Shown here piece after piece: positions 1-64,000 of a stretch of DNA of 64,000 nt. Location: positions 114,772,146 to 114,836,145 of the forward strand of contig CM065296.1 of the NCBI GenBank assembly GCA_032871835.1. The letters run 5' to 3'. A program made the position numbers and the translations under genes. The notes under the pieces are model-generated. The model saw only the letters and a list, made by a program, of their open reading frames with translations, did no database searches and had not been told where the DNA came from. Source of the stretch: Dipteronia dyeriana. Its lineage: Eukaryota; Streptophyta; Magnoliopsida; Sapindales; Sapindaceae. Within the stretch, counting starts at the first letter, position 1. Every line of letters starts with the position of its first letter.

Positions 1-392
1 TTTTAGGGCACGCGTGTTCCTCTGCTTTGAATTCTTTTTTCTCTCTTTTTTTCCGTGTTTTATTAATAAAAGGTTTCAAATGTTTAGTTTTAAAAAAAAT
101 TATCACCATAAAACTTATTGTCAAATGGAACAATCTAAAATTCCATACACAGAAATAATTGTTAAGAATCGTGGATGCCAATTCTTTCAGAAACAAAATA
201 TTACTATGACCTATTAGTGGATTTCGTTAATTTTAGGCCCTTGGCTAAGAAACAAGTAAAACAACGAATGTGATACTGGTGTCACTCTTTTATTTAGTGT
301 ATTATGAATGCAATCCAATGTAAATACCAGTAATTCAGAAAATTAAAATGGTGTTCAAGTGAATATGAACGCAACTTCAAAGTTAAAATTAA
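1..392. other. Non-coding AT-rich sequence
   Basis: No gene or recognisable element is seen. Short ORFs here have low-complexity translations rich in Phe, Lys and Ser and no domain motif. Confidence 0.5.
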
Positions 393-662
393 CATGTTAA
401 TAATTGGACATGTATCGTCACCTAATATGATTTGATTAACGGTTCATCCAACCTAGAAATATTTTAAGTTTGAATCACCGTAATACATGAATATATATAT
501 CTCAAAACATCACAAGATTAGTCCATCCAACTTCTATATCTAGAGGGGGGTCTATATCTCTTCGCCTCATGTTAATAATTGGACATGTATCGTCACCTAA
601 TATGATTTGATTAACGGTTCATCTAACCTAAAAATATTTTAAGTTTGAATCACCGTAATACA

Positions 663-714
<52 letters not shown>

Positions 715-781
715 TCAAAACATCACAAGATTAGTCCAACCAGCTTCTATATCTAGAGGGGGCTCTATATCTCTTCGCCTC
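393..781. repeat. Tandem duplication, unit about 175 bp
   Basis: Two head-to-tail units begin with the same CATGTTAATAATTGGACATG at 393 and at 568. Both end with the motif CTATATCTCTTCGCCTCAT. The second unit is longer because of an expanded AT dinucleotide tract. No coding content is seen. Confidence 0.85.
666..711. repeat. (AT)n microsatellite
   Basis: About 23 uninterrupted AT dinucleotides lie inside the second 175-bp unit. The first unit has only a short tract at the equivalent place, so the expansion came after the duplication. Confidence 0.9.
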
Positions 782-2045
782 ATAACACCTGCCATACATA
801 TCCAACTTCTCTAGCGAATATATCCAACCCACTTAAAAAATATCTTTTATTATGCTTTTGTTTTTTATTTTCACCTTCTCTAGCGAGTATTGGATAGGAT
901 TCAATTCAGAAAATGCAAAGTGCAAACCACATGGATGAATTATTTTGTTCCATTTACAAACTTTATATATCCATTATTTAGTGGATAACGATGTGGCATA
1001 TATGAAGAAATCTAACAAGTGGTACAACTGATTATATTATTCTCGATGTTATTTGGGTTCTGTTTTGACATCTGGTAGGATATATGCATGGTTACATCAG
1101 TTTTAGAGATTATCATAAATTTAAGATATATATCTGGACTAATTGGTAGTAGACCCCTGAAGTCTATGTGAAATTGCAAACTGCCTCCGGATTATTTTTT
1201 TTCGCGATAAACCTTTCGAATTGTTGAAAATTGACAATAATAGATGTAATAGAAACAGAACCCTTATTCCGTTTAATTTTCCTGGTACATACACCTCATA
1301 TACATAATTCAAAGGGCACTTTTGTCTTTCCATCATTATCATTAAAAATAATAATAATTTAACAACTGTAAATTATTAAAAAAAAAAAATCCCAATCTAA
1401 TTAAATTTTTATTTGGGGGGGGGGTTCCTATATCTCTTCGCCTCATAACACCTGCCATACATATCCAACCCACTTAAAAAATATCTTTTATTATGCTTTT
1501 GTTTTTTATTTTCACCTTCTCTAGCGAGTTTTGGATAGGATTCAATTCAGAAAATACATGAATGAATTATTTTGTTCCATTTACAAACTTTATATATCCA
1601 TCATTTAGTGGATAACGATGTGGCATATGTGAAGAAATCTAACAAGTGGTACAATTGGTTATATTATTCTCGATGTTATTTGGGTTCTGTTTTGACATCT
1701 GGTAGGATATATGCATGGTTACATCAGTTTTAGAGATTATCATAAATTTAAGATATATATCTGGACTAATTGGTAGTGGACCCTTGAAGTCTATGTGAAA
1801 TTGCAAACTGCCTCCGGAATTATTTTTTTTCACGGTAAACCCTTTGAATTGTTGAAAGTTGACAATAATAGACGGAATAGAATCAGAACCCTTATTCTGT
1901 TTAATTTTCCTTACAAGTGCACCTCGTATGCATAATTCAAAGTGCACTTTTGTCTTTCCATCGTTATCATTAAAAATAATAATAATTTAACTACTGTAAA
2001 TTGTTAAAAAAAAAGATCAATATCCCAATCTAATTAAATTTTTAT
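764..2045. repeat. Tandem duplication, unit about 650 bp
   Basis: The segment from about 764 to 1410 is repeated at about 1429 to 2045. Both copies start with CTATATCTCTTCGCCTCAT followed by CACCTGCCATACATATCC, and end with CCCAATCTAATTAAATTTTTAT. Minus-strand ORFs at 1139-1342 and 1639-1947 are equivalent parts of the two copies and are interrupted differently, so they are repeat sequence and not genes. Part of the unit recurs in the opposite orientation at about 11215-11480, which shows a dispersed repeat family. Confidence 0.8.
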
Positions 2046-2793
2046 TATAAATTCATTATAATAATTAAATGATATCTTGTCAAAAAATATAAATTAAATG
2101 ATATGTATCTCACTCGTTATACTCTCAAATATATCTCAAGTCTCAACCGAATCAAAAAAAAAAAAAATGTGGATCTCAAATTTGCAAATCTAGATCCCAG
2201 TACATGTGAATTGTTATCTTTGAATAGTGCTTGACAGTTGACAGCATATTCTAGGGTTGGCACTTGGCAGCAGTGATTCTTCTTTGAGACCCCTTTTCTT
2301 TTCACAACTTTGCCCCTACCTGCACTTTCACAGAGATTGGTGTTGAAATCCTTTTTACTGGATCGTCTGTCTCTCTACAACTTTAACAACTATTACACTT
2401 TTGAAAGGCTAAAAAGAAAATCACCAAAGATCTGAAACAGATGTTCTTAGACATGTAACAGTGCATTCATCAAACCCAAACCAAAATTATTGAAACCAGC
2501 CATCTGAATCCACAAAGACGACAAAAGGAAGACTCTTGGTGACCGGAAAAAGAGTAAAGCGAGACCGGCGACCACAAGAAACGGTCGGTCGAGCAAAAGA
2601 GATGACCGGAACGCCAAATGACGTGAGGAACACCACTGGAGAGGTTGAGCAAGCGCACGGAGTGACAAGAGATGGGTGGTTGACCGTCAGAGATGAGCGA
2701 TCGCCAGAGACGAGATCGTCGGCACGGCTGAAGAGCGGCGGTAGTGGTTTAGGGCAGTGGAGGTAGGCGGCGCAGCAGACAAATATAAAATAA
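2046..2793. other. Intergenic; GC-richer patch without a recognised gene
   Basis: Short overlapping ORFs on both strands (about 2447-2766) come from a purine-rich, CGG/GAG-rich stretch. They show no family motif. The patch could be the 5' end of an old gene copy, since sequence of similar flavour continues beyond the LTR element at about 10941-11140. This is not established. Confidence 0.35.
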
Positions 2794-2798
2794 ATTTG

Positions 2799-4902
2799 TG
2801 ATTGCAGTATTTTTGATCTTAATCAATTTAAAGAAAAGTTCGTTCACTGGGATCGGTGATTCTACTAGTTGAACACTAATTAATCTAATTAAATCCTAAT
2901 CTAAGTGCATGAAAAATAAATGGCATAATGCTTGTCTAGGATTGCTACTCGAATTCACTAATACGCAAAATCAAATAAACTAAATTACTCAAAAGCTCAC
3001 ACGAAAATATATGAATATGAAGGAATGCTAGGGAATTAATGAACCTAATTAAACTTCTCAATGTAATCCATAAGTCTCATTAAAGCACTTAATTCCAATT
3101 GATAGGGTTTGTTTCATGAAGCACTTAACTTTTCTATTACCCACACAAGGTCATGTAATGTGTAAGGGTTAGAATTAGTTTCTAATTAACAACTCTAAAC
3201 CAAATCACACATAGCATGGTCATGCATATGGTAATTTTCTCAATTATTAAGCTTGTAGTTAAGGACTAAATGGAATGGTCACCCACATCTAACCCTTAAC
3301 ATCATAAATTAACTAATCCTAACATAAACATTCATTGAGGTCTCATTTGAATATAGGTTAAGGAATTAGAACAAGTATTGCAGTAAAAGAGACTACCAAT
3401 GTAATTAATTAATAAACATAGACCACAAGATTACAAAGACTTGTTCAACCGATTTACATTAATCACCTAATATAGAAATTAGTTACACATCAAGGAAAAG
3501 AAATAAAACAAAGAAGAGTTAAAGAAGAAACCCAAGTTGGTCATTTGAGGTTCCTTGAATTGTAAGCTTCCTCTTCTTGCCTTCCAAGTTCCAAGATGGA
3601 TGGAGGAATGAAAGTGTCTAAGGATGGTGATGGAAGGGTGGAAGTGTCCAAAATCTCGTGTGGATGATGATCTTTCACCAAAATATAAGATGGGTATTTA
3701 TATGGGTCCAAAAATAGGTCAGAAATCAACATAGAAACGCATGATGGCGAACTGTCGCTTCTCTGTACGTCGCGGTTGTCCATGATGACATGTTGCGGTC
3801 TTCCATGACGATATGTTGCGGTCTTTCATGACAACATCACAAAAGACACTTTAGAAAAGTTGATGTCGCGTGGTGTGTCGCAGTCTCCCATGACGGAAAT
3901 CATGACAGCGACATATTGTGTCATTTTGTCCATTTTTCCAATTTTTAGCTCTTTTAGGTCCCAATCTTCACTCATAACTCCCATATGATGCCCCTAATAC
4001 AAAATCCTGTAAATACACTTAGGTCCAGTTTGGCATTGCTGTGTTATGGGGAAAAGTATTTTTGAAATTGCTGTTGAAATTGCTGTGGGGGGAATTGCTT
4101 TTGGAATTGCTGTGGGAAGAATCAGCTGAGTGTTTAGTAAACTGATTTTCAAGAGTGCTGTGAGAACTAAAAGTAATTTCAATGTGTTTAGTAAACTGAA
4201 ATAAAAAGTGTTGTAAGTGTGTAAAATTACTAAAAGGACATAGACATCTAAATAGTACTAATGTGCTATACTTAACATTTTTTTTGTTTATTTGTGTTTA
4301 GTGTTAAGTGTTATATAATTATGGTACTTTATTGAATTAATTAGTCCCATTTTTTATTCTACTTTATTTAATTAATTAGTCCAATTTCTTTATTTCTTTA
4401 TTTCTTTATTTCTTTATTTTATTCTACTTTATTTTTAATTTCATTTTATTATACTTTATTGAATTAATTATCCCAATTTTTTTATACAGTTATGGTAACA
4501 TTTTTTTTTGTACAAAAATATAAGTCCAATTTTTTTTTGTTAAATTTCATTAAAGGTAAGGACAAAATTGGAAAGTTAGTACAATTTCATTTAATATCAC
4601 TGTAGCACGTTTTTTAAAAGCAGAAGCCAAAATCTAAAAGCAGAAGCCAAAATCTAAAAGCATGTATTTGTAGCTTCTCAAAAACTCAGTTGGGAGAAAC
4701 TAAAAGTGACAAAAAGCACTTCCCAGCGATTTTACCAAACACCTTGTCTTAGGTCCAGAATCACTTTTGGCCCCAAAAGCAGCTGGGGAAGCAATGCCAA
4801 ACTGGACCTTAATCGAGCCATTAAACACTTGATTTTACTCGAGAATTGAGCAATAAGCATAGGAAGGGGAACTCGAAATCTAGTTTTATCGTGGCTCTAT
4901 CA
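2799..4902 (-). repeat. 3' LTR of the LARD-like element, carrying a MITE
   Basis: This copy aligns with 9575-10935 along its length except for a 787-bp MITE insertion at 4022-4808. Without the insertion it is about 1.3 kb, close to the partner LTR. It holds roughly three copies of the 23-bp GCGGTCTTCCATGACG-type repeat near 3756-3835, against five in the partner. Confidence 0.9.
4022..4808. mobile_element. Tourist-like (PIF/Harbinger) MITE
   Basis: Terminal inverted repeats GGTCCAGTTTGGCATTGCT and AGCAATGCCAAACTGGACC are flanked by the 3-bp duplication TTA (4019-4021 and 4809-4811). TSDs of TTA/TAA type are known for PIF/Harbinger. The partner LTR has the uninterrupted site at about 10849, with a single TTA, so the insertion came after the host element integrated. 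There is no coding capacity. A second family member lies at 63085-63862. Confidence 0.93.
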
Positions 4903-4915
4903 ACACCCCCAAACC
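4903..4915 (-). promoter_or_regulatory. Polypurine tract of the LARD-like element
   Basis: On the minus strand the sequence GGTTTGGGGGTGT directly abuts the 3' LTR. This is the normal place and composition for plus-strand priming in Ty3/gypsy-type elements. Confidence 0.75.
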
Positions 4916-7870
4916 TAGCCTTTTGCTTGTCCTCGAGCAAAATCAAGAGAAAACAACAACAAAAACAATACAAGCAAACAATACGAAGACTTAATAAAAA
5001 CAAAAAGAAATTCAAACAATAAAAACTCGAAAGCCGTAATTTCAACTGATGACGAGATGCAAGGAGATGTGGATAAGGAGAGTAGACACATGCAAAACAT
5101 TCTCAAACAACCCGAAAGCACTCACGGAACACTCGACCAACACGAATCCCACACCTAGAGTGCTCTCGTGTTGGGAACTACTCACTCTCACACCTCGAGC
5201 ATAATTCGCTTCGACTCTAAACCTCACGTGGGCATTCTCTTTTCTTTCCTCTTGGAGTCCTAAGTTCACACTCATGCAAAGTATGCAAGGATAGAGTTAT
5301 GCATGAGAATCAAATACTTGCATACAGTAAGAAATGAAACGTTGTTATTTTGGTGAACTAGCCTAGGAAATAAATCAAATGCCATGGACATGGAAGATCA
5401 TGCTTCAACAAACATTCCCAATCTAGATTTCATAGTATATCATTTAGGTCTTCCCTTTGGTTGTAATAGGGCCATTAGGTGAAATATGGTGAACAAAGAA
5501 TGGGAATTGGAATTCAAAAGTCACCAATCATGCTAAAACACTACATGATACACTCAATACTTAAGTTCTATTCACATCACTCGTGGCACTAGTGATTAGG
5601 CTTGACTTTTCATTACACTTGTGTTATACATGAGTACTCTACTAGTGAGTACCTTACAATTACATACAAGACTCTTATTCCTTTTTTCTATTTTTCTATT
5701 TTTTTTTTTACACTTTAAGCTCATAAGTGCACATTTTCACACTTTTACATTTTTGAGCCTTTTACCTTGCACATTTACAAATATAGCCCAAATACACGCT
5801 AACTTTTCATATTTAGAGCTTTTCCACCTTTCACCACAACACAACACATCCTAACAAGATTGGCAACGAGGGTAGTCATGTGTTTAGGTTTAGGCTATAT
5901 GGTGTAATGTGATTCCAAAAGAAAGGTAAGTGTTTGGCCTCAAAATTGGCTTGGGAGCACACACAATTAGGGGCAAGGAATGTGTTTAGGTTAATTTGAG
6001 TAGTTAAGCACACACATTGCGTAAAATCATTTCCACCATTTCATCTATCAAGGGAATGTAAATATCCATCAAGCAATCCACAAATATAATGCAATTGATG
6101 CGCGTGACGAGATAAGTGTTTAAGATGAAACAATGATAACACTCAATGCGCTTTTTAAGGCTTGTGTTTGTAAACTCACTAGGTGTCTCCAATATTAGAA
6201 CAAGGTGTTTGAGCACCGAGTCCCCTCAACTTGAACACAAAAGGATGAAAAAAACCCATGAAGTGCAAGTGAGACCCTAGAGTGACAACAAGATGCTCAA
6301 TCGAGCACATTAGGCATAAATAAACTCTCACACAAACACACATTCAAAGCATCAAACCCAAGCTACTTGAAACTCAAAAAAAAAATTGACCATGCGACTT
6401 TTTTTTTGAAAAGTTTGACTCAACATAAAATCAAAAATTTGACTCAAACATAAAATTTAGGACTCAATAAAACCAAAATGACCGAAATCGGTACCGACAC
6501 CCTTAAACATAAACTCAATATTGTCCCCAATGTTGACAATGAGAGCGGGGCAAAAAGGCGCTTAAACCGCAAAACAACACAATTCAACAAGATAAAATAA
6601 AATAAAATAAAATAAATAAAGGCCTGATCAAGATGGCATAGAAAGCTCACAATGGCAATTAAACATCAACCATAATACAATACAGCGCACACCATTATTC
6701 TAATTGTAACTAAATAAGACAAAAGTAAATATGCAAAAGAACCATTACGATAAAATCAAAGAACAAGAGTAATGAAAACAAGTATGAAATGCAACTGAAA
6801 CAGGAAATAAAGCAAAACAAACAAGTTTAGCTACACAAGAACAACTCAAAGAAAATAATGAGGTGGTTGTGGTAGCCAAATCGCCCCAATTTTCATTATT
6901 TTCAGTCAATCTCACCCACAAATCCTTTAAAAACACAGAATCCCTACAAAAATGCTTCAATAACTTCACTACAAAAACCCACCCTTCAATTCACACAAAT
7001 ATGCAGGCAATTTTTATCACCCCCAAACAATCCAAAATTTGCCCCAAATCAACCCTAGAAGTGTAAGAGATGATAGAAATAGGATTTGAGACTAACAAGG
7101 TCCAAAAACAAGTGAAAAGAAGAAGAAATTATCGATTGCGTGGGTTAGAAGTCGTCCCTGTCGCATGGAGGGAGAAGAAGTCGCAGTTGGGTTTGAAAAT
7201 TTTGCTGAGGAACTGCCCTTCCAAGAACTGCTCATTTTATATAGAGTGATTGTCGCGGTCGACATGTTGCGGTCTTCCATGACGGAAACACAGACCCTGA
7301 CACGCCGCCTCTTCGTCATAGCCCTGGTTTCTGGTGTCACGGTTGTGCAACCACCCGACAGTTGGGGAAACATGTCGAGCGACAGCACCCCTAGAATTTA
7401 TCGCGTGGTTGTGTCACGATCTTCCATGACAGAAACTTAGACCGCGGCACTCCGCTTTCTTGCTCGTTTCATTGTCGCTTATGTGCATCAGTGACACACC
7501 AGCGACACCTTAGGCGACAGCAACTCCTTGATTTTGTCGCGTGGAAAGGTCGCGGTCGTCCATGACGACATCATGACTGTGACATACTTGGAAAATTCCT
7601 CATTAATGCATTTAAGTGTTCCAAAGTGCCTAATCTGCATATATACTCAACAACAAAAATATCAAGGGAATTTGCTTGAAAAATTTGAATTTGGTAATCA
7701 CTAGACTTGCAAATAAAATGAAAATGAAAATCACCCCCAAAACTATGCTTTTCCACACCTTCCACTATCAACACAGTTAATCTTTTAATCAATTAAGGTG
7801 TGGATTAACTTAGACTTGGAAGTGAAGTAGAATCACTACCATTCACAATTATTATGTAAAATTAAAAGTT
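4916..7870 (-). other. Non-coding interior of the LARD-like element
   Basis: About 3 kb without a supported ORF. It aligns by eye with 51191-53160 and then with about 55500-56498 of the right-hand relative. The alignment jumps near 6880-6890, where the relative carries a 2.3-kb ORF block (about 53190-55500). Near 7250-7580 there are dispersed copies of the GCGGTC/CCATGACG motif that is also found in the LTRs. Confidence 0.7.
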
Positions 7871-7919
7871 ATTGAAAGGAAAGATACCTAGGTGGGTTGC
7901 CTCCCACCAAGAGCACTGT

Positions 7920-8582
7920 TTAACGTCTAGGCAAGACATGGTAAGAGCACCACGGCTCTTGAAGCTCTATCTCTTTCAACCAGGCAATCTTCACATCAAC
8001 GAGAGTGTCTCTTGCTTTGTGAAGTTCGTCTTTCCGGATCCAAACTTGTTGAAACTTCCTTGGCCTTCCTTTAGGCATATTCCATCTCTTTTTGCACACT
8101 TCTATAAATTCAACACATTGGGCCTTTTTATGACCCTTAGTGTGGTAAAAATGACATTTGTAAGGAAAATATGATGAACTACCTCCGGTCATCTTAATTC
8201 TTGCTCTCGGATGATTTGCATCTCTCTCAATGGTGTGGAGTTGTGGAGTTTCTTCGTCTATGCTTCGGTCCTTGGTCAAGGTTTCAATTGTTCGTTCGGC
8301 TATTTCAAGCTCTACTAAGCAGTCACATTCCTTAACATTTGCTACCTTTAAAGCAATTTCTTTTCCGCTTAACTTCTTCTTGACAACATTGATTTCCTTG
8401 TCCGCTTGCTCCATTTTCCATTGCAACTTCTTAGTGCCTCGGGCAAAGTTTTCTTCTTGCTCTTCTACCAACCTTGTAAGATCTTCCTCCCTCTTGATTG
8501 CTTCATCCCTTTCCTTTTCTAGGATTTCCATCCTCTTCATCAAGTCGGTGTTTTTGCTCACAAACTCATTAATGTCCAACAT
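7920..8582 (-). CDS. Coiled-coil protein with degenerate zinc-knuckle motif (retroelement-borne ORF)
   Basis: An intact 220-residue reading frame lies in sense orientation inside the LARD-like element. Residues about 10-105 are rich in Glu, Lys, Leu and Arg with heptad-like spacing, consistent with a coiled coil. At residues 143-156 there is a retroviral-type knuckle spacing C-x2-Y-x4-H-x4-C, in which the expected second Cys is Tyr146. Downstream residues are basic (about 165-180). It follows the gag remnant in element orientation and could be an accessory or gag-like RNA-binding protein. I do not recognise a specific family. It is longer than most chance frames in this window, but expression is unknown. 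Confidence 0.5.
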   Translation of the reverse strand: MLDINEFVSKNTDLMKRMEILEKERDEAIKREEDLTRLVEEQEENFARGTKKLQWKMEQADKEINVVKKKLSGKEIALKVANVKECDCLVELEIAERTIETLTKDRSIDEETPQLHTIERDANHPRARIKMTGGSSSYFPYKCHFYHTKGHKKAQCVEFIEVCKKRWNMPKGRPRKFQQVWIRKDELHKARDTLVDVKIAWLKEIELQEPWCSYHVLPRR

Positions 8583-8660
8583 TGCTTGTTTGTCACATGG
8601 ATCACCAACTTGACCACTTTTCTCACCTTTATCCTAAAAAAGTGCTAGGATTTCATTTAA

Positions 8661-9482
8661 TTATTCAATTGGACTCCTAGAATAGTCTTCTGCCTGAAGT
8701 GTACCCACAACAAGGCAATCAACTGAGCTAGTGGCTTTTTTCAACCTTTTAGGAAATGAAACCGGTGGGATGTAGGGATCGGGTGACTTGTGTAGTAGGG
8801 ATATCTTCTCGGGCACATTCTCCACTACTACTTCCTCTTCTTCTACCAAAGTCTCACCCTCGATTTCCTCTTCTGATTATTTAGCCTTTTTCTCCTTAGG
8901 CTCTCCACTTGTATCTACGGTGTCTAACACTTGGTCATTCCTCATAACTGTCACTGCCTTAGCTTGTTCATTCCTGTGAATTGTGTAAGCTACCTGCCCT
9001 AACTGTGTCACCAACTTTTTCACCGATGCCTCTAAGTTGGTGAACCTTTTCTCTGTTGCTTGGAGGAAATTATTCAAGTTCTGATCTGTCTGTTGTGAAC
9101 TCTGAGCAAGGGTAGTCACAATGTTCTCCAAAGGACTCTTCCTAGGCTGATATGAAGTCACATCTCGATTACCCGAGTTCTTCCATTGCTGCCCACTTAA
9201 CCTTTGGCCTTAGTAGTTCTGAGCTTGGTTATTCAAAGTATCGTTTGGGTCGGATCAAGAGAAGTTGGGATGGTTGCGCCACTCCGAATTATAAGAGTTA
9301 GAATATGGATCATTTCTTACTCTTTGAAAATTTAGGGCTCGAACATCCTCCTTCTCATAAAAGACCATATCTCTACCTTGACGGTCCACTTTATACACCA
9401 TGTTTGCCCTTAAACACCAAAAACAAAAGTACCAACGAAGTAAAAAGAAACTAAAAAAAATGAAAATAAAACTAACAAACAA
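8661..9482 (-). pseudogene. Ty3/gypsy gag remnant (C-terminal half), broken
   Basis: Three minus-strand segments (9482-9255, 9161-8877, 8849-8661) read in order as the C-terminal part of a plant gypsy gag-like protein. They include an NDPYSNSYNSEWRNHPNFS stretch, a Gln/Leu-rich helical segment, an acidic linker and a DPYIPPVSFPKRLKK motif that usually precedes protease in Tat/Athila-type elements. In-frame stops and shifts separate the segments, and no protease or RT follows. The N-terminal gag domain is missing here, although the related fragment at 48929-49114 keeps part of it. Confidence 0.7.
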
Positions 9483-9552
9483 AATAAAATAAAATACAAT
9501 GACACACTACCTAAATCAAACTAATTAGGCTCAACTTATGAATATACTCCGA

Positions 9553-9570
9553 TCCCCGGCAACGGCGCCA
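9553..9570 (-). other. Primer-binding site of the LARD-like element
   Basis: The minus strand reads TGGCGCCGTTGCCGGGGA, four bases inside the 5' LTR. This is a common plant gypsy/LARD PBS, and it fixes the element orientation as minus. Confidence 0.88.
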
Positions 9571-9574
9571 AAAT

Positions 9575-10935
9575 TGATTGCAGTATTTTTTATCTTAATC
9601 AATTTAAAGAAAAGTTCGTTCACTGAGATCGGTGATTCTACTAGTTGAACACTAATTAATCTAATTAAATCATAATCCAAGTGCATAAAAAATAAATGGC
9701 ATAATGCTTGTCTTGGATTGCTACTCGAATTCATTAATAAGCAAAATCAAATAAACTAAATTACTCAAAAGCTCACACGAAAATATATGAATATGAAAGA
9801 ATGCTAGGGAATTAATGCAACCTAATTAAACTTCTCAACGTAATCCATAAGTCTCATTAAAGTACTTAATTCCAATTGATAGGGTTTGTTTCATGAAGCA
9901 CCTAATCTTTCCTATTACTCACACAAGGTCATGTAATGAGTAAGGGTTAGAATTAGTTTCTAATTAAAAACTCTTAACCAAATCACACATAGCATGGTCA
10001 TGCATATGGTAATTTTCTCAATTATTAAGCTTGTAGTTAAGGACTAAATGGAATGGTCACCCACATCTAACCCTTAACATCATAAATTAACTAATCCTAA
10101 CACAAACATTCATTGAGGTCTCATTTGAATATAGGTGAAGGAATTAGAGCAAATATTGCAATAAAAGAGACTACCAATGTAATTAATTAATAAACATAGA
10201 CCACAAGATTACAAAGAGTTGTTCAACCGGTTTACATTAATCCCCTAACATAGAAATTAGTTACACATCAAGGAAAAGAAATACAACAAAGAAGAGTTAA
10301 AAAAGAAACCCAGGTTGGTCATTTGAGGTTCCTTGAATTGTAAGCTTCCTCTTCTTGCCTTCCAAGTTCCAAGATGGATGGAGGAATGAAAGTGTCTAAG
10401 GATGGTGATGGAAAGATGGAAGTGTCCAAACTCTCGTGTGGATGATGATCTTTCACCAAAATATAAGATGGGTATTTATATGGGTCCAAAAATAGGTCAG
10501 AAATCAACCTAGAAACGCTTGCTGACAGACTGTCGCTTCCATGTATGTCGCGGTCTTCCATGACGATATGTCGCGGTCTTCCATGACGATATGTCGCGGT
10601 CTTCCATAACGACATGTCGCGGTCTTTCACGACGACATGTCACGGTCTTTCACGACGACATCACAAACGACACTTTAGAAAAGTTGTTGTAGCGTGGTGT
10701 GTCACGGTCTCCCATGACGAAAATCATGACAGCGACATATTGTGTCATTTTGTCCATTTTTTCAATTTTCAGCTCTTTTAGGTCTCAATCTTCACTCATA
10801 ACTCCCATATGATGCCCATATACAAAATCCTGCAAATAAACTTAATCGAACCATTAAACACTTGATTTTACTCGAGAATTGAGCAATAACCATAAGAATG
10901 AGGACTCGAAATCTAGTGTTATCATGGCTCGATCA
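9575..10935 (-). repeat. 5' LTR of the LARD-like element
   Basis: A 1361-bp LTR, TG...CA on both strands, next to the PBS. Minus-strand ORFs inside it (for example 10319-10630) are LTR sequence and also occur in the partner LTR, so they are not genes. Confidence 0.9.
10545..10659. repeat. Five-copy 23-bp tandem array in the LTR
   Basis: Units start at 10545, 10568, 10591, 10614 and 10637, with consensus ATGTCGCGGTCTTCCATGAC plus GAT or GAC. The partner LTR has about three copies. Single diverged copies are scattered through the interiors of both LARD-like elements (7250-7580, 55900-56220, 57220-57330). Confidence 0.88.
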
Positions 10936-10940
10936 ATTTG

Positions 10941-11478
10941 TGATCAAGATTTTTTTATAAAAAAAAAAAATTTGGTTGAGATCTGGATTTGAGAGCTGAA
11001 ATAGAGAGATAAAGATTAGGGTTTGGGGAAAGAGAAGATGAGAGACGAGAGAGCGGTGACCATTGCAGATGAATTATATGGGGATGAGATGATGGAGGCG
11101 GATGAGTGGTGGCTGATTATGTTGAAACCTAGGCAGCTGAGGCGCTGAGCACACATTTAAATATTTATTTTAACTTTTTTAATTAAAAAAATTATTGTTG
11201 ATTTTTTTAACATGGAATGACAAAAATGCTCTTCGAATTATGCATATGATGTCACGAGTAAGGAAAACCATGAAGAATAATGGTTCCGTCTCTATTTCAT
11301 CTATTATTGTCAATTTCCAACCGTCGGAGGGATTTATCTTTTAACAAAAAAACCAAAGACAATTTGCGATTTAACGTATATGACAATTTGCCAATTAGTC
11401 ATATATGTAATAACATTGTGAACAAAATTATTACATGTGTTGCTTTATCCAGGCGCCAATATTTGATACATAGTGATT
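10941..11478. repeat. Intergenic with a dispersed repeat copy
   Basis: No gene is seen. Bases about 11215-11480 are a diverged, opposite-orientation copy of the repeat unit at 1139-1360 and 1790-1990. They share TTCGAATTATGCATA-like and CATCTATTATTGTCAATTTCC-like stretches. Confidence 0.6.
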
Positions 11479-11683
11479 TGTGTCAAATTGTAAAATATCG
11501 GATGATAATCACCATTGAAAGGGAACGAATCTGTATACCATTACATCAAACAAAAAAAAACGATAGCAATTGAAAAGTAAAAAAGAAGAAGAAGATTATT
11601 TTCTAACTAAAATGCAGCAGAATCGATGGGGCCGAAAGTGAAGCAAAGGACAGAGAGAAGGAGGGGCACATTGATCCCTCTGG
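11479..11683 (+). repeat. Duplicated 200-bp segment, copy 1
   Basis: The segment aligns closely with 16848-17047. Both contain GAAAGGGAACGAATCTGTA, AAGAAGATTATTTTCTAACTAAA and GCCGAAAGTGAAGCAAAGG, and end ATTGATCCCTCT. Copy 2 lies about 0.6 kb upstream of the EF-hand gene at 17759, so this may be the relic of a tandem duplication of its 5' flank. A 2-bp difference (GGGGCACATT against GGGGCATT) breaks the short shared ATG frame. Confidence 0.8.
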
Positions 11684-12196
11684 GTGCGTTTAGTGGTGTA
11701 CAAATGGACTGGTCTGGTCCATTTGGCACGGCCTGACCAGTCCATTTATGGAAACAGGTCTGGTTGGTACCGGCCCGCTAAGGTGTCTCGGGCTGATCCG
11801 GCCTGGCCTATTTCCTGAACCGTAGGCCCGGCACGGCACGTCGGCCTGCCTTAGGCGACTCATGCCTGCGTGTCGTGCCAGGCCAGGCACCCGGGCCTCT
11901 TCTGACGGGCCTGGTCTGGCTAGCTAGTTAGGTCTGGTCCAATTTTTTTTTTCAAATTACGTTTGTTTGGATTTATGGTTTAGGGTTTAGGGTTTGAAAT
12001 GAATAAAGAGAACGAACATTTTTTTTTTATTTATTTTTTTTTCACTTATGGAATTCAGTATTACATATTTATATGATTACCTCATTAAAAACCTTACCAA
12101 GAAAAACACAGTAGGATAAAAACTTGGTAAGGGAAAAAGAGTGCAACCGTTTTACAACTTACAAGTAAATAATAAATACATATGTAAAAGTATAAC

Positions 12197-14278
12197 CTAG
12201 TTCTGACCCTGGCCACTATCTAAAGGGTCATCAATATATAGATTGTCGAAATTTAGAATAAGCTCTTTATCTACAGTTAGATTTTGCAACCTTTTTTTAG
12301 CATGCTCTCCATCCCGAAGGCATGTTAGTACCTCCACCATCTCCGGAGACAAACAGCTTCTTCTTGGTTCAATTATACGTCCAATGGTGCTGAAAGTTTG
12401 TTCTGAAGACACCGTTGACACTGCTAAGTGTGACAGAACTGGATACCTGTACGTATAGGTCTTCCACCATAACAACAAATCAAACTCTTCCTTATCTTCA
12501 ACAGCATCGAACTGTGCTTCAAGGTACCTAATAAGTTCGGTACAAGAAGATGGGCTAGATCTTTGCCCTGAAGAAGTACTTGCTGATTTGTCCTTTTTTC
12601 ACCGTTTCAGAAAGCTCCAACTTGTTTGCTTCGACTCTGTCTCTGATTGTGTTGATTGGGGGGTGTCAATGTTGTCAAACCTGCTCTCATAAATATGAAA
12701 AATCTAGAGCAACTTGGTTCGAATGTCAGTAATTTGTTCTGAATAATCTATTGACAAATTAATACCAATAAACTCAAGAAAAACTTCTAAACCAGATAAT
12801 TTAACCCTAGGATCTACTATAGCACTTAAGGCATAAAGTAGAGGAATGTTAGCCCAATATTTTTTCAACTTTGTCTCCATGGCAACAACTGCAGCGCCTA
12901 GATGTTCATCTTCTCTATAACTGTTTAACAGTTCAGACATTTTCACTATCTGATGGATTGCCTGGGAAGATGTGGGGTAGTATACCCCGAAAAGAGTTAC
13001 AGTGGCATTGTAAAAATTCTTTAAAAATTGAACAAAAATCTTTGCCACATATCAATCGTCTGTGGTAAGTATTTTTGGACTATGTTGACCTGTTTCGGCC
13101 AATTTCATGTTATAAAAATATGTAATGGTTGTATCATATTCCAAACAATTTTACAATATTAAATAAGTAGAGTTACACCTTACTGGCATATCAGTTTGGA
13201 ATCGTCGGGGTTTGAGACCGTTTAATTTACAATGTCTCTTGAATTCACTGAATCTAGGATTAGAACTGTAAATCCAAGAAATGGCATCTCTGATGCAATC
13301 TATTTAGTCGCTTACCTACTTTTAACCAGCCTGTACAACTAAATTTATAATATGGCATGTACACAGTTGATGGAAGAAATAACCTCTATCTTGCGGGATA
13401 TTTCTTGCAACAAACAATGCAATAGGGCTAGATTTTGCATATGCATTATCTAATGTGATCGAAAGGATGCGATGCGTGATTTCATAAGTTTCTAAAACTT
13501 CCATTATGACATTAAAAATGTTTTCTGCAGTATGTGCAAAATCCATAGGACGAAAACCAAAACTTCTTTTTGTTATCCTCCAGTCAGAATCTAAATAGTG
13601 TCCCGTGACACATAAATAGTTCTGTTTGGAACATGCATTCCAAATATCAGAAGTTAATGCAACAGAGACACTTAAATGATGTATTTCAGCAACTAAGTCA
13701 TCCCTTTGGGTTTCAAACAATCGTATCAAATCATTTCTAATGGTGGTTCTAGAAACATGTTCAAATTGGGGGTTATATGCAGATGTGATTAATTCTTTAT
13801 AAAATGGACTCTCACCAATACTGATCGGTTGATCAGTTTGTGCAATGTATCGTGCCAAGCACTCTCTAGGGTGCATGGCATCGAACTGCCACTTCGTAAC
13901 GGACCCGTCTGGGTGCCGTTAAAGTTGTGTCTAGGTTGTAGTGTCTACCTGTCCATGTGCAGACATACATTTGTACATATGCCGTCTCAAATGTCCGGTT
14001 CCCCTCGTACTTGTAGCATAATCCTTATAACAAAACTTACATTTATCTCTGGGGTCAGACGTCCTGTTTGGGAGTGTCATTCGAACTATGTTGAAACATT
14101 GCCACGCATCTGATGTTAATTTTCTGGGACGTGATGTTGGTGTAACGTCGGAACCAGAAGGTCCCGCTTGAGTATGGGTCGGCTCTGAAATATCAAATTC
14201 ATCGTTGAGCATATTTAAACCGTCCAGAAAATAAGGCTGCTGGTTAGGATACATTATCTGAAGTAAAAATATGAGCAC
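12197..14278 (-). pseudogene. hAT transposase (BED zinc finger, RICESLEEPER-like), broken
   Basis: Read on the minus strand, the segment 14278-13931 encodes a BED-type zinc finger (C-x2-C then H-x4-H spacing, with residues KCKFCYKD and GHLRRHM). The segment 13876-13322 holds the central transposase region, including ALTSDIWNACS and LSITLDNAYA. The segment 13048-12704 continues it, and 12478-12197 has the C-terminal hAT dimerisation block with SSEQTFSTIGRIIEPRRSCL. Stops and frameshifts separate these blocks, so no full-length protein is possible. An intact member would be about 650-700 residues. Confidence 0.88.
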
Positions 14279-15060
14279 TATAGCAGTTAATAGTCAAATT
14301 AAAAATCAATATTTATTAACAATAATCTTAATTTACTAACAATAATTACTATAAATAATACGACACTTACAATAATTATTTTACTTAAAAAAAACAAAAA
14401 AAATAATAATCTACTAACAAAAAATATTAAATTCACTACTACAAATAAAATTGATAAATTTACTAACATAATATACTAACATAAAATTGATGAATTTAAC
14501 CAATACTCTTAAATTCATAATATACTGAAAAAAAAAATATTATAGTAAACTACTACACAAATAATTCATAATCTACTAACAAAAAAAAATTAATTCACTA
14601 CTACACTTAAAATTCATAATATACTCACCAAAAATATTAAAATAAACAACTACACTAAAAAATCATAATTTATGAAAAAAAAAAACAATATCAAACGTAA
14701 CTACTACACTTAACATTCATCATTTACTTATTACAAAAATTAAATTCAGTAATACAAATTAACTTTCTAAATTTACTAATAAAAAATATTAAAATTACTA
14801 CTAAACTTAAAAATCTTAATATACTAAACAAATAATTTTAACATTAAAGCCCAAAAATTGATAAACTAATTAACTAAATAAAATGTTTTCATTAAGTAAC
14901 TAAAATCTAAACATAAACATATAAATTTACTATGAGAATATGTTTGAGCAAAAGTAATAACAAAATTGTACCTTTAAAATTTGGTGTGTTTGTGGAAAAC
15001 GTAGAGAATTTTGTAGAGAGAGTAATAACCAAATTGAATGAAAAAATTTAGAGAATTGGA
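14279..15060. repeat. AT-rich degenerate repeats inside the hAT, upstream of the transposase
   Basis: Irregular repetition of TTCACTACTACA- and AATATACTAACA-like words at about 14340-14830. No coding signal. This would be the promoter side of the transposase gene. Confidence 0.55.
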
Positions 15061-15591
15061 GACTATATTAGATATTGAGATTTGAGAGAATGAGAGATTG
15101 AAAGAATGATAGAGAGAATGAATGGAAAATGAAATGGATAGAAGTATTTATAGAAAAATTTGATTTGTGGGTCAAAATGTAATTTAAAAGATTTCTGGGG
15201 GGTTTTGCAAAATTTTTTTGGCTCCAATGGCTGGAATTCAAATTCCAGTCATTGGCTGACATCACAGATGATGTCATCCAGCCGTTGGAGCTTTGGAGGG
15301 TTTTTAAGAATAAAAAATAAAAATAAAAATAAAAATAAAAATAACCTGGTTGGCTGAACAGAACGGCCGGTCGGTCCGATAGGCCAATCCATGGGCCTGG
15401 CACGCCGGCTTGGCGTGCCATGGCGGGCCGGCCTGCCGGGCCTCCTACGAGCGGCCCAGCACGCTGCCTGTCACGGGGCCGGGCCGCCCCGCAGCCTGGC
15501 TAGCTTCCTTCACCGCACGGCCCGTTGTCTTCGTAGACCGACCGGACCGGCCTGTCACAGGCCGGCCCATTATTACAGCACTAGGTGCGTT

Positions 15592-15962
15592 AGATATGCA
15601 GAACGGGATGGGACAGAATAATGTAAAATAGTTTGTCCTTGTTCCACGTTTGGTGCATCCTTAGAATGAGAGAGGATTAGACAAAGTAGGATAAAAATCA
15701 CAAAAAGTTATCCCATCCAAACCCTAGAATATCTTGTACTATGATATAGGATGAATGTCAAAAAGACTAATTTAACTTTTAAATTTTTAAATAATTACTA
15801 TCATGTCCAATAAATTATATATAATATTATATATATATACATATATATATTATAATTACATATATAATATTATATAATATAAATATATATTAAATATAAT
15901 AGTGTATATATATATATATATTATAATATTAAATATAATAGTATATATATTATAATATTAAA
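15592..15962. mobile_element. Fragment of a MITE split by the hAT, then AT microsatellite
   Basis: With the hAT and one TSD removed, the junction reads GGGTGCGTTAGATATGCAG followed by AACGGGATGGGACAGAAT. This resembles the end of a Tourist-type MITE. The other end is not found. Bases 15810-15960 are AT-dinucleotide-rich. Confidence 0.5.
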
Positions 15963-16846
15963 TAGGGGTGGGTACCAACCCAATCCAATCTGACTAACCC
16001 AACCCAACCCGACTAGATTGGGTTAGTTTGCTTTTAAGATTGGGTTGGGTTGGGTTGAGTTAATAAAATATAAACCAACCCAACCCAAGAACCTGACATT
16101 AATAATAAAAAATAAATTAAATAATTTTATTGGTTATTAGATCTATTATGAAATCTCATTTTTTTCAATATTTAAAAATTTTACGCATGCACTATTTATA
16201 ATATTATAAATAATAAATATAAATACAAAATTTTAAAGATTTTATACCATAAATATATAATGCATTTATTAAAAACATGCAATTATATTGTCTTTATCTT
16301 TTGTATTAATTGATACATCCTTAATTATACTTTAAAATATTTTTTTCCTTAGGATTTGATTAAGAATTTGATAGAAAAATGTCTAATAACTATATATAAA
16401 CTTATACTATTATGTTGGTTGAAATAAATAATAGATTATTCAACTACGACATATTCAACGAAGTAATTATAATTGTAAAATTGATAGGAGGCTTAGATGG
16501 AGACTTTTCAAGTTGGATAAATTGTTATATTTTTATTTTTAAATTATGCAACAGATATTAAACAATTCGTATTATATTTTGTGATTTGATTTGATGCTTT
16601 TTAAGAAATCTAAACTCTATGTGATATGATATTAGGGTGAAAAAATATTTTAAATTTAAATTTTGATATAACAAAATTTGAATTCAAATATATTTTTTCT
16701 ATTGGATTTTAAAAGCCCACCCCTATCAACCCAACCCAACCCGATAAATATTGGGTCGGGTTGGGTCAGGTTAAAATTTACATTGGGTTAGATTTGATTG
16801 AAAAATTTTCAACCCATCCCAACTCAACCCGAAAACGCCTACCACT
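15963..16846. mobile_element. hAT-type MITE rich in GGGTTGGGTT
   Basis: It begins TAGGGGTGGGTACCAACC and ends with the complement of TAGTGGTAGGCG. Both ends carry many copies of the 5-mer CAACC or GGTTG. The interior is the reverse complement of 39805-40673, so the two are family members in opposite orientation. The flanking 8-mers (ATATTAAA and GTGTCAAA) match only partly. No coding capacity. Confidence 0.75.
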
Positions 16847-16847
16847 A

Positions 16848-17047
16848 GTGTCAAATTGTCAATATTGGATGATCATCAACGTTGAAAGGGAACGAATCTG
16901 TAGACTATTACATCAAATAAAATAAAGATAGAAATTGAAAAGTGAAAAGAGAAGAAGAAGATTATTTTCTAACTAAAGTGCAAGAGAATCGATGAGGCCG
17001 AAAGTGAAGCAAAGGACAGAGAGAGGGAGGGGCATTGATCCCTCTTA
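16848..17047 (+). repeat. Duplicated 200-bp segment, copy 2
   Basis: Partner of 11479-11683. It lies between a hAT MITE and the promoter region of the EF-hand gene. After ATTGATCCCTCT the two copies diverge completely. Confidence 0.8.
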
Positions 17048-17658
17048 ACACAGAGGTCCGCTCTGTGCAACTCACTTATCACTTTAGAGGTGCAATATGT
17101 ATATTTTATAAGTATATATAAATGGTCAAATGGAAAATATGAAGGGATATATATATATATACTTTTATATAATTAATGTTAATAACAAACGGAGATTCTA
17201 TCCACCACTATACACGAGAAAATATTGTACAGGTGAAAAGAATTGAATTTTTTTTTTAAAAAAAATTCCCAATTACAAACTGGTTTTTTTTTTTAATTAA
17301 ACGTTTCATGATGGAATTCAAGAGAAAACCCAAACTTATAAAGCTACAAAAATAAAATATTATAAAGCTATTTTTTTTTTAAGTATTACATTGATACATA
17401 AAGGGTGTGGAAGCAAAGGATTTTGATCGGATCAACCCCGTATCTTCGTAAAACTAAATTTTATGTCCTCACAAATAACAATCCCGATTTAATGCCCACA
17501 TCATTTAAAAAAAATGCCCACCATAAGGTCTGAAGTAATATTTGTTATATATATAACACGTGAAAACAGATATTAATTTTTTTTTAAAAAAAAAACAGAT
17601 ATTAATTAGTATATTAAATAACAAAAGTGTACAGTAACAGTATGACACAGAAACTTCC
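17048..17658. other. Upstream region of EF-hand gene 1
   Basis: AT-rich with several homopolymer A/T runs. No ORF or element is recognised. Confidence 0.5.
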
Positions 17659-17665
17659 TATAAAT
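17659..17665 (+). promoter_or_regulatory. TATA box of EF-hand gene 1
   Basis: TATAAAT lies 94 bp before the ATG at 17759, a normal plant spacing for a short 5' leader. Confidence 0.6.
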
Positions 17666-17758
17666 TGCAAGCCTCTAATCTAAGGCTCTATCGAATCACT
17701 GCCCTTTATTTCTATCATAATTCATAGCCAAGCAGGCCAAATCCTGGTGATCGAGAAG

Positions 17759-18031
17759 ATGACTATTCATGTGTCAACAAAGCCTGGAAGTATGGTCCTA
17801 ACTGCTGAGCAGTTGAAGGCTATTTTCAAAGAACAAGATGCCGACGGGAACGGCCGCCTTACCCGGGAAGAGCTGAGGAAAGTCTATGAAAAACTCGGCT
17901 CTCGCTACCCTGATTGGCGAGTTCGTCGTTCGCTTAGCCACGCAGACACCAACGGAGACGGATCCATCAGCCTGGATGAGCTAGATGAGCTTGTTAAATA
18001 TGTTCTCAAAATAGGTTACAACTTACATTAA
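17759..18031 (+). CDS. Small calmodulin-like protein with two EF-hands
   Basis: A single-exon frame of 90 residues. The first ATG in frame is at 17759. Four more codons are open upstream but begin with GTG, which is not a normal plant start. Two canonical Ca2+-binding loops are visible: residues 27-38 (DADGNGRLTREE) and 63-74 (DTNGDGSISLDE), each with acidic or Asn ligands at positions 1, 3 and 5 and Glu at 12, and helical flanks between them. There is no signal peptide or membrane segment. It is expected to be a cytosolic or nuclear Ca2+ sensor of the CML/polcalcin size class. The partner is unknown. The protein at 59312-59599 is a diverged paralog. Both genes lie on the + strand. Confidence 0.92.
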   Translation: MTIHVSTKPGSMVLTAEQLKAIFKEQDADGNGRLTREELRKVYEKLGSRYPDWRVRRSLSHADTNGDGSISLDELDELVKYVLKIGYNLH

Positions 18032-18887
18032 AGTAGCTAGGTCAGATATATATATAGTAGCCTTGAAATAAATTATATATATATGGTTCAGTTAATTATT
18101 TTTATACTACTACGTACTGTATATGTATTCAACAAGTTTGTGTTTGGTTTGATCGCTATGGAATTCGACACATATGATCTTTAGTTTCTTTTATTCAAAT
18201 CATGATGTGATGATCGAGCTAGGGGCTGATCAAGTACTAGAACTTGAGTGCTGTGTTTGGTGTGATAATAACAAGTTTTTGCTTATCTATATATAACAAG
18301 TTTGGTGTGATACAACCATTTAAATTTTATGGAGAACAACTGTGATAGGGTGATTGTGGTTATATATATATATGGAGAAATACTAAAATGAATCACAGTT
18401 GTTTTAGTTCTTTGAAGCAAATTAATTAACATGGACGGGTTATTACAGAAAGGAAAAGCCGATTCTTCACTTTCTTATTAGGTTATATTTGAGATCACGA
18501 AATACAAAAAGTAGGCAAATAAATTTTTAAGAACAAGGGTGGAACTTCTAAAGCTAGGCTGACTTGCAGATCATATTCATACGAACCCAAAGGAACTCTT
18601 GGTAGATCTAAAAAACAAATTTTTTAGAGAAAGTTTTTGCCTTAATCTTAATTAAATTCACGAGATGGCTCTAGATTTACAAAACTTCCACTGTGAATGA
18701 TAATGGATAATTTTGTTGTCTTTTTTTTGGGTAAAAATCTTAAAATACAGTAAACTCCCTAAACTGGTGGTCACTTATCAATCATTCTCCAACTGAATTT
18801 TGATCCCCTCGTGTTGCAAACTGCCTCTTGAATTATTCCTTGCGTAAACTTAAGAGTTTGTTTGGCATATTACTTTTAGAAAGTAAT
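18032..18887. other. 3' flank of EF-hand gene 1
   Basis: No gene. Short AT microsatellites occur near 18040-18085 and 18360. Bases about 18760-18850 include a GTTGCAAACTGCCTCTTGAA-like stretch related to the dispersed repeat at 1160-1200. Confidence 0.5.
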
Positions 18888-19598
18888 TAAGGACGGTCAT
18901 GCATCTGTTTTTCAGTCCGTTTTCGTTTTTATTTTTCAAAAACGATTTCGAAAACGCGTTCGTTAACCGTTTTTCATTCTATTTTCGAAAAACAAAAGAA
19001 AAATTAAAAACAAAATCATTGTTAAAAGTGAAAGATTTGAAAAATACAAAATACTTGTTTTTTTGTTTTTCACTTTTTTTATATAAAAAAATCATTTTTT
19101 TTTACTATTAGTACTGTTATACGTTTGATATGGCTAGGATAAGACGGGACAATATTTTAAATGACCAAAGTGCCCCTCTTATATATATTCCAGAATAATT
19201 TATTTCCAACTAGAATAAAAGGATACCATGTAGGCGACAGAGAGCTCCATGACCATCTCATAGATCGTTTTTCCCACAGACGGTCTTTCCTCAACGGCCT
19301 TAACAGGGAACTTACAAACAGAGATGGATGGAGATCTTAAGCCATAAACTAGTCAGTACGTGGCGTTGTTAAACCTGAGTTCATCCTAGTCAGCAACATT
19401 CTGGTTCAGGATGTGTCCAGGGTGTCCAGCCGATATACTAGACTAGAAAACAAAATCTGTTTTGATATGCAGGTTCCTCATACGAGGCAAGCATAGAGCA
19501 TATTGGGATCTTGAAGAATCATAGTTCTAGACATAGAACCGTCTAAAGATTAGGATGAGAGAAACTTTAGAAAGCCATAGGAAAATAAACACTCAAGC

Positions 19599-20013
19599 TT
19601 TATTCTGATTTTCTGATGATCTTATAGAGGGGCAAGAGCTTCCTTATATAGGGGAAGGAAGACTTCAGAGAACAAGAGGCAAGCCTATCTTACAAAGGAT
19701 AAGGCCAGAGATAGAGGCCGGCATATTACAATAATTATATTACAAAAGCCAACAAAGTTGGCCTGGCAGCTGGCAAACACACTAATAATTAAACAGATAA
19801 GGAAGACGAGAAAACTACGGGCTACTGAGATTACAGGTGGAGTAGTATTCGTCGTCAGAGTCAAGGGCCCCACAAATAGAACAGGGCCATGTGTCAGCTT
19901 GGTCTTGAGAATCCAAAAGGTAGGAATTCTGGAAGGGATGCCAGCTCTTTGCTGGGTCCCAAGGGACATCTGGGAGGATAAAAAGGACGTCTGTTTTGTC
20001 ATTGTTGACGTCA
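19599..20013 (-). promoter_or_regulatory. Pararetroviral promoter and poly(A) signal, left arm
   Basis: On the minus strand: a TGACGTCA element (20006-20013), a TATATAA box (19644-19650) in the context CCCCTATATAAGGAAG, and AATAAA (19599-19604). This order resembles the 35S-type promoters of Caulimoviridae, where TGACG (as-1-like) motifs lie upstream of a TATATAAGGAAG box. It points left, toward EF-hand gene 1 and antisense to it. Confidence 0.75.
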
Positions 20014-20060
20014 CAAAGGAAATTGAGGAGAGGGGTCTGGATACTGGTCCGATACAGTCA

Positions 20061-20591
20061 TTAGTAATCATACGAAGTATCCCACTCGTAGCTTAAATTG
20101 GAGGTCCAAATGAGGCGTGTGTGTGGGTTGTGACTGTAGGGCCTGCTAAAAACCCAAATGCAGCATACTTTGGAGGCCGGTTCTGGGTCCATTTTCCAAA
20201 TGTGGTACTGGCCCATTAGTTTGGTAAGTTCGGTACGCCAGACAGATAGAGGATTGAAGCACTGTAGGAAGGTCCGGAGGTTATGAGAGGTTGGGCTCTG
20301 AACAAAGCCATATAATGTTTGAAGGGGAAAAACTATGGCATGATGGTGGAGAACAGATAGGCACCATAGGAACCATAATACCTGGTCAGAATAATAGTAA
20401 AATGGGGGAGATATAAAAGGGTCTGGGAAAGGTTTGCTAGGGTTGGCTAACTGGTGATGGCAACCCTGATCGTTGATCTTGGTGAGATACCTTGGGAGGT
20501 ATAATTTTACGAAGTCATGGACCTGTTGAACAGAGGGAATATGGCCCGGTAGCCATAAATTCTGGCGGGAAAGTAGGAGGTGGTGGAACAA
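20061..20591 (-). pseudogene. C-terminal region of the pararetroviral polyprotein, left arm
   Basis: This 176-residue segment is open in the left arm. The equivalent in the right arm (34063-34560) stops at 34333-34335. It lies after RNase H, in a different frame from it, and has a Trp/Phe-rich block (LWFLWCL) of the kind found at the ends of petuvirus-like polyproteins. No catalytic motif is visible. It is not an independent gene. Confidence 0.6.
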
Positions 20592-21636
20592 CAGGCGGAG
20601 CTGTGGAGGATGAGGCCTGTGAGAATATCATGTAAATCAAGGGGATGGGACCAACACGGGAAATCAGGGTGATGGAGTGAGGCTTTGAAAGCATATCTGG
20701 GATGATGTTGTGGTGCCATTTTATGTGTTTGACAGAAAAGTCATATATGGAGAACCAATCCTTGAGTCTCAGGAGCTGAGGATTTGGAGAAAGCTTGTTG
20801 TGGAATTCAAGAACCTTCGGAAAGGATGAGTTATCCATTTCGATGATGAAGTTCTTGGTTCTTAGATGGAAATCAAACTTGGAGATTCCATTTTTTACAG
20901 TAAGGATCTCTTTATAAACGGTGTGATAGTGTTTCTGGGCGTCTTTGAACTGTCCACTGGCATGGCCACAGTAGTGGCGTTTTCCATTGGATTCTTCAAA
21001 GATGACGGCTCCCCAGAAGTGGTCACTGTATCAGTCTGTATGATGAGCTGTCCCGAAGAAGGGATATGCAGAGGGAGAGGTTTCTGAGAGACATTCTTTA
21101 GGTGAGCCACTGTCTCGGAGTGTGAGGTATCCCACTGAGGAGGATCCTTCTTGAGGAGTTTGGACAAGCTTGTAGTGTAATGGCTTGCTTATGGGATAAA
21201 GCCTATGATATAATTGACAATGCCAAGGAACTGTTGGACCTATTTTTGTAAGAGGTTCGAATCTGGAAAAACAAGAAGCTGTCTTGCCAGGTGAGGTCCG
21301 GGAACATAGGACTTATCTTTGATCTTCATGCCAAGGAACTCAATTTCAGTAACACCAATTGAGCTCTTCTTATCAGATAGCATGATTCCATGTTTGTCAA
21401 TGATCTGGTGAAACTGTTGTAAGAGTTTATCATGTGAATTCTTGTCGGGCAAAAATAGTAGGATGTCGTCGATGTATAGCAGGGCAGTATGGAGAATAGG
21501 ACGGAAAATCCTGGTGATGGCCTTTGGAAAAGTGAAGGGGCTGTTTTTAAACCAAAAGGTAGGACTGTCCATTGGTACTGTGCATTCGGAAGGCAGAAAG
21601 CCGTCTTGGGTCTGTCATCAGGATGGATACCGATTT
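20592..21636 (-). pseudogene. Reverse transcriptase/RNase H fragment, left arm
   Basis: Minus-strand segments 21572-21240, 21167-20895 and 20838-20515 cover the RT palm with the YIDD catalytic box (codons at 21465-21476), the RT connection region and RNase H. Stops separate them, and the N-terminal part of RT is missing because the arm ends at 21636. Confidence 0.88.
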
Positions 21637-21665
21637 GCTAGTCATCGTTGATTCCACCGAGCGCA

Positions 21666-21677
21666 TGGTATCAGAGC
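21666..21677 (+). other. Pararetroviral tRNA-Met primer-binding site
   Basis: TGGTATCAGAGC is the complement of the 3' end of plant initiator tRNA-Met. In Caulimoviridae it marks the conventional genome origin, just upstream of the leader. Here it lies 30 bp right of the inversion junction, so the plus-oriented viral part begins almost exactly at the genome origin. Confidence 0.92.
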
Positions 21678-21753
21678 CTTTTGTCATGTTTTTCAGGCAG
21701 GAAGAATCATAGAGATAGATGTAAACTAGATGAAGAGAGGGACTTTCAAAACA

Positions 21754-22952
21754 ATGGCAAACAACATATCTGATAACACTCCCGCTAGACTTTCTTCTGC
21801 TATTTCTATTCGTCAAACTCAAACAAACAAAATATAGAACCTTGTTGAATACACCCATATCCCAGAATTCGCACGGATCACTGAAACCGCTCTTCCCTTG
21901 TTGAACCCTTATACTCTGTTTAAACGCAGCAGATCACTCTCCAGAATAGTCACTGCCCTAGTTCAACACCGTTCTCCTCCGATAAAGGAATATATCCAAT
22001 CTATTGCTTTGGATAATTGCCTGATCCCAGCCTCCACAACCGAGCAATATGTTGACCTAGAAATTGGTCAACCCCTAATCGATCAATGGATCAAAAAAGG
22101 TTACTCTCCTCTGCACATCGGAGCCATAAGGATAATCCTTACTCTACATGGTAGGAAAGGATTACCAGTCACAGCCAGGATTGCCCTCCTCAACACCATC
22201 TACAAACAATACGAACATGCAATCATCTGAACGTGCCTATCAACTCTTCATGCAGAAAGCATTTTTCTTACCTACTATCCTAATTTTAACATCCCACTCA
22301 GGGACTTGAACCTTCACAACTGTCTCAAAATTCAACTTCAAATAGTAGGAGCTCCTATGATGCCAAATTCCTATATGGCAACACTGCACCACCAGATTGC
22401 TTACAGGCTTCAAGACCATGCTCTTGATCTTCCCATCCCTGGACATACTGGAGATACCATCTTCATAAAAGCTGAAAGAGAAGAAGAAGTCCCCACTATC
22501 ATCCAGATTCCTAAGCAACTGCCCAAAGAAAAGCTCACAGAAATCATGCCTCTCAAGTGGATCACTAACTATGAGAAGACCTTTCAAAACATCACTCATG
22601 TTCCACAGACACCAAGTTCACCAAGTTAGCCGATGGATCCATCCAGACTACTTATGAGCAAATTGGAACTTCTGTGACATAAGTAACCAGCACCCCTGCC
22701 ACAGAAACATCACCCAATGCTCCTCATGTGTTCCAGGTCCTCATGATCAGGCCTGTCACATCTGAAAAGAAAATTCTGATCCACCGCTTCGAACCCGATG
22801 GAACTCCTATTTATACAGACAAGATCAACGGCCATTTCATATGGCACGTTGACCCAGAATTGTGCTACTCTGACTGTCACCTTGTAAACCCATTCGCTCT
22901 CACCGAGACCCTAAGGATCCTCAGAGTCCTTGGATTGGTTTACAACAAATAA
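21754..22952 (+). pseudogene. Movement-protein region of the pararetroviral polyprotein, broken
   Basis: The first likely start is the ATG at 21754. A TAG interrupts the frame at 21835. Open pieces at 21898-22230, 22306-22629 and 22728-22952 show caulimovirid movement-protein character, including a HIGAIRIILTLHGRKGLP block in the first piece. Known function of the family: tubule-forming cell-to-cell movement through plasmodesmata. Several stops or shifts make this copy non-functional. Confidence 0.8.
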
Positions 22953-23071
22953 AAAGCAATCCTCACTCTATCTATGATAGAGCCCTTCAAATCTTAAAAG
23001 ATGAAGGATTACTTCTGGATGAGTCAACAGAGCAAATACTGCCTCCTACTCCGACTCTCATTCCTTGCTTC

Positions 23072-24394
23072 ATGGCCTCCAGCTATTATAAGAACTTACC
23101 ACCTTTCATCCAGTCTACTGAGGTCTTACCTGATGGATCTCTCAAGCAACCCTCTCAGGCTGAACAAGTCCTCAATTGGCACACTCGTAATGCCACTGTC
23201 CAGAATAGAGTTCTTCACTCTATCGACCAAAAGATTGACCAAGTTTCACATCATGTTTCCCAACATGACCACCAACTCCAACATCTCGATTCAACTCTGC
23301 GCAACATGTATATAGATTTACAGTCGAGGGTTTCCCGATTAGATGTTGATCTTTACCAGTACATCAACCAAGGATATTTTGGCCCTGAATTCGACAGTAA
23401 GGAAAGAGAAATCAGACAACTCAAGGACCAGTTAGACCAGATAACCCGAGACCACTTCACTAGCACACCTTATATCCCAAGACCTCATCCCTACTCTCCA
23501 TCCTTGATTTTCCCTACCCAGTCGCCACCTCCTCCTTCCAGGCCCCCTAATCATAGCCAGTTTTTCAAATCAACTGGAGATCTTTTTAGAAAATACCCAC
23601 CTCTATCCACTCATTCGGAACAACCATCCTCTAGCATGACGAAAAGAACATCTCCTCAAAAGAAGAAAGTACAATGCACTCACAAGCATTCACCACTAGA
23701 TCACCGAAAGCATGCCTTTATGCGGCTTCTCACCAGTTTTCCTCTTCAGGAACCTCTGACAATCCTACAGAACCCACGGAATCCTCTTATGATTCCCCCT
23801 CTTCGTGGGAAACGTATTCCCCAGATTCCTCAGATCAGGCTAATTACTCAGACCCAGATGCATTACCAGATCCCAGCCAAATCTACTTGGCTACCAGAAC
23901 TGACCCTCAACCATCCACTCAGACAGTTGACACATCTGAATCTTCAGATGAAACCTCTGAGGAACTAGCTCCTATGGTCGATGAACCGCCTGACCAAAGG
24001 CCCATGAAACAGGCACCTCCCCGACAATGGAGAAAAAGGATGTCAGAAATAAGTGCCTGGCTCGACCTGCAGACAGCAAAACGAGATAACAACACAGAGT
24101 CCATCTTAAGAGAATTTGTCTCCAGGTTCACTGGATCTCTCAGAGATTGGTACCAAGCCTTTGGAGAATACAGACAACTTCAATTGGTTCGATGTGAATC
24201 TGTCTCTCTAGCAATGGAAATAGTCTTTCGAGAATTCCTCGGAGATGCCTCCAAATTCTACAAACAAACCAGACAAGAGTTCTTCGAAATGCGAGTCTGC
24301 TCATTAGACAAAAGAGACATAGATTACCACTACAGGCGCATGTCTTTCAGATACCATGCGCTCGGTGGAATCAACGATGAAACCTTGAGGCAGG
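23072..24394 (+). pseudogene. Coiled-coil and coat-protein region, interrupted by an LTR element
   Basis: The segment 23072-23968 has a Gln/His/Asp-rich helical stretch (codons about 23150-23450) with heptad-like spacing, then a Pro/Ser-rich linker. The overlapping frame 23674-24394 continues with an acidic Ser/Thr/Asp-rich linker and a coat-protein (gag-like) core containing a SLRDWY segment. The frame is cut at 24394 by the LTR retrotransposon, and viral sequence resumes at 31514 after a duplicated GCAGG. The family role is capsid formation and RNA packaging. Confidence 0.82.
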
Positions 24395-26684
24395 TGATGG
24401 GGACACGTCGTTGCAGTGTCATCAAATATGAACATTTAAGTTCGGCCTTGCAAGGGCGCAAGTCATAGAGACTAGCACAACGGCAAGCAAGGGATCGATC
24501 CACAGGGAGGTGGGATTCACCGATCGTCTCTAATTCTAGCTATTATTACAACATTTCAAGCGGACTCGTGTATTACGTGTGCGAGAAAAGTGAATAATAA
24601 TATAACTAAATAACTTATATAAATGATATATACAATGATAGATGGAATGGAGATATACATGAAATGTGGCTACACTAGGGAAATAACTCAACCGTGACAA
24701 TCCTCCTAATTACGTTCTAGACTCACCTAATCCTCAAATGTGCAAGTATACATAGGCTCGTATCCCATTAATTAATCTCTAATCTCTCTCGATGTCTTAG
24801 AGATAGTATCCATATATACCCGAAATCTCTCTCGAGCAATCCGGACAATATATATGAACCCATTAAGCATGTGGAATACAAATCGAACCCTATACGCTAG
24901 CCTAATGGTTCTAGCACTTTCTAGTCAAGCATAGTGAATGTTTATCTAAGCATTGTCAAATGCGTCTCCTCTCGGTACATAGCATCTAACCATGGATCAA
25001 TTACAAAGTGATCATAAGCAAAGGTTTTAAGCACTCAAAACATCCATATAACAACACAAACACAAGAAAAATGTCGGTGGTCTTTACTTCTATGTCAAAG
25101 ATTCGGTTTAGTCAACTCCCTAGGATGGCTAAACATGGGAAACAAGTTTACCTAATAACTATATGCAACAATGTGATTGTTATAACATTAAGAACATTCA
25201 ATTTAGGTTAAAGGTTCATCCTCTTGATTAGGGAATTTTCCCACAATCAATTCATCACCCAATCCTGTCACGTGGATGGAGAATCGTGTCTTAATACAAA
25301 GACCCATTAAGAACAAGGATATGAACCAAGGTCAATTTAGCAACTAAAAGCCCGAACTGAAACCTTTTCTACTCTTTGGGACTAAAATTCATATTACTCA
25401 AATTACTCAATACATGGAATTTCAAGTCATCCATCAATCAATCAACAATCATGGGTATCTAATTTCTACTCTAAATTACAACTACTCCTAAACCCAATCA
25501 TGGACACATATTGATTTCTAACAATTCATACACATACATATCATATTAAGAGCATAAAAACACATATATCAAAGAGAAAAACAAAACTCAAATGAATTTA
25601 AGAACAATCAATACATTTATTACACAAGTTTAGGTTTACAATATCCTCAAATTGGTGGAATACATCAAAGAATACAAGAAATACAAAGAAATGAGTAAAT
25701 ATGAGCAAACCCTTGAAGAAAAGTCCTCCAAAGATGCTCCTAGCCTTCCTAGCTCGGTTTTGGCTCCTAATTCCTTTGTAATATACTCTAAGATGGATGG
25801 AGGAAGTGTATAGTGGTGAGGTGGAGGTATATGGTGAGCTCCCATGGAGGAAAAACCTCCATGGGAGCAAGAGGTGAAAGAAAAAGGAAGAAGAAAAGAA
25901 GAGGTGTGAGAAGGGGAAAAGAGGGGAAGAGAGGTGAAGAGATCCCCAAGAATGAGGAGAAAATGGGGTATTTATAGTGTAGGAGGTTAGGGAAAGAGTT
26001 TTGGGTGAAAAGACAAGAACACCCCTATGAAAATGGCTGAAAAACGCAGTGCTGCCCAGAAGTGTGGTTCGATGTACGGTTCGCTTTGACGTCGCGTACT
26101 GCACATCAGTTTAATTTTGGTTGTTGGAATCTTACGTAGTACGTGATGCGGTTCGCGCTTCCTTCTGGTGCGGTTCGCGTACCGCACTTGAAGCCTTGTA
26201 TAATTTCCTCTGCCATCTTGCACGGTACGAAGTGCGGTTCACTTCGATGCCGCATACCGCACTGATTCTACTGCTCTCTTAAGCGGTACAAGACGCGGTA
26301 CGCAACTTGGTCTCGCGCGGTTGCGTACCGCACTGCTCTGCACAATATTACAAAATCTGTCATAACTTTCTTTATAAACCTCGGAATCATGATATGTTAA
26401 ATACGTTGGAAAGAAGACCCCTGGGGATTTCCGAAAAGTTTTTATGGGTGATGTAGTTCGATCGGAGGAGAGAGATATGACCTTCTAAGTTGGGATGTCT
26501 GCACAAGCTATTCCAAATTCTACCCTTTTACCTCCAAAACTCTTCAATTAAGCTCAAATACCTTCCATAGGGAACATGTACCTACACAAGGCTCACAAAC
26601 ACATCAAATACCAAAATATACTCAGAAATAAGAACAAAAGGTAGAAAATGGGAACTTCAAAATGTATATAAATCGATCCGATCA
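24395..26684 (-). repeat. 3' LTR of the nested LTR retrotransposon
   Basis: It starts TGATGGGGACACG and ends CCGATCCGATCA-type sequence (TG...CA). Bases about 26060-26340 are a GC-richer patch with repeated inverted words GTGCGGTTCGCG and CGTACCGCAC. ORFs such as 25598-26104 (-) recur in the other LTR and have Ser/Phe-rich low-complexity translations, so they are not genes. Confidence 0.93.
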
Positions 26685-29194
26685 ATACCCCCAAACCTAT
26701 CTTTTGCTCGTCCTCGAGCAAAAACTCAAATGAAAAACATTCAAACAAATTGAACATAATTAAAAACTAAGCTAGGCTAGTCCACTTTCGTAGGAAACAC
26801 AATGACACTTAGCACGTGCCATAAGCCTTTCAACCACTTGGCGATTCCTAGATGGAGAAGTTTTATCTTCTGAGGGTTTATAGATACGAACACCCACAAA
26901 CGTATTACTCTGTAAGAAAGCTGAGATGCAATCCAAACATACCACATAAAAACAATACACGCATGATAGTATCTCAAATATACCAATCAATGACAATGCT
27001 TCACATAATGCAAGTATGTCAATACTTAGGATGTTTTTGGTTTACAAATTAACAACGCTCGAATGCTCAAGATAAAATTCGCCTCAAATCTAATCCTCAC
27101 CAGATTTCAGTCTGATTTTTTCACTCAGAACCTAGGCGATCACTCTCTAGCAAACACATGCGATTTGGAAGTTATGTTCATGGAATCTAATATATCGCAT
27201 ATGAGTATATTCAATGAAGCACATTTTATAGTGATAGATCTCATGGAAAGAATTGAAATGTCATGAACGTGGAAAGAGCATGCATTGAGTCATATTCCCA
27301 ATATAGACTTTCGAAGAGATCAAATGGACTTTCCCTTACTTGTATTGGGGCCAGGTGATTTGTGGTGGTGTATGGGATGGAAGATATGGTAAAAGTGGGA
27401 ATGATAAAGCTACTAATCATGCTAAAGTGTTTATACATATTATAATACTTTAGTTAGCTCTAAAACACATTACATCACAAGTGACTAGGCAGTAAACTTT
27501 ACATTGCATATTTGTGCTACACTTGTACTCATTGGTGAGTAACTTTTTATTTGAATAACTTGAAGGCTTAAGTGTTTATAATTCAAACTTATTTTCTCTT
27601 CTTTTTTTCTTTCTTTCTTTCTTTCTTTCTTTCTTTTAGCCCTTGCCTTTGCACATTTACACATAATTGCCTAAGTACACATTTATAAAATTTAGAATAA
27701 ATATAACTTCTCTAAAGCTATACACCTTAACATGATCAATAACTAGGGTATGACTTGTGTTTGAGTGATGTTGGTGCATGGAGGTTTAGTGTTTGGGCTC
27801 AATTTTTGTAATGAAAACACACATAGGGACATGGGAGTGTTTGGGTTATATTTGTGGATTTTAAGAAAACACTCAAGTCCTAAATCATTTCTAAAAGTCC
27901 ATCTAACGAGGGAATACAAATCTCAACAAGCAATCCACATGATAAAGTTCTATGGCAATCAATGCAAATTTGAAGTACAATGCGATCACAGTTAAGAACA
28001 AATCGGAAAGTGTTTAAAGAGTAGAAACAAAACCCATAAATTTCGCTTTTTAGGCTTAAGTGTAGCTTACGCGTAGTCTCCACTATTTTCCTAAGCTAAA
28101 CAAGCAAAGAGTTCTATCTACCTCAACATCAAAAGATTGGCACTGTACAAGCAAATTTAAGTGATCCATGGAGCTAAAAGCATACTATGCATATCTCTAC
28201 CGGCACACAAAAGAAAGCAACTCAACATGGAGGTCAAAAATTTCAAAAACTGTCGAAATTCAAGTTCATCCAATGTCCACTCTTTGGTCTATATCTTTAA
28301 AAAAACTTAATATCATTTGACAAAATTTTAACACCATCAAGTACACATATAAATACACACTTTTCATTTAAAAAATATTTCAAAATTAGAATTGGAAAAG
28401 TGTCAAAATGGACGATGAAAACAGTGTATGTGCAATTTCGAAAAACAGGGCATCGCCCTTGACCTTTGATCGAAGAAATGATCATAACTTTTAAACCGCC
28501 ACCCAGAATTTTATGTTCTTTATATATTCAGAATCGTGACGAAAAATCGAAGAACACAACATGGGCAGAAAAATTAATTTCTTCACCAATTAGTACAGTT
28601 TTAAAGAAACATTTTCCTCAAGAATATTCAAAAAAGGGCACTTTTTCAGAGATTCGAAAATTTTCTAAAACAAACACCTTAAGATCTAAGCACAACACAA
28701 ATCCACTCTTAGATCTAAACATAAATGAAAATAAAAGAAAATAAACATAGCATTCCTAACATTAAACGCATGGGCAGTTCCCGCCCAAGTCGACAACTAC
28801 TCTACAAGCACTCAAATTAAAGTTCAAAATTTAGAGGGAGCCTCTTGTGGCTGCAGCTACATGGCCTTTGTGGCATTGCCGTTTCACGTGGAGAGTTGTT
28901 GCGGTACGATAGACGCACACCTAGCTCTCAAGAGTCATGCGGTCTTTCCTGATAGTTTCTATTCCTTGCACAAGCAAAACTCAAAAAGCAATCAAATGCA
29001 TATGCTATAAATAAAATAACAAAACACAACTAACAACTCCATAACCTAGCCTAAACATTGTCGTGCACACAATGAAAGACATGAGTAAAAGAGATGCTTA
29101 TTTTTAACATAACATCTAATCCGTAAAGCAATAAAATCAATAAAAATCAATAAAATGGAAGCTAAAACTATCAACAATCACTGAATGTGCTACC
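26685..29194 (-). other. Non-coding interior of the nested LTR retrotransposon
   Basis: The polypurine tract (minus strand GGTTTGGGGGTAT) is at 26685-26697. A TTTC microsatellite lies at about 27608-27640. No gag or pol motif is found in any frame; short ORFs are unrelated to each other. Confidence 0.75.
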
Positions 29195-29212
29195 TCCCCG
29201 GCAGCGGCGCCA
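29195..29212 (-). other. Primer-binding site of the nested LTR retrotransposon
   Basis: The minus strand reads TGGCGCCGCTGCCGGGGA, three bases inside the 5' LTR. It is nearly the same as the PBS at 9553-9570. Confidence 0.88.
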
Positions 29213-29215
29213 ATT

Positions 29216-31508
29216 TGATGGGGACACGTCGATGCAGTGTCATCAAATATGAACATTTAAGTTTGGCCTCGCAAGGGTGCAAGTCACAGAGACTAGCACA
29301 GTGGCAAGCAAGGGATCGATCCATAGGGAGGTGGGATTCACCGATCGTCTCTAATTCTAGCTATTATTACAACACTCCAAGCGGACTCGTGTGTTGCGTG
29401 TGTGAGAAAAGTGAATAATAATATAACTAAATAACTTATATAAATGATATATACAATGATAGATGGAATGGAGATATACATGAAATGTGGTTACACTAGG
29501 GAAATAACTCAACCATGACAATCCTCCTAATTATGTTCTAGACTCACCTAATCCTCAAATGTGCAAGTATACATAGGCTCGTATCCCATTAATTAATCTC
29601 TAATCTCTCTCGATGTCTTAGAGATAGTATCCATATATACCCAAAATCTCTCTCGAGCAATCCGGACAATATATATGAACCCATTAAGCATGTGGAATAC
29701 AAATCGAACCCTATACGCTAGCCTAATGGTTCTAGCACTTTCTAGTCAAGCATAGTGAATGTTTATCTAAGCATTGTCAAATGCGTCTCCTCTCGGTACA
29801 TAGCATCTAACCATGGATCAATTACAAAGTGATCAATTAAGCAAAGGTTTTAAGCACTCAAAACACCCATATAACAACACAAACACAAGAAAAATGTCGG
29901 TGGTCTTTACTTCTATGTCAAAGATTCGGTTTAGTCAACTCCCTAGGATGGCTAAACATGGGAAACAAGTTTACCTAATAACTATATGCAACAATGTGAT
30001 TGTTATAACATTAAGAACATTCAATTTAGGTTAAAGGTTCATCCTCTTGATTAGGGAATTTTCCCATAATCAATTCATCACCCAATCCTGTCACGTGGAT
30101 GGAGAATCGTGTCTTAATACAAAGACCCATTAAGAACAAGGATATGAACCAAGGTCAATTTAGCAACTAAAAGCCGGAACTGAAACCTTTTCTACTCTTT
30201 GGGACTAAAATTCATATTACTCAAATTACTCAATACATGGAATTTCAAGTCATCCATCAATCAATCAACAATCATGGGTATCTAATTTCTACTCTAAATT
30301 ACAACTACTCCTAAACCCAATCATGGACACATATTGATTTCTAACAATTCATACACATACATATCATATTAAGAGCATAAAAACACATATATCAAAGAGA
30401 AAAACAAAACTCAAATGAATTTAAGAACAATCAATACATTTATTACACAAGTTTAGGTTTACAATATCCCCAAATTGGTGGAATACATCAAAGAATACAA
30501 GAAATACAAAGAAATGAGTAAATATGAGCAAACCCTTGAAGAAAAGTCCTCCAAAGATGCTCCTAGCCTTCCTAGCTCGGTTTTGGCTCCTAATTCCTTT
30601 GTAATATACTCTAAGATGGATGGAGGAAGTGTATAGTGGTGAGGTGGAGGTATATGGTGAGCTCCCATGGAGGAAAAACCTCCATGGGAGCAAGAGGTGA
30701 AAGAAAAAGGAAGAAGAAAAGAAGAGGTGTGAGAAGGGGAAAAGAGGGGAAGAGAGGTGAAGAGATCCCCTAGAATGAGGAGAAAATGGGTTATTTATAG
30801 TGTAGGAGGTTAGGGAAAGAGTTTTGGGTGAAAAGACAAGAACACCCCTATGAAAATGGCTGAAAAACGTAGTGCTGCCCAGAAGTACGGTTCGATGTAC
30901 GGTTCGCTTTGACGTCGCGTACTGCACATCAGTTTAATTTTGGTTGTTGGAATCTTACGCAGTACGTGATGCGGTTCGCGCTTCCTTCTGGTGCGGTTCG
31001 CGTACCGCACTTGAAGCCTTGTATAATTTCCTCTGCCATCTTGCACGGTACGAAGTGCGGTTCACTTCGATGCCGCATACCGCACTGATTCTACTGCTCT
31101 CTTAAGCGGTACAAGACGCGGTACGCAACTTGGTCTCGCGCGGTTGCGTACCGCACTGCTCTGCACACTATTACAAAATCTGTCATAACTTTCTTTATAA
31201 ACCTCGGAATCATGATATGTTAAATACGTTGGAAAGAAGACCCCTGGGGATTTCCGAAAAGTTTTTATGGGTGATGTAGTTCGATCGGAGGAGAGAGATA
31301 TGACCTTCCTAAGTTGGGATGTCTGCACAAGCTATTCCAAATTCTACCCTTTTACCTCTAAAACTCTTCAATTAAGCTTAAATACCTTCCGTAGGGAACA
31401 TGTGCCTACACAAGGCTCACAAACATATGAAATACCAAAATATACTCGAAAACAAGAACATAAGGTAGAAAATGGGGACTTCAAAAGGTATATAAATTGA
31501 TCCGATCA
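29216..31508 (-). repeat. 5' LTR of the nested LTR retrotransposon
   Basis: Nearly identical to 24395-26684, including the CGGTACG/CGTACCG-rich patch (about 30890-31160). Differences seen include CGATGCAG against CGTTGCAG near the start and a few single-base changes. Confidence 0.93.
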
Positions 31509-31513
31509 GCAGG

Positions 31514-32058
31514 TGTACCTGAACTCTCTTCCTACAGAGCTTCAGGGGGAACTCCAAAGATTGATTGAATTCTCAGGCAAAAGCCTACGAGACATTACTC
31601 TAAGAGAAATCCACATATACACCTACACTGCATTAGTCAAACTCTGTGTTACCCAAAGAGTTTTTGCAAAGATGATCAGAGAAGGTAGAAAATATGATAG
31701 GCACTACAAATTTCCTCCCACCTATCATCTCAAATGCATCTCCACTGAACACTGCAACTGCAGAGCAAATAGGTCCTACAGAAGACAACCTACCAGAAAC
31801 CAACCCCGAAAGGAAAAGAATTCCTTAACCCCCAGGAGGAATAGGAAATACAAATATTACAGGAAGAAAACCAGGAGATCATGGAACAAGTCCAACAAGT
31901 GCTTTGCCTGAGGACAAGAGGGTCACTATGCCAAGCAATGCCCTAATAAAAGAGCAAAATCTGCTAAGCTCATTCAGCAGCTTAGACATGTTGCTGATGA
32001 AATACCCTCAGATGCAGATATTGAGTCTTTCTTCTCAGCACAAGAAGATGTTAACCAG
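31514..32058 (+). pseudogene. Coat protein C-terminus and zinc knuckle, broken
   Basis: Viral sequence resumes directly after the duplicated GCAGG. A helical coat-protein segment is followed by a strongly basic Arg/Lys region (about 31770-31890) and a retroviral-type zinc knuckle at 31900-31941. A TGA at 31909-31911 falls inside the knuckle. The frame is open again after it into the protease region. The basic region plus knuckle is typical of nucleic-acid binding by pararetroviral coat proteins. Confidence 0.85.
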
Positions 32059-32595
32059 TTGACCACTTTTATGGTCCAAGATTCAGACGACTCCAGCACT
32101 TCCTCAGAACATACAGGATATGCAGATCCCGATTCCCCCTCAGAAGTTTACCAGGCCACCACTAATGGTAGTACTAGCCCACAAGTCAAGATTCAGATTC
32201 TAACAACAAAATACTCCAAGCCAGTCCCTGTCATTGCCTATTTCGATACTGGAACACATTCCTCGATGATGAATCCCAACGGCTTTCCTTCAGATGCCTG
32301 GAAAGAAGAAAAAAATGAGTTTATAGCAGCTGATGGACAAATCTTCAATACTTACCTGATCTCTAAGCACAAAGTTGGCATACAATTTTTCCCTTCATTC
32401 ACTCTGTGGACCCATGTATTTGGAACCCCCCTTCCAGACAAGGATATCCTTATCGGATGGGACATCTATAGCCAATCCAGAACCATCAGGATCCTCCCTA
32501 ACGGGATCCAATACAATAAGGAGTTTAAACCTTTCATCGACATCCCTAAGATTTTCCCCCTTTCCGTTATCAATCCAAATTTCCAGCAAATTTAA
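32059..32595 (+). pseudogene. Pararetroviral aspartic protease region
   Basis: An acidic linker is followed by a retropepsin-like domain with the catalytic triad DTG (codons 32245-32253) in the context AYFDTGTHSS, and a downstream ILIGWD block that matches the usual second conserved region. The frame ends with TAA at 32593-32595 before RT. The family function is polyprotein processing. Confidence 0.85.
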
Positions 32596-33815
32596 GAGAA
32601 GCTCCTACAGTTCTGATCCAACAGCCATGCAGACTTCAAACATCCTCACCCACTGTGGAAAAACCCTGAGTTTTTCATTAGACTCCCTTTCAAACTCAAT
32701 GAAGATATCAACCCAACGAAAGCTACTCACTCGGGAATGTCCCCCTCAAACCTATCCCTAGCCACTGACGAATGTGAAGATCTCCTCAGACAAGGCCTGA
32801 TAGAGGCAACCTCCTCTCCGTGGGCCTGCCAAGCCTTCTACATAGAAAAGAGGTCTGAACAACTCAGAGGAAAGAAAAAGCTCGTAATTGAATACAAGCC
32901 TCTCAATCTCTTCCTCCTAGATGACAAGTTCCTAACTTCCAGAGCCAATACGTTGTTCTCCCAACTTCCTAGAGCCACTATTTTCTCCAAGTTTGACTTG
33001 AAAAGAGCCTTCTGGAAAATCGGTATCCATCCTGATGACAAACCCAAGACGGCTTCTGCCTCCCGAATGTACAGTACCAATGGACAGTCCTACCTTTTGG
33101 TTTAAAAACAGGCCCTTCACTTTTCCAGAAGGCCATCACCAGGATTTTCCATCCTATTCTCCATACTGCCCTGCTATACATCGATGACATCCTACTATTT
33201 TTGCCCGACAAGAATTCACATGATAAACTCCTACAACAGTTTCACCAGATCATTGACAAACATGGAATCATGTTATCTGATAAGAAGAGCTCAATTGGTG
33301 TTACTGAAATTGAGTTCCTTGGCATGAAAATCAAAGATGGGTCCTATGTTCCCGGACCTCACCTGGCAAGACAGCTTCTTGTTTTTCCAGATTCGAACCT
33401 CTCACAAAAACAGGTCCAATAGTTCCTTGGCATTGTCAATTATATCAGAGACTTTATCCCACAAGCAAGCCATTACACTACAAGCTTGTCCAAACTCCTC
33501 AAGAAGGATCCCCCTCAGTGGGATACCTCCCACTCCGAGGCAGTGGCTTACCTAAAGAATGTCTCTCAGAAACCTCTCTCTCTGCATATCCCTTCTTCGG
33601 GACAGCTCATTCTACAGACTGATGCCAATGACCACTTCTGGGGAGCCGTCCTCTTTGAAGAATCCAATGGAAAATGCCACTACTGTGGCCATGCCAGTGG
33701 ACAGTTCAAAGACGCCTAGAAACACTATCACACCGTTTATAAAGAGATCCTTACTGTAAAAAATGGAATCTCCAAGTTTGATTTCTATCTAAGGACCAAG
33801 AACTTCATCATCGAA
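32596..33815 (+). pseudogene. Pararetroviral reverse transcriptase and RNase H, broken
   Basis: The segment 32737-33105 holds RT fingers/palm, with KKLVIEYKPLN and FSKFDLKRAFWKI blocks. The frame shifts near 33105; the next frame has the YIDD catalytic box (codons 33177-33188) and the thumb/connection region with FLGMKIKD. An FLGIVNYIRDFIP block follows at about 33423-33461, just after a TAG at 33420. The segment 33486-33719 has RNase H with its QTDA motif, ending at a TAG at 33717-33719. The known role is copying the pregenomic RNA. This copy cannot encode one continuous enzyme. Confidence 0.9.
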
Positions 33816-34560
33816 ATGGATAACTCATCATTTTCGAAGGTTCTTGAATTCCACAACAAGCTTCCTCCAAATCCTCAGCTCCTGAGACTCAAGGATTGGT
33901 TCTCCATATATGACTTTTCCGTCAAACACATAAAGGGGCACCATAACATCATCCCAGATATGCTTTCAAAGCCTCACTCCATCACCCTGATTTCCCGTGT
34001 TGGTCCCATCCCCTTGATTTACATGATATCCTCACAGGCCTCATCCTCCACAGCTCCGCCTGTTGTTCCACCACCTCCTACTTTCCCGCCTGAATTTATG
34101 GCTACCGGGCCATATTCCCTCTGTTCAACAGGTCCATGACTTCGTAAAATTATACCTCCCAAGGTATCTCACCAAGATCAACGATCAGGGTTGCCATCAC
34201 CAGTTAGCCAACCCTAGCAAACCTTTCCCAGACCCTTTTATATCTCCCCCATTTTACTATTATTCTGACCAGGTATTATGGTTCCTATGGTGCCTATCTG
34301 TTCTCCACCATCATGCCATAGTTTTTCCCCTTTAAACATTATATGGCTTTGTTCAGAGCCCAACCTCTCATAACCTCCGGACCTTCCTACAGTGCTTCAA
34401 TCCTCTATCTGTCTGGCGTACCGAACTTACCAAACTAATGGGCCAGTACCACCTTTGGAAAATGGACCCAGAACCGGCCTCCAAAGTATGCTGCATTTGG
34501 GTTTTTAGCAGGCCCTACAGTCACAACCCACACACACGCCTCCTTTGGACCTCCAATTTA
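33816..34560 (+). pseudogene. End of RNase H and C-terminal polyprotein region, right arm
   Basis: The frame 33816-34139 ends in a Pro/Ser-rich tail. An overlapping frame (34063-34335) carries the Trp/Phe-rich C-terminal block and stops at 34333-34335, where the left arm is still open. Confidence 0.65.
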
Positions 34561-34642
34561 AGCTACGAGTGGGATACTTCGTATGATTACGAATGACTGT
34601 ATCGGACCAGTATCTAGACCCCTCTCCTCAATTTCCTTTGTG

Positions 34643-35055
34643 ACGTCAACAATGACAAAACAGACGTCCTTTTTATCCTCCCAGATGTCCCTTGGGACCC
34701 AGCAAAGAGCTGGTATCCCTTCCAGAATTCCTACCTTTTGGATTCTCAAGACCAAGCTGACACGTGGCCCTGTTCTATTTGTGGGGCCCTTGACTCTGAC
34801 GACGAATACCACTCCACCTGTAATCTCAGCAGCCCGTAGTTTTCTCGTCTTCCTTATCTGTTTAATTATTAGTGCGTTTGCCAGCTGCCAGGCCAACTTT
34901 GTTGGCTTTTGTAAAATAATTATTGTAATATGCCGGCCTCTATCTCTGGCCTTATCCTTTGTAAGATAGGCTTGCCTCTTGTTCTCTGAAGTCTTCCTTC
35001 CCCTATATAAGGAAGCTTTTGCCCCTCTGTAAGATCATCAGAAAATCAGAATAAA
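34643..35055 (+). promoter_or_regulatory. Pararetroviral promoter and poly(A) signal, right arm
   Basis: TGACGTCA (34643-34650), TATATAA (35004-35010, in CCCCTATATAAGGAAG) and AATAAA (35050-35055) lie in this order on the + strand. Transcription would run right, out of the viral insertion. The AATAAA is only about 40 bp after the TATA box, which fits the family habit of bypassing the first poly(A) site and using it on the second pass in a circular genome. Confidence 0.75.
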
Positions 35056-35415
35056 GCTTGAGTGTTTATATTCATATGGCTTTCTAAAGTTTCTCTCATC
35101 CTAATCTTCAGACGGTTCTATGTCTGGAACTATGATTCTTCAAGATCCCAGTATGCTCTATGTTTGCCTCGTATGAGGACCCTGTATATCAGAACAGATT
35201 TTGTTTTCTAGTCTAGTATATCGGCTGGACACATCCTAAACCAGAATGTTGCTGGCTAGGATGAACTCAGGTTTAACAACGCCACATACTGACTAGTTTA
35301 TGGCTTAAGATCTCCATCCATCTCTGTTTGTAAGTTCCCTGTTAAGGCTGTTGAGGAAAGGCCGTCTGTGGGAAAAACAATCTATAAGATGGTCATGGAG
35401 CTCTCTGCCGCCTAC

Positions 35416-35830
35416 AATATACATAAAATATATTTTATATATATTACTATATATAAATATTATATAAAATATTATATATTATAATATTTACATAATTAGT
35501 ATATATATATATAATAATAAAACATTATATTATATATAATATGTAATAATATATATAATATTATATATAATATATATTATTTATATAAAATTATATATAT
35601 ATATATATATATATATGATATATCAAATATTATATATTATGTATTATAAAAATATAATATAATATAATATAAAAATATTATAATATTTAATATATAAAAT
35701 AATACATATAATATTATAATATATTATTATAATATAAATTATAATATATGTAATAATATTTAATATATACAGTTATATTTTTTATTATATAATAATATAT
35801 ATATTATAATAATTATTTATTCATAATTTA
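35416..35830. repeat. AT-dinucleotide-rich interior of the Harbinger-like element
   Basis: Almost pure A/T with ATAT and TAATAT words. The uninterrupted copy has the same kind of tract at about 37880-38340. Confidence 0.8.
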
Positions 35831-36190
35831 AGAGTTTAGTTTTGATTAATTCATTTTTTGATATGTTTTTTTGAATTAATTTTTGATGTGTTACTTTTGT
35901 TTAATTTAAAAATTACAATACAAAAATTATATTGGTTAATTATTTAATCAATTTGTTTGTAGTTGTAATAATATTAAACAAAATATCAAAATTGACATTT
36001 CAATTTTTGATAGTTTTCAGTTAACCTACCAGACGAGTTTTTTTCATTTTCATTTTCAAAATACAGCTTTCAGTATATGCTATCAGACGCATTTTTAGAA
36101 TTCAAAACAGAAACCAAAAATGTTGTTTTCATTTTCATTTTTTTTAAAAAAAAAACATCAACTCAAAAACGCTTACAGGACGGGCCCTAA

Positions 36191-36346
36191 TATTTTTTGG
36201 TTTTTGAGACCTAAAAGTGGATTTTTTTGAGCTGAAGCTAAATCAACTCATATAGCTTCTACTTCACAAAATCAAACCTTGGAATCCCTGGACACCTCAA
36301 GCACATCATCCAAAGGTTATGCTACCATTTAGCATTTCCAATTAAA
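36191..36346. other. Spacer between Harbinger-like and CACTA-like elements
   Basis: Nothing recognised. Confidence 0.5.
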
Positions 36347-36529
36347 CACTGTAAGAAATTTGGTCTACGACAACATTCAATTAACAACACACAGTAGATA
36401 TATGTTGTGAAAAGTCATCTACCGCAATACCGCAACACACAAAAAAAGTGTGTTATAGAAGTGACTTACAACAACATGCAAATATATGTTGCCAATAATA
36501 AGGCACATACGACAACATACAATCGATAG

Positions 36530-37310
36530 CAGGGCTGACCCTTATGTATGTCTAGAGGGGCGGCCGTCTCGGGTCTATTTTTTAACTGTCCATTTTACAT
36601 GATATCAGTATTTATTTGGAGCTCATTTGTATTATAGAATACTAATTATAAAAGGCTTAACATTTTGGTTATGAGTGTAAAATGTCTAAAATTATAATAG
36701 ACCCAAATTATAAAAGACCTAAAATAAAATAAACTTGAGCTAAGGATAAACAAATGTTCAAAATAAATGTTTGTTAATGGTTTGTCCTTTTTAAAACATA
36801 TTGATATCAATTTAACTATAGGTCCAAAATAAATGATTGGAGACATATTGATGAAGGCGAAGAAGATGTCTCCATTTTTTTTTATTGTTTATTCGTTTTT
36901 CATTTCTCATTATTATTAACTAATTTTTTTTAATGTGTTTTATGTAAAATAAAGAAAAAAATGAGCCATTGAATGACAACTATTGGATTAATCTAATGGT
37001 TAGCATTAAAAAGTATTGATTTTATAATATTTAAAAAAAAATGAAATATTTGGTAATATGTTGGTTGTACTTACAAAATTTCATCTTTTAAAGATGTTTA
37101 ATGTGGTGCCATACAAATATAGGTGCACATACGGTTTTTCAGGGATTAAATATCATCACTATTTTTTTATTATATGTATAGAATATATTAAAAAAATCGT
37201 GGGACCCATTTTATGACAATACCTTATTTCTCATTTGATATGTCATAGAGCCCATTTTTCCAATTTTTTACATTTCGCCCCGGGCCTCAAAAATGTCAGG
37301 ACCGGCCCTG
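36530..37310. mobile_element. Non-autonomous hAT element (781 bp)
   Basis: Ends CAGGGCTGACC and (read inward from the right) CAGGGCCGGTCC, with a perfect 8-bp duplication ATCGATAG (36522-36529 and 37311-37318). The right subterminal CCCCGGGCCTCAAAAATG resembles a widespread plant hAT family. There is no transposase ORF. It is inserted in the left subterminal repeats of the CACTA-like element. Confidence 0.93.
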
Positions 37311-37494
37311 ATCGATAGATGTTGTGACCAGTCTCTTATTGAAACATAAATTGCACGTTAAAAAATAATAATATATAACAATGCGTAAACTTCATGTGTC
37401 GTTACACAGTAAGCATATAGCAATATACAACTTTGTGTGTTGTTAAAATACTTGGATTCGACAACACATATCTTTGTGTGTTGTTAAAAAGCTA

Positions 37495-37811
37495 GGGTCC
37501 CGTCCTGCAGCTGTTTTTCAGTCCGTTTTCTTTTTTATTTTTCCAAAACGATTTCGAAAACGCATTCGTTAACCGTTTTTCATTTTATTTTCGAAAAACA
37601 AAAAAAAAATGAAAAACAAAACCAGTGTTAAAAGTGAAAGATTTGAAATACACAAATTACTAGTTTTTTGTTTTTGTTTTTGTTTTTCATTTTGTTTTTC
37701 ACTTTTTTTATATAAAAAAATCAATTTTTTTAAACTATTAATTATACTGTTATATGTTTGATATGGTTAGGACAAGACAAGATAATATTTTCAAATGACC
37801 AAAATGCCCCT

Positions 37812-37848
<37 letters not shown>

Positions 37849-37888
37849 CAGAATAATTTATTTCCAACTAGAACTAAAAGCATTCATG

Positions 37889-37936
<48 letters not shown>

Positions 37937-38693
37937 TACAATATTTACATAATTAAAATATTAATATTCTATAATATTATTATATATTAGTATATATAAT
38001 AATAAAATATTATATATTATATATGTAATAATATATATAATATTATAATATATCTATATATATATATATATATATTTATATTTATAATGTTAATATATAC
38101 AATAATATATATAATATATCAAATATTATATATTTATATAGGATATAATGTAATATATTATGTATTATTATATATAGAAATATAATATAATTAATATTAT
38201 ATACAATTATAATATAAATTATAATATATGTAACACTATTTAATATTTTTTTTATATTATTATAATACGTATATATATATATATATTAATATAATATATA
38301 AAGTTATATTTTTATTATAATATATATATATATATAATTATTTATTTATAATTGAAGAGTTTAGTTTTGATTAATTCATTTTTTGAATTATTTTTTGATG
38401 TGTTATTTTTATTTAATTTAAAAATTACAATACAAAAATTGTATTGGTTAATTATTTAATCAATTTGTTTATGTAATAATATTAAACAAAATGCCAAAAT
38501 TGATATTTTAATTTTTGATAGTTTTCGGTTAACCTACCAGACGCGTTTTTTCCGTTTTTATTTTAAAAATAGAACTTTCAGTACATGCTACCTGAAACGT
38601 TTTCAGAATTTGAAACTGAAACCAAAAATATTGTTTTCATTTTCATTTTTATTTTCAAAAAACAACAACTGAAAAACACTCACAGGACAGTCC
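37495..38693. mobile_element. Harbinger/Tourist-like element, uninterrupted copy (1199 bp)
   Basis: TIRs GGGTCCCGTCCTGCAGC and (read inward) GGGACTGTCCTGTGAG, with the 3-bp duplication CTA (37492-37494 and 38694-38696). Removing the element restores a GTTGTTAAAAAG-CTA-GTATTTAGCAAC sequence like its CACTA subterminal neighbours, which supports the boundaries. This is the reference copy for 18891-36187. Confidence 0.88.
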
Positions 38694-39134
38694 CTAGTAT
38701 TTAGCAACGCACATCTTCGCATGTTGTTAAAAAGTTTGTATTTAGCAACACAAGTCTTCAAATGTTGTTAAAACTTTAGGATTTAACAACACATATTTTT
38801 GCATGTTGTTAAAAGTCATGTATTCTGCAACATGTTATTATTGTATGTTTAGTAGACATATATTTAGTAACATACATTTTTGTACGTTGGCGTAGGGATA
38901 TCATTAACATTATAAGTTTTTATATGTTGTTGTAGATATATCTTTGGCAACATTTATTTTTTTTATATGTTGTCGAAGAGTAACAATTAGCAACATACAT
39001 TTTTTGTATGTTGTGGTAGAGATAACATTAGCAACATACATTTGTATGTTGTCAAAAGTCTATATTTTTAAAAGTAACACTAATATTTCTTTAACAGTAT
39101 TTTATCCATATTAACAAAGGTCTATTGCATATTA

Positions 39135-39264
39135 CATCTTAGTAGAAATGGTTGTGCAGCTCCTTTCCACACCTAGTGAATAGGGGTTCGAGTCCCACCA
39201 TGCGCATTTTACAAGCATGTGTGGAGAGTTTTCTCCCGACAATAGTTGAATTTAAAAAAAAAAA
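39135..39264 (+). mobile_element. tRNA-derived SINE-like unit
   Basis: A pol III B-box-like GGTTCGAGTCC lies at 39185-39195. A plausible A-box-like region precedes it (about 39147-39160), and an A11 tail ends the unit at 39264. A tRNA cloverleaf cannot be drawn, so this is not a tRNA gene. Target duplications were not found with confidence. Confidence 0.6.
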
Positions 39265-39627
39265 GGTACAAATTTCTACACTAATTTAATTTGACCACTT
39301 TAATTTAAAAAATAGAAATTCATTTCTAAATAGATAACTATGTGTATATTAACAATATATTGAAACTAAATTATTATATTCTAACTTGTTATTTTTGATT
39401 TTTTAGATCTTTAAATCTATTTAATCTCATGTATTATTGTTCATTTTAGAAGTTATATAAACATTTAGGGAGTCATGAAATTAGAAGTTGAACATTCAAT
39501 TTTGATGTTGTTGTATGTGTCTTGTTATTATCAACAAACGTTTGTGTGTTGAAGTAAATAACTTTAACAACACATTTTTTTGTACATTTAGGTAGGTAGG
39601 TGACTTTTGACAACCTGATTTATCTAG

Positions 39628-41053
39628 ACTCATCTTTCGGTGAGGATGGGTTCAATCACCCACCTAGAAACAATAGTTGGAAAAATGATGGATTCAATCA
39701 GGTTAATTCTGTTAGTGGTGATCAAAAGACAAAGTGAAGGTATCAAAAATGGGGAGCTGATCACATGTTCCGGTGATGTTTCGAAGAAGGGGCTCTCCAA
39801 AAAGTAGGGATGGGCGTTTTCGGGTTGGGTTGGGTTGGGTTGGATTGGGTTGAAAAATTATCAACCCAATCAAATCCAACGTAAATTTTAACCCAACGAT
39901 CGGGTTGGGTTAGGTTGGGTTGATCGAGTTGGGTTTTTTAAGTTCAATAGAAAAAATATATTTAAATTCAAATTTTGTTATATCAAAATTCAAATTTAAA
40001 ATATTTGTTCACCCTAATATCATATCACATAGAGTTTAGATAAAATCAAATCACAAAATATAATACAAATTGTTTAATATCTATTGCATAATTAAAACAT
40101 AAAATATAACAATTTATCCAACTTGAAAAGTCTCCATCTAAACCTCCTATCAATTTTACAATTATAATTACTTTGTTGAATCTGTCGTGGTTGGATAATC
40201 TATTATTTATTTCAACCAACATAATAGTATGAGTTTATATTTAATTATTAGACTTTTTTCTACCAAATTCTTAATTAAATCCTAAGGAAAAAAACATTTT
40301 AAAGTATAATTAAGGATGTATCAATTAATATAAAAGATAAAGATAATATAATTGCATGTTTTTAATAAATGCATTATATATATGGTATAAAATCTTTAAA
40401 ATTTTGTATTTATATTTATTATTTATAATATTATAAATGGTGCAAGAGCAAAAAATTTAAATATTTTAAAAAAATGAGATTTCATAATAGATCTAATAAC
40501 AAATAAAATTATTTAATATATTTTTTATTATTAATGTCGGGTTGTTGGGTTGGGTTGGGTTATATTTTATTAACCCAACCCAACCCAATCTTAAAAGTAA
40601 CCCAAGCCAATCTAGTCGGGTTGGGTCGGGTTGGTTGGGTTGGGTTGGGTTGGCGGGTTGGTGCCCACCCTTACAAAAAAGGATAACAAGAAGATGCCCC
40701 TAAGTTCTAGATTAATTACAATCCCTGTGAAGTGGGGAGACAATGTCGAAGACAATAATTATTCGAAGTGGAGGAATGGTAGGGATTATGGCCTTGTTGT
40801 TAAGGTTGATGGTATGAAGTTAAGAAGCTTCAAGGAATGTTTTCATTTGTCCCAAAACCTAGAAGGGGAGATCTCTAAGGTCATTGACTTTGGCGTTGCT
40901 ACAGGTTTTGATTTCAGTGGTACGGAAGTGACGATGGCCGACATCATTGCTAAAGCTTCGAACTTATTCGAGGTTGATGGGATTCAAACTGAAAATGGCG
41001 AAGTAATCCTTTTTGTTTGGGGTCATGGTTTCCTTGGGTTTTTTAGTTTTTAG
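39628..41053 (+). pseudogene. Unrecognised retroposed ORF split by a hAT MITE
   Basis: Codons are open from 39628 (first ATG 39646). The frame runs to 39804, where a hAT MITE begins. It is in phase again from 40682, after one copy of the target duplication, to the stop at 41051-41053. The part right of the MITE has mixed, protein-like composition (for example KWGDNVEDNNYSKWRNG and ITIPVKW). I do not recognise the family. With the AATAAA and A9 tail at 41304-41329 it looks like the 3' end of a retroposed transcript or a LINE. Confidence 0.5.
39805..40673. mobile_element. hAT-type MITE rich in GGGTTGGGTT, second copy
   Basis: It starts TAGGGATGGGCGTTTTCGGG and ends complementary to TAAGGGTGGGCACC. 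The 8-bp flanks CCAAAAAG (39797-39804) and CAAAAAAG (40674-40681) differ at one base. The interior is the reverse complement of 15963-16846. Confidence 0.88.
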
Positions 41054-41329
41054 CAGCTCTGTTTGCTTTTCCAGGGGCGTGGTTGTGGGTTTGAGTCAAT
41101 TTTTGTTTAGGTGTTGGTGCTTTGTTTTTCTATGCTTTCAGTCAGGTCTCTAGCTATGGTTGTTCTGTTTCCTTGTTATTAACAGTGTCTATTTGGGTTT
41201 GTTGTAGCCATGTGATGTGAGTCCTGGTCGTTTCCGCAATGTGTGTTTCTTTTGGCCAGTGGGCATGTGGTTTGTTTGTAGATCTTTGGTTTGGCCGTTT
41301 ATAAATAAATATTGCTATTCAAAAAAAAA
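41054..41329 (+). other. 3' untranslated-like sequence with poly(A) end
   Basis: A T/G-rich stretch ends with AATAAA (41304-41309), 11 bases of spacer and A9 (41321-41329). This is a retroposition signature for the preceding ORF. Confidence 0.55.
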
Positions 41330-41331
41330 GT

Positions 41332-42300
41332 ATAGGGATGCAAGGTTCATGTTCTTATCCCTAAACCTCTACGGGGATAAAATTAGTTCTAAAACATAGG
41401 ATGCAAATTCATAGGATATTCGAAAAATGGGACTGGATATCGTTTTCATCATCCTGAAAAAGGATTGATAGAAAGTCGAGATGCAGTATTTTTTGAAAAT
41501 ACAGATATTGCTGATCCCCGGATGGATGTACAAATTCTTGAAATAGAAGACTTCACATCCACTGAGAAGGAATGGTCAATTATCATATCAGAATGTGTTA
41601 GAACACAAGATGTTGACTTAATTGAAACAAATGCACACTTGCCACCTTAATCTCTTAACGATGATCAGGTTAGTGGGAGGAAAAGAAAACATGAACCTTC
41701 TCAACGATTAAAAGATTATCTTGTCTTCAATTTAGAAGATGTAAATCAACCAAGTAATGATCCACACAACTATTCTGAGGCAATGAAACAAATAAATTCT
41801 AAAGAGTGGAGATAGCTATGAAAGAAGAGTTAGAATCCATTGAAAAGAATAAAGTATGGGAATTGGTTGATTTACCAGACAAAAGAAAACCTATATGATG
41901 TAAATGGGTTCTTAAAAAGAAACTGTAGGCAAATGGCAGCCTGGATAGATACAAGGCTAGATTAGTAGAAAAAGGTTACACACAAAAATCTGGTATAGAC
42001 TTTGTTGATACATACTCGCATGTAGCAAAATTTACATCCATAAGGATCATTATTGCAGTTGTTGTAAATATGGATCTCGAGTTGTATCAATTAGATGTCA
42101 AAGTAGCATTTCTTAATGGATATTTAAAAGAAGACATTTATATGTCACAACCAGAAGGATATGTTGTTAAAGGACATAAGAATAAAGTCTATAAATTGAA
42201 TAAATCATTGTATGGACTCAAACAATCACCTAGAGAATGGTATTTAAAATTCCATCAAGCTATTTTGAAATTAGGACACAAAGTGAGTCACTGGATTTAG
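41332..42300 (+). pseudogene. Ty1/copia integrase-RT fragment
   Basis: In order: an integrase C-terminal FIGYSKNGTGYRF-like segment and a linker (41400-41650, then 41650-41815 with one stop), then RT with KARLVEKGYTQ, LDVKVAFLNGYLKEDIYM and YGLKQSPREWYLKF blocks. In-frame stops lie near 41645 and 41900. The fragment ends at 42298-42300 before the YVDD box, and no LTR or RNase H follows. Confidence 0.88.
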
Positions 42301-43544
42301 GTGCCATTTTATTTTTATTTTTTTAAATGGAGTCATTGGATTTAGGTGCAGTCAGAAATAGTGGTTTTAAAAGTCGTGTACACGTAGGCCCATAACCATA
42401 TTCTGATGACAGTTTTCAGGTGCTTGCAAAACTTAATATGAACTATTTGATCAAGTGGGAGATGAAGGAATATGATCAAAATAGTTACATATGGCCACAT
42501 GCAGAGGATTCGGTGTAATAAGATGTACCACAAAGTTGGTGCACCATACACACCGAATAGTTACATCTTATCAGGATAAATATGCCTCTTGACAAAGAGA
42601 CATGTCTGTTAGAAAAGATGTAATGGATGAGGTTAAATAACCACCATCACAACCGTTCAACATAGGCTTATGAAAAGCCTCAGTATGGGTTAGTTTGAGA
42701 TCATTTGAAACTCTTATTTTCTTTATACGTTTATTATCCCAAAATACAGAACAATAAAATAGAGATAGTTTTTTGAACGGCTATGCATGCAACCAACAGC
42801 CTAACAATGTTGATTCGATTCCTTTCAAAATATACTATTTGTAAGTATATTTTGCCTTCAATATGAAATTGTCAAATTGAAAGTATTTTTACCTAATATC
42901 ACATCTTAAGTTACCGAATGGGCCGTTCCTGATCAATAGACAATAGTTCACCCAATGTAATGCAAGTAAGATTTATTTAAAGTCAAAAATTCTTGTATAA
43001 TAGTAAGAGGCCTTATCAATTAACCCTTTTTGCAATTCGTGAAGTAAATCGCCTGTATAGAAAAAAGGAAATAGTCATAAAAGAAAATCTCATTCAAAAA
43101 TTCAAAAAAAAAAACACCTAGTGGTATAAGATTTTGGTTGTATTTGCATTGCAATACTTTGATAGCAAAAAGAAATTAAATTTGATTAAGTCTTCACAAC
43201 CATTCAACAACTCTTCTTTCTTTTCAAAGATTTACTTGGTAGCACCTTTTTTTTGTTGGCAACTGACCTAATTAATTTTCTTTAATTTTCCATTGATTTA
43301 AGAGAAAAACTTGTGTTTGAGACAGTTTCACCAAGTGGTTATGAAATTCTCCGATGAAAATGAAACATATATGATTAATTTGTATTGAAAACATAAACAA
43401 CATCTACATATGTCTCATTTTCATTGGAGGTTCTCACCATATGGATGGTGAGACAGTCTCACACATAAGTTTTTCTCTTGATTTAAAAGCATGCATGGTA
43501 GGAAGCATACGCACTTTTTTATTGTATTTTGTGTAAAAGTAAAG
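42301..43544. other. No recognised gene
   Basis: A 21-bp near-direct repeat (AGTCACTGGATTTAGGTGC-like) occurs at about 42284 and 42332. Some of 42355-42720 may be 3' sequence of the copia fragment. The rest shows nothing. Confidence 0.4.
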
Positions 43545-44049
43545 AGTTTGATGAAATGCCTCTAAGAAAGATATATGAACAGTACTAGTTAAGCTAAACA
43601 GAGCATAAGAAGAAAATAAAGAGAACTCTAAGTATTTTTCATTTTCAATGTATTGAAGAATGTGAAAGATACAGAGAATGATCTTGAATACATTCTTTTA
43701 TACTCACACAATTTGTGTGTTATCAAGAATTTCTAGAAGTCTTTTTTTGGATAAGACTGCCACTTGGCAATTCTATTACAACAGAAATTCCCACCATAAA
43801 GCAAGTTAGTTACAACTGGGTTTCTTCCAGCCAAAAGTTTGTTAGACGAGATATTGATGATTATGATGATCATGATGATCATGTCATGTTCATCATGATC
43901 AAATTTATTCCTATATGATGTTTACAAGATAAGCGAGCATTGTAGCAAAACCTCCAATGCTCTCATTTGAGTGATATGATGTTGTGTGAGCTGATGTAGA
44001 GTTACATTGAGACTGACCATTGACTTGCTCTTGATCATTTCTTCTAACA
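43545..44049 (-). repeat. 3' LTR of the copia element
   Basis: Matches 48366-48880. It has a shorter GATCATGATGATCATG palindromic cluster (about 43857-43903) than the other LTR (about 48660-48722), which has an extra repeat unit. Confidence 0.85.
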
Positions 44050-45679
44050 TCCCCCCTCAAGCTGAATATGGGGGAAATTGCCAGATTCAACTTGGAACGT
44101 AGTAACTCAAAACGAGATGAAGACAGTGATTTTGTTAGAATATCAGCACACTGATGCTCAGTTAAGACATACTGAACCTTGAGAGCACCAGCAGAAACCT
44201 TCTCAAGAGTAGAGTGCACATCTATTTCTATATGCTTAGTACGAGCATGATAAATTGGTTTTTTAGCCAATGAGCATGCCCCCTGATTGTCACACCATAG
44301 AACAGGACAGTGAGGCAGAGGAAAACCAAGTTCCATAAATAAAGAAGAAATCCAAATCGCTTCAGTTACAGCCTGAGAGAGAGCCTTATATTTAGCTTCA
44401 CAACTTGATCGAGCAACCGCATTCTATTTTTTAGAACTCCAAGCAATAAGATTGCCTCCTAGATAAACACAACGACCACTCGTTGAACATCGATCATCAA
44501 CACATGATGCATAATCCGCATCACTAAAAATATCAACAGATAAAGATGAAGCTGGTTTGAAATGAAGTCTCAATCTGTCTGTTTCTTTCAGATATCATAA
44601 AAGATGCTTATAAGCTTTCCAATGATTATCAGTAGGAGAACCCAAGAATTATCTCAATTTATTGACACTAAAAGAAATGACATGTCGAGTGTATGTTAAG
44701 TATTGAAGAGCAACAATAGTGCTTCTATATAATGAAGTATAAGCAAAAACTGAACCAATTTTTGTAAGCTTTGTACTGGCAGCTAAGGGAGTTGAGCAAG
44801 GCTTGCAATAAGACATATTGGTCTTCTTCAAGAGATCAAGAACATATTTCGTTTAAGTTAAGAAAAGACCAGCTGACGATCTTGTTGCTTCAAATCCTAG
44901 AAAGTAACTAACTGAACCCAAAAGCTTTAGAGCAAAAGTAGAATTGAGAGTAGTTTTGTGTGATGAATGAGACTAGATTCATTACCCGTAATGAGGATAT
45001 CATCCACATACACCAAGAGAAAAATGACCTTGCTTCCCTGTCTTTTAATAAAAAGAGACACATTGGCATGAGAGGATACAAAACCTCATCTCTGCAAGGC
45101 TGTTTTAAGCTTGAAAAAACACACCCGCGGTGCCTGTTTTAGGTCGTAAAGATCCTTATTGAGCTTACACAAAAAGGTAGGTCGAAGAGAGTCAGTAAAA
45201 ACATAAGGCTGCTCCATGAAAACAACGTCAGTTTAGTCACCATTTAGAAAGACATTATTTATGTCAATTTAGTGAATTTCCCAACCATAAGTCACTACCA
45301 AGCTAAATATTATCCGAATTGTTACAGCCTTGATTACGGGTCAAAACGTGTTTATAAAATCTATGTCTGGCGTTTAATGGAAGCCCTTGGCAACCAAACA
45401 TGCCTTGTGTTTGAGAATCGAGCCATCAGGTTTATATTTGATTCGAAAAACACACTTACAGGCAATTAAATTAGATGATTTAGTTGGAGGTACTAATGTC
45501 CAAGTGTTGTTTCTCATCAAGGCTGAATATTCGTCATTTATTGCTTTATGCCACTGAGGTATCACAAAGGCTTCAGCTGTTGTTCGAGGTTCAGAACACA
45601 AATCATTGATTGGGACAGCTTTGCAAATAGAAGAGTAGGCTCTATGCTTGATAGATTCTGATCTTAGTCCAGTAGTCAT
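44050..45679 (-). pseudogene. Copia RT and RNase H remnants
   Basis: In element order: 45679-45374 (RT N-terminus with PQWHKAINDEYSALMRNNTW), a broken central RT region (45370-44840), 44831-44649, then RNase H at 44336-44050 with WCDNQGACSLA and HARTKHIEIDVH blocks and the terminal ADILTKSLS. Stops and shifts separate the parts. Confidence 0.88.
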
Positions 45680-45712
45680 CGGAAGAGTGGATACATTATT
45701 TGGTGCAAGTGC

Positions 45713-45988
45713 CTAAGATGAATCTGGTGTATTTAAACTGATATGAAAAGGAATGGCAGAAGCATTTGTGCTTAGTAAAGGTTCTTGAACTGGAGAACCT
45801 GGTCTTTTTGATGTTGATACTGATTGCACCAGACCATTAAAAAGAAAAGAAGTAGATAAACTCTTAGCCTGAGTGGCATTTAAATTCTTTGAAGGAAACA
45901 AACTGTTGTATGGATACTCAAACTCATTGAAAACCACATACCGTGATACATACACATTTCCTGAAGGATGAAGATGTAAAGTCCTCAT
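45713..45988 (-). pseudogene. Copia integrase C-terminal remnant
   Basis: A short open segment with VYVSRYVVFNEFEYPY, the usual copia integrase C-terminal block, followed by a Ser-rich linker that leads into RT. Confidence 0.8.
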
Positions 45989-45999
45989 TTATTGATTGG

Positions 46000-47540
46000 C
46001 TTATTTCGTGAACAAACCACATTTTGGGTGTTTCTATGTAAGGGTAGCTTAGGCTCTCAAGACCTCAAGAGAAGAAGCACCAAAGGTAAAATTCTAAGTG
46101 CTTGCTTGCTTTGAAGCGACAGTTGCACACACTCACAACTCATGCATAATTATTGAGAATATATGTTGTGTGTTTATATATGTGCTTTCATGATTTGATA
46201 ACTCTTCATGCATGTTTATTTTGATCACATATTTGCATTGGAATTGACATGCATTATGTGTTGCTCTCTCACACACACTCACTTGTATTTGAATTGTTAT
46301 GCATGTGTGCTTCATTGTTCTACCTTGCATTCATTGTGTGTTTTGGTGTGGTGGATTTTTCACTTTAAAAAATCCATAACAGGGCAATGCATGTGTGTTT
46401 TGGTGTGGTGGATTTTTCACTTTGAAAAATCCATAACAGGGCAATGCGCGAGTTTATGCACGAGTGCCTACCCGTGCATTCGCGCACTACCCACGCAATA
46501 AGAAGATTGAGGATTTTCAATCTCTCGGTGTCAGGTCAATGTGCGGTACTTGTGCGGGTCCTGCTCATTTCACTAATTGAGATTTTGCATCTCTCTGGTT
46601 AAGGCACTTGGGCGGACACATGCGCAACCTAGCGCGAGTGTGCGCGGATCACTGTGCAGGTCCAAACCCGTGCATAGACCCGCGCATTACGCTGATCTGG
46701 CAAGTTTTTTTCAAAAAGATAGTACTTCATTTTGGACTCATATAAATGTGTCTCTTCATATTCAGGTCATTTTCAGAGTTCCATTTTTCATTCTTTTCTC
46801 TTAGAATATTTTTCAAGAGAAAACATCTTCCAAGAACTCACATTTATACACTCAAAGCTTTTCCTTTGATCTTAAAAACATCATCTTGCATCACCTATGA
46901 CTATATAGAGTGCATCCATACATGGTTAAGCATCATCACATCTTGTTTGGTAAGTTTCTCACTATCTTCATATAAGTTAAGTGGTTTTCTTTTCTAGCCA
47001 TCTCTTTTATCATTTATATGCTCTTAGAATATATTATAAATACAAATAGAGATTTTTTGTGATGAAATGATTGAGCGTTTTATTGTAATAGCTTCATAGG
47101 ATTGTTTGATCTATGTTTAGCTAAGCGTTATGAACATCGCATTTAACTCTTAATAACTAAGATTGTTTTAAATGTCATCTCATCATCCTAGATAAGAATA
47201 TAAGGTTCCCTAGCCTTGTTTGTTCTTTCAATAACTTCATATATTCACATAGGTCATTTATCTCTTCATTGAGAAGTAAGACTTGTGTAGATTCCGGGAT
47301 TAGGTAGCTTAAATCACAAGCAAGTTGGATCAAGTTCACTCATACCGGGATTAGGCAGTGGTGGTGGATTATATATCGGGATTAGGTTGTAATTTCTTTA
47401 CCATTAGTGCTTCGAGGTTAGAGCGTGGCGCACTTAACAGCCCGTGATTTTTCCCATTTGGAGGGTTTCCACGTATATCTCAAGTGTCATTTTAATTCTG
47501 TATTTATTATACTTGTTTGATTTCTTCCTCCATTATTGTA
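46000..47540. mobile_element. LTR-like or other insertion inside the copia element
   Basis: About 1.5 kb unrelated to copia coding sequence replaces protease and integrase core. It has a 58-bp tandem repeat (46335-46450), a GC-richer patch of GTGCG/CGCGC words (46440-46700) and an end region with CCACGTATATCTCAAGTGTC-like sequence that resembles copia LTR ends. No TSD was found. It could be a solo LTR or a chimeric replacement. Confidence 0.45.
46335..46450. repeat. Two-copy 58-bp tandem repeat
   Basis: Units start at 46335 and 46393. Both contain GTGTGTTTTGGTGTGGTGGA and CCATAACAGGGCAATGC, with one or two differences. Confidence 0.9.
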
Positions 47541-48340
47541 ATTGTTAGAGCCATTGAATCCACATCTTTGATTCATCTTATCGCCTTGATTTCCAATAAC
47601 AATGGTAGCACTTAGAGTTGTAATATCCAGTTGAGTTGAAGACTTAAAATCTTCTATCCTCTATTCATTATTTAATAACAAGTATTGTGTTTCTTGCAAA
47701 GATATATTTCTCCTCTGAGACGTAATAACAGAAACAACAAAGTCATATTCTCTACCAACTCCATGTAGTATGCTCAAGATAAGATCATTTTCACTAACTA
47801 TTTGTCATGCTGCCTTTAGACTATCACCAATGGTTTTCCCCTTATGTACAAAATCTGCATAGAGTTTGCTCTTTTTTTGACATTGTGCAACTGAAGGACT
47901 TTAGTGTTATGTGAAAAATTGTTCAAGAGTACTCCAAACCTCTTGAGAACTAGTACAATCACTAACTTGACCTATAACACTTTGACCTATTATTGAAAAT
48001 AACCAACTTTAAAGCAACTGGTCAGTTCTAGTCCAAGTTAGATATTCCTTATTTAGCACTATTTGTTTATCTCCTTCATCAAAATTTTGAACTTTAATGA
48101 ACTTAGATGGTATAGACTTTTGATTCAAGACGGAATCTTCTAATTGAAAAGCTCTAATTACTGGAAATACTTGAGTCTTCCACTGTATTTAATTGGCATT
48201 GTCTAGCTTTACTTGTAGGTTGAAATGCATTGATTTCACCAGAGAAATGAAGTCACTAGCCTTTGAGATCGACGATGAATCATCTTCATGCTCAGTGAAA
48301 GAACTATAAAGTAAAGCCATGGACGATCAGTCCTTGTATG
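47541..48340 (-). pseudogene. Copia gag remnant
   Basis: It lies directly after the PBS in element order. It has Trp/Gln/Leu-rich gag-like translation in several broken frames. No long open frame remains. Confidence 0.55.
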
Positions 48341-48352
48341 GCTCTGATACCA
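48341..48352 (-). other. Copia primer-binding site (tRNA-Met)
   Basis: TGGTATCAGAGC on the minus strand, 13 bp inside the right LTR. Confidence 0.9.
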
Positions 48353-48365
48353 TAAAATAGCTAAG

Positions 48366-48880
48366 TGTTTGATGAAATGCCTCTAAGAAAGATATATGAA
48401 CAATATTAGTTAAGCAAAACAGAGCATAAGAAGAAAAGAAAGAGAACTCTGTGTATTTTTCATTTTCATTTTATTGAAGAATGTGAAAGATATAGAGAAT
48501 GATCTTGAATACATTTTTTTACACTCACACAATTTCTAGAAGTCTTGTTTTGGATAAGATTTCCATTTGGCAATTCTGGTACAACATAAATTCCCACCAG
48601 AAAGCAAATTAGTTATAGTTGGGTTTCTTCCCGCCAAAAGTTTGTTAGACGAGATATTGATGATCATCATGATCATGATGATCATGTCATGTTCATCATG
48701 ATCATGTCATGTTCACCATGATCAAATTTATTCTTATACGATGTTTATAGGATAAGCGAGCATTGTAGCAAAACCTACAATGATTTCATTTGAGTGATAT
48801 GATGTTGTATGAGCTGATGTAGAGATGTAGAGTTGCACTGAGTCTGGCCATTAACTTGCTCTTGATCATTTCTTCTAACA
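48366..48880 (-). repeat. 5' LTR of the copia element
   Basis: Begins TGTTAGAAGAAATGATCAAG (minus strand, from 48880) and ends CATCAAACA at 48366. Confidence 0.85.
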
Positions 48881-49756
48881 AAAGCCTAACCGGGTAGGAA
48901 AAAAATCATGCAATGTAACCATAAATAATCAATGATTAGGGATTTGTTCCAAAATTTGCCTATATCTTACCCATGCCTCATGAAAAGGCTTATCATCTTC
49001 CTCGGTGAAGCTTGCAATTTGGATCCGAATCTCTTTAATCTTCACGGCTAGAAATAACCTATTGAAGAAAATTTGGCACACTTCATCCCATGTAGTTAAG
49101 GATCCTGCCCTCAAAGAACCAAACCACGCCTTGGCTTTATCCTTTAGGCAATACCTAAAACATCTTATCTTCAGCTGTTCTTCGGTGAGCTAGCCTATCG
49201 GGAAGGTCTCCAATATAGAATGATAATCCTTCATGATTTGTAAACAATCTTCAATCGGATGGCCATTGAAAGAAGAAGCATGGCAATATGAAGTCCCTTG
49301 AGCTCATAGCTTCTAGTTGTCGCACTCAACACTGTGGGTGACGGTTGATGCTCTATCATAGGTTGACCGGATTCCCTCATATTTATGACACCTTGATTTT
49401 CCTCATGCGTAGGTGCCCTTGGTGGATCCACATTCACATTCTCCTCTTGATCTTCCATTTTCAGAATCGATGTGCCCTCTAGTTCAATAAAAATGTATAT
49501 ACCCTCAAACTGCCTTGCAAGCCGGCCTACTCGGTTTATGTTGTCGATGATCGAAAATAAATTCCTTCTAAGAGAACGGCAACCGTGCATACACTTGTGG
49601 TCCTGAAACACCAAAAATGAAAATACCAACGAAGTAAAAAGAAACTAAAAAGAAATAAAACTATCCTAATATAACAAATGGCACACACACTACCTAAATC
49701 GACCAACTAGATTCAACTAATAAATCTACGCCGATCCCCGACAGCGGCTCCAAAAT
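48881..49756 (-). pseudogene. Ty3/gypsy 5' end with gag N-terminal remnant
   Basis: The minus-strand frame 49114-48929 has the retrotransposon gag core (SLTTWDEVCQIFFNRLF, then a KPFHEAWVRYRQIL block). The upstream frame 49629-49231 is leader and N-terminal sequence. A PBS reading TGGAGCCGCTGTCGGGGA lies at 49735-49752, next to the LTR at 49757. The element is cut off at 48880 by the copia LTR. Its other end is not found left of the copia element. Confidence 0.78.
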
Positions 49757-51190
49757 TGATTACAATTTAATCAATTTAAAAGAAGAGTTCGTTCACTGGG
49801 ATCGATGATTCTACTAGTTGAACACTAATTAATCTAATTAAATCATAATCTAAGTGTATGAAAACTAAATGGCATAATGTTTGTCTTGGGTTAGTATTTT
49901 AATTCACTAATATGTAACAATGCAATAAACTAAATAACACAAAAGCTCACACTAAAATATGAATATAAAGGAATGCTAGGGAATCAATGCAACCTAATTA
50001 AACTTTAAAATGTAATCCATAAGTCTCATTAAAGCATTTAAATCCAATTGATAGGGTTTGTTTTATGAAGCACCTAATCTTTCCTATTACTCACATACGG
50101 TCATGTAATGAGAAGTGGTTAGAATTAGTTTTTAATTAAAACTCTAAACTAAATCACACATAGTTTGGTCATGCATATGGAAATTTTCTCAATTATTAAG
50201 CTTGTAGCTAATGACTAAATGGGATGGTCACCCACATCTAACCCTCAACATCATAAATTAACTAATCCTAACACAAACATTCATTTAGGTCTCATTTGAA
50301 TATAAGTGAAGGAATTAGAGCAAGTATTGCAATAAAAGAGACTACCAACGTATTTAATTAATAAACATTAGACTATAGGATTACAAAGAGTTGTTTAACT
50401 GATTTACATTAATCCCCTAACTTAGAAATTAGTTACACATCAAGGAAGAGAAATAAAACAAAGAAGAGTTAAAGAAGAAACCAAAGTTAGTCATTGAGGT
50501 TCGTAGACTTGTAAGCTTCCTCTTCTTGCTTTTCAAGATTCCAAGATAGATGGATAGATAGATGAAAGATGTCTAAGGATGGTGATAGAGGGGTGAAAGT
50601 GTCCAAAAGTTTATATGGCTAATGTTACATCACCAAAAACTCATATGGGTATTTATATTAGTCCAAAAATAGGTCAGGAATCAACCTAGAAATACGTGAC
50701 ATCTTACTATCGCGTCGTTGAATGTCGTGGCTGACCATGATGACAACTCAACCGTAACATCTTACTTCTCCGTTTCGTGTCATCTTTTTAGGTGACACCT
50801 CGAGCGACAATGGCTAGAAAAGTTGTTGTCGCTCGGTATGTCACGGTCTCCCATGACGGAAATTAGACCGCGACATGTCGCTTCCTTTAGTTACCGCTCA
50901 TGTTCTCCAAGCGATGTTTTGGGTGACTCCTAAAACAAGTTGTTATCACCCGTAGTGTCGCGGTCTACCATGACGACGCTCCATGACCGCGACAGCTCAT
51001 GCCTTTTGTCCAAGTTTCTAATTTCCAACACTTTTAGGTCCCAACTTCACTCAAATCATCCATATGATACCCCTAATATGAAATCCTGTAATAATACTCA
51101 ATTGAGCCATTAAACATTTGTTTTTACCCGAGAATTTAGCAACAAGCATTGGAAGGGGGACTCGAATCTAGTGTTATCATGGCTCGATCA
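49757..51190 (-). repeat. Shared LTR of two LARD/gypsy units
   Basis: A 1434-bp LTR related to 2799-4902 and 9575-10935. On its left is a PBS, so it is the 5' LTR of the gag fragment. On its right is a polypurine tract (CACCCTCAAACCTAGCC, + strand), so it is also the 3' LTR of the unit at 51191-58700. This LTR-interior-LTR-interior layout is what unequal recombination between elements would leave. Confidence 0.85.
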
Positions 51191-53156
51191 ACACCCTCAA
51201 ACCTAGCCTTTTATTCGTCCTCGAGTAAAATCAAGAGAAAACAACAACAAAAACAAACAAGCAAACAATACGAAGACTCGATAAAAACAAAAGAAATTCA
51301 AGTAACAAAAACTCGAAAGCCGTATTTTCAATTGATGATGAGATGCAAAGAGGTATGGATAAGGAGAGTAGACACATGTAAAACATTCTCATGCAACTCG
51401 AAGGCACTCATGGGACACTAGAACAACATGAATCCCACACTTAAAGTGCTCTCATGTCGGGAACTACTCACTCTCACACCTCTAGCATAAGTCGCTTTGA
51501 CTCTAAACCTCATGTGGACATTCTCTTTTCTTTCCTCTCGGAGTCCTAAGTTCACACTCATACAAAGTATTCAAGGATAGAGTTATGCATGGGAATCAAA
51601 TACTTGCATACAATAAGAAATGAAACATTATTATTTTGGTGAACTAGCCTAGGAAGTGAATCAAATGCCATGGATATGGAAGATCATGCTTCAACAAACA
51701 TTCCCAATCGAGATTTCATAGTAGATCATTTAGATCTTCCCTTTGGTTGTAATGGGGTCATCGGGTGAAATATGGTGAACAAAGAATAGGAAATGGAATT
51801 CAAAAGTCACCAATCTTGCTAAGACACTACATGATACAACTAATACTTATGCTCTATTCACATCACTCGTGACACTAGTTAGGAATGACTTTTCATTACA
51901 CTTGTGCTATATATGAGTACTCTACTAGTGAGTAATTTACAATTACATACAAGACTCTTATTCCTTTTTTTCTCTTTTTCTCTTTTTCTCTTTTTTTTAA
52001 GCTCATAAGTGCACATTTTCGCACTTTTACATTTTTAAGCCTTTTACCTTGCACGTTTTCAAATATAGCCTAAATACATGCTAACTTTTCATATTTAAAG
52101 CTTTTCCACCTTTCACCACAATACAACACATCCTAACAAGATTGGCAACAAGAGTAGGCATGTGTTTAGGTTTAGGCTATATGGTGTAATATGGTTCCAA
52201 CAGAAAGGTAAGTGTTTGGCCTCAAAATTGGCTTGGAAGCACACAAATAGGGACATGGAATGTGTTTAGGTTAATATGAGTAGTTAATTACACACATTGC
52301 CTAAAATCATTTTCACCATTTCATCTATCAAGGGAATGTAAGTATCCATCAAGCAATCCACAAATATAATGCGATGTGATGTCCTATGGCAATTGATGCA
52401 TGTGACGAGATAAGTGTTTAAGATGAAACAATGTAACACTCAAATGTGCTTTTAAGGCTTGTGTTTGTGAACTCACTAGGTGGTCTCCACTATTAGAACA
52501 AGGTGTTTGAGCACCTAATCCCCTCAACTTGAACACAAAAGGATGGGACAATCCCATGAAGCGCAAGTGAGACCCTAGAGTAACAACAAGATGCTCAATT
52601 GAGCACATTATGCATAAATAAACTCTCCCACAAACACACACTCAAAGCATCACACCCAAGCTACTTGAAGCTCAAAAATTTTAGCCATACGACTATTTTT
52701 GAAAGATTTGACTCAAAAATAAACAAAAATTTGACTCAAAAATAAAATTTAGGACTCAATAAAACCAAAACAACCGAAACCGGTGTCAACGGCCCCAAAC
52801 CTAAACTCAACATTGTCCCCAATGTTGACAATGAGAGGCCAACAAAAAAGCGCTTACACCATAAACAATCAAAACACAACACAATCAACATAAAATAAAA
52901 TAAAATGAACAAAAGCTCGATCAACATGGCATAGAAAGCTCGCAATGGAAAATAAACATCAACCATAACATAATACATCGCACACCCCTTATTCTAATCA
53001 TAAATGAAACAAAACAACCTAAAAGATGCAAAAGTACCACTACGGTAGAAATCAAATAACAAGAGTAATTAAAGCAAGTGCGAAAAATAACTTAAAGTAG
53101 TAAATAAAGCAAACAAAACAAGTCTAGCTAAACAAATACAGCTCAAGCTAATAATG

Positions 53157-53190
53157 AGGTGGTGGTGGTGGTGGTGGTGGTGGTGGTGGT
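53157..53190. repeat. (GGT)n microsatellite
   Basis: About 11 GGT units. In the relative at about 6860 this is a single short GAGGTGGTTGTGGT. Confidence 0.9.
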
Positions 53191-53199
53191 TGCCATAAG

Positions 53200-55158
53200 G
53201 ATCCAGGCATCAGTTCATTCCCCTTCCAACCGGTTTTTATTGTTGCTCTGTCCTCTGCTTCTTTTCTCGATATCTCCATAACAGTCTGGACAACAGTCTG
53301 GACAATAGTCTCCTCCTCTGAAACTACTGGTCTGTCGGTCGGGTGAACTGAGAACTGGGGCTAGAATCATGATCCTGAAGCTGACCCTAGGGATGGCAGC
53401 GGGTCGGATTCGGGTGGATTTTGTAAAATCTAAACCCTCACCCGTAAAAAAATTCCTCACTCACACCCGCCCTCGAACCCGGGTAGATAAGCGGGTTCGC
53501 GGGCGAGTTTGAACCCATGGGTTATGGTTGCACCCATACCCTCACCCACCCGCGAACCCGTGAAACAATGTTGGTTCATGGGTGGATGCTTCACCCATAG
53601 GATACCCACAAACCCCCAACCCACGAACCCGCGATTTGTCATTTATAAATTTCCACATGTAATCACCTATTGGATATTTAATTAAATTAAATTTCCATTT
53701 CTAATTCCCTACTTGATACATTACAAAACAATAATAGCTATTAAAATAAAACGACCAAAAATAATTCAAATGTCTATGTATGTTTATATACAAGTATTTT
53801 ATTTATGTGGGTTCGTGGGTCCAACCCGAGGGTTCATTTTTCCAACCCGCACCCATCCGCAAACCCATTGGGTTTTTTATTAAACGGGTTCGTGGGTCCA
53901 CGGGTCGTAAATTCATCATTCACACCTAACCCTACAGGGTCGGATCCGGACGGGTGCCCTCGGGTGCGGGTCAAATTGTCATACCTAGCTGAACCTGTAC
54001 TCTGGGTCCATGGATATGGAGGTCTATAACCTGGAAATGAATGTGGAGGCTGGTAACCAGGAGCTGGATACGGGTGTTATGGATATGGAACCAGCTTTAT
54101 TTCTCTCTCATATGGCCGTAGATAGAGCTCCTGCCTCAAATCGGTAATGTCCTGTCTAAATCCTGTATCCACCATATCTATATTCGCCATCATCCGCTAT
54201 TCCATCCACTGCATGTGCTGAAGAATTGAGTTCTGGGCATCTCCAATGGCATTTAAATTTACTGCATCTGCATCAGCATGTTGTCCTCTAGAGAGTTTGG
54301 TAGCTGCTAACAAACGCTCCAATGCGGGGAGAGAATCGTCATCCTCAGGAAGCCGCTCATCATCAACATCATCTGCATGCTCATCCCGATCGGGCTCCAC
54401 GTCATCATCATCTGATTGATTCTGAACTACTCTCTCCCTTTTCTTCTTGGGCCGGTTGCCTTCTCCTCTATCGGGTCTCGGCAAACCTCATTTCGGAAAC
54501 AGTGAATACCATGTGTGGATTCTAAAATCAGGCTCGATCTCAATAAACTCATCAGAAGACATGTTTACACCCATCTGGCAAAAAAAGGTGATAAGGCAAG
54601 AGAACACCATTGCTTCTTTCTTTGTTGTGTCCTTTGTTGACTTGTGAATCTCCATTTTCAAAATCACCCCCACATCTAAAGGATGCCTATGTTTATTGCA
54701 GTAGAGCAAGGTGACTATCTCATAAGCAACCATAGTACGATGTCTGCATGGCCTCATGGAATGGGAAATGAAAATGTGCCAGAAATCCATCTCTAGTAGC
54801 AACCTCTTCTGCTTGATCGGGTTGGGCCTGGAGTTCCAAAACTTCATCGGCTGGGCTACCAAACTGTTGGCAAGGTCAATGTTCATTCTAGAGAAAATAT
54901 CAACCGAGGAACCCCTTTGAACATGGTAACTGTGTGTGGAAGTTCAGTCTTGTAATGTCTGTTAATGTCCCCAGAATTGATGCAAACTTCTCTACCACGA
55001 ACCAATACCGGACTTCCTAAACTATAGGTCCTTTCAATGACTCCTGTATAAAAATCCTTAACTATCTGAGGGAAATATTTTGCAGGCCTTTGAACAAAGG
55101 TGCCCCAGCCTTGAACTCCAACCATCCTAGGAATTGGAATCTCATACAACTCGCTCAA
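53200..55158 (-). pseudogene. Transposase_32-like retroelement ORF, broken
   Basis: On the minus strand, 55158-54883 and 54886-54488 overlap and together show the features of the 'putative plant transposon protein' domain often carried by plant gypsy/LARD elements: a GWGTFVQRPAKYFPQIVKDF block, a VRGREV block and a later HRTMVAYEIVTLLYC-like helical block. The segment 54484-54197 is an acidic Asp/Glu-rich linker. A Pro/Tyr-rich tail follows to about 53200 and is split by a hAT at 53388-53987. Stops and shifts make it non-functional. The molecular function of this domain is not known to me. Confidence 0.7.
53388..53987. mobile_element. Non-autonomous hAT element (600 bp)
   Basis: Ends TAGGGATGGCAGCGGG and (read inward) TAGGTATGACAATTTGACCC, with 8-bp flanks GCTGACCC (53380-53387) and GCTGAACC (53988-53995), one mismatch. 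Subterminal regions are rich in GGGTTCGTGGG and its complement. It lies in the tail of the Transposase_32-like ORF. Not related by sequence to the GGGTTGGGTT MITEs. Confidence 0.88.
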
Positions 55159-56498
55159 GTTGATCCCCCTCTCAGATATGAACTTCTTTCCACTGGATTT
55201 TGCTATCCTATCAAAAAATCATGGTTTTCGGCACGCGGGGATATCTACCTCTTTCCTTTGTCTTAGCCTCTTTTTGGTTTTTCCATACGGCTGGAATCTC
55301 CTGTCTCAGTACGGTTGCAATCTACCATAGTTGTCTGCTTGGTTCTAGCTATTTCACACCTTAGAACAAAACTGTGTCGCTTCAATTCGGATCACTCAAC
55401 AACTTCGGCTATCCAATACACCACGCATACCACAAACCACCACCACACAATCACAATATATGCAGAATAATACTAACAAACATCCAAATCAAAGTAATCC
55501 CGAAATTACCCCTAAATTTGCTCTAATTCTACCAAAATCAACCAATTTCACTCACAACTCCTCTAAAAACTCGAAATCAATACAATATATACTACAATAC
55601 ACTTCACAAACCAAAACTCACCCATCAACTCACACAATTATGCAAAAAAATTGGTCACCCCCCAACAATCCGAAAATTCCCCAAATTAACCCTAGAACAT
55701 GTAAGTGATTATAGAACTAGGATGTGGGACTATCAAGGGTCTAAAATAAGTGAAAAGAAGAAAAAAATATCGATTGTGTGGGTTGAAAGTCTTTGATGTC
55801 GCGTGGAGGGAGAATTGGTCACGGTTGATGTTTGAATTTATGGTGATGGGCTGCCCTACCACGAACTGCAGCTTTTATAATGAGTGATTGTTAGGGTAGA
55901 CATGTCACGGTCTTCCATGACGGAAAATAATACCGCGACACACCGCCTCTTCATAATGGCCTTGAAACTCTGGTGTCGCAATTGTTCAACCACGCGACAT
56001 GTGAGCGACAGGTCGAGCGACAGCAATCCTTTGAATTTGTCACGTGATTTTGTCACGGTCTTCCATGACAAAAACCATGACCGCGACACACCGCCTGTTT
56101 CACCTTTGAGTTGTCACGTCTGGAGCATCAGCGACACACCAGAGACACCTTAGGCGACAACAACTCCTTGATTTTATAGAGTGGAAAAGTCACGGTCATC
56201 CATGACGACATCATGACAGCAACATACCTGGAAAAACTCCTCCTTAATGCCATTCTGTGGTCCTAACTGCCTAATATGCACACATACTCAACAACAAACA
56301 TATCAAGGGCATTTGCTTGAACAATATGGGTCGGGAAAGCTTAAATTGAGCTACTATACTTGTATGCAAAATGAAAAATCACCCCTAAACCTATGTTTTT
56401 CTACACCTTTGTACTATAATCACAATTTGTTGCTGAAAATTAAGGTGTAAATCAACTTAAACTTTGAAGTGAAGTAGAATCCCTAACATTCACAATTA

Positions 56499-58700
56499 TT
56501 GCAATAAAAGAGTAAGTATTGCAATAAAAGAGACTACTAATGTATTTAATTAATAAACATTAGACTATAGGATTACAAAGAGTTGTTCAACCGATTTACA
56601 TTAATCCCCTAACTTAGAAATTAGTTACACATCAAGGAAGAGAAATAAAACAAAGAAGAGTTAAAGAAGAAACCAAAGTTGGTCATTGAGGTTCCTTGAC
56701 TTGTAAGCTTCCTCTTCTTGTTTTCCAAGATTCCAAGATGGATTGATGGATGGATGGATGGATGGATAGAGGGATGGATGAAAGATGTCTAATGATGGTG
56801 ATGGAGGGGTGAAAGTGTCCAAAAGTTCGTGTGGCTAATGTTACATCACCAAAAACTCATATGCGTATTTATATGGGTCAAAAAATAGGTCAGGAATCAA
56901 CCTAGAAATGCATGCCATCGTACTGTCGCGTCGTTGAATGTCGCGGTTGACCATGACGACAACTCAACCGCGACATCTCGCTTCTCCGTTCCGCGTCTGA
57001 TCGAGCCATGATAACACTAGATTTCGAACCCCCTTCCTATGCTTATTGCTCAATTCTCGAGTAGAATCAAGTGTTTAATGGCTCGATTAAGTGTATTTGC
57101 AGGATTTTGTATTAGGGGCATCATATGGGAGTTATGAGTGAAGATTGGGACCCAAAAGAGCTGGAAATTGGAAACTTGGACAAAATGACAAAATATGTCG
57201 TTGTTATGATTTCCGTCATGGGAGACCGCGACACACCACGAGACAGCAACTTTTCTAAAGTGTCGCTTGTGATGTCGTCATGGAAGACCGCGACATGTCA
57301 TCATGGACAACCGTGACATACAGGGTAGCGACAGTCTGCGAGCACGCATTTCTAGGTTAATTTTTGACCTATTTTTAGACCCATATAAATACTCATCTTA
57401 TATTATTGTGAAATAACATGAGCCACGCGAACTTTTGGACTACTTCCACCCTTCCATCACCATCTTTAGACACTTGAATCCATCCATCCATCTTGGAACT
57501 TGGGAAGCAAGAAGAGGAAGCTTACAAGTCAAGGAACTTCAGTGGCCAACTTTGGTTTCTCCTTTCACTCTTCTTTGTTTAATTTCTTTTCCTTGATATG
57601 TAACTAATTTATATGTTAGGGGATTAATGTAAACTTATTGAGCAACTCTTTGTAATCCTAGTCTAATGGTTTTTAATTAAATACTTTGGTAGTCTCTTTT
57701 ATTGGAATATATGCTCTAATTCCTTCACTTCTATTCAAATGAGACCTCAATGAATGTTTGTGTTAGGATTAGTTTATCTATGATGTTGAGGGTTAGATGT
57801 GGGTGACCATCCCATTTAGTCTTTAACTACATGCTTAATAATTGAGAAAATTTCCATATGCATGACCATGCTATGTGTTATTTGGTTTAGAGTTTTTAAT
57901 TTAAAACTAATTCTAATCATTGCTCATTACATGACCGTGTGTGAGTAATTGGGAAGATTATGTGCTTCATGAAACAAACCCTATCAATTGGATTTAAATG
58001 CTTACTTGAGACTTGTGGATTACATTGAGAAGTTTAATTAGGTTGCAGTGATTCCCTAGCATTCTTTCATATGCATATTTTAGTGTGAGCTTTTGTGTTA
58101 TTTAGTTTATTGCATTTTTACAAATTAGTGAATTAAAATACCAACTCAAGACAAGCATTATGCATTTAGTTTTCATGCACTTAGAATAGGATTAAATTAG
58201 ACTAATTAGTGTTCGACTAGTGGAATCATCGATCCCAGTGAACGAACTTTCTTTTAAATTGATTAAGATCAAAAATACCGCAATCAGCGTCTTCTTTTCA
58301 GACGACACCTCGAGCAACAACGGCTAGAAAAGTTGTTGTCGCATGGTATGTCGCAGTCTCCCATGACGGAACTTAGACCACGACATGTCACTTCCTTTAG
58401 TTTTTGTGCATGTTCTCCAAGCTACATTTTGGGCGACTCCTAAAACAAGTTGTTGTCGCCCGTAGTGTTGTGGTCTCCCATGACGACGCTCCACGACCGC
58501 GACAGCTCGTGCCTTTTGTCCAAGTTTCCAATTTCTAGCACTTTTGGGTCCCAACTTCACTCAAATCACCCATATGATACCCCTAATACGAAATCTTGCA
58601 ATAACACTCAATCGAGCCATTAAACACTTGATTTTACCCGAGAATTTAGCAACAAGCATAAGAAGGGGGACTCGAATCTAGTGTTATCATGGTTCGATCA
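56499..58700 (-). repeat. 5' LTR of the right LARD-like element, truncated and split
   Basis: Two parts, 56499-56997 and 58287-58700, together match about the inner two thirds of the LTR at 49757-51190. The beginning is lost at the junction with the interior. A solo LTR of opposite orientation separates the parts. The end is GGTTCGATCA. Confidence 0.88.
56998..58286 (+). mobile_element. Solo LTR, plus strand, nested in an LTR of the same family
   Basis: It begins TGATCGAGCCATGATAACAC and ends ATACCGCAATCA. It is flanked by a perfect 5-bp duplication GCGTC (56993-56997 and 58287-58291). Its orientation is opposite to every other LTR of this family in the window. A solo LTR is left when the two LTRs of a full element recombine. 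Confidence 0.95.
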
Positions 58701-58912
58701 CCGACGGGTGAAGCATCCACCCGTGAACCCGTATTGTTTCGTGGGTTCGTGGGTGAGGGTATGGGTGCAGCCATAACCCGTGGGTTCAAACCCGCCCGTG
58801 AACCTATTTACCTACACTGGTTCAAGGGCGGACGAACGTGGGTGAGGAAAATTTTTACAGGTGGGGGTTGGGTTTACAAAACCCACCCGAACCCGACCCA
58901 CTTTCATCCCTA
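58701..58912. mobile_element. Truncated hAT element, relative of 53388-53987
   Basis: It contains GTGGGTTCGTGGGTGAGGGT-like blocks and ends with the complement of TAGGGATGAAAGTGGGTCGG. The left end is lost at the LTR boundary at 58700. Confidence 0.7.
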
Positions 58913-59235
58913 TCAATGATTCACTTTTACCAATTGAATATAAGAAAAGGAAACATTGCAGGAAGTATTTGATTAAATATTTTAGTTGCCTTACAAAAAA
59001 AGAAAGCACTACGTTTAACAAAAGTTGCCCAACTCTTATCCGTAGCAAATTTTACTACTTATGTGTACATAGAATGCTAATGAGATTCTCTCCTTTGTTG
59101 GTCGTTGACCACTTAGCTAGGTTTTACTTTTAAAAACAAAATGCTAATATGATTGGAAATTTATTATAATTTAAAGCCATGCTTATCATTCACATTGCCT
59201 AAAGCAAAGAGTGTTAGAGATTGAGAGCAGAAGCA
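58913..59235. other. Upstream region of EF-hand gene 2
   Basis: No gene or element is recognised. Confidence 0.5.
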
Positions 59236-59242
59236 TATAAAT
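59236..59242 (+). promoter_or_regulatory. TATA box of EF-hand gene 2
   Basis: TATAAAT lies 70 bp before the ATG at 59312. Confidence 0.6.
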
Positions 59243-59311
59243 TGGACAAGCTAGCTATAGAGACTTGAATGCTGTGAAGAAAATAAACTTGAGGGCTTAA
59301 CTGGTGCATAA

Positions 59312-59599
59312 ATGGCCATCAGAAATCGCAACATCTGTGCCGACGGGAAGAGAGAAAAGACTATAAATGAGTTCAAGAGGTGGTTAAAGAAACTTGATGC
59401 TGATAAAGATGGAAGGATTAGCAGAGAAGAGCTTGCAGACGCAGTCCGTGTCTCAGGAGGATGGTTTGCGAGGTTGAAGACCAAGCGCGGCGTAAGAAGT
59501 GCAGACAGTAATGGAAATTGCTATATCGATGAGAGTGAGTTCAAAAACCTTGTTGAGTTTGCAGAGAAGCATTTGGGTGTTAGAATTTTTCAATTCTAG
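59312..59599 (+). CDS. Small calmodulin-like protein with two EF-hands
   Basis: A single-exon frame of 95 residues beginning with ATG. EF-hand loops lie at residues 29-40 (DADKDGRISREE, fully canonical) and 65-76 (DSNGNCYIDESE). The second loop has Cys in place of the usual Gly at position 6 but keeps ligands D1, N3, N5, D9 and E12, so its Ca2+ affinity may differ. No signal peptide or membrane segment is seen. Architecture, length and the order of loops match the protein at 17759-18031. Between the loops it has a basic stretch (WFARLKTKRGVRS). It is probably a cytosolic Ca2+ sensor; the target is unknown. Confidence 0.92.
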   Translation: MAIRNRNICADGKREKTINEFKRWLKKLDADKDGRISREELADAVRVSGGWFARLKTKRGVRSADSNGNCYIDESEFKNLVEFAEKHLGVRIFQF

Positions 59600-60108
59600 G
59601 ATATAAACGGTCGATATAATTTCCATTTGTTATTGTATGTACATACACGTAATTAATTCAGCGGTCAATACTAGTTAATTACAGCATCAACATCACTTTT
59701 AGGTCATTTAATTTAAGGTTGTTAGATGAAGCTGACCCGGCTTATATATGTAATGTGCCCAATTACGTTAAGCTGTCGTACGTTTTAACCTAGCTCCATT
59801 GATGTTCTTGTTAATTGCAGAAGCTCATTAGTGTTTATGTCAAACACTTGTAATCACACAACACAAAAGAAACGGAAAAACATAATAACGGACCATAGCT
59901 TGACCAAGGCCAAATGGACTTGGTTTCTGTTAATTAAATGTATTTGGGCTTTTGATAGGATCTTGGTCCTTATTTCATAACTAGGCCTGGCTGTTTTCCT
60001 CTTTTGAATTAATAGAGCAATTTTGGGCTGCAGTCAATTTTTTACCACTACCATGAACCAGCACAAAATTGATGAGGATGTGTTAATTGTTGAAAACTGT
60101 ACCTTTCC

Positions 60109-60143
<35 letters not shown>

Positions 60144-60189
60144 GTTAAAAACAGTTTAAATTTTGTTTTAAAAAAAAAAAAACTGTTTA
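59600..60189. other. 3' flank of EF-hand gene 2
   Basis: No gene. An AAT microsatellite lies at about 60109-60143. Confidence 0.55.
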
Positions 60190-60198
60190 AATTTTTAA

Positions 60199-61508
60199 GG
60201 GATAATTATCCCGTGGCCATCAAATTGATGACACGCTATCAAAATAGCCACTATATTGGAAAGTTGTTCCAAAATAGTCACTTTAAGCGAACTTTGTGAC
60301 ACCAATGGTCATTCCATCAAACACTGTTAACTTTACGGTTAAATAGATGGACATTTTAGTAACTTTATCTATAATTATAAAAATAAAATATAAAATATAA
60401 TACTTCATGAAAAGCTTTCTGTAAATATCAAAATTTTAAGTCGAAAACAAAAGTATTATATGCTTACTCTGTTGTTGGTTTTCGTATTCGGGTCATCTGG
60501 AGATATTTATCTTCCATGATTGATTCACTTCATAAAAAGTTTTTCTGGAATTTGTTCTAAAAATGGGAAAAAAAAATTGTTCAATATACAGATCGAATTT
60601 TAAAGCTGAAAAAAAATATATACTCATAATCTACACTGCATTCTTTACAACTTCAATGAGACATTTACACAATCAGTTTATACTCCTAGCCCCCACAAAC
60701 CCACATGCTCTCGTTAAAAGACCACACAAGATTATTATATACAAAACACTATTAAAAAGTTCATGAAAAACTCAAATTCTAATCTACACTGCATTCTAAT
60801 TTTAAAGCTGAAAAAAAAAATATACTCATAATCTACATTGCATTCTTTACAACTTCAATGAGATATTTACACAAACAGTTTATACTCTTAGCCCCCACAA
60901 ACCCACATGCTCTCGTTAAAAGACCACACAAGATTATTATATACAAAACACTAACAAAAAGTTCATGAAAAACTCAAATTCTAATCCTCACATCTGTTCA
61001 AAGAAAACTAATTAAATTTAATATTGTTCCATATTCTTAGTCTAACAAGTTGCAGATGATATTGGCTTGTTCCTTCTTTTTAAAGCTTTGGAATACCGAC
61101 TAGAAAACCAGGAATAGAGCAAAGCTATCAAATCATAGCCATAAGAATAATCGCAACAATAAAGTGAGACTCCAAAAACTAAAGGAAACACCTAGCCTTT
61201 ACAAAACAATTTTCCTAGAATCTTCCATCCTTAGCAGCAGCAATTAACGAATCCCTAAAACCTCCAATTTTACGATGTCTCTTGTTTACTTAGAATTGTG
61301 TTGTATTATATTTTATATTTTATTTTTGTGATTATAGATAAAGTTACTAAAATGTTCATCAATTTAACCGTAAAGTTAACAGTGTTTGATGGAATGACCA
61401 TTGGTATCACAAAGTTCGTCTAAAGTGACCATTTTAGAATAACTTTCTAATTTAGTGGTCATTTTGATAATGTGTCATCAATTTGATGACCATCGAGATA
61501 ATTATCCC
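60199..61508. mobile_element. Mutator-type MITE with long inverted repeats
   Basis: The ends are inverted repeats of roughly 200 bp (60199-60395 and 61310-61508), both starting GGGATAATTATC when read inward. They are flanked by a perfect 9-bp duplication AATTTTTAA (60190-60198 and 61509-61517). Long TIRs plus a 9-bp TSD are typical of Mutator-like elements. The interior has no transposase and contains a 202-bp tandem duplication. Confidence 0.92.
60596..60998. repeat. Two-copy 202-bp tandem repeat inside the Mutator-type MITE
   Basis: Units start at 60596 and 60798 with AATTTTAAAGCTGAAAAAAA. They share TACTCATAATCTACA and CCCCCACAAACCCACATGC. A few single-base differences separate the units. 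Confidence 0.9.
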
Positions 61509-61517
61509 AATTTTTAA

Positions 61518-63081
61518 TGATGGCTCTAAGAAGCTAACGGCAAGATGCTAGTTTAAAAAGAGTTTGGATTCTCTCTTTATCCGACTATTTTTTGTTTTTT
61601 CTTAGCCTTTCCTTATCTAGTAGCAAGTAGATATTTATAAAATAAAAAATAAAATAAAACATTATATGATTTTGTTTTCACCGTGTGCAAGACGTGTTTC
61701 ATTCGAGTTAAAAAAACACTTACCAAAAACGTCGATTGAACCACTCCTTAAAAAATTGTTACAGAAAGGCCTAAAAAATATTTGCAAGAAACTAACTTTG
61801 TTAGCGAGTTAGTGACCGACTAAACATTGCCATTTAGCAAGGAGATACTTGTTCCTTTCACTACATTTTGTTTTTTCAAGACTCAAGAGAGACTAAAGAA
61901 AGAGAAACATGTAAGAGAAGAAAGTTCCCGGCCGCCGATGAAAGGAGCTAAAATCAAGTCAAGAGAAACGTGACCTGATCTTCCAACTTTGATCAAGCTA
62001 TTCAACCTACGGATTTTGAATTTGACAATATTAGAGAATAATATAAGAACAATTGGGAAGACGTTGAATTTCTCTCAACGAATCACATTCTATCCACAAG
62101 CGAACCTGTTGACCGATAACTGTACAATCAATTAATTCCTAAACTGTAGCTATCAATTAATAGGTAATTGACTACAAATAGTTAAAAGTTGCTCCCCACG
62201 GTTAAATTGCAGCAGAATAATCTATGCCGAATAAAGTAAATTCAAGAAATTTTGCCACTTCTATGTTTAAAGAATGCTAATGTGATTAAAGTGTGCATTA
62301 GAACTAGATGCTTACATGAAATGATGGTATTGTTAATTAATTAATTCATCGGGTAAATAGAATATTTGCATGCTGTGTTCATTACTCACTTTGAATTGGC
62401 ATTTTTTTTTCTTCAGATTGGCATGATAATAGTTAAATATTCACGAGCCACGAAGATAGTTGAAAGTGTTGTTTTAATTTTATAAAAAAGTGAGAGAAAA
62501 CAAATTAATATGTTCATGTTGTTAAAGTATGATGATTTTTCCAATTACCGGATGTTTGCTACATTTTGTACATATTAGAATATAGAGAGAATTAAAGAGA
62601 TGTCATCTATACGAGTTATATATAAATAACTAGTGGTGTAATCTTGGACATGGTCTGAAACAAAAATACAAATACTACTTAAAAAGAAATTTTATTGCCA
62701 TCAAACCGGGAAGGTTCTTAAGAACTTAAAATTTTAAATATTAACATAAGATATTAGAGAAAATATTAAAAGGAGCATGATGTACCGTGCATCTTCCCTG
62801 GAGAGCCGCCTGAGATGGAAAACCAGCATGTAATGCAGTACGGGTGCGTTTTGAATGGTTTTTCTATGGATCAAATGAGGATTTTTTTCGGTCGCAATTA
62901 AAAAAAAAAAAAAACATTGTGTTTAATAAAAGTTGCCGCCAACTACGCACAAAACACTTTAAATATCGTCCTCCTTTTCTGTAACAAATCATGATATACA
63001 CCTGTGCTTGTTATCGTGAGAGAATTTTCAAAGTGGTTTATCAACAGGAGCGTACGCAAACACAACAGAGTCTAAACGAAC
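61518..63081. other. No recognised gene
   Basis: AT-rich intergenic DNA without long ORFs, TIRs or LTR ends that I could identify. Confidence 0.5.
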
Positions 63082-63084
63082 TAA

Positions 63085-63862
63085 GATCCAGTTTGGTATT
63101 ACTATGTTGTTGAGAGAAGTGCTTTTAGAAATGTTGTAGGGGGAATTGTTTTTGAAATTATTGTGGGAATAATCAGCTGAGTGTTTGGTAAACTGATTTT
63201 CAAAAGTGCTATGAGAACATTTTCAAAACAATCAGCGGTCTGTTTCAAAGGCAATTTCAATATGTTTGGTAAATTGAAATAAAAAATATTATGAATGTGT
63301 AAAATTACTAAAAGGACATGACATTTAAATGGTGCTAATATGTTATACTTTATATTTTTCTTGTTTATTTGTATTTAGTATTAAGTGTTATATAATTATG
63401 GTATTTTATTAAATTAATTAGCCTCATTTTTTATTTTACTTTATTGAATTAATTAGCATCATTTATTTATTTATTTATTTATTTATTTCTTTATTCTACT
63501 TCATTTTTTTATTTCTTTTTTATTCTACTTTATTGAATTAATTAACCAAATATTTTTATACAGTTATGACAATAATTTTTTTTTTACAACAATGTAATCC
63601 TATTTTTTTTTTGGTAAATTTTATTAAAGGCAATGATAAAGTTGGAAAATTAACAAAATTTCATTTAATATTACTATAGCGCCTTTTTATAAAAGCAGAA
63701 GCCAAAATCCAAAAGCATGTATTTATAGCTTCTCAAAAACTCAGTTGAGAGAAACTAAAAGTGACCAAAATCACTTCCCCCGATTTTACCAAATAGTCTG
63801 TCTTTGATCCGGAATCACTTTTGACCCTAAAAACAGTTGTAAAAACAATGTCAAACTGGGCA
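63085..63862. mobile_element. Tourist-like (PIF/Harbinger) MITE, second copy
   Basis: It aligns along its length with 4022-4808. Degenerate ends GATCCAGTTTGGTATT and (read inward) TGCCCAGTTTGACATTG are flanked by TAA (63082-63084 and 63863-63865). It is more diverged at the termini than the first copy. Confidence 0.85.
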
Positions 63863-63865
63863 TAA

Positions 63866-64000
63866 ACCCACGTCAGCCTTTTGTTTTTAATTACAATATT
63901 CCCAATATTGCAGTGTCAATCATGTTTGAGATGAGATATGCATCAAAATCCATTCTCTCTTTTTCCTCTCTCTTGTCTCAATTCTCTAATTCTCTCTCTG
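63866..64000. other. CT-rich sequence at the window end
   Basis: Repeated TCTCTCTTTTTCCTCTCTCT-like sequence, of the kind found in plant 5' leaders. The window ends before any coding start could be tested. Confidence 0.3.

Follow-up and report, generated by a model that had tools for sequence, protein, structure and literature searches.

Background

The route by which caulimovirid DNA enters plant genomes is described as speculative in section 3.1 of a 2023 review (PMC10377300). A close point of comparison for the locus treated here is eCPRVE locus A04 of upland cotton, in which two caulimovirid copies lie head to head over about 15 kb, with Met-tRNA primer binding site (PBS) motifs delimiting both sides and with arms that are 98.98% identical (PMC10458927). 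The Dipteronia locus resembles it in having opposite caulimovirid copies bounded by the PBS, but the cotton element was assigned by its authors to a putative new genus and comprises two full-size copies at one such locus, and the parts of that paper drawn on here offer no mechanism of dimer formation. Endogenous florendoviruses, to go by the corresponding parts of PMC4241990, encode a movement protein, protease, reverse transcriptase (RT) and RNase H, have a tRNA-Met site as genome start, and are associated with TA-repeat flanks and empty sites, their insertion as filler DNA having been proposed. The Dipteronia element shares these domains, the tRNA-Met start, TA-rich flanks and an empty site, but the terms inverted, head-to and tail-to are absent from the main text of the florendovirus account. 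In tomato, endogenous caulimovirid loci in an inverted-repeat conformation are linked to 22-nt siRNAs (work cited in PMC10377300); these are like the present locus in conformation, but they are transcribed, whereas the TATA-like boxes in Dipteronia point outward. Further afield, hepatitis B virus (HBV) has a double-stranded linear DNA, itself a product of reverse transcription, that integrates (PMC5408681), although this is an animal virus with other priming, and the DNA concerned is not an inverted dimer.

Architecture of the locus

The window, i.e. the whole 64,000-nucleotide stretch of Dipteronia dyeriana DNA that was analysed, had been given a first-pass annotation proposing inverted arms of about 2.4 kb that terminate, on their outer sides, at the same viral position, and pairwise alignment bears out both points. 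Self-BLAST of the window yields one inverted match between 19229-21636 and 35416-33017, with 96.6% identity over 2410 columns (in a separate repeat search the same match falls into four repeat pairs and one short further pair), and a separate alignment gives 70 substitutions in 2398 aligned columns, or a K2P distance of 0.030. These differences are unevenly distributed along the arms (dispersion P=0.0004), which may reflect partial gene conversion or uneven mutation. The last viral base of both outer ends, here called P, is the same (sense ..CGCCTACA). An assembly artefact is an unlikely source of the inverted arrangement, given that the arms are 3% apart, that an LTR element is present in one copy only and that the architecture recurs elsewhere with other junctions.

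The left, antisense copy (19229..21641, minus strand) runs from P back to mid-RT as the inverted copy of 33017-35416, and many other copies in the genome match it as far as 21641. The sense copy consists of a 5' half (21666..24394, plus strand), a remainder comprising the rest of the coat gene, zinc knuckle, protease and N-terminal RT (31509..33016, plus strand), and the right arm (33017..35416, plus strand), which contains RT, RNase H, the region behind RNase H and the intergenic region before ending at P. Within the coat gene lies a later insertion, an LTR retrotransposon (24395..31508; LTRs 24395-26684 and 29216-31508), which has TG..CA ends, a 5-bp target duplication GCAGG and LTRs that are 98.1% identical, and for which no Pfam domain was found in the four internal pieces tested. 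The description of 19230..35415 as a pararetrovirus therefore stands for the viral copies and fails for 24395-31508. A viral tandem with a 4.8 kb period was also considered, and was rejected because the repeats are the LTRs of the insert.

As to coding content, the movement protein domain (PF01107, in piece 22231-22629; E=2.9e-5, 24.2 bits against a cut-off of 23) scores above its cut-off, as do PF17919 (E=1.7e-8) and PF17917 (E=2e-5) in the right arm, corresponding to RT and RNase H. The matches to the zinc knuckle (PF00098, E=0.0065), the protease (PF00077, E=0.007) and, on a piece of the sense copy, the RT (PF00078) are weak and lie below the curated cut-offs. The florendovirus-type combination of movement domain, RT with RNase H and a tRNA-Met PBS at the genome start is thus found here, as is the cotton-type arrangement in which two oppositely oriented copies each have their outer end at the PBS, and the element may be called a florendovirus-like provirus, a name drawn solely from the domain content, the PBS and a size of about 6.8 kb. 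In agreement with such a virus, no integrase match was seen in the ten viral pieces scanned; integration of HBV linear DNA, for its part, proceeds without a viral integrase.

Alignment with a paralog identifies the host flanks (18896..19221 on the left and 35417..36195 on the right, both plus strand) as the left and right halves of a TA-rich repeat. In self-BLAST, 18896-19224 matches 37502-37883 directly and 35430-36195 matches 37974-38702, and the joined flanks align with this paralogous empty site (37502..38702, plus strand) at 86% (919/1073 aligned columns). The A+T content of the nearest 200 bases is 97% in the right flank and 76% in the left; TA-repeat flanks of this sort are frequent among florendoviruses without being universal.

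Outer ends and inner junction

Where the virus runs from P into the PBS without a gap, as in the head-to-tail junctions L026, L015, L038 and L039, P lies directly before the tRNA-Met PBS, so that the common outer end is the 5' start of minus-strand DNA and not a random break; the defined linear end suggested at first pass is thereby supported. Beyond P, the left end carries TGGTATC (19228 down to 19222, minus strand), equal to PBS bases 1-7, while the right end carries none; these bases represent either the copied 3' end of the primer or microhomology.

The inner switch, which had been placed near 21637 and before the tRNA-Met site, does lie there, at 21637-21641, the PBS of the right (sense) copy having been identified by sequence reading as TGGTATCAGAGC at 21666..21677 (plus strand). 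The bridge between the two (21642..21672, minus strand) is the reverse complement of coat-gene 24350-24380, identical at 31/31 positions, and overlaps the PBS by TGGTATC; since this 31-nt coat fragment has TGGTATC in common with the PBS, the inner junction is a templated one. Non-viral filler between arm and PBS was rejected, the bridging sequence being antisense coat.

Other copies in the genome

In each genome search roughly the top 40 candidates were scored, out of 559, 396, 696 and 732, so that totals are lower bounds, and the scored copies are skewed towards those resembling the queries; 10 kb stretches were taken for five other pairs and five single loci of the first search. Judged by the coordinates of these best-scoring matches, there are at least 11 head-to-head pairs (the present locus included), at least two irregular converging loci and at least four tandem pairs. 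A sign test on 11 head-to-head against 2 converging loci among the best-scoring matches gives P=0.011, and all six pairs picked by the RT region alone are head to head.

Dimers of this kind formed repeatedly, and their centres are not the same. The inner junctions of the 11 pairs all differ, for which reason a single ancestral dimer that was later multiplied was rejected, and in all six pairs tested in a tree of the 2.4-kb arm the two arms are sisters. In a seventh pair the arms are closest by distance (4.6% against at least 7.2%); those of C8:3.69, which lie 6.5% apart in a 1.2-kb piece of protease and RT, are not nearest relatives there, the distance to another locus being 5.7%, and the sister test at C6:116.53, made on 300 bp, gave no information. 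The earlier suggestion that an inverted dimer originated in replication or repair is supported. Of the 22 inner ends, five fall no more than 25 nt from the start of the PBS, and two more copies run through the PBS, which is what participation of full-length minus strands would predict.

Random end positions in other copies would have told against the first-pass reading, and the ends compared speak for it instead. From the present locus and nine loci picked by RT region, 16 P-side ends were used, after setting aside the inner P of L015 and, in L026, both the head-to-tail P and the inverted piece that ends at 35403; 15 of the 16 are no more than 50 nt from P, and 11 have offsets between -5 and +8. 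For the 11 pairs, 17 of the 21 outer ends seen were placed by eye within -5 to +8 of P, and the other four fall short of it; for C8:57.01 no right outer end was located, L095 being without a viral match. In a set of 20 further P ends (in which L043 is the same locus as L027), 12 stop between P and about 8-12 bases into the PBS, two continue head to tail, four end 10-30 nt short, one switches to antisense virus after 13 bases of the PBS, and one switches to coat sequence after 7. These end positions were taken from BLAST edges or by visual inspection. For C6:1.6475 (L042), recombination with a copia element was considered and rejected, as what lies behind the PBS there is antisense virus.

A comparison of 21 flanks of about 2 kb from 11 loci (without C6:116.53, C8:57.01, C8:13.99, C9:9.18 and C2:4.43) gave matches that are 69-95% identical and mostly shorter than 0.9 kb, the longest having 1871 columns at 75%; these are read as a common TA-rich repeat.

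Origin of the head-to-head pairs

The explanation towards which we lean, by a little, is that the locus is an integrated inverted dimer derived from a folded-back, self-primed minus strand that was captured at a break in the TA-rich repeat. A nascent or finished minus strand would fold back on itself, in the present case through pairing of the PBS-templated ..GATACCA at its 3' end with TGGTATC on the coat-gene minus strand, and reverse transcriptase would extend the folded end as second strand, making one jump after 31 nt of coat to continue in RT. Synthesis would then run off at the minus-strand 5' end with the tRNA primer partly copied, and the hairpin would be made double-stranded and joined by end joining into the break; decay of the dimer and the later arrival of the LTR retrotransposon would have followed integration. 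Turner and Covey are said to have described, in 1988, hairpin DNAs in plants infected with CaMV, which would be the very intermediate proposed here.

Run-off predicts PBS bases at one outer end only. The present locus, with 7 and 0 such bases at its two ends, and C3:105.9, with 6 and 1, show this asymmetry; C4:33.8 (6 and 5) and C9:9.18 (about 0 and 2) do not. At C8:13.99 both ends continue outside the virus into 37 identical bases of TA-rich sequence, which argues against run-off, as this cannot produce them. The four outer ends that fall short of P and the arms of C8:3.69, with their closer relative elsewhere, likewise count against the explanation. Also against fold-back, five of the 11 pairs (C8:3.69, C4:33.8, C3:105.9, C8:13.99 and C2:4.43) have neither inner end within 25 nt of the PBS or running through it, while C2:5.52, with 66% and 73% A+T in the nearest 200 bases, speaks against a universal TA-rich target; capture appears to have been at breaks mostly in TA-rich DNA.

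It is possible, though we consider it the less probable course, that two linear viral DNAs of one infection were involved, their P ends being caught by the two sides of a break and their inner ends joined by microhomology; the P ends would on this account join a TA-rich break because TGGTAT pairs with TATATA, a detail to which we give the same tentative standing. P ends do often carry a further 5-8 bases of the PBS followed by TA-rich DNA, the six inner junctions tested by BLAST have overlaps of 0 to 8 nt, and a clonal infection would likewise give sister arms. However, none of the seven informative pairs has arms of different lineages, and two-molecule joining demands that P ends almost always lie outside, whereas single copies join host DNA via other ends too.

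Later inverted duplication of one integrated copy on the chromosome, by fold-back or break-induced copying, seems improbable. The 37 common bases at C8:13.99 are what it would lead one to expect (the longer flanks there share just one weak further match, of 83 columns at 73%), but the flanks of the present locus are two different halves of the empty site, implying that no host DNA was duplicated here, and copying on the chromosome would have no reason to halt at P in most pairs. We give still less credence to the idea that tail-to-tail pairs were equally frequent and were then lost as unstable spacerless palindromes, the head-to-head bias being one of survival: perfect palindromes are indeed generally unstable, but C6:116.53 (L029) is a head-to-head palindrome whose centre spans only some 20-30 nt, and it has persisted.

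Implications

The first-pass annotation had also envisaged a read-through RNA folding into a long hairpin and feeding small-RNA production, which does not hold as written. The TATA-box-like sites, which are consensus matches only, point outward to host DNA in the right arm (35004..35015, plus strand) and outward likewise in the left (19639..19650, minus strand), so that a viral promoter would not transcribe both arms and only host read-through could; if transcription from the host did run across the arms, the inverted repeats could become a source of small RNAs.

With many ends at the minus-strand start and many separate pairs, the form of viral DNA that integrates becomes testable by counting. 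Whether this pararetrovirus regularly integrates by way of self-primed, folded-back minus-strand DNA, taken up at TA-rich breaks, is a question on which we are evenly divided. If it does, reverse transcription itself would yield linear inverted dimers that have P at either end, and would account for a whole class of head-to-head proviruses, spanning two viral lineages or more, within a single genome.

Architecture of the locus

The two arms of the head-to-head pararetrovirus (19229-21636, antisense, and 33017-35416, sense) align in inverted orientation with 96.6% identity over 2410 columns by self-BLAST, bearing out the inverted-arm architecture proposed in the first-pass annotation; a further alignment, covering 2398 columns, shows 70 substitutions (K2P 0.030). 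These differences are clumped (P = 0.0004), sparse around positions 1000-2000 of the right arm and dense over its last 400 nt. Everything between the arms is viral apart from an LTR retrotransposon at 24395-31508, which lies within the coat gene and has LTRs of 2.29 kb that are 98.1% identical, TG..CA ends and a GCAGG target duplication. Since the K2P between its LTRs (0.018) is lower than that between the arms, this insert is the younger of the two, and it may be non-autonomous, as no Pfam domain was found in the four internal pieces tested.

Pfam searches with fragments of the viral sequence placed movement protein and RNase H over the cut-off, with RT, protease and zinc knuckle remaining under it. 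Judged by these domains, the tRNA-Met primer binding site (PBS) at 21666 and the surrounding TA-rich repeat, the sequence fits an endogenous florendovirus. Among protein matches with a named source, the top one belongs to Dipteronia dyeriana.

A shared outer end

At another locus of the same genome (L026) a sense copy reaches the equivalent of 35416 and continues without a gap at the equivalent of 21666, the first base of the PBS, and the identical junction occurs in L015, L038 and L039; because these junctions abut directly, the shared outer end base (here called P) is the final base ahead of the PBS on the viral circle. Minus-strand DNA of pararetroviruses begins at this point, beside the PBS. 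At the window locus the left outer end extends 7 bases into the PBS and the right outer end 0. A defined linear end had been suggested beforehand as one possibility, and other copies in the same genome agree. The window locus and nine loci chosen by RT region supplied 16 P-side ends, leaving aside the head-to-tail P of L026, its inverted piece ending at 35403 and the inner P of L015; no more than 50 nt separates 15 of them from P (11 of the 16 are within -5 to +8), and one stops 353 nt short.

Some further ends deserve mention. Copies in L060, L061, L062, L064, L069, L078 and L090 begin, as judged by eye, some tens of nucleotides before the PBS, beside seemingly non-viral DNA, as if from a linear form with short terminal redundancy. 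In L063 and L067, on different chromosomes, copies begin at the PBS after similar DNA bearing an inverted PBS-like word (perhaps one repeat matched twice, or a duplicated locus). L027 and L043 (C8:6.56 and 6.86 Mb) are probably a single insertion, duplicated afterwards, because by eye viral end and flank agree 0.3 Mb apart.

Recurrence and kinship of head-to-head pairs

When neighbouring hits within 20 kb were paired, the 40 best RT hits gave six pairs, every one of them head to head. The corresponding figures were seven head-to-head, one tandem and one converging for the 40 best P-end hits, and one head-to-head and three tandem for the 41 PBS hits listed. The hits merge into 76 clusters, 11 of which hold both orientations: in nine the copies stand head to head, P facing outward, and two (C7:14.4 and C6:1.65, contig and Mb) are irregular and converging. 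A second-lineage P-end query adds head-to-head C9:9.18 and C2:4.43, for a total among best-scoring hits of at least 11 head-to-head against two converging (sign test, P = 0.011). For the 11 head-to-head pairs 21 of the 22 outer ends were seen; 17 fall in the interval -5 to +8 around P, and four stop short (left at C2:5.52, C6:116.53 and C2:4.43, right at C8:3.69).

In a tree of the 2.4-kb region the arms were sisters in all six pairs tested (bootstrap 91 to 100), the pairs falling in two lineages about 12-16% apart. C8:13.99 agrees by distance, its arms being 4.6% apart against at least 7.2% to others; at C6:116.53 a comparison over 300 bp does not discriminate, and at C8:3.69 the arms are not sisters in the protease/RT piece. 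The copies of a pair therefore derive from either a single molecule or a single clonal infection.

The inner junctions of the 11 pairs are all distinct. Given as left/right copy in window coordinates of the homologous base, they are 33012 with a 31-nt hop/21666 at the window locus, 21673/21889 (C2:5.52), 22927/23359 (C8:3.69), 23774/21774 (C4:33.8), 32095/35303, the latter passing through P into the PBS (C1:26.08), about 23779/about 23064 (C3:105.9), 21676/about 7 nt before the PBS (C6:116.53, a near-palindrome turning at the PBS), 22988/35099, the latter passing through P (C8:57.01), 22565/31762 (C8:13.99), 21689/31788 (C9:9.18) and 31929/24276 (C2:4.43). Five other centres, when blasted, had overlaps of 0-7 nt.

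Origin of the inverted arrangement

On the minus strand, the PBS end of the right copy reads ..GATACCA, and these letters continue into sense coat (31 nt altogether), followed by RT up to P and then 7 bases of primer-site sequence. Exactly this order would result if a minus strand folded back onto itself through a 7-8-nt match, was extended with a single jump, and ran off on reaching its 5' end; run-off would also explain why differing centres have one outer end in common. On these sequence features we consider fold-back of the minus strand slightly better than an even prospect as the origin of the inverted dimer. C8:13.99, where 37 bases past the viral end are common to both sides, suits run-off poorly; these bases are TA-rich and follow, in both outer ends (L032, L033), an altered end TAGTA. 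End joining of two linear molecules via P and TA microhomology accounts for most of the same facts as fold-back and is a possible, though less likely, alternative.

A head-to-head locus flanked by Met-tRNA PBS motifs, resembling that of the window in both respects, is already known from cotton (PMC10458927). Among the literature matches listed, from which subscription titles are mostly absent, there is no report of a recurrent head-to-head class or of a fold-back origin.

Insertion sites and present function

Both flanks align in order and in direct orientation to a single virus-free stretch (37502-38702), and are thus the two halves of a TA-rich repeat; no clear target duplication of the virus was seen at these flanks. 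Many flanks of ten other loci have pieces in common at 69-95%, which we read as belonging to the family of this TA-rich repeat. Not all ends lie in TA-rich DNA (the nearest 200 bases at C2:5.52 are 66% and 73% A+T), and the repeat of about 1.2 kb, found at 37502-38702 and in flanks of other loci, appears to be a preferred landing site in this genome. Florendoviruses within TA repeats, perhaps as filler DNA, have been described (PMC4241990). Either side of the provirus, at 2799-11378 and 49602-58912, is a nest of older repeats, several of up to about 2 kb with 77-92% identity in both orientations.

The viral reading frames are fragmented into short pieces, so that there is probably no function as a virus at present. 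In tomato, inverted-repeat caulimovirids supply 22-nt siRNAs (as cited in PMC10377300). At the window locus the TATA-like boxes of both arms, identified by consensus match, face outward, and a putative hairpin RNA would therefore require read-through from the host.
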